From contig NC_068339.1 of assembly GCF_014633365.1 (NCBI RefSeq), positions 32,621,316-32,685,315 on the forward strand: DNA of 64,000 nt, in the 5' to 3' direction. The number at the start of each line of letters is the position of its first letter. The stretch's first letter is position 1. Positions 1-64,000 of the stretch are shown in pieces. The notes under the pieces were generated by a model. That model did no database searches and was not told where the DNA came from. It saw only the letters and a list, made by a program, of their open reading frames with translations. This stretch comes from Diospyros lotus (Eukaryota > Streptophyta > Magnoliopsida > Ericales > Ebenaceae). Position numbers and translations under genes: made by a program.

Positions 1-320
1 CGATGGGCTCAGACCCGTCGCTAAAAAATAAAAAAATTAAAATTTAGCGACGAGCTCAATCCTGTCTCTAAAAAATAAAAAATAAATAAATAAAATAATT
101 CAAATTTAGCGACGGGTCAACCCCGTCGCTAATCAGCAACAGGTACAACCCCCGTCGCTAATTCCGTCACTAAAAAATATCAGTCGCTAAATTTCAGCGA
201 TGCCATTTTTAGCGACAGAAAGGTACCCGTCACTAAATCCGTCATTAAAAAATTTAGCGACAGATTTTGATGTTTTAGCGACGGAATTTTCCATCGCTAA
301 AACGCTGATTTTTTGTAGTA
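1..320. mobile_element. Terminal part of a CACTA (En/Spm) transposon
   Basis: This stretch is packed with short motifs of the form TTTAGCGACGG and CCGTCGCTAAA in both orientations, the usual look of CACTA subterminal regions. It ends at 320 with TTTTTTGTAGTA, the reverse complement of TACTACAAAAAA, one base from the canonical CACTACAAAAAA terminus. The element continues off the left edge, so its other end and target duplication cannot be seen. No coding sequence lies in the visible part. Confidence 0.7.
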
Positions 321-609
321 TGAGAGAGCATTAGCCTTCTCCAGATTTCTCCTCTTAATATTCATAATGAAACTTCCAATGGATTTTCAAACGGTTGGAA
401 AATTCGACCGTTGGAGTCTGGCAGTCGACTGTTCTAACCGACAGTCGACTCCTTGACACCCGACAGTCGACTCTCGGTCAACCCACAGTCGAGTTCTCAC
501 AGAAAGTCAACTCTCATTGGCCTACAGTCGACTGTCCCTTACTGGGGACGGACACTCAGTCTAGATTTTTAGAAAAATAAAGATTTGCTTGATGATAGAA
601 TACGTAACA
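321..609. repeat. Copia-type LTR remnant, left piece (AGTCGAC-rich)
   Basis: This piece contains about eight copies or near copies of AGTCGACT within 170 bases, plus a phrase around GACCGTTGGAGT that also occurs in the LTR at 5836-7481. It runs directly into the CACTA terminus at 610. The same LTR family resumes at 8415 after the CACTA and again at 23957 after the Tat element. I therefore read it as the oldest layer of this block. The ORF across 395-580 is an artefact of the repeated words. Confidence 0.6.
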
Positions 610-775
610 CACTATAAGAATTTTGAGTTTTAGCAACAGGAAATATTTTGTTGCTAAAGCCCAAAAATCCGTCGCTAAATATTTTTAAATAATTTTGTTA
701 AACTGAACAGATGATGTCATGTTGTGAGGGTGAGGCTATAGTAAATAGGACTTAGATAAATGATGGATTCTTAAT

Positions 776-1047
776 TTAGCCATCACAAAATCTTTTAATG
801 ACAAATTTTGTTCTTCTTGCTGTTGTCAGATAGTCATCGCCTGTTTCCTCATGCAAGATTCTCAGGAAGATGTTTTGGTCAGATTCTGTGACTGCAATTT
901 CAAAACATGGAGCTCGGATAGGAGCGGTGTAGATGATGAGGCAAAAGGCTGTTGTCAAGAAACACAGCAAAGCCAGCCCAGTAAGTTGAGGTGTGGTTGA
1001 CTCAATATCGTCGTGATGGCCTCCCTGAGGACAAAAGACTTAACTGG
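776..1047 (-). pseudogene. Possible captured gene fragment in the CACTA
   Basis: On the minus strand, after an intron-acceptor-like CAG near 1047, an open frame runs to a stop at 776. Read through, it gives a hydrophobic segment (residues like LLCFLTTAFCLIIYTAPI) followed by a charged tail ending KFVIKRF. The composition is protein-like and unlike the surrounding AT-rich DNA. It could be the last exon of a membrane-protein gene picked up by the transposon. I do not recognise the family, and chance cannot be excluded. Confidence 0.3.
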
Positions 1048-1959
1048 AAGATAGGGTAAGTTTCACAACTTCTCATGAAGAATAAAATGGTAAGTAATAA
1101 ATTCATTAAATAAAAAAACGATATCAAAATCAGGCCAGGCCTTGCAACTTTGTTTAAATATCAGGAGCAATTACAAGGCGGAGTAGCATTTTAAATTTGT
1201 ATGTGTATCTAACAAGATCCCTTATGACACAATATACTCAGGTAGAGTAGATATTTCACACAATTTGTTATTTTCAATATCCACCTCTTACCTTGAGAGC
1301 ATTACTTCATTTTCAGTCTTTCCTTTGGCCATGGTACTTCGTATAGTTCACTTCACCTCTGGCTGAAGTAATTGCCTTCGATGCTCACTGTTAGCACCCA
1401 AGTAGAAGCATGTTTATCACAAAAAATCACACACATCAATGATATAGGTACCCCAGAAAAAGCAGGATGAAACCAATACAAAACATTTTGACCTCTTTCC
1501 AAATGAATTTCTCCTACCTAACAACGTGGTAGCAACAATACATGTCTAAGACTAGAAATAAAAATTTGGGAACAATAAAAAGGCGACAGTGATTTCTGCC
1601 CAACTTTCACTTTGTTTCCAGACATTCAATCGACCAAAAGAATAATTAATTCACGACCATCACAAAGTATTACGCACCATATAAAAGATTGTGTAAAATA
1701 TTTTTGGTGCCTATTTTCTTTGTTTCGGTTTTCTTTTGTATATTTTACTTTGCACATGTACAAGTAGAGAACTTCTTTGAGTTCTTGATGGGGGAAAAAT
1801 AAATACCTAGCTATAGATGGCATATAATTTTACAAATTACAATAGGTTATGAAAGGCCACAATTTTACTTGGTACAAATACAATTCACATGATTATGTCA
1901 AATAAACTAAAAAAAGAAACAGAATCCTTTGATTCTATACAAATGTCTATGACGAACTT

Positions 1960-2125
1960 AGTAAAATTATATACATACACACAGAATACACACACACATA
2001 ATACATACACACACACATATATACATATATACACTCACACAAAATATATACACACACACAGAATACATATACACACACATATATACATATATACACACAC
2101 AAGCAGAATATATATAGATATACAT
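1960..2125. repeat. CA/TA-rich microsatellite
   Basis: Alternating runs of ACACAC and ATATAC units cover this interval. Open frames across it on both strands (Thr-His-Ile or Val-Cys-Tyr rich) are repeat artefacts. Confidence 0.95.
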
Positions 2126-2431
2126 ATACATATACCTTCGAGGCGGCAGAGGCGGATCTAGCATCGACGGAGGCAGATCTGGCATCGGCGGAGGCAGAGG
2201 CGGAGTTCGATTGAGTTGGAGGCTGCGGCGACGGCGAACGAAGGCGGAAGTGACGGCGACAATAGGAGGCGGAAACGGCGGCGCCGATAGGAGGCGGAGG
2301 CAACGGCGGATGGATCGACGGCGGGAGTAGTTCACAGATAGAGAGCGAGAGAGAGAGAGAGAGAGAGATGGGTCAGTTAGGGTTAAAAATTGCAGGGACT
2401 TGGGGAAGGAGGCAGGGGCATCTCCCCCCAC
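2126..2431. other. GC-rich island inside the CACTA, possibly a captured exon or 5' UTR
   Basis: This block of GGCGG and GGAGGC-type words is far richer in GC than the AT-rich DNA on both sides and ends in a GA microsatellite at about 2345-2368. A minus-strand ORF of 154 residues crosses it, but its product is low-complexity Ser/Pro/Arg and joins the microsatellite. I do not call a gene. The abrupt composition change fits a captured promoter, UTR or first-exon segment of a host gene. Confidence 0.4.
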
Positions 2432-3735
2432 AATTTTTGTTTTTATTTTTTGAAGTATTTACTGGTTATATAAATATTAAATAGTTTATGAAAATAATAT
2501 TATTAATTATTTAATCAATAAAAATAAAATAATTTATGATTAATGATAACTAATAAAATAATAATCTAAAATATGGTAATAAAATAATTTAAATTATTGC
2601 ATCAAATTAATATTTATTTAAAAATATAATTATATTATAAATATAATAATTATAATAAATAAGTTTGATATATTATAAATCTAAAATTAATTTTTTAGTT
2701 TTTTATTTTTCTGGTATTTAAAAAAATATTAAATAAAAATGTCACAAAAATTATTTAATGAATAAAAATAGAAAAATATAAGCAAAATAAGTTTAGGGGA
2801 CCAAAAATATTTAATGAAAAATAATTTGTATGTGTTTAATATCAACTCAAAATATATGAAAAAATATCAACTTTAGTTTTCAAATGCTAAACAGGCTGAT
2901 TACACTATAAGTCCAAAACTTAAAAACATATGTAAAGCAATATTCTTCTTAAAAATTAAAATACAAATTGTACAAATACAAAAATATGAGAACGTTAGTC
3001 TTGCTTATAATTTAATATTTTATTATATAAGAAGAAAGATAAATTGTGATCTGATGTTCAAACTATTTATTCAATTATTCTTAAAAAAGATAAATTTAAT
3101 GCTTTATTAATTAATGAATTATTAGTTTAAGTTAAAAGTAGTTTTAAGTTTAAATTATGTGTTACAATGAATTATTAATTGTGTAAATAAAATAAATCAA
3201 TAATATTTTAAATAATTAATAACATTTAATAAATATATATCAAACACAATGCATTTATTGAATGAATAATTTTATACGGGAAAATGTCTCGATTAAGATG
3301 CAAAAGAGTATCTTTTGATGTCTTTGAGAAGATTGTAAAAAGAAAAATAAGTTTAAGGCATGAATAAGATCACTTGTAAACTTTTGATATATAAGTCAAT
3401 TTTGTATTGAAAGTGAAATTATAGTTTTACTAAATTTGTGAGCATATCTTAACATTTAATATTTTGTACAATTTAATAAATATTACCAATAGTTTATTAT
3501 TATACATTTAATATATTTTATATTTTATGCACAAAAAATATATTAATTAATATATTGAGAATTTAACCAAATTATGTTTTTTAAACTTAATATATTTATT
3601 TAAATTAAAACTTTTAAATTTTACAAATTAATTTTTTATATTCATCTCATATCTAAATGTATATTTAATTTTAAATTTTTTATATTTATATATTAATATA
3701 TTTATTTTTTATAAAATTATTTATTTATTTTTTCA
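2432..3735. other. AT-rich DNA with no recognisable feature
   Basis: This is very AT-rich, with many short TTTAATAT-like words and stops in all frames. It lies inside the CACTA between its interior and its right subterminal region. I see no gene, terminal repeat or target duplication in it. Confidence 0.7.
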
Positions 3736-4132
3736 ATTTAGCAACATACTAAATTTCCATCATTGATTAGAATTTTTTTAATTTTTTAAAAATATTAATA
3801 GAAATTTATTTTGTCTCTAAATTTAAAATAAAATAAAATAATTTTAATATTTTTTAAAATAAAAAAATAAATTTAACTACAAATTTGGATAATTCATTGC
3901 TAATTTAGTGACGGAAAAAATATTCATCGCTAATTTTTTTGAAAAAGATTTATGTAATTAACGATGGATTATTTAGTGATGGAAAACATAATCCATCGCT
4001 AAATACATAAAAAAATTAACTTTTTTAAAATTTTTAAACTTTTAGCAACGAACAACTTTAGCGACGGATTTTATATTCGATCGTTGATTTGGCAACGGAA
4101 TGGAATTTCCTTCGCTAAGTTTTATATATATA
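3736..4132. repeat. CACTA right subterminal region, first part
   Basis: Degenerate copies of TTTAGCGACGGA and its inverse, spaced every 30-60 bases, resume here. They stop at 4132 where the Helitron begins. The same pattern continues at 8248-8414 on the other side of the Helitron. Confidence 0.7.
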
Positions 4133-4143
4133 CTAGCGTATAC

Positions 4144-4161
4144 CCGTGCCTAAAAGCACGG
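4144..4161 (-). other. Helitron 3' terminal hairpin
   Basis: The arms CCGTGC and GCACGG form a 6 bp stem around a 6-base loop, 7 bases inside the CTAG terminus. This is the standard Helitron transposition-stop structure. Confidence 0.8.
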
Positions 4162-4179
4162 TATAAATAATATTAAAAT

Positions 4180-4350
4180 TAAAGGGTGAGAGCCCTCAGG
4201 CACAGTACAGTTGGTGGGATTGGGCACACAATAGGCTTGCTAGCCTGTGTTCGAATTCTAATGGCTGCATTTCTATTTCTCATCCTCCATGTACCTTGGG
4301 GCTAAAATGATGGGGGTGTCTGTAAGAGGACATAATCCCAAGATTAGAGG
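4180..4350 (+). repeat. tRNA-derived SINE-like unit
   Basis: A box-A-like CAGTTGGTGGG lies at 4208-4218 and a box-B match GTTCGAATTC at 4249-4258. The spacing is close to that of an internal RNA polymerase III promoter. The segment around them (GTGAGAGCCC before, TGGCTGCATTTC after) reads like the head of a tRNA-derived plant SINE. The 3' end and target duplication are not clear. Confidence 0.5.
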
Positions 4351-4751
4351 GTGAGAAACCCATGTCCCATCCAAATGTTAGACACAAATGGTGAGAAACC
4401 CATGTGAATGATATCCAAATGTGTGGTCTCTCCATCTAAATACTTCTCCAAGCCATCCGAATGCATCATGCCTCATTTGAATGTGATCAAGCATCCAACA
4501 CATCTGACTGGCTCAAGCCTCATTCAGATGCCTTAGGTTAAACACTACCATTTTCTTCCTTATACACTCGATCACACCCACCTACTTACACATAACACCC
4601 AAGCAACTTACACCTAACATCAACATTCCAATTCATTAAATCGCACAACATTACATTATAATCCGATTACTATCAAGGCATGCAAAATCATTCCTGAGTC
4701 CCAACATTGAGTTACTAAACAAATTTACTAATTTTTTTTTTCAAATGTCAC

Positions 4752-4910
4752 AAATTAATCAAATATTCACATACAAACAAATGTATAATCAAATATACAA
4801 ATTAATCAAATATTCGCATACAAACAAATGTATAATCAAATACACAAATTAATCAAATATTCGCATACAAACAAATACATAATTAAATACACAAATTAAT
4901 CAAAATATAA
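4752..4910. repeat. 47 bp tandem repeat, about 3.4 copies
   Basis: Units beginning AAATTAATCAAATATTC start at 4752, 4799, 4846 and 4893, exactly 47 bases apart. They are AT-rich, differ at a few positions and lie inside the Helitron. Confidence 0.9.
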
Positions 4911-5252
4911 TTAAAACCCAATACTTCAATATATACAAAATTTATATAAAATACATAAATAAAAATTTATATAAAATACATAAGAAACCCAGAGAAACTT
5001 TAAAGAGAAACCCAGAGAAACAATGACTAAGTGAGCGTGAGTGAAGTTTCAACACATCAAGAAGAAACAAATTAAGCCTTAGGAATCCGATGAAATTTTG
5101 GGCGGAAGAAGAAAGTGAAAAGAATCAAAATATGTGTGTGTATACTATAAATGAATGACCTATATGCAAAGATCAAGAACAGATTGAAACTTCAAACAAT
5201 ACCCACCCCCACCTAAGAAAAGAATCAAATAATGGAAACAAAATACTGAAAC

Positions 5253-5336
5253 CTACCAGTTGTCGCTCAGTTCATCGGGAGTCGACAACTCGATGACCGA
5301 TGACGGAGGCGACAGTGGGTCGAACTTGTCCATGGC
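5253..5336 (-). pseudogene. Second captured exon-like fragment
   Basis: Directly downstream of the Tubby-like fragment, in the same open frame after its splice donor, is a short GC-rich coding-like stretch (Met-Asp-Lys-Phe-Asp-Pro and on, ending Asp-Asn-Trp). A GTAGGT donor-like site ends it at 5253. Its composition differs from the intron-like DNA beyond. It looks like an exon of a second host gene fused by the Helitron. The source gene is not recognised. Confidence 0.35.
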
Positions 5337-5357
5337 AGCGCTGCCCCCCTTATTTAC

Positions 5358-5708
5358 CTGTTTCAGTGAAATGGGAAAGGTGAGTCTCCCACATTCCTCT
5401 AAAGTCTTGACAATCTCCTTTGTAATATCCCTCCATGATTTGCAAACTGATGCACAAAAAATAACTACCGTTCTTGCAGGCCAGGATGTTTCACTTTCTT
5501 CAACCCTTCGGATTATGTCCAAAAGCAACTCTGGAGGTAAGTTAGCCCATTATCCTTGTTTAACTAGCGAAAAAAGGGGGGCCACATCAGGGGCAAGGTG
5601 AGATCGGGTCTGACTACGCTAATGCTTGCCTTCCACCCCTCGTTTGGATATGCTCCCAATGCCATCTTTCATCTCCCTTATCTCACGTACGAAACTTTTG
5701 AAGGACAT
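5358..5708 (-). pseudogene. Tubby-like F-box protein (TLP) gene fragment captured by the Helitron
   Basis: Minus-strand translation from an ATG at 5708 begins Met-Ser-Phe-Lys-Ser-Phe-Val-Arg-Glu, like the N-terminus of plant Tubby-like F-box proteins. Two in-frame stops lie in the variable region, and then comes a well-kept F-box: LPPELLLDIIRRVEESETSW, followed by WPAR, CASVCKSWRDITKEIV and LTFPISLKQ. Plant TLPs use this F-box to bind SKP1-type subunits and have a C-terminal Tubby domain, which is absent here. The homology stops at CAG/GTAAAT (5358/5357), a splice donor matching an exon end. It is therefore a genomic rather than cDNA capture, and a broken fragment rather than a gene. Confidence 0.8.
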
Positions 5709-5806
5709 CTCTACTGAACATAAAATCCACCTGTTCTTAGAAATATTTCAGCTGCAACCACGTCAAAAGGAAATATAAATGCAAGCTATGTGTGTGTGTG
5801 CGTTGG

Positions 5807-5819
5807 GGGGGGGGGGGGG
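5807..5819. repeat. Poly-G run
   Basis: A run of about 13 G follows a short TG repeat, just left of the Copia-type LTR. Confidence 0.9.
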
Positions 5820-5835
5820 TTATCAACGAGGAAAA

Positions 5836-7481
5836 TGTTAGAATGAGAGGTGCTATGGCACATACTAAGAGGGGGGTTGAATTGGTTATTTTAAAAATTT
5901 AATTAAACTTGAAAATCTTTTTAACACAAATTGAGGTTTTAGGAAATAAAATGTGAAGTATATAAAAATGACAGATGTAAGTTTACAAAGATAAATATGT
6001 GAACCAAGTGAGGAATAAAGAAATGCTTGGAAAGATAAATAGATCAAAGAGCACAAGCACAAGAAACACAAGGATTTATAGTGGTTCGGCTTAACCCAAG
6101 CCTAATCTACTACCTTAACTCCTTACTAAGGATTTTGCAAACAATCCATTAAAACCCCCTACTTAAACCAAGTAGGTCCTCTAGTCCAAGACTAGGAATT
6201 ACAACCTCCCACTCAAATGGGCCCTCTAGCTACACAAGTTAGGCAAATAACAACAATTCAAATGAAAGAGAGAAACTAAGAGTTAACACTCTTAGTTACA
6301 AGTTCTCTCACAATGAAAACTAGGCTTAAGAATAGATTTACAATGATATAACGAAGCCTTGCATAGAAAAATATAACAATGAAAGCACAGACTCTTGTAA
6401 AGCTCGAATAAACTGATTTCTAATCTCTATCTCAACTCATTTCCGTCCATGAGCCTTTTCTTGATCATCCATGACTTGTGTTTATAAGCTTCCCAAAAGA
6501 TTGAAGAGAAATGTAGCCATTTGTGACCGTTGGAGTTGAAAAACTAGCTGTTATAGCTTTCTGTGAAAAGAGATAGCTGACAGAAGATAATGTATAGTTG
6601 ACTATATTTCCAAGTAAAACAAAAGCATAGTCGACAGACAAGAAAGCATAGTCAACTATTTCTCAACCAAAACTTCTCATAGTCAACAAATCCTTTCACA
6701 TAGTCGACAAATCAAAAATACAAAGAAAATTTTGAATATCATGTGTAAACATAGTCGACAGAATAATTAGCATAGTCGACTATCCTTATATGATAGTCGA
6801 TAAAATGGAAAATAGTCGATAGAAGCCACACATAATCGACAGATCATTCAAGTATAGTCGACTATCCTTAGCCATAGTCGACTATCCTTAATAACATAGT
6901 CGACTATTAACAGGCATAGTCGACAGCACTAAACAACATAGTCGACCATCCATTTGGAAAATTTGAAAACTTAATAGATAACATGTCCTCATTTTGTTTA
7001 ATTTATATTTTACCTTCCATTTACTTTAATACATAAATGTAAATAAGAAAGTACTTCCCATTTGGATTCAATAAAAATATCTAAAAAATCAAAATGCATA
7101 AGAATAAGAAAGTAGAATTTGGGTTTTAGTACAAATTTAGGATTTTGCAATTTTACCACCTCCAATATATACACTTTCTATTTCTTGAAAAATTCGTTAA
7201 AATTCATTTTATCACTAATGAATGTTAGCTATTGAATTACCAGGAGTTAGTTTTCTAAAAAGAAAACATTTTCATATATGTCTCTTTATAAGGTGCTAAC
7301 CTTCCAAACTTAGAAAAATATGACTTTGAAATCTTGATACTTGAAATTTATTTAATTTTCATTCTCACAAAGTAATACTTAATATTGAAATTGATTTATG
7401 TTGAAAACCACAACCTTGATTCATGACTTAGGGATTATAATTTTTCATCATCAAAACTAAGTACACAAAAGTAAAACAACA
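5836..7481 (+). mobile_element. Copia-type (SIRE-like) solo LTR
   Basis: It starts TGTTAGAATGAGAGG, soon followed by ACTAAGAGGGGGGTTGAATTGG and later TTTATAGTGGTTCGGC, phrases typical of SIRE/Maximus Copia LTRs. It ends near CATCATCAAAACTAAG and AAAACAACA at about 7481. The flanks GAAAA and AAAAA fit a 5 bp duplication with one change, but the right edge lies in poly-A and is uncertain. No internal Copia domain accompanies it, so it is a solo LTR. Its 3' third matches the LTR remnants at 8415-8480 and 23957-24320. Confidence 0.6.
6590..6950. repeat. Dispersed AGTCGAC word cluster
   Basis: About 18 copies or one-base variants of CATAGTCGAC(TA) occur at irregular 15-30 base spacing within the Copia-type LTR. 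The word is a near palindrome (GTCGAC). The spacers do not repeat. Confidence 0.9.
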
Positions 7482-7912
7482 AAAAAATCTCAAAAATAAT
7501 ATTGCCAAGAATAAAGCTGCTGCAAATAAGATCCACTTGAAGAAAGATAAACCGAATCCACATTCAAAAAATTTGGAGAAGAACTGTGGCATTTAAAAAA
7601 AAAAATAACTTCTCTCTAAACGTCTTATAAAAATACAGCAGAAAAAAGAAAAAGAAAAAGAAGAAGATGAGAACTTCAACTTTCACAATCCTGCATAATT
7701 TACCTCGTCTATGTTCCAAATCAGTTCAATCACCCCTAAGCTATAGAAATGTACAAAGCTTATGAAGTCGATTTAAGCCTAAAAATACAAAAGGATCAGC
7801 ATAAATTTCAGCAAGCAGAAATAATCTTTACCATAAAAAATCTTCATATCCAGAAAATTCACTCCCTCATGTCATTCTAGCACCTCGATCTGATCAGAAA
7901 TCAACAATGAAA

Positions 7913-8191
7913 CTAAAAAACAAAAGGCAGGATCAGGCTGATCACGGCGACGTCGTGGGCCAGGGTGAGGAATGTGCCGAACCAAATCCAAACGCCGGGT
8001 AGTGGGAAGAAGAAGAGACCGAAGTGATGAAGGCAACAGTGAGAGTGGTCTCTGATGAAGAAGAGAGGAAACAAAAGCTGAGATAGGGAGAGAGAGAGAG
8101 AGATAGAGAGGGAAGGTGGGGAGACAGAGGTGATGGGCGGGAACAAAAAATCATCACAATCATTCATTTCAGCCAATTTGATCTCAGCCAT
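7913..8191 (-). pseudogene. Exon-like fragment near the Helitron 5' end
   Basis: A minus-strand ORF of 92 residues starts Met-Ala-Glu-Ile and runs through a Ser/Leu stretch made by a GA microsatellite. It ends in a protein-like hydrophobic segment (LPGVWIWFGTFLTLAHDVAV). The last part could be a captured transmembrane exon. The family is not recognised, and the ORF as a whole is probably not a gene. Confidence 0.25.
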
Positions 8192-8247
8192 TCAAATGTC
8201 TATACATTTGAGACATTTCAAAAGCCATCTTGTTTTATTATATAGAT

Positions 8248-8414
8248 ATTTTTTATTTTTTTATTATTTTAGCGATAGAATATTGTTCTGTCTCTAATCC
8301 GTCGCTAATTTTACTAATTTTTTTTCCTTCACTCCATTATAATTCCGTCACTAAATAGCGACGAAAATGTCTATTGCTAAAAATCCATCGCTAAAACTCG
8401 AATTTCTTGTAATG
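8248..8414. repeat. CACTA right subterminal region and terminus
   Basis: TTTAGCGACGGA-like repeats in both orientations resume directly after the Helitron and end with the CACTA terminus at 8414, followed by ACA. Confidence 0.75.
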
Positions 8415-8480
8415 ACATGAATTCATTACAAGATATTTACAAATAAATGTCCACATTTTCTTTAATTTATATTTTATCTT
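8415..8480. repeat. Copia-type LTR remnant, middle piece
   Basis: The phrase ATGTCCACATTTTCTTTAA matches ATGTCCTCATTTTGTTTAA in the LTR at about 6979. The piece is bounded by the CACTA on the left and the Tat LTR on the right. Confidence 0.65.
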
Positions 8481-8481
8481 T

Positions 8482-9524
8482 TGTTATGCATGGGAAAACA
8501 CGCAAATAAGAAAATAATAGAAGTGTCATGTGGCGGCCCAAAGAAGCGCCAAATGGTGAGACCACCATGGGTGACTAGGGAGGTCACCTGGGGGGCTAGT
8601 ACCCCCGAGTGAGGGTCACTCGGGGGTGGTAGAAAGCTGCACCCCCGTGTGCCACTCAGTGGGAGGGGCACAAGGTGCGGCCCCCTCGCCCCGTGCAGTT
8701 AAGCAGCATGCGGTTGCTTGGTGAGGGGTCGCCCACCTAGGCTTCCCCGAGTGATCTTACTCAGGGAGGCTATGCCACTACGCGCGCAGGCGGCTACGCA
8801 TGGAGGCAGCCCACCAGGCCTTACCCCCGAGTGAGGGTCACCCGCACGCGCCGCTGCCTTCTTGCACTCGCATAGCAGAAGCCCCCACACGCCTGACCGC
8901 CCCTTGAGCCTGTGCGGCTTCCTCGCACCTGGCCCCACGCATGTATGGCCTCACACGTGCGATCTCTCCTTCTTGCTCGCGCCTGCATCCTTGCCTGCGC
9001 TCGCACACACCCCCAAGTGAGGGTCATTAGGGGTGCCACGCCCATATTTGAGTGCCCCATGTCCTCGTGCCAACACCTCCAAAAGAATCGGCCTAAAACT
9101 ACCCCTACGAGACTCAGTCAAAGCCTCTCCGAGATTTTTACCATGAAGATCGGGTCACATGACACATGGATGCCCCTCCTATCGCTATAAATAGGAGGTT
9201 TCTCTCACTCATTCGGTATGCAAACTCTAATACTCATACTTATTTTTTTCTTTTAAGCATTTCACTCCTACTAATCTGACTTAAGCATCGGAGGGATTGC
9301 ACGGGGATTCACACCTGCGTCCCTAACCGATTTTCTTTTCAGTAAGTCATCCATCATCTGAAGGAGTCATCCATCCCCCAAGTGAGGTCATCCATTGCTT
9401 AGCTCTGCAGCACGAGAGTCATCCCTCCACCAAAGTGAGGCCATCCATCGCTCAGATAAGCTATAAGCGGGTCATTCATTGGCGATTTCCCTTTTTACAA
9501 ATTTATTATTGTAACCGTGTAACA
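8482..9524 (+). repeat. Tat element 5' LTR
   Basis: It begins TGTTATGCATGGG and ends GTGTAACA. It shares long blocks with the 3' LTR, such as GGCCCAAAGAAG, GAGACCACCATGGGTGAC and CACCTCCAAAAGAATCG. The middle is GC-rich with repeated GAGTGAGGGTCAC words. A TATA-like CTATAAATAGGAGG lies at about 9184. The short ORFs across the GC-rich part are not genes. Confidence 0.85.
8601..8627. repeat. Perfect inverted repeat in the Tat LTR
   Basis: The 12-base arms ACCCCCGAGTGA and TCACTCGGGGGT flank a GGG loop. The same words recur as single arms through both LTRs, for example near 8823, 9009, 22920 and 23038. Confidence 0.9.
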
Positions 9525-9525
9525 A

Positions 9526-9548
9526 CAATTGGTGCTATCTATGGGAAA
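9526..9548 (+). promoter_or_regulatory. Primer-binding-site region of the Tat element
   Basis: The bases directly after the 5' LTR read CAATTGGTGCTATCTATGGG, a degenerate TGGCGCC-type sequence as found next to many Gypsy LTRs. The exact tRNA cannot be assigned. Confidence 0.45.
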
Positions 9549-10476
9549 CGCAAACAAAAATCTATAGAATGACCCCCTCGTCATGGTACAAACCCGAAGT
9601 AATCGTCAGACTCTCTCCTGTGGTGCCCAATCGCCTCAACGAGAGACCCTCCCTCAGGCGGAAGATCAACATCAATCCATTCATGAGGGCTAGCTACCCC
9701 TCATCCATGAGGGTCATCCACCCTTCATCCATGAGGGACATCCCCCCTACCCATGGGGGTCAGCCGTCCCTCACCCATCAATCCCCTCGTGAGGGTCACC
9801 CATCCCTTACTCATCAGTAGTCGCCTCTTCTAGAGCCTCCTCACCCATTAGGGGTTTAACTTCAGGTGCCGTCTCTTACTGCCTCACATGTCCTCTCGGG
9901 ACCCTATCCATGTATAAAGATCCCACTTGTGGTTCCTTGGGCTAAGTACGAGGCCCGACGACAACAACATGCTGAAGGGATGCAAGCTCTTCGTGAAATG
10001 GTTGGAATTTTGTAAGGTTTGGTTCCTTACGGGTCAATCTCGGCCGGATTAAGGAATTTTATACCAGAAACAGCTCCGTCACATAGGGTTCATCAGGAGG
10101 TACCAGGGAATGGCTCCTATCGGGAAGCGAGCCCTGAAACTCATGCTCAACTTGTCCCTACTTGAAACAATCAACCAAGAGCTCCTTTAAGAGGGGCGCA
10201 TAGCCAAACTTCTCCCTATCAAGGAAATTATGGAGGAATTGATCATTGAAAGACAGAAAGACGAAGTCTGCGAGAAGGAGGATATTCTGAAACGGTAGCC
10301 AGTACTCCCATGGAAAGAGGTCGAGATTCCAAACCCGCAACTAAATAGAATGATGGGCCTGATGACAACCCTACTGCATTTAGTGCATGGGAAGCAACTG
10401 TCATGAAAAAAATGATTGAACGGGTGCTATAATAGAATAAGTTATTACCCGCTTCCGAGGAACAATTCCGAGGTTT
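9549..10476 (+). other. Tat 5' leader and degenerate start of gag
   Basis: Irregular repeats of CCATGAGGGTCATCCA lie at 9675-9815. The rest reads like the proline-rich N-terminal part of a Tat gag, with many stops. No intact ORF is present. Confidence 0.5.
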
Positions 10477-10850
10477 GTGGCAAAAGTAATGGAGAAACCC
10501 TTACCGAGAAAGTTTAAGATGCCTCAAATAAACCCTTATTCAGGCAAGGATGAACCTTATGATCATGTTCAAAATTATGAATCTTTAATGATGCTTCATG
10601 GATGGGATGATGAGATAATGTGTAGGGTATTCCCATTAACCTTAACTGGGCATGCTCGAGCCTAGTTTAACGGTTTACCTGAAGCATCCATTTCTTTATT
10701 TGGGCAGTTAAAAACGGAGTTTATTAAGGCATTCGTTATTAACAGTCAGAGAAAAAAGGATGCAACATATCTCCTTAGCATTCGATAAGCGAATAAAGAA
10801 ACCCTACGCCACTACGTCCCGATTGATGAAAGGATTTTACTGCATGGTAA
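10477..10850 (+). pseudogene. gag: Tat gag (capsid) fragment
   Basis: The translation contains KFKMPQINPYSGKDEPYDH, then DEIMCRVFPLTLTGHARA. After a stop at 10665 the same frame continues through FNGLPEASISLFGQL and DATYLLSIR. These are the conserved blocks of the retrotransposon gag domain in Tat elements, which forms the particle shell and packages RNA. The N-terminus and the zinc knuckle are not visible, and stops break the frame. It is not functional. Confidence 0.8.
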
Positions 10851-11415
10851 TTGCAATTGAAAAGGTCTATGTTTTTCATCATTTGTTAGGTATTCATGGC
10901 ATGTTTCTAGACGTTAACCATGATATGTAGGGTTTTAGAATTAATTTGATTAATTCTAAAACTATTAATTAAAGAGTTTAATTAAGAAGACCATGAGATG
11001 TGCTAATTAAGAAGCCCATAATTTTAATTAATCTAATGAGTTGGGCCTTCATATAGCCCAATGGAATTGGCCCTACATCTACCCCAATGGTGGACCTAAG
11101 GGGTCACACACTTAGGTTGAGCCCGTTCCACAATTTAAAAGAGAGATTCAACCCAATATGATTAAGGGCCGGGTTTAAATTGTTTAGGGATTTTTCAAGG
11201 CACTACTGGGGTTTTTTAACTCTATAAATATGCTAGTTAAGAAGTTGGAAAAGAAGAAGAAATTCGGATCTCTCTCAAGAGGCGCCTGGGGTTGCTAGCA
11301 CTACTCGAGGCGTACGTGGAAATGGTCGATCGTGTGGAGCAACTTAGAAGAGTTCGCGCTTGCGACTCTACAGATCGAATAAGGCAGAATCAAAGCTTCA
11401 CGGTTGGTCAGTTTC
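10851..11415 (+). other. Non-Tat filler between gag and RT; protease and first half of RT missing
   Basis: The gag homology stops near 10850 and RT homology resumes only at the end of the catalytic block near 11420, so protease and the front of RT are lost. The DNA between has AT-rich runs and TTGGGCC/GCCCAAT words like those at 50860-51100 and no coding signal. It may be the scar of another LTR element. No clear target duplication is seen. Confidence 0.45.
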
Positions 11416-12160
11416 TAACAGACATGATTGTGAAAAGTCTGAAGGAGGAGTCACACATAAAAAAGTTGGCACAAGTGCTCAAAGTTTTTAGATAATACAT
11501 AATGAGCCTGAACCCAACAAAATATGCGTTTGGAGTACAGTCTAAAAAATTCTTGGGGTATATGATCACACAAAGGGGCATCGAGGTGAACCCCGAAAAA
11601 ATTCAAGCGATACTGGATATGGAACCCCCAACATCAGTTAAGGATGTGTAGTGGTCGACAGGTCAGATAGGAGCTCTTGGATGTTTCCTCTCCAAGTCAG
11701 TCAATAGGGAACTCTCGTTTCTGCAGATGCTAAAGGCTGGGAAAAAGTTTGAGTGGACAAAGCAATGCTAGAAGTCGTTTGAGGCATTAAAGAAGTACTT
11801 GAAAGAAGTTCCCCTATTGACCCATCCTGAAACTGGGGTGACATTATATTTGTACTCGGGCTTAAGTGACAAAGCAGTAAGTGCAGTGTTGATTAAAAAG
11901 GAAGGATAGGTGGACCGACAGGTATACTATGTCAGTAAGGTCTTACAAGGTCTAGAGACAAGTTATCCCTTTACGGAAAAGATGGCACTGGCCCTGTTAA
12001 ACACCTTCAGAAAATTAAGGCCATACTTTTAAGCTCATTCTATCATTATACTGACAAACCAACCATTGCGGAGCATCTTACAAAAGCCTGCATAGTTTGG
12101 TTGTCTCACCAAATGGTCCATTGAGTTCATCGAATATGACATACAATTTCATCCCAAGTA
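11416..12160 (+). pseudogene. pol: Tat reverse transcriptase (C-terminal) and RNase H remnants
   Basis: Homology begins at DMIVKSLKEESH, the residues around and after the second catalytic aspartate of RT. It continues through NPTKYAFGVQSKKFLGYMIT and RGIEVNPEKIQAI, the RT thumb. RNase H follows (PLLTHPETGVTLYLYSGLSD, AVSAVLIKKEG, YYVSKVLQGLETSY). Stops occur at about 11492, 11648 and 11770 and repeatedly after. RT copies element RNA into DNA and RNase H degrades the RNA strand. Neither could work here. Confidence 0.85.
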
Positions 12161-12704
12161 TGCCATAAAAAGACAAGCATTGGCTGATTTTATTGTTGAA
12201 TGTACCCCCTCTAAGGAATTTGAAGAAGAGAGCGGAACAAAATGGTTATTGTTTGTTGATGGGGCCGCCAATTCCCAAAGGAGTGGGGCTAGAGTAGCGT
12301 TTGTCCCGCTAGAGGGGGAACCCCTTGAATACTCTTTGAGATTCGCCTTTCCTAGCTCGAATAATATGGCTGAATATGAGACACTAATTACCAGTCCGAG
12401 GTTAGCTCAAAAACTTGAAGTGGTGCAATTGATAGCCCACAGTGATCCTTAGTTGATCGTTCAGCAGTACGAAACCAGAGAGCTGGTCACGGGGTAGTAT
12501 TTGCAAAAAGTTAGGATCCTTGCACAATTGTTTGAAAGTTTCCAGCTAGTGCAGATTAACAAATCCCTCAATGGTCATGCAGATGCCTTATCTAAATTGG
12601 CATCCACTAAAGAAACCATCGGAAAAATAGTGTATGTGGAAGTCCTTCAGCAACCAAGTATAGAAGAACCTGAGCTAGCATGCATTGAGAATAATAATGA
12701 CTAG
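12161..12704 (+). pseudogene. Second (archaeal-type) RNase H domain of the Tat clade
   Basis: After the RT-linked RNase H comes another RNase H-like domain: WLLFVDGAANSQRSG (first catalytic Asp), NMAEYETLI (catalytic Glu), VQLIAHSDP (third acidic residue) and NGHADALSKLAS (last Asp region). A tandem second RNase H before integrase is a hallmark of Tat elements. Stops at 12450 and 12495 break it. Confidence 0.8.
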
Positions 12705-13035
12705 GGAACCCATTTTCATAAATACTTGATCATGGGAGAGTTGCTGGTAGATCTAGATGAGGTTAGGAAAATTAAAGTTAGAGGAGCTTGGTTCACGGTG
12801 ATTGATGAAATACTTTACAAGCAGGCTTTCACTATGCCGCTCCTCAAATGTTTGGGTCCTTAAGAGGCCGAGTATGCCTTGACTGAAGTTTATAGTGGAA
12901 TATATGGTGAACATCTAGGAGGAAGGACCCTGGCGGCCAAAATCCTGAGGTCTGGTTTCTTTTGGCCCATATTACAGCAGGACGCTTAAGCGAAAGTCAA
13001 GGAATGTGATAAATGTCAGAGGCATGCTCCGATTT
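12705..13035 (+). pseudogene. pol: Tat integrase, N-terminal zinc-binding part
   Basis: The translation shows GEHLGGRTLAAKILRSGFFW and then KECDKCQRHAPI, the HHCC zinc-binding region of integrase, with stops at about 12862 and 12988. The frame is cut at 13035 by the LTR at 13036-15820 and resumes at 15821. Confidence 0.8.
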
Positions 13036-15820
13036 TGTAATACCCAGTATTGCATAGTATTGAAAATAAATAATTTTTGATTATTTTGAAAGGATCTCGG
13101 GTGGTCCGGGAAGTCCAAGAGTCGGTTTCGAGAAATTAATTAATAAAAAATTATCGAATTGACGGCAGGGAATGCCCCGGGACTTGGATGTCCAAGGAAG
13201 AAGGCATGAGATTGGTGAGCGTCTCGAGATGAGGTTAATGGCGTTGGAAGCGGTCCGACTGGGAATAATTTTCGGAATAAATTCTGTATAAGCTTGAATG
13301 GGTGCCAATATTGAATGGTCGTAGAGGACCTCCGGGAAGCTGAGGGGACCCTAGGGGTGGTTCGATTTTCTGAATAAGACAACCCTTAAGTGTTTTCGGG
13401 TCGAATAAAGGTTCCGTGCAGGCGTAGAGGCGAAATCAAGATTCCCGAGTAGATGTTGGTTATTAATTTTCAAAGAATCAAGAATTTGTGTCGGTTAATG
13501 ATAATTAATTTAGGTCTTAGAGGGCCTAAATGGCATTATTAAAAGTTCCTAAGTGGAATTAGGGGTTCTCAAGTGTAATTAATGAGAATCAATGGAGTTA
13601 ATATGTAATTAGTATATATACATATATATATATATAGCGTGGGTGCGTGATGAGGAAACTTCAAGGAAGCTTCCTAGGTGATGGTCTCTGCCATTGAAAT
13701 GAGAGAGCTGGCCGAGAGAATGAAAAACAAAGAAAGAGAGCTTAGGAGAGAGCTTTGCTGAGAGAGTGAAAGCATGAGAGAAAGAGAGACCGATAGAGGG
13801 AGATGGTCGAGCTCGGCCAAGGAAGTAGCAGCCTCGAGATGCTATTATAATGGCTGAAAGAAGCGAGGCAGTCGAAGGCGACGGTGGCAGCGAGCAGAGG
13901 CGGCCATGGTGAATGTGGCTTCGAGCGATGCTTCGAATAACAAGGAAGGTGACCGGTGGGAATAGCAACGCCGAGCAGCGGCTATGGCTGCTTGGCAATA
14001 GAGGTCAGGCGGCTCTAGAGCAGCAGTGTGGAGCATCCAACGGCCGCGAGGAGGCTGGTGGCAGCCATGGTAGTGGCTGGCGAGCTCGGTAGAGGCCGAC
14101 ATGGCTACTGGCTTGGTTGAGGGCGACCCGGGGTGTCCGAATTGCAAGCTTCAAGGGACGGCCATGGCAGCTCACTGGTGTGGCTGCTGCGTGCAGGAAG
14201 CTAGGTCGCGGTGCGTCGCCTTGAGGTAGCTGTGGCTGGTGGTCGCCTGGAGTCCAGAAGCGGCCAATGGAGGCGAGCGGACCGGCGGCAGCATGCGCGG
14301 CCAACAACTATGCGCATTGAAGAAGAAAGGAAGGAGATGAGCGGGAAGGAAGAAACAGGGGAAGAAGAAGAAGGCGCTAGAGAGGAAGGAGAAAAGAAAA
14401 TAGAAGAAGAAAAAAAAATATAAAAAGAAAAGGAAATAAAGGAGAAAATAGGGAAAAATTTCGAAAAAAATTCCAGAAAAGTAGAAAAAGTTCTGGAAAT
14501 TAAATTGGGGCTTGAGGAGCGTGTCGGAAGCTCGAAAATGAGATTTTGGGCGCAAATGGCAGCTCGAGAGGCAACGTCGGTGTGAGCGTTTTTCGATTTT
14601 CTCTCAAGATGAGTCGAGGTAAATTAATATTTCCTTCCCAAATTATTTGTATTAAGCGAGTTAATGTAGAATAATTATTTGTTGGATTAAACCCTATATC
14701 GGGGTTGTTTGGAAAGTTGTTGATGGATGGTTTTGATGGTGTGTGTAGTGAAGTTGAGGGCATTGGTTTAATGCCGGATGTTAATGGAGTTGGGTTTGTT
14801 TGTGTTTGCATCTAGGTTCGTTTGGGGAGGCAGTGATCCAGAAGAGCTCGGAGTCTAGGCTGGCATTCTCGCCCGAGGCAAGGATGAAGCTTCAATCTAG
14901 GTAAGGGATGGCCCCATGTGGAGGTGGCCTTGCAAGTTGGTAAATATGTTTGATAATGTTTTTATGAAGCATTTGCATGTAGTGGTTATCTTGTGTGATG
15001 CAAGATCTAGTGGTTAACTTGTGTGATGCAAGACCTAGTGGACCTATGGCCATATGGAGGACTAGTGTTATAGAGGTTGATAGGTTGATGCCTCAAACCT
15101 TGGAGGGTTGTGAGGATGGATAGGACTAGCGTCATTTGCATGTATTTGGCATACATAAACATGGTTATATTCATATTTACATGCATTGCACCCTTACTGA
15201 GTCTTTATGACTCATGAGGTTTTACCTCATGTTATAGATGATGCAAGACCAAATTCAAGCAGGGATGGTGCCAGGAGGCTGTTGTGGCAACTAGCGGTGT
15301 TGCCTGAGTTGTGTATTTTATCATCTTTTGTATGTATCCATGTGGTGTTATGTATGTATACCCTTGTGAGTAGATTTATGTGTTGTTGAGCATAGATGTA
15401 TCTAATTGTTGTAATCATCAGTGTGATAGATGATTGTTAGTCTACGTGATTTATATGTGGCTTGAGTTGGTGAAGCCAAGTTCGGACCGAGTAAAGAACA
15501 GCGAGGTATGTTCTCATAAATCCCCAATACTCAGTGAAGTATTTGTTATGCTAGCTTTGTGCCTGGGTCACCTCTGGCTTGCTATGGGACAAGCTGAAGA
15601 GAGGTGAAGCTCACTTGAGTTTCGGGTCTCAGTCCACTGAGTTTTTCTTGTTTGAGTTGGGATCGATTCCTGAGTGAAGCGAAGGGAAGGACGAAGCCTA
15701 GTTCCCACCTAGGGCATTTCTTGTTGAAACATACTCCAACCCTTCAGTCGTGGTTCGTCGGGTGAGTAATCTGGTCGATTATTTACCGGTGACGCCTGTA
15801 AGTAGGAGCGGGTCGTTACA
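13036..15820 (+). mobile_element. Tekay/Del-type solo LTR (2.8 kb) in the Tat integrase
   Basis: It starts TGTAATACCCAGTATTG and ends GGGTCGTTACA. The flanks are GATTT (13031-13035) and GATTC (15821-15825), a target duplication with one change. Integrase homology continues cleanly across it. Typical Tekay LTR phrases are present in plus orientation, such as GAGCGTCTCGAGATGAGG near the start and TTACTGAGTCTTTATGACTC near the end. The GC-rich middle (13600-14560) gives several ORFs in both strands that look like no protein family. Confidence 0.8.
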
Positions 15821-16623
15821 GATTCACTCTGCTCTGATATCACAGTTGCAACCTACATTCCAGCCTATCCCATTTGCTCAATGGGTCTTGGATATTCTAG
15901 GCCCATTTCCACAAGCTACGGGTCAAAGGAAATTTCTTTTAGTTGCAACTGTTTACTTAACCAAGTGGATTGAGGCCGAAGCTCTAGACACTATCACTGC
16001 AAAGAAGGTAGAGGCCATGGTATGGAGAGACATCATATGCTGATTTGGAATCCCACGAATCCTTAACACCAATCACGGAAAGCAGTTTGACTGTGATTCC
16101 TTCCGAGGTTTCTGTAAAGGCCTGGATATTCAATTAAGGATCTCTTCAGTAGCGTATCCCCAAGCCAATGGGTAGGCCGAAGTCAGCAACAGAACGATCT
16201 TACATGGCTTGAAAACTCGGCTTGAAGGTGCAAATGGAGCGTTGTTGGATGAATTACCTACCGTCTTGTGGGCCTATCGAACAACTAGCAGAGTCTCAAT
16301 AGGTGAAACACCCTTTAACTTGGTGTATGGAACAAAAGCCTTAATTCTGGTAGAAATTTCGGGAAGATCACCCCGGTTGAGCGCCTTAGGGAAATGTGAC
16401 AACCCAGAAAACTCAGATTCCTTGAGAGTAAGTCTGGATCTCATTGAGGAACAAAGGGACAGGGTGGCTGTGCGAATCACTGCCTATCATAAAAGGATCA
16501 CCAACTACTACAACTCTCGGATAAAGAATAGGCCTCTGAATGAAGAAGATTTGGTCCTCAGGAAGTCATTCATCAGTAATGCACTCCGAGAAGAAGGGAA
16601 ATTTCGAGCTAATTGGGAAGGGT
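15821..16623 (+). pseudogene. pol: Tat integrase catalytic core and C-terminal part
   Basis: The core shows PFAQWVLDILGPFPQATG (first catalytic Asp), FLLVATVYLTKWIEAEAL, then a stop at 16043. The second acidic block is degraded (NTNHGKQFD), with Asn where the catalytic Asp is expected. YPQANG then a stop precedes AEVSNRTI (catalytic Glu region). It continues through LPTVLWAYRTTSR and GETPFNLVYGTKA to NWEGL. Integrase inserts the cDNA into the genome. This copy is dead. Confidence 0.85.
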
Positions 16624-18826
16624 TGTAATGCCCCACTTTCCATTACACAATGAAGCAATAAGATATTCATTATATGTTAATAATGACCTTGGGCATTATT
16701 GGAAATCCTTTATCAACGGAAGCAAGAATCGAACCTGAGTATGCCAAATAGCTAGGATTTCCTCAAGTTAAATAAAAGTCTGTCACGCACCCACATATTA
16801 GAAAGTTATAGCAGCTTCACAAATATATAAATTTAGCAGTACAGTCGCAGAACCTCACACAAACACCATACATCCTTAAGTATCTTAACTGCTATTTACA
16901 TTACAATATTGGGATTACACGGTACCCAGATAAATCCAACTCTAAATCAACCAAGCACCACCTCTGAATCCTTGCTCGTGCTGGAACCTAGAGTACCTGA
17001 CAAGCTTAACATACCTGGAACGTTGAATGTTTCAGGGGTATGAAACACCCGAGTTAGATTATTACATCTAAGTGAGTGGTACAGGGAAAGAAACTATGCA
17101 TGCAAGAGCAATATGCAATTATGCCAGGAAACAAGCAGAAATAAGTATAAACCTTCCAAGACCATATCAAAATAAAACCTCCCCGAGTCACCATCATCTT
17201 TTCCAACACTTGTGTCAAACCTCACAGCCTCACCTCTAGGCTAAGCCCCACCTCTAGGCATGTGGTCGTGGTCCAATTCCTCAGCCCCACCTCTAGGCAC
17301 GGCCCCACCTCTAGGCACGGGATTACGAGCCACCACTATGCCCATTGGCACTTGTGTGAAACATCTCAGCCCCACCTGTAGGCACGGGATCGTGGTCCAA
17401 TCCCTCAGCCTCACCTCTAGGCACGGGATTGCCTCCCTGATCCTAGTGATGTTCCACCAACAAGTCGCCAAGTCATCACGTACAAGTTCCCGATCCACCA
17501 ATAGTAACTATCACCAAATAACATGTTGAAGACAAAGCAGAAGAAATATGTACGAACTAAGGAATATCAAGTAGGCACGGCCTCACTTGTAGGCACCTTG
17601 CACAAATCAAGGAAAATATGATATGCAATCCACAAGCCACGAGCAAGAGTAGTCATGTTTAATCCCATCGACAAACCACAACAACAAACTCCGTGATGCA
17701 ATAAAAATAGGAAAGAAATGCTCGAAAATAGGGAAACATGAGATGTAAGCAACAACCATCCACAAGTGGAAACCAAGAGTGATCAATAAGAATCAAGGAG
17801 CATGCATAAGAACCTTTCACAAATGAAACCAAGAATGATCAAGAGGAAGCATGCACGAGAACCACTCACAAATGATCAAGGGTGGCCATGCGCCTCTTCC
17901 TTCCTTGTTACGGATTTTACAACCCAAAATTAAAACGGCTATATCTTGCTCATTTTAACTCCGATTCGCCTTCCGTTTGAACCTACGGACTCCCCTTTCA
18001 CTACTCTACAATTCTAAGAAAAGAAATTTAGCTTAACTTTTCAGTTTCCTTTATGTTTTTGCAGCTTTCCAACCAGGTCTCTCTTTCGTTTCTTCTTTGC
18101 TTTTTCTTTGGTTTTTCTTGCACTAGCTTTCTTTCCTTTCTCCTTAGCTTCATGTGGCCTTAACTCCTTCCCTTTATATAGCCTTTAAATTCCCAAATCC
18201 TCAAGATTTCACTTGGCCTCCAAGTTACTTATTTTCCACCCTAGTAATAATTACACTTTGAAATTTTTGCAATCTTCTCAAGCAAGCCTCCACTTCTTCC
18301 AATCCTAGGCCTCCAAATATACCTTTAAGATAAGCTCCATCATCTCCTTCCTTTGCAAGCTAATTCCTAGTCAATCCTAATCTTCCAAGTTTAGACTTTA
18401 GGATAAAAATCAATCATTGCAATCTTTGATTTTGATTTCATCTTCTCCTTCAAGCCTTTACTTCCTTCCAATCAAATCTCCCCTTCACGTGGCTTTCATG
18501 ATAAGAACACTCAAAGACCCTTATCTCTTCTCTTCCAAGCCACTCATAGCCTTCCAACTCATGCCACTTAAGAATTTTGGGGTAAGAATCAATCATTAAT
18601 TCAAAGACTTTAGGGAAAATTCTTAACCAATCCTATCTCTCCAACACATGGCTTCTAGGATAAGGAATCATTATTCCTTTTGTTGGGAACAAGCTATCCC
18701 TTTTACAAGTTGTGGTATTTGCATTTGGGTCCTAGAACCATTCATGTTCACACTTTAATTCTAAACTTTCATTTGAAACATTTTATTGCAACATCCAAGC
18801 TTTACATTAAATTTTGGGGTATTACA
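16624..18826 (-). mobile_element. Gypsy solo LTR, target duplication AGGGT
   Basis: The ends are TGTAATGCCCC at 16624 and GGGGTATTACA at 18826. The flanks AGGGT (16619-16623) and AGGGT (18827-18831) are a perfect 5 bp duplication. Minus orientation is inferred because the reverse strand starts TGTAATACCCCAAAATTT. The block ATGAAACACCCGAGTTAG here occurs reversed at 49192-49206 in the plus-oriented LTR at 47609-49647. It splits the last part of the Tat integrase. Confidence 0.9.
17225..17600. repeat. Tandem CCACCTCTAGGCACGG units
   Basis: At least eight copies of a core like CCCCACCTCTAGGCACGG occur with variable spacers inside the solo LTR. Confidence 0.85.
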
Positions 18827-18960
18827 AGGGTCGTATTGCATTTAGAAAATGATAGGCCCTAGTACATGTATCCTTCAAACGCTCCAGGGTGAACCATGGG
18901 CAAGACTTGGAGCACAAATTATTTGAAATTGTATTCCTCCACTTGACATGTAACGCAATA
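18827..18960 (+). pseudogene. pol: Tat integrase C-terminal tail
   Basis: Downstream of the solo LTR the sequence gives, with frameshifts and stops, an IGPSTCI-like block and the tail expected after the NWEG motif at about 16610. It marks the end of the sense-strand pol. Confidence 0.5.
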
Positions 18961-19643
18961 ATAATATGAGCCCAAGGAGGGACCGTGGACATAGGCACAT
19001 TTGGTCAAACCACGTAAAAATACTTGTGTTTTGCTTTTTATTTATTCCAAGGCTAAAGATAAAAGGAGCGACTCACTATAGGTCCTCACCTCATAAAAAT
19101 CTTTGCTTCCTCACAAAACAATATGACAAGCCTTGCCCGGAAGCGAAAGAATTAAACACCTAAAGCCTAATGGCGATTGAATTTATGTCCCGCTAGTAGA
19201 ATATTCTACTAAGCCTGATAGTAATACAAAAGGCCTTGCCATTGAATACGCTATGTGAAAAACATGGCTCAACAAGCTAGACGACTATGATTAACGTCCT
19301 ACCTCAAAGCCAAGTGGCCCAATTCAATGAAATAACAAACATGCTCGGCGTACATCCATAATGGTAGAACCAAAAGCTATCCCGCTAGCTTATTAACTGG
19401 CTTAGCTTGATAGCAAGGAATTGCTAAAGGACCACTAAGGGCCTAAGTGCCCATAGTCTTCCTTATAGCATAAAAGAGCTTAAACCCTACAGTCAAAATA
19501 AGACCTTCGATGGGTAATGATAGGAAAGAAAACTAGTGAGATTCTACTGTTAAAGAAAAGAGACAAAGATATAAATCTTATTTATGCAAAAAAGAAAAGA
19601 AAGCTACTACATTTAACAAAAAAGAAGCAAAAAGAAATATTCT
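18961..19643. other. Tat 3' non-coding region
   Basis: No ORF with protein character is seen on either strand between the end of integrase and the antisense accessory ORF. Confidence 0.6.
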
Positions 19644-22116
19644 TTACGTCCGCTTCCTTCTGTCGGAGCTGGTAGAAGCACAAGGGGGAACACTGCTACT
19701 CAGAGTTGATGGGACCTCGCCTTCTTCTTGACTAGACGATGGAAAAGTTATGTCATTAACCGCAGGGAGGGTGTCGGTCACCTCCACTTCCTCTGAAGCA
19801 AAGGCATACGAATCCCATGGACGCGACAAGTTTTCTAAATTGTCAGTTAGATTGGCATTCAAGTAAGTCCTGGGGCTTGTGGGGTCTGGATTGTTGTATC
19901 TTCGCCAATCTGGAACCTTGGACTCCTCTGCCTCATCTGCGTAGACCAACTCTGAAAATTGCTCTCCTGGGCGCTTGGATTCCAGGTATGAATGTGCAAG
20001 ATAGAATCTGTACTTAGTAAAACAGCCTCCATAGCAAATCTTCCTCAGTCAGTCGAAAGGCTATAATCCCTCACGGTCTTTTCCCGCGCTGTCGAAATCT
20101 CCTCATTTCTTAAGTCCTTGAGTGACCTATATTGTTTCTTCTGGCGGGCGAGGTCATCCACCCTCAAGGAATGCTCCTGGAAGAGGTTTTCATGAGTCTC
20201 AAGGATTCCCCCGAGCTCTTTGGTCAATGACTCCTTGGTCATTCGGAGCTCTTCTATCTCCCATTTTCAGGCTTGAAGACTCAGTATTAGCTTCCTTCAA
20301 CTTAGAGAGCATGTCCTCCGCCTCGTGGCCCACTTTTTTGAGGTCTGCCTGGTAGGAACGCTCATGATCCTTCCACTTCATCATATTTTCTCTCGTCTCC
20401 GCCTTCTCCTACTCTGCCCGATGATGGTATGCTCTTCCAATAGCGTTAGATATCACCAACACTTGGACCCCTTGGGAGCAAATAGTGCATTAGAGGACCA
20501 ATAACCAAGTTAGGTGAAAAAAAAAAAAAAAGATACACAAACACAATAAGGGAAACCTACCTCGATGATTGTCTGTTTAGGAGCGTTGGCAACACTAGGC
20601 TAGATGCCAAAAAACTCCAGCTCATCCTGAGGGAGCACAGGAGCATATATCATCCTGGCTCCAACCCCCGGGTCTTTTATCAAGTTTATGTCAATCAGCC
20701 CAGGGTGCACATGGAAGTGATCTCCCCTCATTCGAGTGCTATTAGGAATGGGTACTGAATTTCGTCTGGGCTCAGCAATGGGAGGAAGAATTGGACGAAA
20801 ATCTGGGAGCTCAACTTTCAACTTCCGTCGATCCTTGCGAAACGGGACAAATGGTTAACGACTCTCTTCCTTGATTCAATCAAGTTCATTATGAAAAGGG
20901 GAATGAGAGGCGCCAACTCCCTTTCTTTGAGAGCCAGATGTATCAGGAGGGCCCCTAGGAGCACCTTCGAGGTTAGGAAGATCTAACATGGAAATGTCCG
21001 ATGTTGGGACCAGTGATTCAGGGTAAGGAAGGCTGGATAAAGTACTCGCTTCAGACCTCTTCATTTTAAGGCCCCTTCGAGATGAGCTAAGAGGGAGAAG
21101 AAGACTAGGATCTGGCATGTCTGACAGAGGCCCTTGTAACGAGCCAGGTGGTGCCAGTGGAGGAGGTTGCAGGTGTTTCTCACTGGGCAGGTGTGAATTC
21201 TTATCGCGTCGTTTGAGTGTTTGTTCCCAAAAAAGATTCATGTCTGCAAAACAAGAGATGAAAATAAAAATCAACTGATGATGCTAGTAATTAAAAGGCA
21301 ATCTCTACGATACTGAGGTTCTACCCTCAGAGGAAGAACAAGCAGGAAAGACCTTACTCCCTAAAGAGTTTCCCCTTTCCTCTTCCTTTTCCACGGGCAT
21401 GTCCTCGAGCTGAATGCCCCACCCTGCACCTACAATGTTTCTTGGGGTAAGCAGGTCGGGTAGATTACAAGTGCCGAGAGCACATAATCTCTCAATTAGT
21501 CAGCGATAGACAGCCCAGGAAATCCTGATGTCGTCAAGCTTCTCCGACCAGATGTCCCGCTCATTATCCCAACACTAACAAAGCGGCGCTTTCCAACTGG
21601 GAGGAGGCTCAATCACAATCCATCAGGACTCAAAATCTACCTTATTTTGAAGTTTCTGAAAGAGGGGGGTAGACCTACAATTCTTTGAGGTGTGAAAAAA
21701 ACTCCACTTCGTTCGACTTTTCTCAACCTATAGAAACAACCGAACAACTCGATGGAAGGAGGAACTTGGATCATATGGAAAAAAACGGTAAAAATGACCA
21801 ACTGAGCCCAATCATTAGGATGAAGCTGTGCTAGAACAATGCAATGGTAATCAAGCCATTCCATACCAAAGCTAGATAAAGGAAAACGAAGACCTTATCT
21901 TAAAGAAGCCAAGTAGACCCTGAAACTGTGTCCTCTTACTAGGGTAGTACTTATTTCTCCAAGTGTAGGGAGCCTAATATGGTGATCGATGGGGATTTGG
22001 AAGTGAGATTGGATCCTGGCTAATTCTCTCCCCTTCACCGAGGACTGTTGTCCAAGAGCTATATACACATTGGGAGCAAGAGGTGGAAGCGATAAAGCAT
22101 TCTTAAAATGGCCCAT
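19644..22116 (-). pseudogene. Antisense accessory ORF of the Tat element (gypsy-type transposon protein family)
   Basis: Open frames lie head to tail on the strand opposite to gag-pol: 22116-21895, 21864-21637, 21274-20876, 20821-20600, 20384-20045 and 19949-19644. The N-terminal part has GMEWLDYHCIVLAQLHPNDW, then a hydrophobic segment and IELFGCFYRLRKVERSGVFF. This is the pattern of the Pfam family called putative gypsy-type transposon (PF04195), known as an extra ORF in Tat elements. The middle is Pro/Ser-rich, then Glu/Lys-rich and coiled-coil-like (HENLFQEHSLRVDDLARQK). The C-terminus is acidic. Several stops break it. The function of the family is unknown to me. Confidence 0.65.
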
Positions 22117-22159
22117 GCCGAGCGCTTAAGTCCTAAAGGGAAGAGACAAGCATGTATGC

Positions 22160-22470
22160 TTCAGGTATACTAGAACTCCTATAGACGGGGTCATGCAAAG
22201 GTAAGGAAGAGACCCATGGATGAGGGTCACGCAAAGGTAAGGATGAGACCCATGGATGAGGGTCACGCAAAGGTAAGCAAGAGACCCATGGATGAGGGTT
22301 ACGCAAAAGTAAGGACGAGACCCATGGATGAGGGTAGCACAATGATGAGGGTAACCAATAGACCCATGGATAAGGGTCACAGAAGGTAAAACCCAACAAA
22401 TGGATCTATAGATGAGGGTCATAGAAGGTAAAACCCAACAAATGGATCCATGGATGAGGGTCACTTAGGG
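22160..22470. repeat. 36-42 bp tandem repeats before the Tat 3' LTR
   Basis: Units of 36 bases with the core GACCCATGGATGAGGGTCAC repeat from about 22190, then switch to 42-base units with AACCCAACAAATGGAT. Since 36 and 42 are multiples of three, both strands stay open and give repetitive ORFs that I do not regard as genes. Confidence 0.9.
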
Positions 22471-22783
22471 AAGAAGTATCTACAAGTCCTTATGGAAGAG
22501 GGTCTCTCGGGGGTGACACAAGACCATGGATGAGGAAGTATACCGTGTAGAAGTCTGGAATGTTGAGAGAATTCTTATGGAAGAGTGGTGTGAGCAATGA
22601 TCAAATGAAAGGCCAGGACTTCCATTTATAGTGATCCCTAAGAGACATTATGTAAAGGATAACTATGAGGGACTTGAAAATGTAAGAAATAGACACAGAA
22701 AAATTCTCTCAAAATGAAGAAGGGCAGTCGAAGATAGAAGTGATAACATAAGTAAAACACTCTTCCTCTCGGGACTCCTGACA

Positions 22784-22801
22784 AAAAGAGTAGGGAGCAA
22801 T
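22784..22801 (+). promoter_or_regulatory. Polypurine tract of the Tat element
   Basis: The purine-rich AAAAAGAGTAGGGAGCAA directly precedes the 3' LTR, where the plus-strand primer is expected. Confidence 0.6.
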
Positions 22802-23956
22802 TGTTACACATGGGAAAATGCGCAAATCTAAAAATAATAGAAACGCCATGTGGTGGCCCAAAGAAGTGCCACGTGGCGAGACCACCATGGGTGACCAAGG
22901 AGGTCACACGGGGGGCCGCTACCCCCGAGTGCCACTTAGTGGGTGCGCGCAAGGCGCTGCCTCCTCGTCCAGGGCAGCCAACTAGCACGCAGCTTCCTGG
23001 CGGGGGGCCGCGCGCCCAGGCTTCCCTAAGTAAGGGTCACTCGGGGGTAAGGTAGCCTCAAGTGACCCCACTCGCGGAGGTCGTGCCTTAGAGCGTGCGG
23101 CCTCCGGCGGGCGCGGGTTCTCGCGTGCACCAGGCCTTACACCCGGGTGGGGGTACTCGGGGGCAAGCCCCATCTCCCCCAGAATGAGGGTCACAGGGGT
23201 AAGGTACCCCTGAGTAACCCCACTCGGAGGGGGTTATGCCTTAGCGCGCGCAACCGCCCTCGCATGAGGCTGCCTCCACGCGTTCGCACGGGCGGATGCC
23301 CTTGGGTGCCTGATTTCCCCTTGAGCCCGCGCGGCCTTCTCGCACTTGGCCTCACTCGTGCACAACCCTATGTGCATGGCCTTGCACGCGCACGCTCTCT
23401 TTCTTGCCCGCACCCGCATCCTCATCCGCGCTCGCACACACCCTCGAGTGAGGGTCATCCAAGGTGCCATGCCCACATCTGAGCGCCCCCATATCCTCGT
23501 GCCAACACCTCCAAAAGAATCGACCTAAAACTACCCCCGTGAGACTCGGTCAAAGCCTCTCCGAGATTCTTGCCATGAAGATTGGGTCACACGACGCATG
23601 GATGCCCCTCCCATCGTTATAAATATGAGGTCTCTCTCCCTCATTTGGTATGCGAACTCTGATATTGATACTTATTTTTTTCTTTCAAGCATTTCACTCC
23701 TACGAATTTGACTTAAGCATCGGAAGGCTTGCGCGGGGATTCACACCCACGCCCTTAATCGATTTTCTTTCTAGCAGGTCACCCATTGTCTAAAGGAGTC
23801 ATCCATCCCCCAAGTGAGGTCATCCATCGCTCAGCTCTGCCACATGAGAGTCATCCCTCCCTCCAGGTGAGGTCATCCATCGCTCAGATAAGACATAAGC
23901 GAGACATCCATTGACAGTTTTCCCTTTTACAAATTTATTGTTGTAATTGTGTAACA
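22802..23956 (+). repeat. Tat element 3' LTR
   Basis: It starts TGTTACACATGGG and ends GTGTAACA. It aligns along its length with 8482-9524 but differs by many substitutions and indels (1155 against 1043 bases), so the insertion is old. Confidence 0.85.
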
Positions 23957-24320
23957 ATACCTTCTATTTACTTTAATACATAAATGTAAAGAATAAAGTA
24001 CCCCCTATTTGGATGTAATAAAAATATCTAAAAAATAAAAATGCATAACAAGAAGAAAGTAAATTTTTGATTTTAGAACAAATTCGGGATTTGAAGATTT
24101 TATCACTTTTAAAATACATACTTTCTATTTTTTGAAAAATTTATTTAAAATTATTTTAACAATAATAAATATTAACTATCAAAATACCGGAAAGGTATTT
24201 TCCAAAAAAAATTTTTTTTTTTATATGTTCCTTATAATGCGCTAATATTCAACTTAGAACAAATAGCATTTCTTGATTCATTTTAATACATAAAATACTA
24301 TAATATTGAAAATATGTTAT
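23957..24320. repeat. Copia-type LTR remnant, right piece
   Basis: The stretch beginning ACCTTCTATTTACTTTAAT follows the order of 7011-7400 in the LTR at 5836-7481 (AAAAATATCTAAAAAAT, ACTTTCTATTT). It is the continuation of 8415-8480 across the Tat insertion. Confidence 0.7.
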
Positions 24321-25476
24321 CCACCATAAGATATATCAAAAATTTATTAGAGGATTTAAATATATGAAAAATAATTTTACTAAAATTATATTTTATTAAA
24401 TATCAAAATACACAATATATTGATTGGAATAATTTTATTCAACATCCAAATCTTCTCGAAGTTCGAAATTCCACCCCCGCCCCCCCAATCTTCCAAATCC
24501 CCATTTTACACAATTTCATAAATACCCGCACAATTCCCTTTTCAATTCATTTAAATAAATTTAAAACATTTTTATACACACATAACTCACAGCCGGCAAC
24601 CACCTCCACTTTCCCCTCAATTAATTTTGACTTTTCAAAATCTCATTGGCTTGACCTTTCAACTCACATCATTTCCATTACTTTGACTTTTTCCATAATT
24701 TATAACTCCTTTCACTTGACTTTTCCACACAAAACACTATATAAAATTTGACTCCCTCATTCATTTAAATTCGCATTTCCTTTGACTATTCAACACACAT
24801 CAATTTCTTTATTTAACTCCACACTAATCCCATTTTTAATCACAATGTTTTTACTTTTCAACAATTATAGGTTTGACAAATACACAACTAATACCTCATT
24901 TATTTTTACTCCCTAATATACAATAAATTTCACTAATTTTGCCTTTTCAAACATACACGTACAATTTTTTAATACTTTATATATATCAAGTGACTTAGCA
25001 AATCAAACTTAGTAGAAAATGATCGAAAGACTGAAGGAGAACAGGCAATCATTCACCATCGATCGATAACTCATAGCTATCGGTTGACAACCTATTCAGC
25101 CTTCTTGTTGCCTCAGCTCTAAATTATCGTTCACTTTCCTTGGCCATATTTATTATTTCCTTTTTAGATAACCTATGATGCACACTAAATAATATAATGA
25201 TATTTTACAAAACTTGCACACACGTAACCACAAAGTTACAAGGCTCCTTATTTACCTTTTTGCAATAGCTAATCTTATACTAAAACAATTCCCAAATTCT
25301 AAATTTATACTTAGACTCTAAAAATTTCTAGAAACTTCCCACCACCTCTCTATTCACAAACACAACAATATAAATTTCCTCCATTAAGCTTCTCAATCCA
25401 CAAGCTCAAATAATTAATTCATTTCAAATACAAAAATAAATTATTCTTAATTTTCTCAAAATATCGAGATGTTACA
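24321..25476 (-). repeat. Probable LTR fragment, unclassified
   Basis: The right edge reads TATCGAGATGTTACA, which on the minus strand is TGTAACATCTCGATA, a Gypsy-type LTR start. The other end cannot be placed. The DNA is AT-rich and non-coding, with many TTTGACTTTTC-like words at 24600-24800. Confidence 0.4.
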
Positions 25477-25689
25477 ATTTAACAACTTATGCATCTTCAG
25501 TTAATTCATTTACTATGAAGGTTAGTTCAATAGATTCAATCTATCACGTATTTAGGTATGGCATTGTACCTGAGTCATTTTCAATAAGCCATTAGATAAT
25601 AGAGATTACAATTGAGGCTTCATTTTGAAATTCTTGATCTTAGAATTTTCAACAAAGTGCTATCATAGTCTAGCCACAGAGGAGAAATA

Positions 25690-26128
25690 TGGAATGTGAT
25701 GCCTGAAAATGAAGTTTATACTTGGTGTTCAAGAGGTGTAGAGCATCCTATAAAAAGGATACAATGCGTTTCAAAATGAAGAATGCCTCATTCAAAGCCA
25801 AAAGAACCTTGCAAAAGAATCGCAAGTTGGATCAACAAGCCATGATCATCATTCATATCGATTTGAATGATGCAGTGTTCAAAATAATAGGCTGCTATAC
25901 AAAGCAGAAATAAGCATGGGAGATACTTCAAAATTGTTGTAAAGGAGTTGATAAAGTGAAAAAGTTTTGCCTTCAAAGTTTTAGAGATGAGTGTGAATAT
26001 CTTCAAATTAAAGAATTAGAATCTGTTTTCTATTATTTTACTATAATGTTGGGTGTTGTTAACCAAATGAATACAATGATGAAAATCTTGATGAAATATT
26101 CATGTAACTGAGAAAATTCCTCCATCAC
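25690..26128 (+). pseudogene. gag: Copia gag fragment (UBN2-type), first part
   Basis: Allowing frameshifts and stops, the translation follows Copia gag: a Leu-Gly-Val-Gln-Glu-like start near 25723, RKLDQQAMIIIHIDLND, then AWEIL-like, GVDKVKKFCLQSFRDE, LQIKELESVFYYFT and NQM. The frame is cut by the element at 26132 and picks up at 28018. Gag would form the particle shell. This copy is broken. Confidence 0.7.
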
Positions 26129-26131
26129 TTA

Positions 26132-28014
26132 GGGTTTGTTTGATTGCAAGTATGGAATTTATATGAAAAGAAAAATATTTTCTAGACAATTGAATTGCTT
26201 AGAATTAAATTTTAAGGAAAATGTCAATTAAAGGTGTTTGATTGGCTTAATTTTTCACTTATAAATTATTGTATTTTTCTAGCTTTTGGTGTTTGATAGG
26301 CATTATTTCCATAGAAATAGGCATTTTTTTTTCAATTTTTGTTGTTTGATAGGCTATTATTTTCCATGAGAATTGGTACTTTTTCCATGGAAATTATACC
26401 ATTTTTTATAGAAATTTTTTGAAAAATACACAAATCAATAATTAAATATACAAAAATAATAAGATACACATATACACATAATCAATAATCAATAATCAAT
26501 TATACAAAATAATCAAATGCATACATATTTAGAAAATAATAAATAAATAAATCACAAAATAATCAAAAATAATAATAAATTAGATACACATACACAATAT
26601 AATAAATAATCTAAAAAAATTCAAGAAAACATTACAGGAGACAAAGGGGAAGGGGAAGGGCTGTCGTTCAGTCACCACCAACACTGCCTACCGCCATAGT
26701 TGCCGCGACCGCCTACCGCCGTTGACCTTGCATGCCTCCGTCGACGCTCCTGCCTTCATTGTCCAATGTCGCCGCTACCTCAGAGCTGTCGCCAGCCGCC
26801 TTTGTTCAAACCGCACAACCACTGTCGAACGGTGGCCCAGGAGGAATATGCTTATCCACGTGCCTCGCCGCCATCTTCAGCTTCACTAGCGATACACATC
26901 ATTTGGATGCCTCAACATCGCTCCCAAGCTTCCCATTTTTCCATTCTATCGCAAATCTGATGAGTTTAACACAATTTGGACCAAAACGAATCAAAGGTAA
27001 ACAATTAAACAAGAAAATCGAAATCAACAGAAATTGAGATCTAAAATCCTTTTCGTTACCAGTACAAAGGGGAATGCAGATTGATTCGTCAATATCTTGG
27101 TGAGAAATGCCAATGGTAGGGGCGATATATGTGTGTCAAAAATCAATGTGAAAACGAAATATGTGGATTTAGGAAAATTGATGAGGGAAATAGGGAATTT
27201 GTGTGATGTTTATAAGAGAAGTAGATGTCTCCCTCATCGTCCACGCCGTCGCCCCCAAGATCCTTGCTCGTCCTCGTCATTTCTGAACTGAAACTCCATC
27301 GTTTCAATGTTTATTTCAGCCATCTCTTTCGGGGACGTTTCAACCCTCACCGGCCGCGACCTTTGGCCTCTTCCCCGCCGGCCACCTTGCTTGCTGTCGT
27401 TGATGGCCGTCACTGGTCGTTGCAACTGCTGATGGCCCATCATTCTCTTCTCTTCTCCATCAGGGTCGGCCTAAGGCCTATGCCTGGAGCCCCTCAAAAA
27501 TTTGGGCCCCCCCAAACCCTCCCCCCAACAGTAGAGAACAAAGCACCCCCAAAAAAATTGGCCCCCACCCCCCCAACCAAAAAGAAAAATACAACAGAGA
27601 ACAAAGCACCCTCAAAAAATTTGCCCCCTTACCTCGAAAAAAAATTCCCCCCCCCCCGGAAAAAAAAATTTGGGGCCCCCAAAAAATACACCACGCCTCC
27701 CTCCCAAAAAATTTATTATCGCCTAGGGCCCCATTGGGCCTTGGGCCGGCCTTGTTCTCCATTGATGACAGATGCGTTGGAAGGGGAAGAGCAGTTGTGC
27801 AGTGTTGATGGGTGGGCTATTTTCCATGGAAAATTGCATCTACCCCCCATGAGAAAGCCAATTCCAACAAAAGTGAGAAAATAACATCACTGTGATGAAA
27901 AGTTGAAAAATATTTTTCATAAAAAATTTGTCCAATGAAACAAGTCAAAAGTTGAAATTTGAATAGAAAATAACCATTTTTCATGAAAAAAAAAGAATCC
28001 AATCAAATAGGCCC
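26132..28014. mobile_element. PIF/Harbinger-like non-autonomous element, target duplication TTA
   Basis: The left end GGGTTTGTTTGATTG and the inverted right end GGGCCTATTTGATTG match at 12 of 15 positions. The flanks are TTA (26129-26131) and TTA (28015-28017), the usual PIF/Harbinger target. Copia gag homology resumes beyond it. There is no transposase. A GC-rich segment at 26650-27440, likely of host origin, lies inside. So does a nested unit at about 27463-27752 bounded by AGGGTCGGCCT and its inverse. The 219-residue ORF at 27225-27884 runs through poly-C/A tracts and is not credible as a gene. Confidence 0.6.
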
Positions 28015-28017
28015 TTA

Positions 28018-28176
28018 ATTTAAAGTTAGCCTTTGTTTTCTCATCGCCATAGAGTAGTCCATGAGCTAGAAGATCTTACTAAGAAAGATTGAAAAAGAAA
28101 GAAGACTTAGCAGTACATGTTATTTAGGAAAAACTCTCATTTGAAGATAAAGACAATGGACACAATTGATCACAAG
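28018..28176 (+). pseudogene. gag: Copia gag fragment, second part
   Basis: The segment gives ERLKKKEDLAV and KLSFEDKD in shifted frames, the region before the zinc knuckle in Copia gag. It continues the fragment at 25690-26128. Confidence 0.55.
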
Positions 28177-30432
28177 TGTGACGCCCCGTTCCCACTTACG
28201 GGTACTACTTGTGAACAATCAACCAAATTGCTCACATGCCCAGTCATTCGTGAAAGGTAGACTATATTTCAATACGAAATGCCCTAGATGGGAACTAGGC
28301 TTCATCATTCACTTCTCTCACCCCCAGGATCTGCTAGCAGATTTGGGCTTTAACCATACTACACTTGGCTATTTAATTTCCATTAAGAATGTCCAATCAC
28401 CATTTTGATTTATTTTAATTCTTTTTCTTTCCAAGAATTCCACTAGACTCCATAAAAATCACTATTTTAATCAACTCATTGATTTTTACCAATTTTCGAG
28501 GAAAAACTCAAAATTTTTATTTTTTAAAAATTCGACATTTATCTAAAAAAATGCCAGAAAAATTCATTTATTTTGAAAATTCATTCGGGGCCCAAAATCA
28601 ATTAAGAAATGCCCCCAAAATCCCTAAATTTTCAAAAAAATTGGCCAGAGAGGCCTATGGCGCGCCCCGAGCTTACCCAGGGCCCAACTGCGCGCTGGTC
28701 GCGGGCCGTGCGCACCCGCGCCTACTCGAGAGGGGCCGCCCGCGCACGGCTGCTACCAGCCACCTACTGCTTCAAATTTTTTTTTCTTTAGCTTTTAAAC
28801 ACGTACTTTCTAGAATATAATTACAATACATACACATCACAATTATTCAAATTTGCCTCAATTTTTCCATAAATAAGGCTTACCCAATCTCCTTGATGAT
28901 TACACAACATACATAAAAAATAAGAATACATTAACATTTTAGGCTTCACTTAAGCCATCAACTAACAAAATACATTTTTTGAAGCGTTCTCCATGCTCTC
29001 CATCCAAATTCTTGCTTTCTCATTACTTGGCAACCTATATGTGAGGTAAAAACCTCATGAGCTCAAGACTCAATAAGGGTGAACATAACAAGATTATATG
29101 ATACCAAATGCATACAAGTGTGGCTAGGTCTCTTTACCCTCACAACCCACCATTCCCACCATGTTCCCAATCTATCCTATGGCCATAGGTCTCATGTACA
29201 CAATAGAACATCCAAAATGTAATATACACATTTATAAACCATACTTACAACACATTGCAAAGCCACCTTCTCATGGGGCCATCCCTTACCTTGACTCCTC
29301 AAGATCTTCAATAAACTTTAATCTTCAAGACCTTCCTTGCTTCCATTCCCTTAAAAAAATATTAAACCTTGATCTTAAAACCATTACTTCAGAAGACTAG
29401 AAGATTAAAGAAGCAAGAAGGCTCTACTTCTTAACAAACCAAAAGAGCTAGGCTCTCTACTTCTTCCATTTCCTTCTTCTTCTTCTTCTTCTTCTTCTCT
29501 CCATTGGAAGACTTCAACCTTTACTCTCTTGAAATTCTCTTTTATATCTAATAACTTCAAGATCCAATACTAGCCATTGGATTTTCTTTAAGAGAGCTAA
29601 TCTCATCCATTAAAAATAGCACAATCCATGCCATTTGGTCTTCTTAAATCTCCACCCTTAGATTTCTTTCCCTTATTCAAGACTAAATCCCCACCATTCA
29701 AGAAAACACAATCTATGTGCTCTTTAACTTTTAATCTCAACCCTTGAAAATTCAAGACAATTCCTCCACCCTTGATCTTGACTTCAAGTCCCAAAAATAG
29801 AATTTCTTTTCTATTTATTTAATTTGACCATTTTCCAACCATTAATGCATGACTAATTTCATTTTTCTTTTGAATTTTCTTTAATCCATATAATCATGCC
29901 TCTCATTACATGCTTGAAAGACTAAATATAATTTTTTTTTGCATTTAATTAAATCTCTCCATTTAACTTGGACCACATAATGCCACGTGTCACTCGAAGA
30001 CACCAAACTTAGCTTCTAAGCTTCCATCTCAACCATCCATGTGGCATTACCACATTAATCCACCAATTTAGGGAAAATTAATCACTTCTTACATATTAAC
30101 ACACTATAATTAATTTTCCTCTTTAATAATAAAATTCCCTCATGGAATTTACTCCAAAATTATCAAAATACCCTTTGTGAATTATTAATCCCATTCATCT
30201 TCACTTAAATACAAAAATGGGAATTTAATTCACTTACATACTTAATTCCACCTAGGAATTATTTTTAATTTACCAAAATACCCTTTATTGGACTTCACTA
30301 TCCAAATTACCAAAATGCCTCTATCCTAGAGCACCTTTATTCTCAATAATCCATTACCTTTTTAAGGGCATTTCTTGGAAGTTTCTCACTTCCTTTCTCA
30401 TTCTCTTAACACCGGTAACACCGGGTGTTACA
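28177..30432 (-). mobile_element. Gypsy solo LTR, target duplication ACAAG
   Basis: The ends are TGTGACGCCCCG at 28177 and CCGGGTGTTACA at 30432. The flanks ACAAG (28172-28176) and ACAAG (30433-30437) match perfectly. Minus orientation is supported by the block TGAGGTAAAAACCTCATGAG near 29041, the reverse of the block near 15220 in the plus-oriented LTR at 13036-15820. No gene lies inside. Confidence 0.9.
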
Positions 30433-30437
30433 ACAAG

Positions 30438-30518
30438 GTATAAGAGAAATCAAGGTCGAGGAAGATGTTGCGGTAAAGGATATTAGTGAAATACCCTAAT
30501 AATAGATTTAGATGACAA
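30438..30518 (+). pseudogene. gag: Copia gag fragment, basic region before the zinc knuckle
   Basis: YKRNQGRGRCCGKG matches the Arg/Gly-rich stretch that precedes the CCHC knuckle in Copia gag. Coding similarity ends at about 30518. Confidence 0.5.
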
Positions 30519-31960
30519 TTGTTGGGCATTATGATTTTATTGTAACTCGTCTCCAAGGGGGAGTTCTCCTGAAGAAGGTTTTCCTCTAGGAGAAGAAGTT
30601 CTCATAACAAAGGCATGTCATCTCGAGGGTAAAAGTTCTCCCGAAGAATCAATACACAAGTCCTCCTAGAGAATGACAAGGAGTTTCCTCGAAGAGGCAC
30701 ATCGCACACCTATAATCCATGTGGTCGAGCCATCCTCCCAGGGAAGAACAAGGGAGAATATTCTCTTGGACAACTCTTGAACAACTACTGCTGTATACTT
30801 CTACACTACTTTACTTGCATTCTAGATTTCACCATGGCATCACCTAACTTAAGCATTAAAGGGCCCGTATGGGAGAAATCTCTGCATGCCTTTTGACTTG
30901 CTTTTTTCCCTACATACCTTTTTTGAGAACACATCAACTCTCCTAGACAACGGAGACTTTCTTTGATAATTCTAACTCTCTTCCAGCTAAACACTAGCTT
31001 TCCTGGATAGTGGATGGAGCCTACCTAGAAAATCGCTTCGCCGTCGCTAAGTTCTCTTGCACAACTTTGTTCTCTGCCTAACCTAACCAACTTCTTTCTT
31101 GAGCTTTCCCAGATAAATAAATTTTAATTGTTATATCCCAAGCAATAACAAGGCTAGCTTATGCTAGACAATCACCACTACTACAAATGGAGGAAGCCAC
31201 TGGGGTCGAAACAAGTTCCCTCGAAGAACTTGCAACTTCTCCCAAAGAACATCACCCATAAGTTCCCTGGAAAAACTCTTAGCTAACTGCATAACTAATC
31301 CTCCTGGATAAGGACTTGGGGAGCCGAAGGCCGGCCTTCAAGTCCTCCTAATAATTTCTCTAGACAATTTGTACTATCATCCAATCAATGACGTCCTCTC
31401 GAACAATGGATGCATCCTACCAAACAACTTTATACTTTTATCAGGTTCTACAATATGCATTTCTCGAGGCGTGCTACAACCCAGATGGAATCTAAAAGTC
31501 CCAATGGGAGCCTTGGGACCTCCGAGAGGAATAGTGTCACAAATTGTCTCTCTTGTGGAATACCAAGAGCTCAACAAAAGCTATGACGAATTGTAGAAAA
31601 GCAAAGAAGAGAACTCTAAGGTGCTTGAGGACATTTCAAGTTTCCTACAAGACATTCTTCCCACCGCTGAACTGCCCTCATCAGTAGGGCCTTTGGCTTC
31701 AAGCGGGAATGAGTCTCACTCCTTAAGATAATCATATATACCGCCTCAAGTTCCTCAAGGGATACACCATCATATATTTATCCTTGAAAAGGAATACCTA
31801 GAAAGATGAAGCCAAGCTGGAAAATGTATGGCCCATGATGAATCACCCAATGGAATTGTACCACAAAGCCCCTTATAGTCACAAGTAAGGAAGATTATCA
31901 AGGAAATTCTTGAATGGGAGAGAGTTGCTTTTGTTTGCAAAGGTGCTTATTACAGAAGAA
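30519..31960 (+). other. Probable Gypsy LTR and leader remnant
   Basis: From TGTTGGGCATTATG at 30519 the DNA has many near copies of TTCTCCCGAAGAA and TCCTCTCGGA-like words, as in the word-rich LTRs of Tat elements. Tat gag similarity follows downstream. I cannot place the LTR end or primer site. The ORF at 31369-31596 shows no family. Confidence 0.35.
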
Positions 31961-32440
31961 TGACTTTCACAGTTGATTTATGGAGGGGATCGCTCCCTAC
32001 AAAATTTGAACTCCGTGTAGTTATCTATCTACTTTGGAAAAGGAAATCCTACTTAGCATCTGCAATGATATGAATCCATCATGTTCTTCCATGGATAAGG
32101 TGATGCCATGATATCCCACATATTCCCCTTGACCTTAGTAGACCATGCTCGAGACTGGTTCTACGAACTTCCTAAAGGTTCCATTTCTATGGCAAGAGTT
32201 TGTCCTGGCATTTTCTCCTCAAGAGCCGAATAAGATGCTAAAGTAATACATAGACCGCTTCAGATATGCCACACTCGAAGTTCACAAAATACAAGTTTCC
32301 ATAGTGGTTATAACACTTTTATAGGGGACAACTTTTACCTCGCTAAGGGAATATTTAGGCTACATCATTGGCTTACCTTCTACTAAATGCCAACAGATTC
32401 AAGGTACAAGTAGAGATACTTGATAGCTTCATCACCTCAA
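31961..32440 (+). pseudogene. gag: Tat-type gag fragment
   Basis: Shifted frames give HIFPLTLVDHARDWF, FYELPKGSIS and then a YIDRFRYAT-like block. These correspond to the conserved FP-T-L-AR-WF and L-P-SI blocks of Tat gag. Stops and frameshifts are frequent. Confidence 0.5.
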
Positions 32441-33068
32441 GTAAAAAAAGAAAGTTGTAAAAGAGAGAGGTCCACCAATGTAAGTCCTTATCCACCTAAG
32501 GTAAAATCTCACAAGACCGATACGATCATCAGAGTGAAGTTTCAAACCTTCAAACTCTATCAGAGTACTTCACTACCATACTTTCTAATGTGGGATCCAT
32601 TGGATCGATTCACTTTCCTTCTTCCACCAGGAAATCTTAAGGAAAAAACCTAAATTCTTTCTACATGTTCCATAAATTCTTGAGTCATTCAATCGATAGG
32701 TGTTGTTGTTAAAATACAACAATTGAGATTTGTAGTGTGGGAACGCTGCAACCATGGTGGAGTGAGGCGAACAATTGGTAGGTGTTTACTATTGGAAATA
32801 TATGACAGGTGGCTCCAATCTCTGATTGTCCCGGTAGGAGTCTTAAATAATCCCTCGGGTGCATTTCTGGCAGAGGATTAATCCATCCAGGAGTAACTTC
32901 TTGTGTGTCCAAGGTATAACTTTCCTGACAAGAGAGGGGTCGTTTATGGTGGTTTTTACAAAATGTTGAGGATAAACATGCATTTAGGCATAAAGACTGT
33001 GGCCTTTGGTCAAATTCTGATGGGTTTAAGAGGAATCCCCACCTTCTGGAGGTTAGTGGCCTAGGTGT
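32441..33068. other. Unclassified retroelement debris
   Basis: I see no recognisable domain, terminal repeat or duplication between the gag fragment and the LTR start at 33069. Confidence 0.5.
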
Positions 33069-34728
33069 AATACCCGAGAAATCCTTATGGGTATAAATGG
33101 TATTTTATGAAGGGTATAAAGGGAATTTTTAAAAGAATGAGGCTGTAGGGTACACTATCGCAGTTTTAGGTGACTTAAATGACCGAAGGAAGTACCCCTG
33201 ACCCTAGATAGCTAAGGAAATTGGAATAGTACCGACGAGTAATTCGAGTTATGATTTTACGTATCAAAAGAAATTGGATCGGGAACAATTTTTGGTATAG
33301 CTGTTGACCGGGCTTAGAAAATCGAATCAACGTAGGGAGCACCTGAAAAGTCAATGGAATGTGCAGAGGACAAATAAATTATATGTAGAATAACCCTTGA
33401 GCGAATTCAGGTTGAAATGAAGGGAGTTAGGGTCAAATCGACCAACAGGGCCAAAGTGTAATTTACCAATTTTTCTCGAGGGAGGTCAAAATGATAGTTT
33501 TTCAGAAAATTCGAGGATGAAATGAAGAGTACTAATCTTGTGGGCCGTAGTGGTATAGTTGGATAGTGCAAGAGTGCTTAGGAAAGGGCAGAAAAGTCAT
33601 TGGAAGAAACCAAGGGGGTGGAAGTGTAATAAATCAAATTTGTGGTGTGAACGCGACAAGAAAAATCAGCCGCCGCAATCCACCACACGTGGAGGCCATT
33701 TTCGATGATGGGACAACTGAGGGAGAGCTGGGGGAGGTAGTATACGGCGGTGGGAGGCTTGGGGGCCTAGCCATGGCCGTTGATTGGCTGAGATCTAGCC
33801 TGGTTTTGGGTATAAAAATGGGCCAAGGGTTTCAAGATTTTTGGCATCAAATTCATCTGATTTGAGGATGAATCGAGGGAACCCAGTAGAGGGCTTTTGC
33901 TCCTTGGTGTTTGGGCATTGATTTCGAAGCGTTTTGGAACTTTTGGGGTATGTTTTGTGGCCATTCGAAGATCATCGGAAAGCTTTAGGCAGACGCCTCC
34001 GCCGCACCTACAACTACCGATTTAGAGGGTTTTTCGGTGGCTTTTTGGCTAGCAACTGATTCCAAAGTGATCGTCTAGATGAGGTCTTGAAGGGGGTACC
34101 CTCAGATCTTCCATTGGAACAATCGTCAGTGGCCGGAGAATTGAGGAAGAAGGTGGCGCGTGGCTGCATGCGCCACACTCCACGGGCAGGGCGAGTGAAG
34201 GCGCATGACACAGGGGTTTTTTTGGTATTTTCTCTTACTATTTTTCTTAAATTATTTTAGGAATTATCATGTTAAAATATTTGGAAAAATGTTTAAGGAG
34301 ATAATTATTTTTGAATTATCGAGGTGAAAATTAGGAAAAAATGGAGGAAATTATGGAAAAATTGAGGAAAAATAAATGTTGATGCTCTTTAATTAAATAT
34401 GGTGTTTAGGGTGTGTCGTGGTTTGAGATTATGTATAAGTTCTGGTGTTTGTGATTTAGCACTCAAATCGAGGTAGTGCACGAGGATCGAGGCATTCCGA
34501 ATACGTCCAAAGATTAGTGGTTCGATTCTAGTATTACCTTGTCTTGAAGGTGTGTTGGTGTGTGTGTAGTGGGTTCAGGTGAGCGGTTTGACCCTCCCAA
34601 GCTTAGGTTACATGTAGTTGAACCAGTTTAAGTGAGCGGTTATACCCTCCAGAACTCAGGGTGTTATACATAGGAGCTTTACTTATGTACTTATGGCATC
34701 GTATGCATATTGAACATGTGGTATAGTT
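33069..34728 (+). repeat. Truncated Tekay/Del-type LTR
   Basis: It starts TGTAATACCCGAGAAATCC and has a Tekay-like layout, with a GACCGAAGG block and CGACGAGTAATTCGAG. It stops without a terminus where integrase sequence begins at about 34729. It is too different from the LTR at 35722 to be its pair. I read the junction as a deletion or recombination scar. Confidence 0.55.
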
Positions 34729-35600
34729 TTAGATCGGGACCCGAGGTTAATCTCGAGGTTCTGGGAGAGTTTGCAGGAATGCACGGGGACCCAGCTAAAA
34801 TTGAGTACGACTTATCACCCCCAGACTGACGGGCAATCAAAGAGGACAATTCAAATGCTTGAAGATATGTTAAGATCCTGTGCCCTTGATTTTGGAGGAA
34901 ATTGGGAGGAGCATCTTCCATTAGTAGAATTTGCATACAACAATAGTTACCACAACAGCATCGGGATGGCTCCTTATGAGGCTTTGTATGGAAGAAAATG
35001 TCGGTCGCCTATCTGTTGGACCGAAGTAGGGGAACGACAGATGTTGGGGCCCGAGCTTGTACAATAGACTACTGGTAAGATTCGAATAATCCAAAAGAGG
35101 ATTGAAGCTGCGCAAAGCCGACAAAAATCCTATGCTGATCAAAGAAGAAGGGATCTAGAGTTCAAGGTAGGAGATCTAGTGTATCTCAAAGTGTCAACCT
35201 AGCATCTGGTGACGCGTGGAAATGGTAAAGGAAAGTTGAAGACAAGATATATAGGACCATATCTAATTGTGGACAGAGTCGGACCTTTGGCCTATCGATT
35301 GGAGCTTCTACCTAGCTTGTCTGGGATTCAAAACGTGTTCCATGTCTCCCAACTTCGAAGGTATGTACCAGATCCAACCCTCGGAGTTCGGGTGGAGACA
35401 ATTGAGCTAAGAAATGACTTAACCTACCCAGAGTCACCTGGAGCAATTTTAGATCGCCGAACTCAAGTGTTGCAGAATAAAGAGATCTCGTTAGTGAAGG
35501 TTCAGTAGGGAAAGCACTCAGATGATGAGGCAATGTGGGAACTTGAGGAAACAATTAGGAAGGAAGAAATATCCTCATGTGTTTGAGGAAATGGAAATAG
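34729..35600 (+). pseudogene. pol: Tekay/Del integrase C-terminal half and chromodomain (element A)
   Basis: The translation begins in the second catalytic block of integrase ([20 protein letters not shown]) and continues with [20 protein letters not shown] (catalytic Glu replaced by Lys). It follows through [18 protein letters not shown], a stop at 35065, KVGDLVYLKVST, a stop at 35201, and GIQNVFHVSQLRRYVPDP. The tail (AILDRRTQVLQNKEISLVKV, a stop, then an EAMWELEETIR block) is the chromodomain of chromoviruses, which steers integration by binding modified histones. The 5' part of the element is missing. Confidence 0.85.
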
Positions 35601-35707
35601 AGTAGGAAATTTTTATATTTTCTTCTAGAAATTGTATTCCAGAATGCAATAATTATTTAACCTTCAATAATTTCGAGTATGTTTCAAATTTTGAGAACAA
35701 AATTCAT

Positions 35708-35721
35708 TTAGGGGGGGAGAA
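35708..35721 (+). promoter_or_regulatory. Polypurine tract of Tekay element A
   Basis: TTAGGGGGGGAGAA directly precedes the LTR start TGTAATACGCC. Confidence 0.85.
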
Positions 35722-38700
35722 TGTAATACGCCATATTTTTTTGAAGTTGCCACGTATTTTAAGTGAGATTAAAATACCGAAAAATATGCTTGAAATGGTA
35801 ACAAGTGACCGAATCAACTGCAGGGAGTGCCCTAAAGCTTAGATACCTAAGGACAAAGGTATATTTTTGACGAGCGTCTCGAGGCGACATTTATGATGCT
35901 AAAAGAAATCAAATCATAGATGATTTTCGGTTAAACTAAGTTGTAGTCTAAAAAGACCGAATGATGGTAAAAGGCTTCCGAAAAATCGACGGAACACTGA
36001 TGAGGCTCTAATTTTGTAAATAAAACAATCCTGAGATGGTTTGGGGATGAAACAAAGGTCCCATGAGGGCGTTGGGATGAAATCATACTTATCAAGTAAT
36101 TTTGAATTATTATTTTTGGATTTTAAGTATCTCGATGAGAATTAATTTGATGCTTGAGGGTGTAATTGTAATTAGAGAATTATCCAAACGAAATAAGGAT
36201 GAAATTAGGAGCTCATGTGGTAAAATATTAAAGTTGAGAACTTGAAATAAGGGCCAAAATGTCATTTGAAAGAAGTTTGGGGTATTAGCTTGGATTTCAA
36301 AAATTAAATCCATTCTAGCTTTCGATTTCAAAAGCCATTCAATTATATCTTTGAGTCTTTGGAGTCCATGGCTTAGCTTGTGATAAGTGGCACCCTGTGA
36401 TTGGTTGAAAGAATCTATAAATAAGGCCATGGGGTTGTCTCCAAATCATTCCAAATGAGTTTGAGTTTTGAGAGGTTCTAAGGTGGGATCTACTCTTGAG
36501 AGAGGAGAGGAATTCTACAAGAAAAATGGAAGAAACCGACGGAGAAGCGGGGGAAAATGAGCTTCGCCAGAGTTGCGGGTCTTCGCCAGAGTTCACCAAA
36601 ATCAGTCAGAAAATGTAACACCCCAAGTTTTGAAATCCTAAACCTAGATGTGTTAACGTTCACCTTACTTTAAATACATAAATTATTTTATTTTTAGCTT
36701 TTTTTTAAATAAAATTCTATAAAAGTTCCGACAGAGTGTCCCCTGTAAATTAGACTTAGCTAACCTATAGAGGGACAAAGCACCCATAACAATAGAAATA
36801 TTAACCAACTAAACCCAAAACCATCTTATTCGAAACTTCAAGATTAAACAATTAAGGAAATGGGTAAATAAATGAATAATGAACAAGACAAGTCCAAAAC
36901 TAAAATCCTATGCCATTGGTTACTGGGTGAGTCTGCCTCCAAGCGATCTCCTCAACTCATCTAGCTCTCATCACCTGAAACGTGGGGAAAATAAAGGGAT
37001 GAGCTAAAGCTCAGCAAGTAAACTCCATGCACATGATGCATGCTTGTGACATGCAAAGTTTGAATAAAGTTTGGAAAATGTATCCCATTTATTTTAACTT
37101 TTCAAAACATTTCATTATTGTCGTGAGCTCACAGGGTGTGTCATCTAGCCAATCAGAATGCAGTGGGCAATTCTTATTTGGAACCAGATTCATTCCACCG
37201 GTAGTACCGCAAAGCGGTTAAAAATTTCTTTCCACTTTCAACTTTCACATTCATATTTCTTCACAGGTTGGGTGCGCCGGTCCCCCACGCCCCATTTCTC
37301 ACTCACATTATTCATGGCATAGACATTCACCCATTTCCTTTAAAACTTGAGTTACATATCTTTGAAAGAAAATTTGTATCTTTACACATCTTTCATGTGA
37401 AAAACATTTAACCTTCTCTAATCAATGCTTATGCGTGCTCATTGATGCAATGACATGTCATATATACATGCTTAATCATTTTCATTATATGTAAGGAAAT
37501 GACACAAAGTAACGAGAAGATTTAGCATTAAACATCTACAAGCCAACCATAAAGCACAATGTTTCCACATTAACCGTTCAACATAGGACGAAAATTAGAG
37601 AGAGTTTACTTACCTGAAGTCTTTAAAGTTCACTTCCTGGATTTGCAAGTGGAGGAGTCTTAGTCGCCCACGACGTCAATGTGCCAACAATCCTAATTCA
37701 TTATCAATCATTTTAAAATTTTCAATAATCCTTACCTTCTAAACATGACTCCAATTCACTACTATTTTTCTTAAGTTAATTCATTATAATACTACATGTA
37801 TAAATAACATTAAATGCAAAAACATAAAGAAGGCATTTACAATAAAGACCTACTAGTGAAACACTACTCATTTACGAATTCAAATTGTCGGCCCTTAAGA
37901 AGACAAGCATAAATTTAAATTCTCAGCACAAAATTACGTGAATCCAATTTGGTGGGCTAAATACCTCATAGAGACACATTCTCAATTAAATTCACATCAA
38001 GATTCAGATTACAAGACCCTCAAAAAATATTTTTCCAAATCCACAAACAGAATTATTTTTTTTTCCTGGCAGCATGTAGTAAAATATTTCAAAAATCATT
38101 TAAAAATAGGAAATAATGTTGTAAAATTATAAAATTTACACAGGATGTATTAAACTCTTATAAGTTCATCATATAAAAATGAGCTCATTACAGCAGCGTT
38201 TGGGATTCCAAAATATTTTTCTATCCTCCAAAAATACTGTTCTCGTATGAATCTGTCAATGTATACGAAAGATGTCATAAAAACTTATATGAGCCTCCAA
38301 ATAAGGTCATTCCAAATCCAGATGATAGACAACTCATAGGGGATCATTTTCCAATTTAAATCTCCCTAAAATTGAATATATACAATTTTTGACGAATTTT
38401 TAAAGTAAGAGCAGAAAAACTGTTAAATTTGGGCAGCATTGTTATTCCATTAGATCTATCAAAATTACATGCCTATAATACTCAATCAATATAAAATCAA
38501 ACCAATCATATGTATTCTGCCACATCTTTGTATATATATTGTATGTAAAATACCCATCTTATTAAAGGCTATTTTGGGATAAACTAAATAAAAGAAAAGT
38601 TACCTTTTTTCTTCTTTTTCTTCTTCTTGAGGGGTGATGTGTGTGTTGAGAGAAAAGAGAAGTGAGATGTGTGAGGAAAGGGGGAGACATGAAGTTTGGG

Positions 38701-40577
38701 AGGGGGAAAAGAGATGCTTTAGGGTTTTTTTTTCTCTTTTTTTTAATTAGGTCTTGAGTTAGGTGGGTTTTTGGGTTATTTATTTTATTTTATTTTTTTC
38801 TCACCCATTGGGCCAATAATGAGTCTTTTAAAAATTAAACCCAACATTAAATTAATTTGTGTTCTAGATCCTATTGAGTGCTATTTAAAAATTTCAAACC
38901 CAAATAAATATATTTAGCCACTTGAATTGAATTTGATAAAATTATAATACACTTAGAAATTTTTAAATCAATAGTAACACATTGAACTGCATAATAACAA
39001 ATTATAATTTTTTTTTTCTAATTGGCACATTGAGCGCGACGGCATCCATTTCCTTCCACTGTATAACAAGGCTCAATAATTGATAGTAATAATTATAATT
39101 AAATCATTTATATGGGCATAAGCAATAAAATTACGCAAAATTTATAAATGCATGTAAAATGACACTCGGTGTTACAGAAAAAAAGTGAGGTAAGTCTCTT
39201 TTTTTATAATCCTGTGGAAGGAGAAGAGAGGGTCACGTAGGTTCAAACGAGGGTCAAATCGGAGTTAAAATGAGGGAGATATGGCCGAAATACCAAACTG
39301 AGGCGAAGTTGTCTGAAACTGGTAGGCTGCGCGTGAGATACATGTGCCGAAAAGTGCTGCGTGTGAGGGTGCATGGGCCACCTTCCCAAGGGGCGTGAGG
39401 GGTCCATTTTCCTTCCACTATTCCAGTTTTGTCCCTAAATTAATGCCCTTCAACCCTATGTAAAAATATTTGAGGTTAGGTTTACTAAAACATGTGTTTT
39501 CTACAGAAACCTAGGTCGTTTGGTGTGAAATTGTATCTTCCAAGAGATAAACCTTCAAGGTGAGACTTATACTCCAAATCCTATTTTTGTTCTCTTATGT
39601 GAGACTCTGATACTCAAACTCTTATTGCATGAAACGTGTTTTGTGTAACATTCTTGTACGCAAAATCATATTGTTCTCTAACGTGAAATCATGTTGCATA
39701 TATAAAATGTAATTTCTTGAAAAATATATGTTGTTGGTTCTCAACTATTGCATTTATAAAATTCTTGTGGCCATACTGTTGCACCTATTTGTTTTTGGCT
39801 AAGGGAAAAAGTTGGATATCCCCTGAGAAGCGTTATGCGTGCGCCATCGAGAAAGCTCTTGTGGGGAAGACCGTGAGTTTGAGGGACAACAGATGTGGTG
39901 TTTTCATGAGTTCTATGAGGTCGAGCTGAGGTGACATGGTTGGGGACCTCCTGAGAGGCGCTATGCGTGCGCCATTGAGAAAGCTCTAGTTGGAGGAGGC
40001 TGACATGTTCACGAGGCACTTCGGAGTAGTTATCGTTATTTTTCTCATACTTTTTATACTTGATCATGCATTGATATAAATTGTTTTGTTGGAGTTTCTC
40101 ACTAGAAGATTCATCTTCTAATTGGACTATGTCCCTGGAATATTCAAACGTCCCAAGTTCAACAAGTGGCTCTAAGGGAAACGAGATAGCTGAAGAATAA
40201 GTTTAATTTGCTGCTTGTAGCATGTTTATCACATCTATGTTTATGTGCGAACCTATGTATGATTTGGATATGTTTAAGACGTTCAGTTATCACTTGCGAG
40301 AGATGATGTCCATGTAATACATTTTGTAGACGTCTTGAACAATTTTATGATAAGTAAAGCATTATGGTTGTGAACTATATCAGGTTCGATCTAGCTTTCG
40401 CATTTGAAATTTTAACACTTGTCTTAGCTATTCAATTATTGGGTTTGTTAGGCTGAGAAGGTGATAATTAGGGTTTTTGGGAATTTATGTGATGTATGTC
40501 AGCGATTGTGTTATGGAAAAAAAATTATTCTTGAAATCCTAAGTTATAAACACGCTCGAAAAAATTGGGGTGTTACA
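35722..40577 (+). repeat. 3' LTR of Tekay element A, split by a solo LTR
   Basis: It starts TGTAATACGCCAT right after the polypurine tract. I place its end at ATTGGGGTGTTACA (40577), because removing 36614-39176 and one GAAAA leaves about 2.3 kb, a normal Tekay LTR length. On the right it abuts integrase of the oppositely oriented element B at ATACT (40578-40582). A near duplicate of about 75 bases (GCGTTATGCGTGCGCCAT and GCGCTATGCGTGCGCCAT) lies at 39820-39990. Confidence 0.65.
36614..39176 (-). mobile_element. Gypsy solo LTR, target duplication GAAAA
   Basis: The ends are TGTAACACCCCAAG at 36614 and CACTCGGTGTTACA at 39176. The flanks GAAAA (36609-36613) and GAAAA (39177-39181) are identical. 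Minus orientation is suggested by GAGCTAAAGCTCAGCAAGTA near its left end, a block found reversed near the 3' end of plus-oriented Tekay LTRs. It carries no coding sequence. Confidence 0.85.
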
Positions 40578-40933
40578 ATACTATCCCATTTCCATTCTAG
40601 AATCGATAATGGGAGTAGTAACCTAGCGGGCTTTTGATGTTCCACCTTAACTTGCTAACACACTGAACACTGAGTCACATACTTGGCCACATCCTTCTTC
40701 ATAACATTCCACCAAAACTGTCGCTTTAAATCTTGATACATCTTGGAAACACCAGGATGAATAGTATAATAACTCTTATGCACCTCATTCAAAATTTCTT
40801 GCCTAAGCTCCTCAACATCAAGCACACAAATACGACCATGAAATAATAAAATACCATCACCTCGAACATAATATCCCATAGAAGTGAAACTCTCAATGTA
40901 AGCTAGAATCTGAGCTAGTTTCTCATCTCCCAA
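40578..40933 (-). pseudogene. pol: Tekay element B integrase, N-terminal part
   Basis: The minus-strand frame has EVHKSYYTIHPGVSKMYQDL, FWWNVMKKDVAKYV and CSVC, the HHCC zinc-binding part of a Tekay integrase. It continues past a stop at 40655 to a LPLSILEWKWDSI-like block and is then cut at 40578 by element A. The catalytic core is absent from the window. Confidence 0.8.
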
Positions 40934-41665
40934 TTGCTGAGCCTTAATTCAATTAAATAGCTCGGGCTGAACCCTTATGTAAGCATAGCTCACTGTAGCC
41001 TGATCCTCATGGACTGTAATAGATAGAGCACTCAACTACTCTAATAACATCCATTCTCGCACCATCATAGAAGCCATAGAAGCTCTTCACCTACTCAAGG
41101 CATCGGCAACCAGTTAACCTTACTAGGATGGTATAAGATCTCACAATCAAAGTCCTTGAATAACATGATCCATCGCCTCTGCCACATGATTAACTCTTTT
41201 TGCTACAGAAGATAGTGTAAACTCTTGTGGTTGGTATAGATCTCCACCTTCTCTCCACAAAGGTAGTGACGCCAAATCTTCAAAGCAAATACCACTGCTG
41301 CCAACTCTAAGTCATGAGTAAGATAGTTCATCTCGTGTCTCTTCAATTGCCTCGAAGGATAAGCATTAACTCACCCCTCTTGCATCAATACATAACCAAG
41401 ACCTGTACGAGAGGCATCGCTGTATATAGAAAACCTCTCTTTGCTCCTTAGGATTGCTAAGACTTGTGCGGTGGTCAGCTTCCTCTTAAACTCTTGGAAA
41501 GCATGTTCACATGAATATTCTATAGTAGCCAACAAGACCCAAGAAACTACGGATCTTTGTCACTATCGACGGCCTTGGCCAATCCATAATTGCCTTCGTC
41601 TTCTCGAGGTCCACTGATATACTGTCTCCAGACACTATATGTCCCAAAAATCCAATCTGATTAAA
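40934..41665 (-). pseudogene. pol: Tekay element B RNase H and RT connection
   Basis: With stops and shifts the minus strand gives FSIYSDASRTGLGYVLMQ (RNase H catalytic Asp), [20 protein letters not shown] and a [16 protein letters not shown] block (with Asn in place of the Asp). These are Tekay RNase H landmarks in the right order between RT and integrase. Confidence 0.7.
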
Positions 41666-42376
41666 TCAAAACTCACACTTGCTAATCTTAGCATATAATT
41701 GCACCTCCCTAAACTTCCTCAATACTAGAGTGAGATGCTCCTCATGCTCCTCTGCACTAGGTGAGTATACAAAAATATCATCAATGAACACAATAATAAA
41801 ACAATCTAAGAACTCACGCAGGACTCGATTCATCATATCCATGAACACAGTTGGGGCATTAGTCAGGCCAAATGGAAACACCACGAACTCGTAGTGACCA
41901 TAGTGAGTTCGGAAAGCTATCTTTTAAATATCTTCTTCTCTAACTCGCACTTGATGATAGCCTGAACTCAAGTCTATTTTGGAAAACACTTTGGCTCCTC
42001 GCAACTAATATAGCAAGTCATCCATTCCGAGTAAGGGGTACTTATTTTTCACCATCACTTGATTCAATTGACGGTAATCAATGCATAGCCTCAACGATCC
42101 ATCTTTCTTCCTCAAGAACAAAACAAGTGAGCCCAATGGTCGGATAAAACCCTTCTCTATCAACTCTTCCAACTGGATCTTCAACTCTTTGAGCTCATTG
42201 GGTGCTATATGGTATGGAGCCTTAGATGCAGGTTGGGTACCCAGTAACAGTTCGATAGAAAACTCTACGTCTCGTCGAGAAGGCAACCCTGGTAGATCAT
42301 CATGAAAGACATCAGGAAAATCTCGAACTACGATTACCTCGGTCAAATGCTTCTTGCTCACCCCATCAATAGTCAC
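41666..42376 (-). pseudogene. pol: Tekay element B reverse transcriptase
   Basis: Two open frames cover RT. The first (42376-42005) has [20 protein letters not shown], an Ile-Glu-Leu-Leu-containing motif, [22 protein letters not shown] and [10 protein letters not shown]. The second (41884-41666) has [20 protein letters not shown] and FIDD, the catalytic aspartates, then [11 protein letters not shown]. They are separated by about 120 bases with stops. Confidence 0.85.
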
Positions 42377-42487
42377 AAAGGCTAGGTAGGCTTCACAGCC
42401 ATCTCATAACAACTTCTCCACTTTCATTACACAAATCACAGGGATAGAAGATACAGGCTTAATGCCTCTATATACAATAACTGGCTG

Positions 42488-42900
42488 CTAAGATATCTCG
42501 AAAGAAATAATCTTCTTACGACAGTCAACTTTGGCATAATGCCGAGATAACCAATCCATACCAAGGATCAAGTCAAAGTCACCAATATAAAGGACAATCA
42601 CGTCTCCTAATAGCTTCCTATCATGCACCTCTATCTCACAATCCTTAAATATCTCCCTCCCCACCATGACTCTATCCCCAGGGTAGACACAATTAGATGG
42701 TATGGCAATGGAATCCAAGAATGAGGAACATAACATATAGCTTGTGGTGCAATAAAAGAATGCATAGAACCAATATCAGAAAACACTCGCACATCACGAT
42801 CATAAAGAGACAAAATACCTTGGATCGTCCCACTACCATTCTTGGCTTCGGCTGTAGTGAGGGCATAAACTCTACCCTGAACCTGGGGTCTCTCCGCCAT
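42488..42900 (-). pseudogene. Tekay element B aspartic protease
   Basis: The minus strand has QVQGRVYALTTAEA, a VFSDIGSMHSFIA block and, in a shifted frame, DLILGMDWLSRHYAKVDCR. This is the usual order of the Gypsy protease. The catalytic triplet DTG/DSG is read as DIG, so the site is damaged. Protease cuts gag-pol during particle maturation. Confidence 0.75.
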
Positions 42901-43330
42901 AGGTGGGTGTTAAGCTGCTGGTAGCGGTGATGGGGGTGCTAAAACTGCCAGTGGTCCCCTAGTTGGTGGCTTCTGATTAGCCCTCGGGCCTTGACCTCCT
43001 ATCCTCTATCCTCTATACTGTCGAGGATGTGTGCAAACATTTCCCTTGTGACCTCGCTATCCACATCTTAAACAAGTTACCTCTTGAGCTGGGAGTGCTG
43101 GGGGTGCTGCCTGATTACTTGAACAGTCTCTCTTCATATGACTAGCCTGTCCACACTGATAGCATATGTCTTGCCCTACCATGCACTATCCCCTATGCCA
43201 CCTCCCACACTGACGACATAGTGGTTCCTTCCCCTCATTGCAACCTGGCCCAGCCGCCCATTTCCTCTTCTTACCACCTTGGAACGGACCACCTCCCTTC
43301 TTGTTTGCCTGGGATGCCTTCCATTCATTG

Positions 43331-43580
43331 TGTAACATCCCGCATTGAGCGATAGGAAGGACTGGATCAACTTACCCTGATGGGCCTATGTGAACTTCCA
43401 AGGGGTCACCTATCCTTGAGCTACCCTATCTTAAGTACGCTTAACCTGAGAGTTCTTTATCCACATTCAGACCAAAAGGTATCCAACTAGTATTGTTTCC
43501 TTCCTTACTATCCTCGATATATATACTAGCTTATCTAGAGTCCCTTCTTAGACTTAACCTTGGGGTCTTAGGGTATTACA
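43331..43580 (-). mobile_element. Cassandra-like TRIM solo LTR with 5S rRNA-derived region
   Basis: It is 250 bases with ends TGTAACATCCC and GGGTATTACA. The flanks CATTG (43326-43330) and CATTG (43581-43585) are identical. Read on the minus strand, 43376-43455 resembles 5S rRNA: GGTTAAGCGTACTT (complement of 43446-43433) matches the 5S box A, and GGATAGGTGACC (43415-43404) matches the 5S box C. An LTR of this size and ends with a 5S-derived core is diagnostic of Cassandra TRIMs. The lone LTR sits in Tekay gag. Confidence 0.8.
43376..43455 (-). promoter_or_regulatory. 5S-derived RNA polymerase III promoter of the Cassandra-like LTR
   Basis: The box-A-like and box-C-like segments lie in 5S order and spacing within the TRIM LTR. 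Several mismatches to plant 5S suggest a decayed promoter. Confidence 0.65.
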
Positions 43581-44512
43581 CATTGCGATCTCTCTCAATC
43601 ACGTACGCCTGTTGGACAACTACAACATAATTATCACACTGAACTCCTCCAAAGGCATGGCGAATGTCGGCACGCAATCCTCTCTGAAACTTAAAGGCCT
43701 TTTTTGCCTCAATAGAAACCAAGTCTGAAGTATATCGGGCTAAAGCTGTAAACTCTACCTCTCGTATTAGGCCACCGTCTTAGTACCTTGCACTAAGTCG
43801 ATGAACTCGTAGGTCTTTTGCTCTCGAACCCATGTTGGATAGTAAGCTTCATTAAATTCTTGCTGGAACTCAGCCTAAGTCGGCTCCTTATCTCCTCTAG
43901 TGTGTAGTCTCTCACCATCTCTCAGCATCTCCTCGAAGCAAGAAGGTGCTAAGTTTGACTCGACAATCATCAACACAGCTAATCGAACTGTGGTACTTCT
44001 CTATCGCTAGCATCTAATTCTCAGCCGCTGCTGCATCGGAGCTACGATGGAACTCAGGTGGTTGGAAGGCCATGAAATCATTCAACAACTGGGTCCCATT
44101 ATTTACCTCCACCATTGGAGCTGTTGGGGCAATTGATACTATTGGAACAACCGGCGAGACTCCTCCACTACCACTTGCCTCTTGAAACCCTTGGCTCGCC
44201 TGGTTGGTGGCTATAGTGCCCACCATTTGCATTGGCCCGATTAACATGCCCTGCATCTCAGCCATCCCATGCCGAAGATCATCATTACTCGACTCCCTTG
44301 GCTTCTCGGGCGTCTAAACAGGAACCTCATTAGGAATGGTAGCAGCCTTTCTACGCGTCCGATGTCGTCCTCTTGCATTACTCATCTTACCTACATCACC
44401 ACATAGGGTTAGAAAACACTGTCTAATTGGGTCTAAACTACCTAACTGACAAACTCGGGTCCTATCTCTACCCAACATCCTATGTGTGTATGAGAGACTC
44501 TAACTCGACCCT

Positions 44513-44529
44513 TGTTCTGATACCAACAT
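44513..44529 (-). promoter_or_regulatory. Primer-binding site of Tekay element B (tRNA-Met type)
   Basis: On the minus strand, directly after the LTR end, the sequence reads TTGGTATCAGAACAAG. TGGTATCAGAGC is the usual plant initiator-Met primer site in Tekay elements. It confirms that 44530-47120 is the 5' LTR of the minus-strand element. Confidence 0.85.
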
Positions 44530-47120
44530 TGTAACACCCCATCCCAAGGTCCTATGAAAGATAAGAATAAAGAAGCATAAATATGAATAAATAATAAACA
44601 ACTCCCATAAAAACTGGAAATATAAAATCTTGACTATGCTAAAACTCAAAGCATAATTGTACTCATCAATCTCGTCCACAAAGACGACAACTAACAAAAG
44701 AATCCCTCAATACTAAATGAAATAAAAGACATCTAAATAGCTAGACTATCAAGTCCCCAGAAATCTTTTGGGTATGAGTGGTCTCCACGTACACACGCTA
44801 ACGTCTCCCACTGCTAGGACCCACGTCAGGTACTCTCTCGCTATGACCTAGAATGGTGAAGAATACAAGGTGAGTCACAAGACTTAGCAAGTAATAAGCA
44901 TGACAAAAAATATATGGCTGAGCCATGGAATATCGAACTCATCATAGACTAACTCATCTCAAAACTAAGAGATAATAGACCATAGACTCAGGGATACCTA
45001 ATCTCGTAACTGATCTCATAACTGATCTCATCATTGAGGGATAGAAATATTGGATGTACTATATGGTTACACAGGTACTCATGTTATAATGCATAAAACA
45101 TATATAACGTATGCAGGTATGCAACCTTGGCCCTTAGGCCCACATAACTCAAATGCATCTCTTGGCCCTAAGGCCCAAATAATCTCATACCCACCTAAGT
45201 CTGAAACCTGCAACCATAAAACAATAAGCATATACTCACTAGGGTCTAAACCCTTGCTACCTGATACCTCCAAGAGCAAAAATAAAATATCTCAACTCTA
45301 GGGTTGCCGCCCTTCGCTACTAGTAGTGGGAAATTCTCAAAACTGAGCTCACGGGATCCCCTTGGGGGCAAAGTTGCCTCAGTGCACAATGCATAAATAG
45401 ATGCTAGCACACAATATGATGTGTTCCACATAATAACATGCTCCATGCTCGCACAAGATGTATGTACATATAACCACATCATAATTTCACACAAAAGTAT
45501 GAAATGCACAAGTTGTTATTACTATTATTGTATTCCAAATATTTTAGTATTTGGATTTGGTGTATAGACTAGGTAGGGACTTTATGGTTTAAAGCTTAAG
45601 CATCTTGAATTAATTGTATTTTCTCATGAAATACAAAATTTATTGATATTTTTTTTTTTTTAGGGTTGCAACATGAAGATTTCCCAGGGGAGTCACCCAT
45701 CCTATCATTACTCTCACTCAAGCATGTTTAATTTTGAAGTTGTTGTAATATTGGTTGCAAATTTGGATGTAGTGTATGGAATTTGGGTGTGAGTGGCTTA
45801 CACACAAGTCCCATTTGAATGTCTCCGAAATTCATTTGGATGGATTTGGCAAAACCCAAGCAATTGAACGTGAGATTGCAAAGAATTTGAATGGTACAGT
45901 ACCCCATTCGAATGAGAGGAATGGAAATACACAAAGGTCATCCGAATGTCAATAATTTCATCTGGATGCTAGATGTTACAATGCAAAGGCCATTCGGTTA
46001 TTGCAATGGGCATTCGGATGAGGGGTCTTCCATTCGAATGAGGAGACTCATGACAAGGCCATTCGGATGAGGGGTCTTCCACTTGGATGAGAGGTATAGA
46101 AGCTTTAAGGCATTCGGATGTTATAGGAACTCATTCGGATGGGCTCTCTAATATCCGGATGTCACTCTCATTAGATTAAAACTAATCCGGATGTCTATAA
46201 ACTCATTCGGATGTCTGCAAATTTTTACTGCAACCCACATACAATAACAACGATACATATAAGTATAAAACACAATCAAATCTTATGAGGGCTACATAAT
46301 TTCAAAAGAAAATGTTGGGAGAACAATCCCAATTGAAAAGGATGGAATCTAGGATGATATAAGAACGGGTTTAATGAAAGCATGAACCAATAACCAAAGA
46401 ATAAATAAATACAACAAATGGTATTCATATATATATATATTTATAGGCATTTATTGAACACTATATTTAAATGAAGGAGAAGAACTGAAATGTATCAACT
46501 TGAATAATCTTGTGTATGGAAAGCCAGAAAAACTCATACAGATAAAAGGGATCAAGAACTTGTACGAATCAAGGGATACGAACTTGCAGAAAACCAAAAG
46601 GGGTAGGATACTTGCCTCTTGAGACCACTATAGTATAAACCTTCTGCACAATCTCGCCTCTGTTTCTGCTTCTCTTAATCTCTCTATTCTCCCTTCTCTG
46701 TTTGCCCAGAACGTCCACAACGGCGCAAGAAGCATTACGAAAACTTCATGCATAATTATATATATATATATATGGCCTTAAAACACTACGTCCTTAGAAT
46801 CCCACTTCAACATTAACTTTTATTTCCCATCTAAATAATCCTTAATTAACTTCTTCAATTCCTCCAATTATTGTTATTGATATCCTCTAAAAATATTCTC
46901 TAATAATTCCTCAATTATTATTTCTCTAATTTGCTCTTAATTACTCTTTCCATAATTTCCACAAAAATCATAACTTTCATAAAATCCCAAAATTCCATTT
47001 AATGCTATTTCCTTAATTTAAATTTCTCAAAAGTCCAAATCCATAAATTAAATCAAATAAAATTCTAGCACCATAAATAAATCTAATAAAAATCCCGGGG
47101 TCCCCTAACAGGTCACTACA
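44530..47120 (-). repeat. 5' LTR of Tekay element B
   Basis: Its minus-strand end GGGATGGGGTGTTACA lies at 44530 next to the primer site. Its start TGTAGTGACCTGTTAGGG is at 47120. The length, 2591 bases, is normal for Tekay. The LTR contains a dense cluster of CATTCGGATG words (45760-46220). Copia RT sequence is cut at 47121 (AAATG), where the target duplication should be, but the other flank is lost. Small ORFs inside are not gene-like. Confidence 0.8.
45760..46220. repeat. Dispersed CATTCGGATG word cluster
   Basis: About twenty copies or close variants of CATTCGGATG or CATTCGAATG occur at irregular spacing inside the Tekay B LTR. Confidence 0.9.
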
Positions 47121-47608
47121 AAATGTCTCCTCATAATCAGTTCCATAAATTTGAGAATAAACTTGTGCAACTAACCTGGCTTTATATTGATCTATCCTTC
47201 CATCTTATTTGTATTTGATTATAAACATCCATTTGCAGACTAAAATCTTCTTATTCCTTGAGAAATCTACAATACTCCAAGTGTGATTACTATTGAGTGC
47301 TCACATTTCTTCCATCACTGCCTCCTTCCACTTAGGGTCTGCCAATGCTTCTTGAATATTTTGAGGTATGGCCATTGCATCTATAATCGTAGTGAATGCA
47401 TTAAGCTATTAAGATGTTTGATATTGGGTGCTTTACTCAAGACCTTACCCATTTTCTAAGAGCAATAGGAACATTTAGATCACCGTTGGCTACAGTGTTG
47501 TCCTCCACATTTGTTGGACCTTCTCTTGGTTTTAATGGTTCGCTAAGTTGAGGAGCCGAATGTTTAACTCGTCTTGAGTATACTTTAATTGGTTGTTCTA
47601 GGCACAAA
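47121..47608 (-). pseudogene. pol: Copia reverse transcriptase, N-terminal part
   Basis: The minus strand gives ADPKWKEAVMEEM, NSNHTWSIVDFSRNKK, CKWMFIIKYK, DGRIDQYKARLVAQ and GTDYEETF, the opening blocks of Copia RT, with stops. It is cut at 47121 by Tekay element B and at 47608 by a solo LTR. It belongs with the integrase piece at 49648-50144, since Copia elements have integrase before RT. Confidence 0.8.
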
Positions 47609-49647
47609 TGTAATACCCGAGATTTTCATACTCAAATTTGAGGTAGTACTCGAGATTTTCAGGTTCAAATACTTGAGGAAATAGGTATTTTCAAGGAATT
47701 GCTGAAGCCTTGAGGCAAAAATTCAGTTTCCTTTTAAGGAATTATAATCTACCTAAAACTTTGGGGTATTGGCATAATAAGTTCATTTTTTGGGGACCAA
47801 AAAGTGAAATTAAAAATGGCCAGTGGACCAAGTTGCAAAGGGTTTAAGTGCAGTTATGTGAAAAGTTCAAGCCAAATCGTCGTTTGTTGAAGCCTTAAAA
47901 TATCTCTTCAAAATATCTTGGATTTCAAACTCAAATCAAATGTAGTTTTGGGTAGTTTTAAAGTCCAAGTCCAAAGTCTTCTCCAAGTCTTTTGCTTAGC
48001 TTTCAAGGTTACTTAACCTCCAAGGATGGGACACGTGGCATATTTTGATTGGATGCTCATGGATGGAATGATGACGCGACACGTGGCGCAATTTGATTCG
48101 CCGGAGTTTCCTATAAATAAGAACTTTGGGGTTATTCATTTTGGGCACCAAGGTGGAAAAAGGAAGAATTTTTTAGGGAGGAAACACTGCCAGAAGAAAG
48201 GGAAAAATCTGCAAAAGAACGAGGAAGAAAAGGCTTGCCGGAAGGTTCAGGACCGCCACCGTAAAGCATTTCAAACTTCAGTGAAGATGCAAGGTAAGTT
48301 AGATTTCTTTCCATAATCGGGTAGAGGGATGAAAGATGAGCAATTAGGAAAAAACGAGGGTCGAATCACAGTTAAAACGAGAGAGATATGATCAAAATAC
48401 GAAAACTACATGAAGCTGGCCAAAAATAGGGGGCGGTGCACGAGCTTCACACGTACGACCTCATTTTTCTTGAAATTTTGCATTAATGACCCTTGAATTA
48501 ATCCCTGCAACTCTGTATAAAAATATTTGGCATTTGCCTTACTAAAACTCATATTTTGGCAATAACCAGCCTCGGTTTGCATGTAAACTGTGTTTTCTAG
48601 TAAAGTCGAAGGTGAGGGGTTCTGGTGCATGCCTTTTACTTTCTCTTGATCACTCTTGGTTTCATTTGTGGATGGTTTGTTGCTTATATCTTATGTTTCA
48701 TTTGTCTCGAGCATATCCTTCCTACTTTGTTGAATCGGGTTTGACCATGACAGCTTTCACGCGTGGCTTGTGGCTTTCATATCATATTCCTTCTTCTTTG
48801 TCATACATCTTTTCATTTGGTGACTGTGGCTAGTTAGTGGCTTGTCATGGGTGAACTACCATGAGGGCCTGTGTAAGGGGGCTACCTCGAGCTTGTGTAA
48901 GGGGGCCGAGGGGTTCATGCATGGAAAGTAAGAAAGATATCTTGTGCCTATGTAAGGGGGCCGAGAGGTTATATCTCATGTTTATTTTTATATGCATCTC
49001 GGTATTTGTATCTGTGGCTAGTTGTTGAGACATCAGAGGGGATCTCGTGCTCTTGCGGTGAGCCTAGACCTCATGCTCTTGCGGTGAGCCATGATCTTGA
49101 GAGATTTCGTTCTTATTTCATCATAACTGCATATTGCTCTTGCATGCGTCATTTCCTTTCTCATATCACTCACTTAGATGTAACAATCTAACTCGGGTGT
49201 TTCATACCCTTGGGATATTCAACATCCCAGGTATAACAGTCGTGCCAGGTACTCGGAGATAAGCAAGAGAAAAGGGCTACGAAGAGGCCGAAGTTTAGTT
49301 TAACTTCCTATTACTCATATTCTTTGGATCTTATGTAATCTTTGGGTTTGTTTTGAGAGTTGTGTATCGCGATTGTATAAATAGGGGTTATGTAAGGCTT
49401 GGATTTATTTATTATGTTGTTAAAGTTGTAATTCGTGATTGCTATGTATTGTAATCGCGGTAAGATATATTTATTGAATTTTGGAAGTCACATTAGAGGT
49501 TTTACTGTTGGGAATCCTTTTTATCTAGCTTTGCTAGCTATTAGGTTCGATCTTTCGCTTCCGTTGGTAAGGATTTCCTTAACGCTCTTGTGGGATATTA
49601 GTTTGTATTTAGCTTCATTGTATAATTAAAAAAGTGGGGGCATTACA
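47609..49647 (+). mobile_element. Gypsy solo LTR
   Basis: It starts TGTAATACCCGAGATTTTC and ends GGGGGCATTACA. The flanks ACAAA (47604-47608) and ACAAG (49648-49652) agree at four of five positions. The block AACTCGGGTGTTTCATACCC at 49191-49210 is shared, reversed, with the solo LTR at 16624-18826. TGTGTAAGGGGGC units (48868-48965) and CTCTTGCGGTGAGCC units (49050-49090) repeat inside. A 96-residue ORF at 48026-48316 has no recognisable family. Confidence 0.8.
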
Positions 49648-50144
49648 ACAAGTCTTCCCCTAAATCAATTACTCTCGGTTCAGGTTGAGGTTCTTAGGGA
49701 AATGATGAATCTTAGTTATTTGGTTCAATTATTGTTAGCTATGATTTATCAGCTACAACTACTTGAATAGAATGGCCATTTGGAAGGGTTAAAGGAATTG
49801 GCAATGTAATGGGCATTGGTACAATAGGATCTCAGTGATTTCCTTCCATTTGTATCAGAGTATTTGAGTGAAGAAACTCATCTTCAACGAAGGAACATCA
49901 CAGGACACAAAGAATTTTTGTGATGTAGGACAAAAGCACTTATATCCCTTTTGGGTAGGTGAATAGCCAACAAACACACACTTAAATGCCTTAGGTTCCA
50001 ATTTGTAATGGTTAGGATTGTTCTGATAAACATATACCACACACCCAAACACTTTAAGAGAAAGGGTATTGAGAATTTGGACATTTGGAAAGATGGACAT
50101 AAGGTTGTGCAAGGGGTTTACTAATTAAGAACCTTGGAGGGCAG
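49648..50144 (-). pseudogene. pol: Copia integrase C-terminal part
   Basis: The minus-strand frame at 50112-49855 has HNLMSIFPNVQILNTLSLKV, FGCVVYVYQNNPNHYKLEPK, AFKCVFVGYSPTQKGYKCF and KFFVSCDV. These are the conserved blocks after the Copia integrase core. Upstream, a PSKVLN-like motif is cut at 50144 by the LTR start TGTAACATCCC at 50145. Confidence 0.85.
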
Positions 50145-52370
50145 TGTAACATCCCTGACCCTAGGAAATAATTAATTATTAATTTATTGAGAAATTGTAG
50201 TTTTGAGGAAATCAAAGAAAAATAATTGATTTCTAGGTATTTAAGAAATTATTTATTTGGGTGTTATGCCTATGATAATTCATTTGTGGGTTATTGAGTA
50301 TTTATAGATTTGAGAAAATTTAATTAAATTTAATATATTAGTGAATTGGGAATTAATGAGATTTTTGTGGAATCTTAGGTTGCAAGCATAATAATAGGAA
50401 AGCGAAAGTTGAATGACCTTAAAAATGAAAGTGAAGCAAGATCGCTACGGGGCAAGTAGCGTAATTCAAAATTTTTGAACCTTACCCCGATCCCAGCGAT
50501 TGGATCAACATCGAAATCAAATCATTCACATACAAATAAATATAAATCTAAGCTTCAGATTTTTGAGTCATCCACGGATTCGAGCCGTCCAAGCGTTCGG
50601 CCTTTAACTCCTGATGCACAGCACGCGTCCATTGGTAAGGAGAGTGGAATAGGAGTGCTAGCTCCTTCTCCTTTTTGTGGCTTGTGTATGAAGGAAAAAA
50701 AAAATGCCCACGTTTCAAATCCATGCCAAAAAGAAACGGGAAATAGTGAATGGCAATTCATTTTTTAACTCTTGAAAAACTACACCAAAATAATCACTAG
50801 TTTTGGCAACCCATAAAGGGGTATTTGTAAGGAGCTCTAGGGTTTCTTAAACCCTAATGGATATGGGCCGGCCCATTTAATTTAGTCCAATTAGGAACTT
50901 AATTAAATGGGTTTATTCTAGTCCAACTAAAAATATAATTAAGTGACCCAAATCCATTTATAAAATATTTAGCCCAAATCTAATTCAAGACCAAATATTT
51001 ATTATTTAATATTTAGTCCAAATCTAATTTAGTCCAAATATAATATTTAATATTTGGCACAAATCTAATTTAGCCCAAATATAATATTTAATTTAATATT
51101 TGGCCCAAATCCAATTTAGTACAAATATTAACTTAAGACTAAATATATTTTATTTCCTATTTGTCACTCCAACAAATAGAAAATTATTAAATTATAAACT
51201 CCTTCCTAATTTAATTAATTGCCATTCTAGGAAACTTTTTCCTTATGATGACCCCTCGTCATATCAAAATCATTACATCTATTTGTCTTTTTTCCGTGAG
51301 AACCTACAACGGCACAATTTCTTGCCGAAGTGTCCCACTTAACAATATGTCCGCTCTACTAGTTTAAGCCAAGGACCGTGCCTATTGCATATGACTCATT
51401 AGGTTTCTGAATATGTTGGCAGTGTGTCAGTACAAACACATAAAACAAGATTGGCCTCTAGCAAGGCGTTATGCCTACCCAATTATTCAGAAGGATTCAT
51501 AATCCTCAAATAACCTTTCACAAGCATGATTATCCTATAATTCGATCATCTCGTCAATGTATCCTATGTGATCTCAAGTTGGCAACGTGTTGCTTGATTA
51601 TTATGATTACATAAGTTTTTCTTCGATCATCCAGATATCTTCACTTAATAGAAAGTGAATCAATAATTCCTTATTGATCTCTTTCACCATGGCCATGGAT
51701 TTAAAGTGAGTATCCACCTAAAGCGTCTTAGATACGTCATCCTCTATCAAGGGATAGACGAGTCCCATCTTGGCTATGCACCCATCTCCATAAGCCTTGC
51801 AATATGCCCAACGATCGCCCACATGTAGCCTTTATCTAGGCCCATCGAAACGATGTCAAAGCATTTCGGTCTTCTTATGAGATCACGATTACAACCTCAA
51901 GTCCAAGAATTAGTTACACCCATCTCGTATGAGAATACCCTCAACATATAACTAAAATGGATTCTCATGGCGAGTCATGTCCAGTGACACGTTCTCTAAC
52001 ATTAGTCACCTATGTACTTGTCTAGGCATCCCCATGCCTATGGTTGTGAGACCCCCATTACTATCACATAGCAAAAACATAACACATACAAGTCTTACCA
52101 CAATTATCAATGTCCATTTTTGACATTGCTACGACTTGGGATGTGTAATGATGTTTAGAAACTGTGATGCATTATCTCACATCTTTATAGATTAATCACA
52201 GTATACATCATATGGACTTCTATTTATTTTCATTTGGTTATTATAATAATAACAAGAAACTAATAGAATGACTTCTTATGAATTTGAACAACTCCTTATT
52301 CAAATAATAAACATAATTACAATTGTCAGTGTACAACATGCCCAATCTGGTTGGGTCTGGAGCACCTACA
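50145..52370. repeat. LTR-like non-coding repeats, unclassified
   Basis: TGTAACATCCCTGACC at 50145 looks like a Gypsy LTR start interrupting Copia integrase. From about 50790 the DNA changes character: runs of TTTAGTCCAAATATAAT-like words at 50850-51150, then a long non-coding segment. On the minus strand this segment starts TGTAGGTGCTCCAGACCC at 52370 and looks like another LTR. The internal boundary cannot be fixed and no domain is visible. The Athila element inserted after CTACA (52366-52370). Confidence 0.45.
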
Positions 52371-53165
52371 TGACTGCTACGCTACCCTGCACATTTATTT
52401 ATCAAAACAACAACCAAATTTATCAAACATTAATCCTTTTGTTAAAGCAGGTATAGGGCGATTATACTCGCCAGTGTGCGAGTGTGCGTGTAGTACAATT
52501 TTAAATTTATAATTCGGTGAGTCCGAGTCGGTTCACAGGGAGATTATTTTGGATGAAAACAGAAATCACTGAATATTTGATTTTAAGAGGTGATTAAGAT
52601 AATCTAAAGGAAATGATTAAAACTAAATTAACAATGAGTTTAAGTAGCTTGGGTCAAGACAATTTCAGTGTCAAAACCAATTAATTCCCAACTTAATAGA
52701 AAAGATCAATAATATTCATCTGAATTAAGTTTTGCAGATCTATGAGTAATTTTAGTTCAAGATAATGATAATTCTTGTTTAAGCAATCTCCATACATGGC
52801 ATGGAAATTCTAAGTCAAGCAATTATCATAAATTGAATTATATCCCACAGATAGAATTTATAGGTACAGATTAATCATTTGGGCTTGGGTATGAAAACAT
52901 TTCCAGGTCTAGCAATCTCCATACGTGGCATGGAAACTCTAAGTTAGGCTTATGCTCCAATCCAAACTCAAAGATACACTATACGCACACTGCTCAAATT
53001 AAATCAGATTAATATTACACAATTGAAGCGCAGCTTTCTTTGGGAATCATTGGCGTTGGACACTGTCCTTGCCTTAACCCAAGATCGGATTTAGCTACTC
53101 ATCTTCATTTTTAAAATAAATTGGCAGGAATTTAAATGACGGGAATTAAAAGACAGTATTTAAAA

Positions 53166-53389
53166 GACTATTTTTTAACCGACCATATAGGCGGTTTATA
53201 ATGAAAAGACAAGAATTGAAAGACTATTTTTTAACCGACCATATAGGCGGTTTATAATGAAAAGACAAGAATTGAAAGACTATTTTTTAACCGACCATAT
53301 AGGCGGTTTATAATGAAAAGACAAGAATTGAAAGACTATTTTCAACCGACCATATAGGCCGTATATAATAAAAAGATAATATGAATAAC
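53166..53389. repeat. 56 bp tandem repeat in the Athila LTR, four copies
   Basis: Units starting GACTATTTTTTAACCGACC begin at 53166, 53222, 53278 and 53334, exactly 56 bases apart. The first three are nearly identical and the fourth is diverged and shortened. They lie downstream of the TATA box, so they would be transcribed. Confidence 0.95.
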
Positions 53390-53552
53390 ATAATACAACT
53401 ATATGGAAACAAAGGTTGAAGATTTAAGAGAGAAATTCTAAGAACGAAATCATATTGAAACTAAAGTGAAAATTTTGAGAGAGAAATTTCAAGAACATAA
53501 CTATACTTTCATTATAGGAAAATTGAATGGTTACAAATGCACCCTAAGTGCT

Positions 53553-53562
53553 CTATTTATAG
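53553..53562 (-). promoter_or_regulatory. LTR TATA box
   Basis: On the minus strand the sequence is CTATAAATAGAG, an excellent plant TATA box about 540 bases into the LTR. Element transcription would start some 30 bases further, near 53520. Confidence 0.8.
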
Positions 53563-53673
53563 GGTAAAAGATGCAATAGAGACCACTCAATTATATAATT
53601 TAATAATACAAAATATCTAAAGAAAAATAAAATAACTAATTTAAAAATACAAAGATAAATAAAATATCTAACA

Positions 53674-53757
53674 CATGATGTAAGCGATGATGTCATTCCA
53701 ACTCATGATGTAAGCAATGATGTCACTCCAACCCATGATGTAAGCGATGATGTCATC
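53674..53757. repeat. 30 bp tandem repeat with TGATGTCA in the LTR U3 region
   Basis: Three units starting CATGATGTAAGCGATGATGTCA begin at 53674, 53704 and 53734. Each contains TGATGTCA (TGACATCA on the element strand), a CRE-like half site of the kind bound by plant bZIP factors. They lie about 110-200 bases upstream of the TATA box, an enhancer-like position. Confidence 0.85.
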
Positions 53758-53765
53758 AATTTGTG

Positions 53766-53912
53766 GGACTTGGGCTTTTCATATTTTTGGGCTTGGGCCT
53801 TCCTTGTGTTGGGCTTGGGCCTTCCTTGTGTTGGGCTTGGGCTTGGGCCTTCCTTGTGTTGGGCTTGGGCCTGGGCTTTCCATGTGTTGGGCTTGGGCCT
53901 GGGCTTTCCATA
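53766..53912. promoter_or_regulatory. Cluster of site II-like TGGGCY motifs in the LTR U3
   Basis: TGGGCT or TGGGCC occurs about twelve times in 150 bases (GTTGGGCTTGGGCCTTCC and variants). On the element strand this is RGCCCA, the site II element bound by TCP-family factors in promoters of growth-related genes. It lies 210-350 bases upstream of the TATA box. The open frames across it are repeat artefacts. Confidence 0.7.
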
Positions 53913-54105
53913 TTTATATTATTATATATATATTATATTATTATATATATTATATTTAATTTTTTTATATTTTATATATTTTATATTAATATTTTTAAAC
54001 ATGCACAAAATTTCAAAATGCATAATAATATTCAATTTAAACCATTTTAAGATCAAAATAAGGGTGAAATTATAATAAAATTTTTACAAAATTGATCACT
54101 AATCA

Positions 54106-54118
54106 CACCCCCCAACTT
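54106..54118 (-). promoter_or_regulatory. Polypurine tract of the Athila element
   Basis: On the minus strand AAGTTGGGGGGTG directly precedes the LTR start TGATTAG, the expected plus-strand primer position. Confidence 0.85.
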
Positions 54119-55596
54119 AAACATTGCTAGTCCCATAGCAATTAAACTTTACACTGGCCAGATTTATTCACAATAATCACATGAATATAAAAATTTCAAA
54201 TTCTAAACGGAAATACATAGAACAGAACAAGCCATCTGTCATACAGTCGAATATTCTAAATTAGATTTCGGTCAAAGGTTATACAATCTTAGGAATGGCA
54301 ATTAGGATGATCATTATTCTACTTTATTCCCTCGAAGTTTCGACTTCAAACCTTACTATGAATTTTCCCTCAAATAAAAAAAATGATTCCTTGGGTGTAC
54401 ACACAAGGGAGCCACCGTTTTAAGAGTAAATGTAAAACAAGTTCAAACTCGGTGTCGTCCCAAATACAAAGAACGTATTTTCATGAAAGAATAGGGAATT
54501 TAACATAGCTTCATGACTGGAATAATGCCATAGATAAATAACTTCTGAATTTAAACAGAATTCTTTACTCTGAACTCGAATCCTAAGATCACATGATTTA
54601 TAGCATCAAGAGGGACCAGACTGGGTTGTAATGGGGCTATGAGGTTAATACGGGTTGTCAAAGAAAAGGGTAAAGTGTGCAAAGGGTGTGTTGGGATTTT
54701 TTTTTTTTTTTTTTGACACTAATATCAAATTAAACATATATTTTTTTTCTTCAGCATTTATTTTGAAACACTCGTGCTGAAAAGCTAAGAGAACTTCCAT
54801 TTTTTCTTTTTTTTCTTTTTTTTTTCTTTTCTTTCTCTTTTTTTTTTCTTTTTAATATGAAAGTACCGAGATAGACTGATTCCTAAAAACACACCAGGTT
54901 GGATAAACTTCATATGGTTCTAGGTTAGACGAGGGTAATGAAAGGAATTATGCTAAGAACAGCTCAAATGGGCTAGCAAGGGGGTTAATGTGAAGAAAGA
55001 AAAAGGTTAATAGGTCCAAATTGAAAGAAATTGATCCCCTATCATGCTTCTATAAAACGATGTTACTCAGTCAACTAATTCAGAGTTTGAAATCAGCCAA
55101 ATTCATCCGCCATCATACTAGACATTCAAAGCAAATTGATGTTTTGAAGCTATTGAAAATATGAGATCAACAATAAAACGCATTTAGAATAAGTGTTATT
55201 TCACTCAGAATTAATGATCATTAGGCTCAAACACTCACTCGGGTAATAGTCTCCACTTCTGTTAAGGGATCATGCAGTGTGCTAATTACCATTGCCTTTG
55301 ACTTTATGACCGATAAACCAATTTCTAATTATTGAACACCCGATGCATGCAAATCACTTATTCTAATCCCACATATCTACGGTTTCAAATAAGAAATTAA
55401 TGCATTCATGATTCATACTGCAAATTCAACTGGCTGTCAGTTTATAACTCCAAAGCTTTAGGGATAGCATTATTTAAAGCACGCACAATTTTTTGATTTT
55501 TAATAGGAGTAGATAAAAGTAAATAATTCACATAAAATTACAAGCATGCAGTTACAAATTCACAGTTAAACATGGACTAGATAGTTCATAAATATA

Positions 55597-55620
55597 CCTT
55601 ACTCCCTCCAACTTGAATTG
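55597..55620 (-). repeat. Polypurine-like duplicate, degenerate
   Basis: CCTTACTCCCTCCAACTTGA here repeats CCTTACCCCCCAACTTGA at 57885-57902 with small changes. Both resemble the true polypurine tract at 54106-54118 (CCCCCCAACTT). Confidence 0.7.
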
Positions 55621-55795
55621 CAGTAATAAAATAGGGTTTGTTAGGAATACCTGTAACTCCACGAGTCTGTAAGTTTACTGTGAACTGTTAAATCTTCAAC
55701 AAACAAGTGAGAATACCCTACATATATTTTTTATATTTTTTTTCTTTTTCACATCAAAATAAGAAAAATTCATGCAAGTCATATAATAAAGAGAT

Positions 55796-55975
55796 GCGTC
55801 TCAAGAGTACAAAAAGTACTCCTTACTCAGCCATCTTATCATAGACTTGCCTAACAACATTCCATAATTTTTTAAAACAAAACATAAAAAAAATTCATGC
55901 AAGTCAAAATAAACAGATGCGTCTCAAGAGTACAGAAAAGTACTCCTTACTTAGCCATGTTATCATAGACTTGCT
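55796..55975. repeat. Tandem duplication of a 120-base unit containing a GAGTAC hairpin
   Basis: GATGCGTCTCAAGAGTAC begins at about 55797 and again at about 55917. Each copy is followed by AAAAAGTACTCCTTACT, forming a GAGTAC/GTACTC stem-loop. The outer parts (GATGCGTCTCAAGAGT and ACTCCTTACTCAGCC) also occur at 56974-57029, inside the 146-residue ORF, separated by 25 more bases. The copies seem to derive from the end of that ORF. Confidence 0.75.
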
Positions 55976-55979
55976 CTCC

Positions 55980-56639
55980 TTAGAGGGATAAATCTAAATT
56001 AATCGGACCCCTTTTGCGCTTGCTTCCAATTACCTTAGACCAGTCTATCTGAGGCTCGTAAGGATCATGCTGTGGAACATAAGTGTGTAATTTATCTAGT
56101 AGCTCCTCAATGGTGGATGCGGAAATGAGAATATTTCTTGCAGAAAGAGAAATGAACTTTTGTTCCACAGCCTGATCAAGAAAAGAGAGCAACCCATCAA
56201 AAAAATGGTTAATATTTAAAAGTCCAATGGGTTTGGTATGGAGATTGCTCTTGGCCCAGGAGATTATACAAAAGATTTCTTCAAGTGTACCAAAACCTCC
56301 TGGCAAAGCAATGAAGGCGTCTGACTGATAAATCTTACAAGCCATGCGCTCAGACATAGAAGTCGTTCTTATAAGTTGACCTCGTGTGTACCCGGAAATC
56401 TGTGGATCAGCCAAAGGGATTGGCATAATACCTACCACATATGATTGCCCAAGATGTGCAGCCTGTGAAACACATCCATTCAATCCACGACTTCCCCCTC
56501 CATAGACCAAATTAATTTTTCTCTCTCCCAATTTTATGCCAAGTTCGCTTGCTGCAAGTGTGTAACAAATATCGCTCCCAGGTTGAGAGCCACATAGTAC
56601 ACATATGGTATTGATTCGACGAACTGGCTGGCCTTCCAT
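55980..56639 (-). CDS. LOG-type cytokinin riboside 5'-monophosphate phosphoribohydrolase carried by the retrotransposon
   Basis: This intact, intronless 219-residue ORF matches the full length of plant LONELY GUY (LOG) proteins, which are about 210-230 residues. LOG enzymes release active cytokinin bases from their riboside 5'-monophosphates in the cytosol or nucleus. The protein has the nucleotide-binding start ICVLCGSQPG (residues 12-21), YGGGSRGLNG (46-55), a catalytic-type Arg at 98, and SDAFIALPGGFGTLEE (106-121) with the signature PGGxGTxEE. The usual Glu after the Arg (RKAE) is Cys here (RMAC), and GLMG is GLNG. The C-terminus has KRKR (207-210) and ends LDLSL, an LxLxL pattern. The ATG at 56639 has a good context and follows an AG acceptor-like site. 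Plant LOG genes normally have several introns, so an intronless copy points to capture from mRNA. Confidence 0.88.
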   Translation of the reverse strand: MEGQPVRRINTICVLCGSQPGSDICYTLAASELGIKLGERKINLVYGGGSRGLNGCVSQAAHLGQSYVVGIMPIPLADPQISGYTRGQLIRTTSMSERMACKIYQSDAFIALPGGFGTLEEIFCIISWAKSNLHTKPIGLLNINHFFDGLLSFLDQAVEQKFISLSARNILISASTIEELLDKLHTYVPQHDPYEPQIDWSKVIGSKRKRGPINLDLSL

Positions 56640-56929
56640 TTATGTTAGTTCTTTATGTATGCCCTGAAAGTAGAACTGGTTAAAGAGGTTTGGCAATCAA
56701 AAGTAACTACATAGAAATTCAACAATAAATAAACATAAACAAAAATCATGCGTATATACAAGTAGTTGTGATTGTGGCTCACATCTTCCTCTGGTTTTAC
56801 GTCTAGAAACGGCTTAAACACCTTCTATGAAGCGGGGATAGGCTTCCCATCCAATTTTCTTATAGATTGGCAAACAGGGTCAATTATAGTCAGATTCCCA
56901 AGACTATAGCGTTGGTGGTCACTTCTAAA
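56640..56929 (-). other. Spacer between the cysteine-rich ORF and the LOG-like ORF, with a splice-acceptor-like site
   Basis: On the element strand the spacer ends with TTCTACTTTCAG/GGC, an acceptor-like site at 56665-56664, 25 bases before the LOG-like ATG. It would pair with a CAG/GTACTC donor-like site at 57445/57444, upstream of the 146-residue ORF, giving a GT-AG intron of 781 bases. No other feature is seen. Confidence 0.45.
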
Positions 56930-57370
56930 CTAGGTCCATAAAGCAAGAATTTCTCGTTGCACTATTCCACACGGATGCGTCTCAAGAGTCAATCGGATAT
57001 CATCCAAAGACTCCTTACTCAGCCCATCCTTTATGAAACAAATTTTATCATCTCGATTTATGGAAGTAAACCCCACAGATTTACATCGTGTGTTACAAGT
57101 CCATCGAGCACATTTGTGACAACCATTTAATCTTTTCGCTCTTCTTTTTTTCGAAAAACTACTCTTTCCCAATCCTGGAAAATGCTTAAAACTAGGTGAG
57201 GTTTCGCCAAGAAATCGAACTTTTGCTTCAATTAACCAGCGAATATCCTCAGGGATATTTTTATACATCAACATCCGAAGTCTTTCACACCTAGTGGCAT
57301 AAATCTTTTTTAAATCATTTTGTGGGAGAGATGGATAGTACTTACGAATTTTCAAGAGGTGAAGATTCAT
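56930..57370 (-). CDS. Basic cysteine-rich protein, resembling carlavirus-type nucleic-acid-binding proteins
   Basis: This intact 146-residue ORF lies upstream of the LOG-like ORF on the same strand. It has a basic, probably helical N-terminal half and then a GKSSFSKKRRAKRLNGCHKC segment (67-86). Cysteines follow as C-X2-C-X4-C-X3-C. Next come a Gly/Ser/Asn stretch and ICFIKDGLS, then an acidic tail. An Arg-rich block just before a cysteine cluster and a closing FI-x-x-G motif is the layout of the small nucleic-acid-binding proteins of carlaviruses and related plant RNA viruses. Those bind RNA and affect silencing. The cysteine spacing differs from theirs, and I recognise this by pattern only. 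It could also be an unrelated zinc-knuckle or Athila accessory protein. Confidence 0.6.
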   Translation of the reverse strand: MNLHLLKIRKYYPSLPQNDLKKIYATRCERLRMLMYKNIPEDIRWLIEAKVRFLGETSPSFKHFPGLGKSSFSKKRRAKRLNGCHKCARWTCNTRCKSVGFTSINRDDKICFIKDGLSKESLDDIRLTLETHPCGIVQREILALWT

Positions 57371-57479
57371 TTTTTTTTAAAACAGAACTATAGTAAAAGA
57401 AAAGTAAAACAAAATAATGAACCTTACAAAAGGAACGAGAGTACCTGATCGGAGAATAACACAAATGAGAGAAGACTGA
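57371..57479 (-). other. Leader of the cysteine-rich ORF with a splice-donor-like site
   Basis: CTCCGATCAG/GTACTCTCG on the element strand gives a donor-like site at 57445/57444. An A-rich stretch runs up to the ATG at 57370. Confidence 0.4.
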
Positions 57480-57700
57480 GCTCAAAGAAGTGTGGCTTGC
57501 CTCATGCAGATACGGGGTCTCTTATAGGGCTGTGGAAGTCACCATTCCAACAACTACACTTGGCTCGAGACGTGCCACAAGTGCAGGGTCACGTCTGGCG
57601 TCTCCTTTTTCAACGTTCGGTGTTTCTTTTCAACGTTCCGCGTCTCCTTTTCCTTTATAGGGAAGTGTGTCATTTCCTTTATAGGGCAGTGTGATTGCTC
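57480..57700 (-). promoter_or_regulatory. Promoter-like segment upstream of the post-pol ORFs
   Basis: The element strand has GCCCTATAAGAGACC (TATA-like, at 57530-57516) about 150 bases before the 146-residue ORF. Upstream are two CCCTATAAAGGAAA units (near 57660 and 57685), two AACGTTGAAAA units, and ACGTG/GCACGT-type words. This block is richer in GC than the flanking AT-rich DNA and has no ORF of its own on that strand. Its layout looks like a plant or pararetrovirus-like core promoter with a leader (CTCAGTCTTCTCTC). It may drive the cargo ORFs separately from the LTR. Confidence 0.5.
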
Positions 57701-57884
57701 TGCCCAAAAAATAAATAAATAGTTGTCATCGGCGTTGAGTTTGTCTCCTTCTTATATTTTTATATATATATATATTAAGAAAATAAAGTTTTTATTTTAT
57801 TATATATTTTTTTAATAATAATTTTTTTTTGAAGGGGCCTCATAAAATCAAAATCACATATACCACACAAAACAACAATTCCCA

Positions 57885-57906
57885 CCTTACCCCCCAACTT
57901 GAATTG
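57885..57906 (-). promoter_or_regulatory. Internal polypurine-like tract after pol
   Basis: On the element strand the sequence is TCAAGTTGGGGGGTAAGG, almost the same as the true polypurine tract next to the 3' LTR. It lies 200 bases after the gag-pol stop. It may be the ancestral pre-LTR tract left behind when the cargo segment was acquired, or a second plus-strand primer. Confidence 0.6.
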
Positions 57907-58108
57907 CGTATTGTCCTCAATCGACAATAATAGAAAAGATAGAGGATAGACATACCTGGCGGTCATCGATGCATGAATATGTGATGTTTTCTTCACCCTG
58001 AATAGCTACAGGGGTTGTTATTAATGTCCTGGACCTAAAGACATCCATTTAACCTAAATGGAAAGGTGGTCTTTTAACGTCAGATTCCCAGACGATACGA
58101 AACCTCTT

Positions 58109-61100
58109 TTACTCATTTAATGGTGGATCCCCTAAATCCACACTTCCTTCGTCTTCCTCATAACTATACTGATAAGGTTTCAACCTATGACCATTGACCT
58201 TAAGGCATTGCCCTGACTCTTGATTTTCAATTTCGAAAGCCCCATATTCCGAGATGGACTTGATTATGAAGGGGCCAACCCATCTTGATTTTAATTTTCC
58301 TGGGAATAAATGCAATCGAGAATCATACAAAAGTACCTGTTGCCCGACATGAAAGCTTTTCCTAATGATGCGTCGGTCATGCAACTCTTTCATGCGAAGC
58401 TTAGCCAGTCGTGCATTTTCAAATGCATCTTTTCTTATTTCATCAAGCTCATTTAATTGGAGCTTCCTAGAGAAGCCTGCTTCGGTCAAACTTTTGTTGA
58501 TTCTTTGAATTGCCCAATATGCTCTATGTTCAATTTCCACAGGAAGATGACAAGGTTTACCATACACTAATCTATATGGAGACATTCCCAAGATCGTTTT
58601 ATATGCAGTCCTATATGCCCAAAGAGCGTTTACTAATCTCAAAGACCAATCTTTGCGATTGGTGGCAACGGTCTTTTCTAAGATATGTTTAATCTCCCTA
58701 TTAGCTAGCTCAGCCTGACCACTGGTTTGGGGATGGTACGGCGTGGAAATCTTGTGCAACACACCATATTTTTTCATGAGACCTGCCACGACCTTGTTAC
58801 AAAAATGGGAACCCCCATCACTAATGATCGCTTGTGGCATCCCAAACCGACTAAAAATGTTTTCCCTTAAAAATTTCACCACAATCCTATGGTCATTGCT
58901 CCTTGTCGGGATTGCCTCAACCCATTTGGACACATAGTCAACAGCAAGTAAGATATACTCATGCCCAAACGAACTAACAAATGGACCCATAAAGTCTATA
59001 CCCCAGCAGTCAAAGACTTCTAACACCTGGATTGGTTGTAATGGCATCATGTTTCTCTTGGATAGACTGCCTAGTTTTTGACATCGATCACAACTTGAAC
59101 AAAATCTGTACACATCCTTAAATAATGTTGGCCAATAAAATCCACTTTGTAGAATTTTTGCAACTGTTTTCTTGATGGAAAAATGGCCTCCACAAGCAAG
59201 AGTGTGACAAAAATTTATGACACTTTGTTGTTCATGATTAGGGATGCATCTACGAATGATTTGGTCAGGACAATATTTGAACAGATACGGGTCATCCCAG
59301 AAAAATGTCACCACCTTCCTAAAAAATTTTTCTTTATCTAGTTTGGACCAATAATCTGGGATCTGTCTAGTGACTAGATAATTTGCTATATCAGCGTACC
59401 ATGGAAAGGTGAGTGGTTCAGTTTGAGTGTTTGTTTGAAACAATTGTTCGTCAGGAAAGGAATCTTGGATTGGGTTTTCAAATTGATTAAGATTTTGGCA
59501 TGGTAGACGAGACAAGTGATCGGCTACCACATTTTCTACCCCTTTTTTGTCTATGATCTCGATATGGAATTCTTGTAACAATAAGATCCATCTAAGGAGA
59601 CGGGGTTTTGCATCTTGCTTTGTTAATAAATATTTAAGAGCAGCATGGTCAGTAAAAACAATCACCAGTGACCCCACGAGGTAAGACCGGAATTTGTCTA
59701 GGGCGTAGACAACTGCTAGCAACTCTTTCTCTGTCGTGGTGTAGTTCTTTTGAGCCTCATTAAGAGTTTTGCTAGCGTAATATATCACATAAGGTTTCTT
59801 GTCTTTCCTCTGACCTAACACGGCTCCTATCGCGTAATCACTGGCGTCACACATCAGCTCAAATGGTAGGGACCAATCAGGGGACTGAATGATAGGTGCA
59901 GAAACAAGTGAGTTTTTTAATTTCTCAAAAGCAGCTTGACACTTACTGGTCCACTCAAAGGGCATGTCTAGGACTAAAAGGCGACATAAAGGTTTGGCTA
60001 TGGTACTGAATGAAGCAATAAAGCGCCTATAAAAACCAGCATGGCCAAGAAAAGACCTAACATCCCTCACATTCTTTGGGGCGGGTAATTTTTGAATTAA
60101 TTCAACCTTAAACTGATCGACCTCAATACCCTTAGAAGAAACAATGTGTCCTAAGACACTTCCTTGAGTGACCATGAAGTGGCACTTCTCCCAATTTAGC
60201 ACTAAATGCGTTTCCTTGCACCTCTCTAAGACTCTTTCTAAATTTTTCAGACAACTATTAAAGCTATCTCCATACACTGAGAAGTCATCCATGAAAACTT
60301 CCACCACATTCTCTACCAATTCACTAAAAATGCTCATCACGCATCTTTGAAATGTTGCAGGGGCATTGCATAGACCGAATGGCATTCGTCTGTAAGCAAA
60401 TGTCCCAAATGGACAAGTGAATGTGGTCTTCTCCTGATCTTCTAACGCAATTTCTATTTGATTATACCCAGAGTACCCATCCAAGAAGCAGTAGAAGGCA
60501 TGTCCCGCTATTCTCTCTAAGACTTGATCTAGAAATGGAAGCGGAAAATGATCCTTCCTTGTCACAGAGTTGAGCTTCCTATAATCAATGCACATACGCC
60601 ATCCAGTCTGGATGCGCGTAGGGATGAGCTCATTGTTCTCATTTGCTATCACAGTGACTCCTGACTTCTTAGGTACAACTTGAGTCGGACTGACCCATTT
60701 GGAATCTGAGATGGGGTAGATGATACCTGCATCTAACAGTTTAAGAACCTCTCCCCGGACAACTTCTTTCATGTTCGGGTTCAAACGCCTTTGCATTTGC
60801 CTTACAGGTTTCGCATTTTCCTCTAAGAATATCCTATGGGTGCAGGTGAGGGGGCTAATGCCATGTAGGTCAGAGATAGACCATCCTATAGCTTTTTTGT
60901 GCATTCTGAGGAGATCTAGTAATGCTTCTTCTTGATGCAATTCTAGGCTTGATGAAATCACTACTGGCAAAGACTCCCTTTCACCTAAGAATGCGTACTT
61001 AAGGTGATTCGGCAATGGTTTTCTCTCAAGTTGGGGTGGACGAACCAAAGATGGTGTGGTTTCATTCCCAGGTAATTTCAATGGCTCTAGGCCAAGCATC

Positions 61101-63628
61101 AGTTGTGTGATCACCCTGGCTGACTCAACGTCAGGCTCTATCCCTTTCGAAGTTTGCTTCTCTAATTTATAAATAACCTGCTCATAAAGAGCCTCCTCAA
61201 AGTATTCTTCACTTAAGGTCTGGATTAAATCTACTTCCTCCAATTCCATTTCGTCATTTGGTTGCTTAGTTACCTTGAAAACATTCATCTCCACCGTCAT
61301 ATTCCCAAATGATAGTTTCATGATCCCATTCCTACAATTGATGATTGCATTCGAAGTAGCAAGGAATGGTCTCCCTAGGATAACGGGAATAGGTGACTGA
61401 GGACCCTGGTGGGGCTGGGTATCTAAGACAATAAAGTCCACTGGGAAATAGAATTTGTCCACTTGGATTAGGACATCCTCCACAATCCCACGAGGAACTT
61501 TTACTGATCGGTCAGCCAATTGAAGAGTGACCCTAGTGGGCTTGAGTTCTCCTAACCCTAGTTGCTGATAGACACTGAAAGGCAACAGATTGACACTAGC
61601 CCCTAGGTCAAGAAGTGCTTGGTCGACTTTTTGGCTTGCAATTATGCAAGCAATGGTAGGACATCCTGGGTCCTTGTACTTTGGAGGGGTCTTAAATTGA
61701 AGGATAGCACTTACTTGTTCTGTTAAGAATGCTTTTTCCCGCACATTGATTTTTCTTTTGACTGTACAGAGATCCTTCAAAAACTTAGCATACGAAGGTG
61801 TTTGCTTAATTGCATCCAATAAAGGAATGTTTATCCTTACTTGTTTGAATACTTCGTATATGTCTGCATTTGTTTTATCTCTTTTTGATTGGGTTAATTT
61901 TTGAGGAAAGGGTGGTCGAGGTTCAAATTTGGATCTCTCTTCAACACTCTTCCCTTTTTCCTTTTGCTTTCTCTCTTGCTCTCTTTCTTCCTTCTCAGCT
62001 TTCTTTTTACCCTCTTTACTTCCTTCATTCACTTCCTCATCATTCATTTCATCATGCCCTTGGTCTTTTTTACTAATGGTAGGCCACATTGTCCTAGGGT
62101 CCTTAGGTTTCTCAATTACTTTCCCACTCCTAAGGACAGTGACAGACTGGACTTGTTCATGATTCTCACTAGATGACCCTTCGGCTCTATGGGCTTGACC
62201 TACGGGGTTCGGACTTGGTTGTGAGGGAAACTTTCCTGGTTCTCTAACACTCAAGGTCTGAGTCAACTTAGTTAGCTGACTTCTCATGTCTTCTAGAGCC
62301 CTATTTGTTTGTTCTTGAAACTTGGCTACTTGGGTATTAGTTCCTATTTGACCTTGCATGAATTGTTGTAGGGTGTCCTCTAGAGATCTCTTATGAGGAG
62401 GTTGATATGCACCAGATGACCCTTGGTTTGGTTGGTAAGACTGTGGCTGTGAGGGGAATGGTGCATGGGGTTGGGCGGCAGAATCATTTCTCCATGAAAA
62501 ATTAGGGTGATTACGGGAGTTGGGGTGGTATGTATTGGAATTAGGATTGTACCCTAAGTAGTTCCCACTCTGATTCTGATTCTGATAAGGCCTACCCTCT
62601 GTCTGACGTGGTTGTACTCCAGATGCTTGGCCATAGAGGACCTCTTTAAAAGCAGGAATGGTAGGACAATCTTCTGTCATATGGCCATTCGTCTCACAAA
62701 CCACGCAAAGGACTTCCACCTCATGGACGGCCTTGGTTTTTTTTAACTCTAATTCTTCCATCTTCTTTGTTAATGCTGTTAACCGGGCATTGATGTTATC
62801 ACTTTCACTTATTTGAAATTTTCCTCGAGGTTGTGGACTGACATGCTCTCTTGAGTCTTCCAAAGACAATGGACTTACCTCCCAATTCCTAGTATTCTCA
62901 GCTAAAGTGTCGAAAAAGTGAAAAGCTTCTTCAGGTGTCTTCTCATAAAATTCACCATTGCACATGGTCGACACTAACATCTTAAGGTTAGGGGTTAAGG
63001 CATCATGAAAAAAACTAACCACCCGCCACTGCTCAAAAGCATGATGTGGGCAAGTAAGAAGTAGATCTTTGAAACGATCCCAAGCTTGAGCAAATGACTC
63101 GGTGGGTTTACAAGCAAAGTTCATCATTTGTCTTTGAAGGGATGCTGTCCTATTGGCCGGAAAATATTTCTTTAAAAATTTAGTTTGCATTTCTCTCCAT
63201 GTTCCTATTGATCTCGACTCTAATGTGTTTAACCACATTTTAGCTTTGTCTTTTAATGAAAATGGGAACAATTTTAGCCTCACAGTATCCTCATTGACAT
63301 TCTGATCGACACAAGTGCCGCAGACCTCTTCAAATTCTCTCATGTGAGTGTACGGATTTTCCGAATCCATACCATGAAAAGTAGGTAACATCTGAATGGT
63401 ACCCGGTTTAAAGTTGAATCTATGATGGTTAACTGGAAGTACAATGCAAGAGGGAGTAGTTTGCCTCGGAGGGTGCAAATAGTCCCTGAGAGGTCGAAGC
63501 ATTTCAGCTCCCAAGGGATCTTGATCAACATGATCACCCCCTTGAGCAGACATGTTATCATTTTGTTGAGACATTAGAGATTGTGAATGGACTTCTTGTT
63601 CTAGCACTCTACCTGATCTAAGTCTCAT
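58109..63628 (-). CDS. gag-pol: Athila gag-pol polyprotein, intact
   Basis: This is one open frame of 1839 residues. Gag comes first, with the retrotransposon gag domain at about 85-250 (FPFSLKDKAKMWLNTL, SFAQAWDRFKDLL) and a CCHC knuckle C308-C311-H316-C321. A low-complexity Gln/Pro and Lys/Glu linker follows, then aspartic protease with D674 in LLDLGAS. RT (about 930-1170) has MCIDYRKLN and FMDD (D1114, D1115). RNase H has D1261, E1300, D1327 and D1370. Integrase has H1475, H1482, C1513 and C1516, and the triad D1545, D1604 and E1640 (spacing 35), ending near LKPYQY. There are no stops or frameshifts and every catalytic residue is present, so the element could be active or recently so. No chromodomain is present, as expected for Athila. 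The ATG follows the primer site by about 155 bases. Confidence 0.95.
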   Translation of the reverse strand: MRLRSGRVLEQEVHSQSLMSQQNDNMSAQGGDHVDQDPLGAEMLRPLRDYLHPPRQTTPSCIVLPVNHHRFNFKPGTIQMLPTFHGMDSENPYTHMREFEEVCGTCVDQNVNEDTVRLKLFPFSLKDKAKMWLNTLESRSIGTWREMQTKFLKKYFPANRTASLQRQMMNFACKPTESFAQAWDRFKDLLLTCPHHAFEQWRVVSFFHDALTPNLKMLVSTMCNGEFYEKTPEEAFHFFDTLAENTRNWEVSPLSLEDSREHVSPQPRGKFQISESDNINARLTALTKKMEELELKKTKAVHEVEVLCVVCETNGHMTEDCPTIPAFKEVLYGQASGVQPRQTEGRPYQNQNQSGNYLGYNPNSNTYHPNSRNHPNFSWRNDSAAQPHAPFPSQPQSYQPNQGSSGAYQPPHKRSLEDTLQQFMQGQIGTNTQVAKFQEQTNRALEDMRSQLTKLTQTLSVREPGKFPSQPSPNPVGQAHRAEGSSSENHEQVQSVTVLRSGKVIEKPKDPRTMWPTISKKDQGHDEMNDEEVNEGSKEGKKKAEKEEREQERKQKEKGKSVEERSKFEPRPPFPQKLTQSKRDKTNADIYEVFKQVRINIPLLDAIKQTPSYAKFLKDLCTVKRKINVREKAFLTEQVSAILQFKTPPKYKDPGCPTIACIIASQKVDQALLDLGASVNLLPFSVYQQLGLGELKPTRVTLQLADRSVKVPRGIVEDVLIQVDKFYFPVDFIVLDTQPHQGPQSPIPVILGRPFLATSNAIINCRNGIMKLSFGNMTVEMNVFKVTKQPNDEMELEEVDLIQTLSEEYFEEALYEQVIYKLEKQTSKGIEPDVESARVITQLMLGLEPLKLPGNETTPSLVRPPQLERKPLPNHLKYAFLGERESLPVVISSSLELHQEEALLDLLRMHKKAIGWSISDLHGISPLTCTHRIFLEENAKPVRQMQRRLNPNMKEVVRGEVLKLLDAGIIYPISDSKWVSPTQVVPKKSGVTVIANENNELIPTRIQTGWRMCIDYRKLNSVTRKDHFPLPFLDQVLERIAGHAFYCFLDGYSGYNQIEIALEDQEKTTFTCPFGTFAYRRMPFGLCNAPATFQRCVMSIFSELVENVVEVFMDDFSVYGDSFNSCLKNLERVLERCKETHLVLNWEKCHFMVTQGSVLGHIVSSKGIEVDQFKVELIQKLPAPKNVRDVRSFLGHAGFYRRFIASFSTIAKPLCRLLVLDMPFEWTSKCQAAFEKLKNSLVSAPIIQSPDWSLPFELMCDASDYAIGAVLGQRKDKKPYVIYYASKTLNEAQKNYTTTEKELLAVVYALDKFRSYLVGSLVIVFTDHAALKYLLTKQDAKPRLLRWILLLQEFHIEIIDKKGVENVVADHLSRLPCQNLNQFENPIQDSFPDEQLFQTNTQTEPLTFPWYADIANYLVTRQIPDYWSKLDKEKFFRKVVTFFWDDPYLFKYCPDQIIRRCIPNHEQQSVINFCHTLACGGHFSIKKTVAKILQSGFYWPTLFKDVYRFCSSCDRCQKLGSLSKRNMMPLQPIQVLEVFDCWGIDFMGPFVSSFGHEYILLAVDYVSKWVEAIPTRSNDHRIVVKFLRENIFSRFGMPQAIISDGGSHFCNKVVAGLMKKYGVLHKISTPYHPQTSGQAELANREIKHILEKTVATNRKDWSLRLVNALWAYRTAYKTILGMSPYRLVYGKPCHLPVEIEHRAYWAIQRINKSLTEAGFSRKLQLNELDEIRKDAFENARLAKLRMKELHDRRIIRKSFHVGQQVLLYDSRLHLFPGKLKSRWVGPFIIKSISEYGAFEIENQESGQCLKVNGHRLKPYQYSYEEDEGSVDLGDPPLNE

Positions 63629-63783
63629 ACACTGTTTAGTAACTAAAAGTTACCTAACAAGTTTTTTTTTTTTTTAAGTATATAGATTTTTTTTCTTTAT
63701 CTTTAAAATATTTATTATTTTTTTTGTTTTTTTTTAAAAGTAGTAAAACAACAAAAATAACACACTAAGTTACCAATTAATCT
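63629..63783 (-). other. Athila leader between primer site and gag-pol
   Basis: This short A/T-rich leader has long T runs on the plus strand (63662-63676, 63719-63736). No ORF or structure stands out. Confidence 0.6.
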
Positions 63784-63800
63784 CCCCGGCAACGGCGCCA
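63784..63800 (-). promoter_or_regulatory. Primer-binding site, tRNA-Asp
   Basis: On the element strand the sequence is TGGCGCCGTTGCCGGGG, a perfect complement to the 3' end of plant tRNA-Asp(GUC). It starts 5 bases after the LTR. It is the classic Athila primer site. Confidence 0.93.
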
Positions 63801-63805
63801 AAAAC

Positions 63806-64000
63806 TGACTGCTACGCTACCCTGCACATTTATTTATCAAAACAACAACCAAATTTATCAAACATTAATCCTTTTGTTAAAGCAGGTATAGGGCGATTAT
63901 ACTCGCCAGTGTGCGAGTGTGCGTGTAGTACAATTTTAAATTTATAATTCGGTGAGTCCGAGTCGGTTCACAGGGAGATTATTTTGGATGAAAACAGAAA
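63806..64000 (-). repeat. 5' LTR of the Athila element, partial
   Basis: The 195 bases visible here are identical to 52371-52565. The rest of the LTR and its target duplication lie beyond the window. Confidence 0.95.

Follow-up and report, generated by a model that had tools for sequence, protein, structure and literature searches.

A derived LOG-family gene beside a NABP-like frame in an Athila-type retrotransposon of Diospyros lotus

This study identifies a LOG-family gene with an altered pocket and a distinctive C-terminal tail in an Athila-type retrotransposon of Diospyros lotus. The element lies in the window, by which we mean the whole stretch of 64,000 nucleotides analysed (contig NC_068339.1, positions 32,621,316 to 32,685,315). 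Our best explanation, to which we give roughly even chances on the sequence comparisons described below, is that the gene encodes a neofunctionalised, probably nuclear, LOG-fold nucleotide hydrolase of a retroelement lineage, equipped with a corepressor-docking tail and encoded beside a carlavirus-type nucleic-acid-binding protein (NABP). Plain cytokinin activation by the element's LOG appears less likely.

Results

Anatomy and age of the element

The element runs on the minus strand in the order of 5' LTR end, primer-binding site, gag-pol, NABP-like frame, LOG, polypurine tract and 3' LTR, with the following features.

63806..64000, minus strand: the 3'-most 195 bp of the 5' LTR, the rest lying past the window end
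63783..63800, minus strand: TGGCGCCGTTGCCGGGGA, the primer-binding site, lying five bases inward from the 5' LTR end
58109..63628, minus strand: gag-pol ORF of 1839 aa, with gag, aspartic protease, RT, RNase H and integrase
56930..57370, minus strand: NABP-like ORF (Viral_NABP / Carla_C4) of 146 aa, between pol and LOG
55980..56639, minus strand: uninterrupted LOG-family ORF of 219 aa, between the NABP-like frame and the polypurine tract
54108..54113, minus strand: polypurine tract core GGGGGG in AAGTTGGGGGGTGTGATT, recognized by its sequence
52371..54107 (approximate), minus strand: 3' LTR, its inner border inferred from the polypurine tract
53144-53342: tandem repeat with a period of 56 bp within the 3' LTR, about three units (TTTTTAACCGACCATATAGGCGGTTTATAATG...)

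The gag-pol frame has no internal stop across its 1839 codons, and a domain scan of it in four pieces gives the gypsy order gag-PR-RT-RH-INT in a single, LTR-bounded frame, with no match to a chromodomain in that scan. The primer-binding site is presumably of the tRNA-Asp type, and the extra ORF region sits 3' of pol. We assign the element to the Athila type of Ty3/gypsy by features usual in that lineage, seen at its primer site, in gag-pol and in the accessory region 3' of pol. Its 3' LTR measures about 1.7 kb, an approximate size since the inner border is set by the polypurine tract. The insertion looks young, because the 195 bp of both LTRs visible in the window (52371-52565 against 63806-64000) show zero differences; from such a small sample the rough 95% ceiling on LTR divergence is 1.5%. 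The target-site duplication falls outside the window along with the remaining 5' LTR. Elsewhere in the window (7011-9354 and 22801-24233; 16209-16628; 42005-42376) there are older repeated segments, which are 78-88% identical, as well as frames that by eye resemble decayed integrase and RT of other retroelements.

The LOG frame and its pocket

The LOG frame is not a chance frame, given its matches to Pfam Lysine_decarbox (1.4e-32) and to the solved Arabidopsis LOG At2g37210 (1.1e-54). The protein is predicted to adopt the LOG fold, contains the PGGxGTxxE motif and keeps the AMP-binding loop. It also keeps the proposed catalytic pair as Arg98 and Glu121, which correspond to Arg99 and Glu122 of CgLOG, whose roles are described in the accessible part of PMC4979012. 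In the pocket, Ser96, Met99 and Cys124 replace His, Lys and Glu, so that of the prenyl-pocket set Met96, His97, Lys100, Glu125 and Trp129 the window protein has Met, Ser, Met, Cys and Trp. Because only two of the five residues are kept, we do not file the protein as canonical; by its residues it is a LOG-family protein (type I), not a canonical cytokinin-activating LOG. The accessible text of PMC4979012 reports Lys100 and Glu125 as identical in CgLOG, AtLOG3, OsLOG and CpLOG, and reports that alanine at the AMP-contact residues of CgLOG, by that text including Lys100, nearly abolished activity. The window protein ends in the tail KRKRGPINLDLSL, in which LDLSL is the instance of LxLxL.

Pocket and tail in homologues and cellular LOGs

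We compared the 119 top-listed homologues of the window LOG with a cellular set, the best 120 proteins from a single profile search seeded with LOG3, LOG8 and P0119, of which 119 were scored. This cellular set may miss other cellular LOG types, and 15 of the 119 entries are longer than 240 aa, with ends that may be gene-model artefacts. Two proteins occurred in both lists and had to be assigned by judgement, P0119 as cellular and P0008 as a homologue, the latter being a Xanthoceras protein that keeps the Lys and the Glu and lacks LxLxL. The catalytic Arg is retained in 115 and the catalytic Glu in 116 of the 119 top-listed homologues. In contrast to all 119 cellular LOGs, which keep both Lys100 and Glu125, Lys100 is kept in 7 and Glu125 in 6 of these homologues (changed in 112 and 113), and six Xanthoceras entries keep both. 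Among 76 columns invariant in the cellular set, 16 are kept in fewer than 50% of the listed homologues; three of the five prenyl-pocket residues fall within these 16, which has a 6% chance, and targeting of the pocket is therefore not proven.

The tail separates the two sets as well. LxLxL within the last 12 residues is found in 93 of the 119 top-listed homologues and in none of the 119 cellular LOGs, and a basic, NLS-like K[KR]x[KR] cluster within the last 30 residues in 96 and one, respectively. When the 107 listed homologues long enough to judge are considered, 90 carry LxLxL and 97 its looser, hydrophobic form; the remaining 10, with neither version, include four Xanthoceras entries and one Primulina entry. 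LxLxL is the EAR (corepressor-recruiting) signature, although a short motif. According to the accessible part of PMC12886408, it is among the motifs bound by the TOPLESS domain, and pathogen effectors use EAR motifs. Because of this tail, nuclear entry and corepressor contact are predicted for the element LOGs.

A FastTree phylogeny of the core domain, with the tail excluded, was built from 234 of the 239 sequences, P0007, P0008, P0092, P0098 and P0114 being left out for more than 15 gaps. The tree splits with support 1.0 into 115 sequences, the window protein and 114 listed homologues, and 119 cellular ones. By parsimony on this tree, one change accounts for the loss of Glu125, two for that of Lys100 and 12 for that of His97; with short entries set aside, the strict LxLxL requires at least 7 changes and the looser tail 3. 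The four Xanthoceras sequences in the tree, all of which keep Lys100 and Glu125, lie nearest to two cellular references (at 0.79-0.87, where the median of all 115 is 1.44). From the few changes for Lys100 and Glu125 and from this placement, the pocket remodelling looks old and shared, while the tail looks somewhat more labile. The changes in strict LxLxL, together with the Xanthoceras and Primulina copies that lack it, speak against our reading of the tail.

These data bear on two other explanations. The first is a working cytokinin-activating LOG, whose local release of cytokinin in cells where the element is active, such as dividing or meristem cells, would favour the element. The retained LOG fold, PGGxGTxxE and catalytic Arg and Glu agree with it, and the six Xanthoceras entries with both Lys100 and Glu125 suggest that the ancestral capture may have been canonical. 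However, two residues identical across the four reported LOGs are replaced in the window copy and in nearly all of the listed homologues, and the tail finds no explanation, so that the simple cytokinin activator proposed in the earlier note on this DNA is doubtful and we regard this explanation as rather unlikely. The second is that the LOG serves as a nucleotide-binding scaffold with little or no catalysis, selection being on binding and on the tail. The near loss of activity in the CgLOG alanine mutants means that the derived LOGs might be weak or dead enzymes, but Arg99 and Glu122 are kept more often than would be expected if catalysis were dispensable, and we consider such a scaffold markedly less probable than a working activator. 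Since the catalytic pair is conserved, nucleotide hydrolysis or binding probably matters. We regard as most economical a retroelement lineage that retains its modified LOG for some use apart from ordinary cytokinin release.

The NABP-like frame

The NABP-like ORF scores above both Pfam cut-offs (30.8 bits against 23 for PF05515 and 22.1 against 20.9 for PF01623), with matches confined to the middle part of the protein, residues 38-119 and 62-96. The protein has a basic region and a Cys motif. In an alignment of 29 NABP-like sequences, PF05515 is found in 27 and PF01623 in 25 (E up to 0.001). The family is large: of 255 candidate proteins, 243 score at E up to 1, the best being 90% identical. 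In the window a stop codon ends the protein at 146 aa, compared with 181 aa in each of the three closest listed homologues, and homologous sequence carries on in frame past this stop. Among 120 listed homologues, 55 are 181-183 aa long and 11 terminate near the window stop. The window NABP may thus be damaged at its end, or its last part may be dispensable. A structure prediction of the protein reached a pLDDT of 64.9, too poor for a structure search. Searches of viral contigs with NABP and LOG single-sequence queries and with the NABP alignment gave no confirmed locus. The accessible text of PMC12172455 describes viral NABP relatives as silencing suppressors, one of them also a transcription factor that induces hyperplasia.

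With the NABP in place, the earlier description of this DNA can be revised. The uninterrupted LOG ORF of 219 codons (55980-56639), on the element strand between gag-pol and the polypurine tract and 3' LTR, is as that note described it, and both anatomy and domain matches bear out a full-length intronless LOG-family gene carried by a young Athila-type element. 'Recent' agrees with the identical LTR ends, within the limits of 195 bp and a ceiling of 1.5% divergence. 'Intact' holds for the open gag-pol and LOG frames; because the stop shortens the NABP (146 against 181 aa), not every gene of the element is intact, unless the NABP end is dispensable. The note had recognized LOG alone and missed both the NABP-like gene and the C-terminal LxLxL tail of LOG.

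A related element and rearrangement of the accessory region

A scan of genome contigs yielded a single locus, L001 (DAIEQH010000041.1), of 3330 bp. It is filed under a Candidatus Nomurabacteria MAG; it is evidently plant contamination and looks like an Athila-type fragment. L001 contains an Athila-like integrase end, a NABP frame of 186 codons and then an internal polypurine-like motif, and LOG is absent from the 983 bp after its NABP. Comparison with the window gives the following features.

58068..58097, minus strand: short relic of a NABP 3' end directly after pol, 28 of 31 columns identical to L001 2264-2294
57890..57895, minus strand: internal polypurine-tract-like motif AAGTTGGGGGGTAAGG between pol and NABP, 34 of 38 columns identical to L001 2577-2614
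56757..56832, minus strand: conserved block at and beyond the end of NABP homology, with 69 of its 76 columns identical in L001 2341-2415
55745..55974, minus strand: tandem duplication of about 107 bp directly downstream of LOG, 55974-55868 against 55850-55745 being 88% identical

Since L001 has a NABP without LOG, the NABP is not tied to a LOG right behind it. The internal polypurine-like motif precedes the NABP in the window and follows it in L001, and this difference in order, together with the NABP relic after pol, indicates that the accessory region was rearranged between the two elements. By eye, the core of the duplication downstream of LOG resembles part of the NABP coding sequence. 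NABP-like fragments thus flank the NABP-LOG stretch, and the region may have been built by template switching. The block at 56757-56832 is 91% identical to L001, compared with 75% for the match as a whole (628 columns). Past the NABP stop a similar peptide continues in frame, and P0195 has it without an intervening stop (KAFKPLLDVKPEEDVSHNHNY). RNA structure predicted in this block is no better than in shuffled sequences (z -0.31). Between the window and L001 the NABP gives a dN/dS of 0.20 at a dS of 1.26, which suggests purifying selection on it, with the usual doubt at high dS, and in the integrase comparison the synonymous sites are saturated.

Relatives in other plants and prior reports

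A protein search finds close relatives of the window LOG in several plant families, so by its proteins the ORF is not restricted to this copy. They include multi-member clusters such as P0062, with 327 sequences. In Xanthoceras, the models P0006 and P0007 have LOG fused to a pol-like piece that is 47-50% identical to the window element. LOG and NABP hits pair on contigs of the same size (P0025 with P0130 at 8723 bp, P0021 with P0207 at 2128 bp), and these pairs are hints; matches at 873 and 905 bp were rejected as chance, such contigs being too short for both genes. Residence in an element is seen in the window copy, and for the other homologues it is circumstantial. Diospyros lotus itself has an element-type protein, 85% identical to the window LOG, and a canonical LOG1, 47% identical. 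P0001, P0040, P0046 and P0089 are element-type LOGs that are annotated as host LOGL10 in Diospyros and Populus.

LTR elements are known to transduce host genes, and the LOG could accordingly be a passenger without a role or a late retrogene insertion in the window copy alone; full-length relatives with common derived residues in several plant families (on which the late insertion is rejected), the multi-member clusters and the kept catalytic residues make this the least probable of the explanations weighed here, and improbable in itself.

The earlier note knew of no such arrangement. Steinbauerova et al. 2011, Genetica 139:1543, reportedly described Athila-like elements in which a LOGL4-like ORF is added 3' of pol. 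In its accessible part, PMC9289625 reports a LOG domain among the LTR-element consensuses of two species of Citrus and, with a filter off, of Populus trichocarpa, and cites a 2011 survey for a LOG domain in plant LTR elements, with which its results agree. LOG in plant LTR elements is therefore already in print; within the literature searched, what looks new is the altered pocket, the tail and the adjacent NABP. A literature search covering part of the matches found no report of NABP-like genes in plant retroelements and none of an EAR tail in LOG.

Discussion

Under our preferred reading of a nuclear LOG-fold hydrolase, we infer one or a few captures of a cellular LOG mRNA in eudicots, after which remodelling turned most of the resulting lineage into a nuclear protein. 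The remodelled LOG would still bind and hydrolyse an AMP-like nucleotide but would have lost the normal selection of the cytokinin side chain. A subgenomic or spliced transcript would give rise to the protein, whose tail would dock on TOPLESS-type corepressors, steering or titrating them. Together, LOG and NABP may alter the transcription, hormone or silencing state of the host in cells where the element replicates. A broader proposal, which we put forward tentatively and hold to be doubtful at present, is that a widespread eudicot retroelement lineage has turned LOG into a nuclear effector with an altered pocket and a TOPLESS-docking tail, accompanied in some elements by a virus-type protein resembling silencing suppressors, and that it would act on host transcription or silencing in the manner of a pathogen effector.

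Few accessory genes of plant LTR retrotransposons have a known function. In the LOG lineage the protein is well folded, its ancestor is known, its derived residues are sharply defined and the partner of its tail is predictable, which makes an effect of a retroelement on its host directly testable. If true, our explanation would link retroelements with pathogen effectors, since this corepressor hub is used by several of them. In addition, the LOGL10 names given to element-type entries in Diospyros and Populus could distort counts of cytokinin genes.

Several known systems resemble the one described here. The elements of Steinbauerova et al. are reportedly Athila-like too, with an extra ORF on the 3' side of pol and similarity to LOG; the abstract of that paper is not known to mention an adjacent NABP, changes in the pocket or an LxLxL tail. 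The YgdH/LOG consensuses of Citrus and Populus (PMC9289625) likewise place a LOG-type domain inside LTR retrotransposons of several species; in the accessible part of that paper they stand as a domain hit alone, without analysis of residues, tail or neighbours. The cellular enzymes AtLOG3 (At2g37210) and AtLOG8 (At5g11950) have the fold, PGGxGTxxE and the catalytic Arg and Glu in common with the element LOGs, whereas the latter have Lys100 and Glu125, and often His97, replaced and carry a basic, LxLxL-bearing tail in place of the cellular C-terminus. Similarly, the cysteine-rich NABPs of carlaviruses and mandariviruses (PF05515, PF01623) share a basic stretch and a Cys motif with the window NABP, which differs in residing in an LTR retroelement, in being shortened and in matching these families in its middle part alone. 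Finally, the Phalaenopsis gypsy elements that carry an ORF for an AlkB m6A demethylase, as described in the accessible part of PMC9289625, provide a further case in which Ty3/gypsy elements have fixed a host-type enzyme, although both the enzyme and the element are different, and there activity has been demonstrated in vitro.
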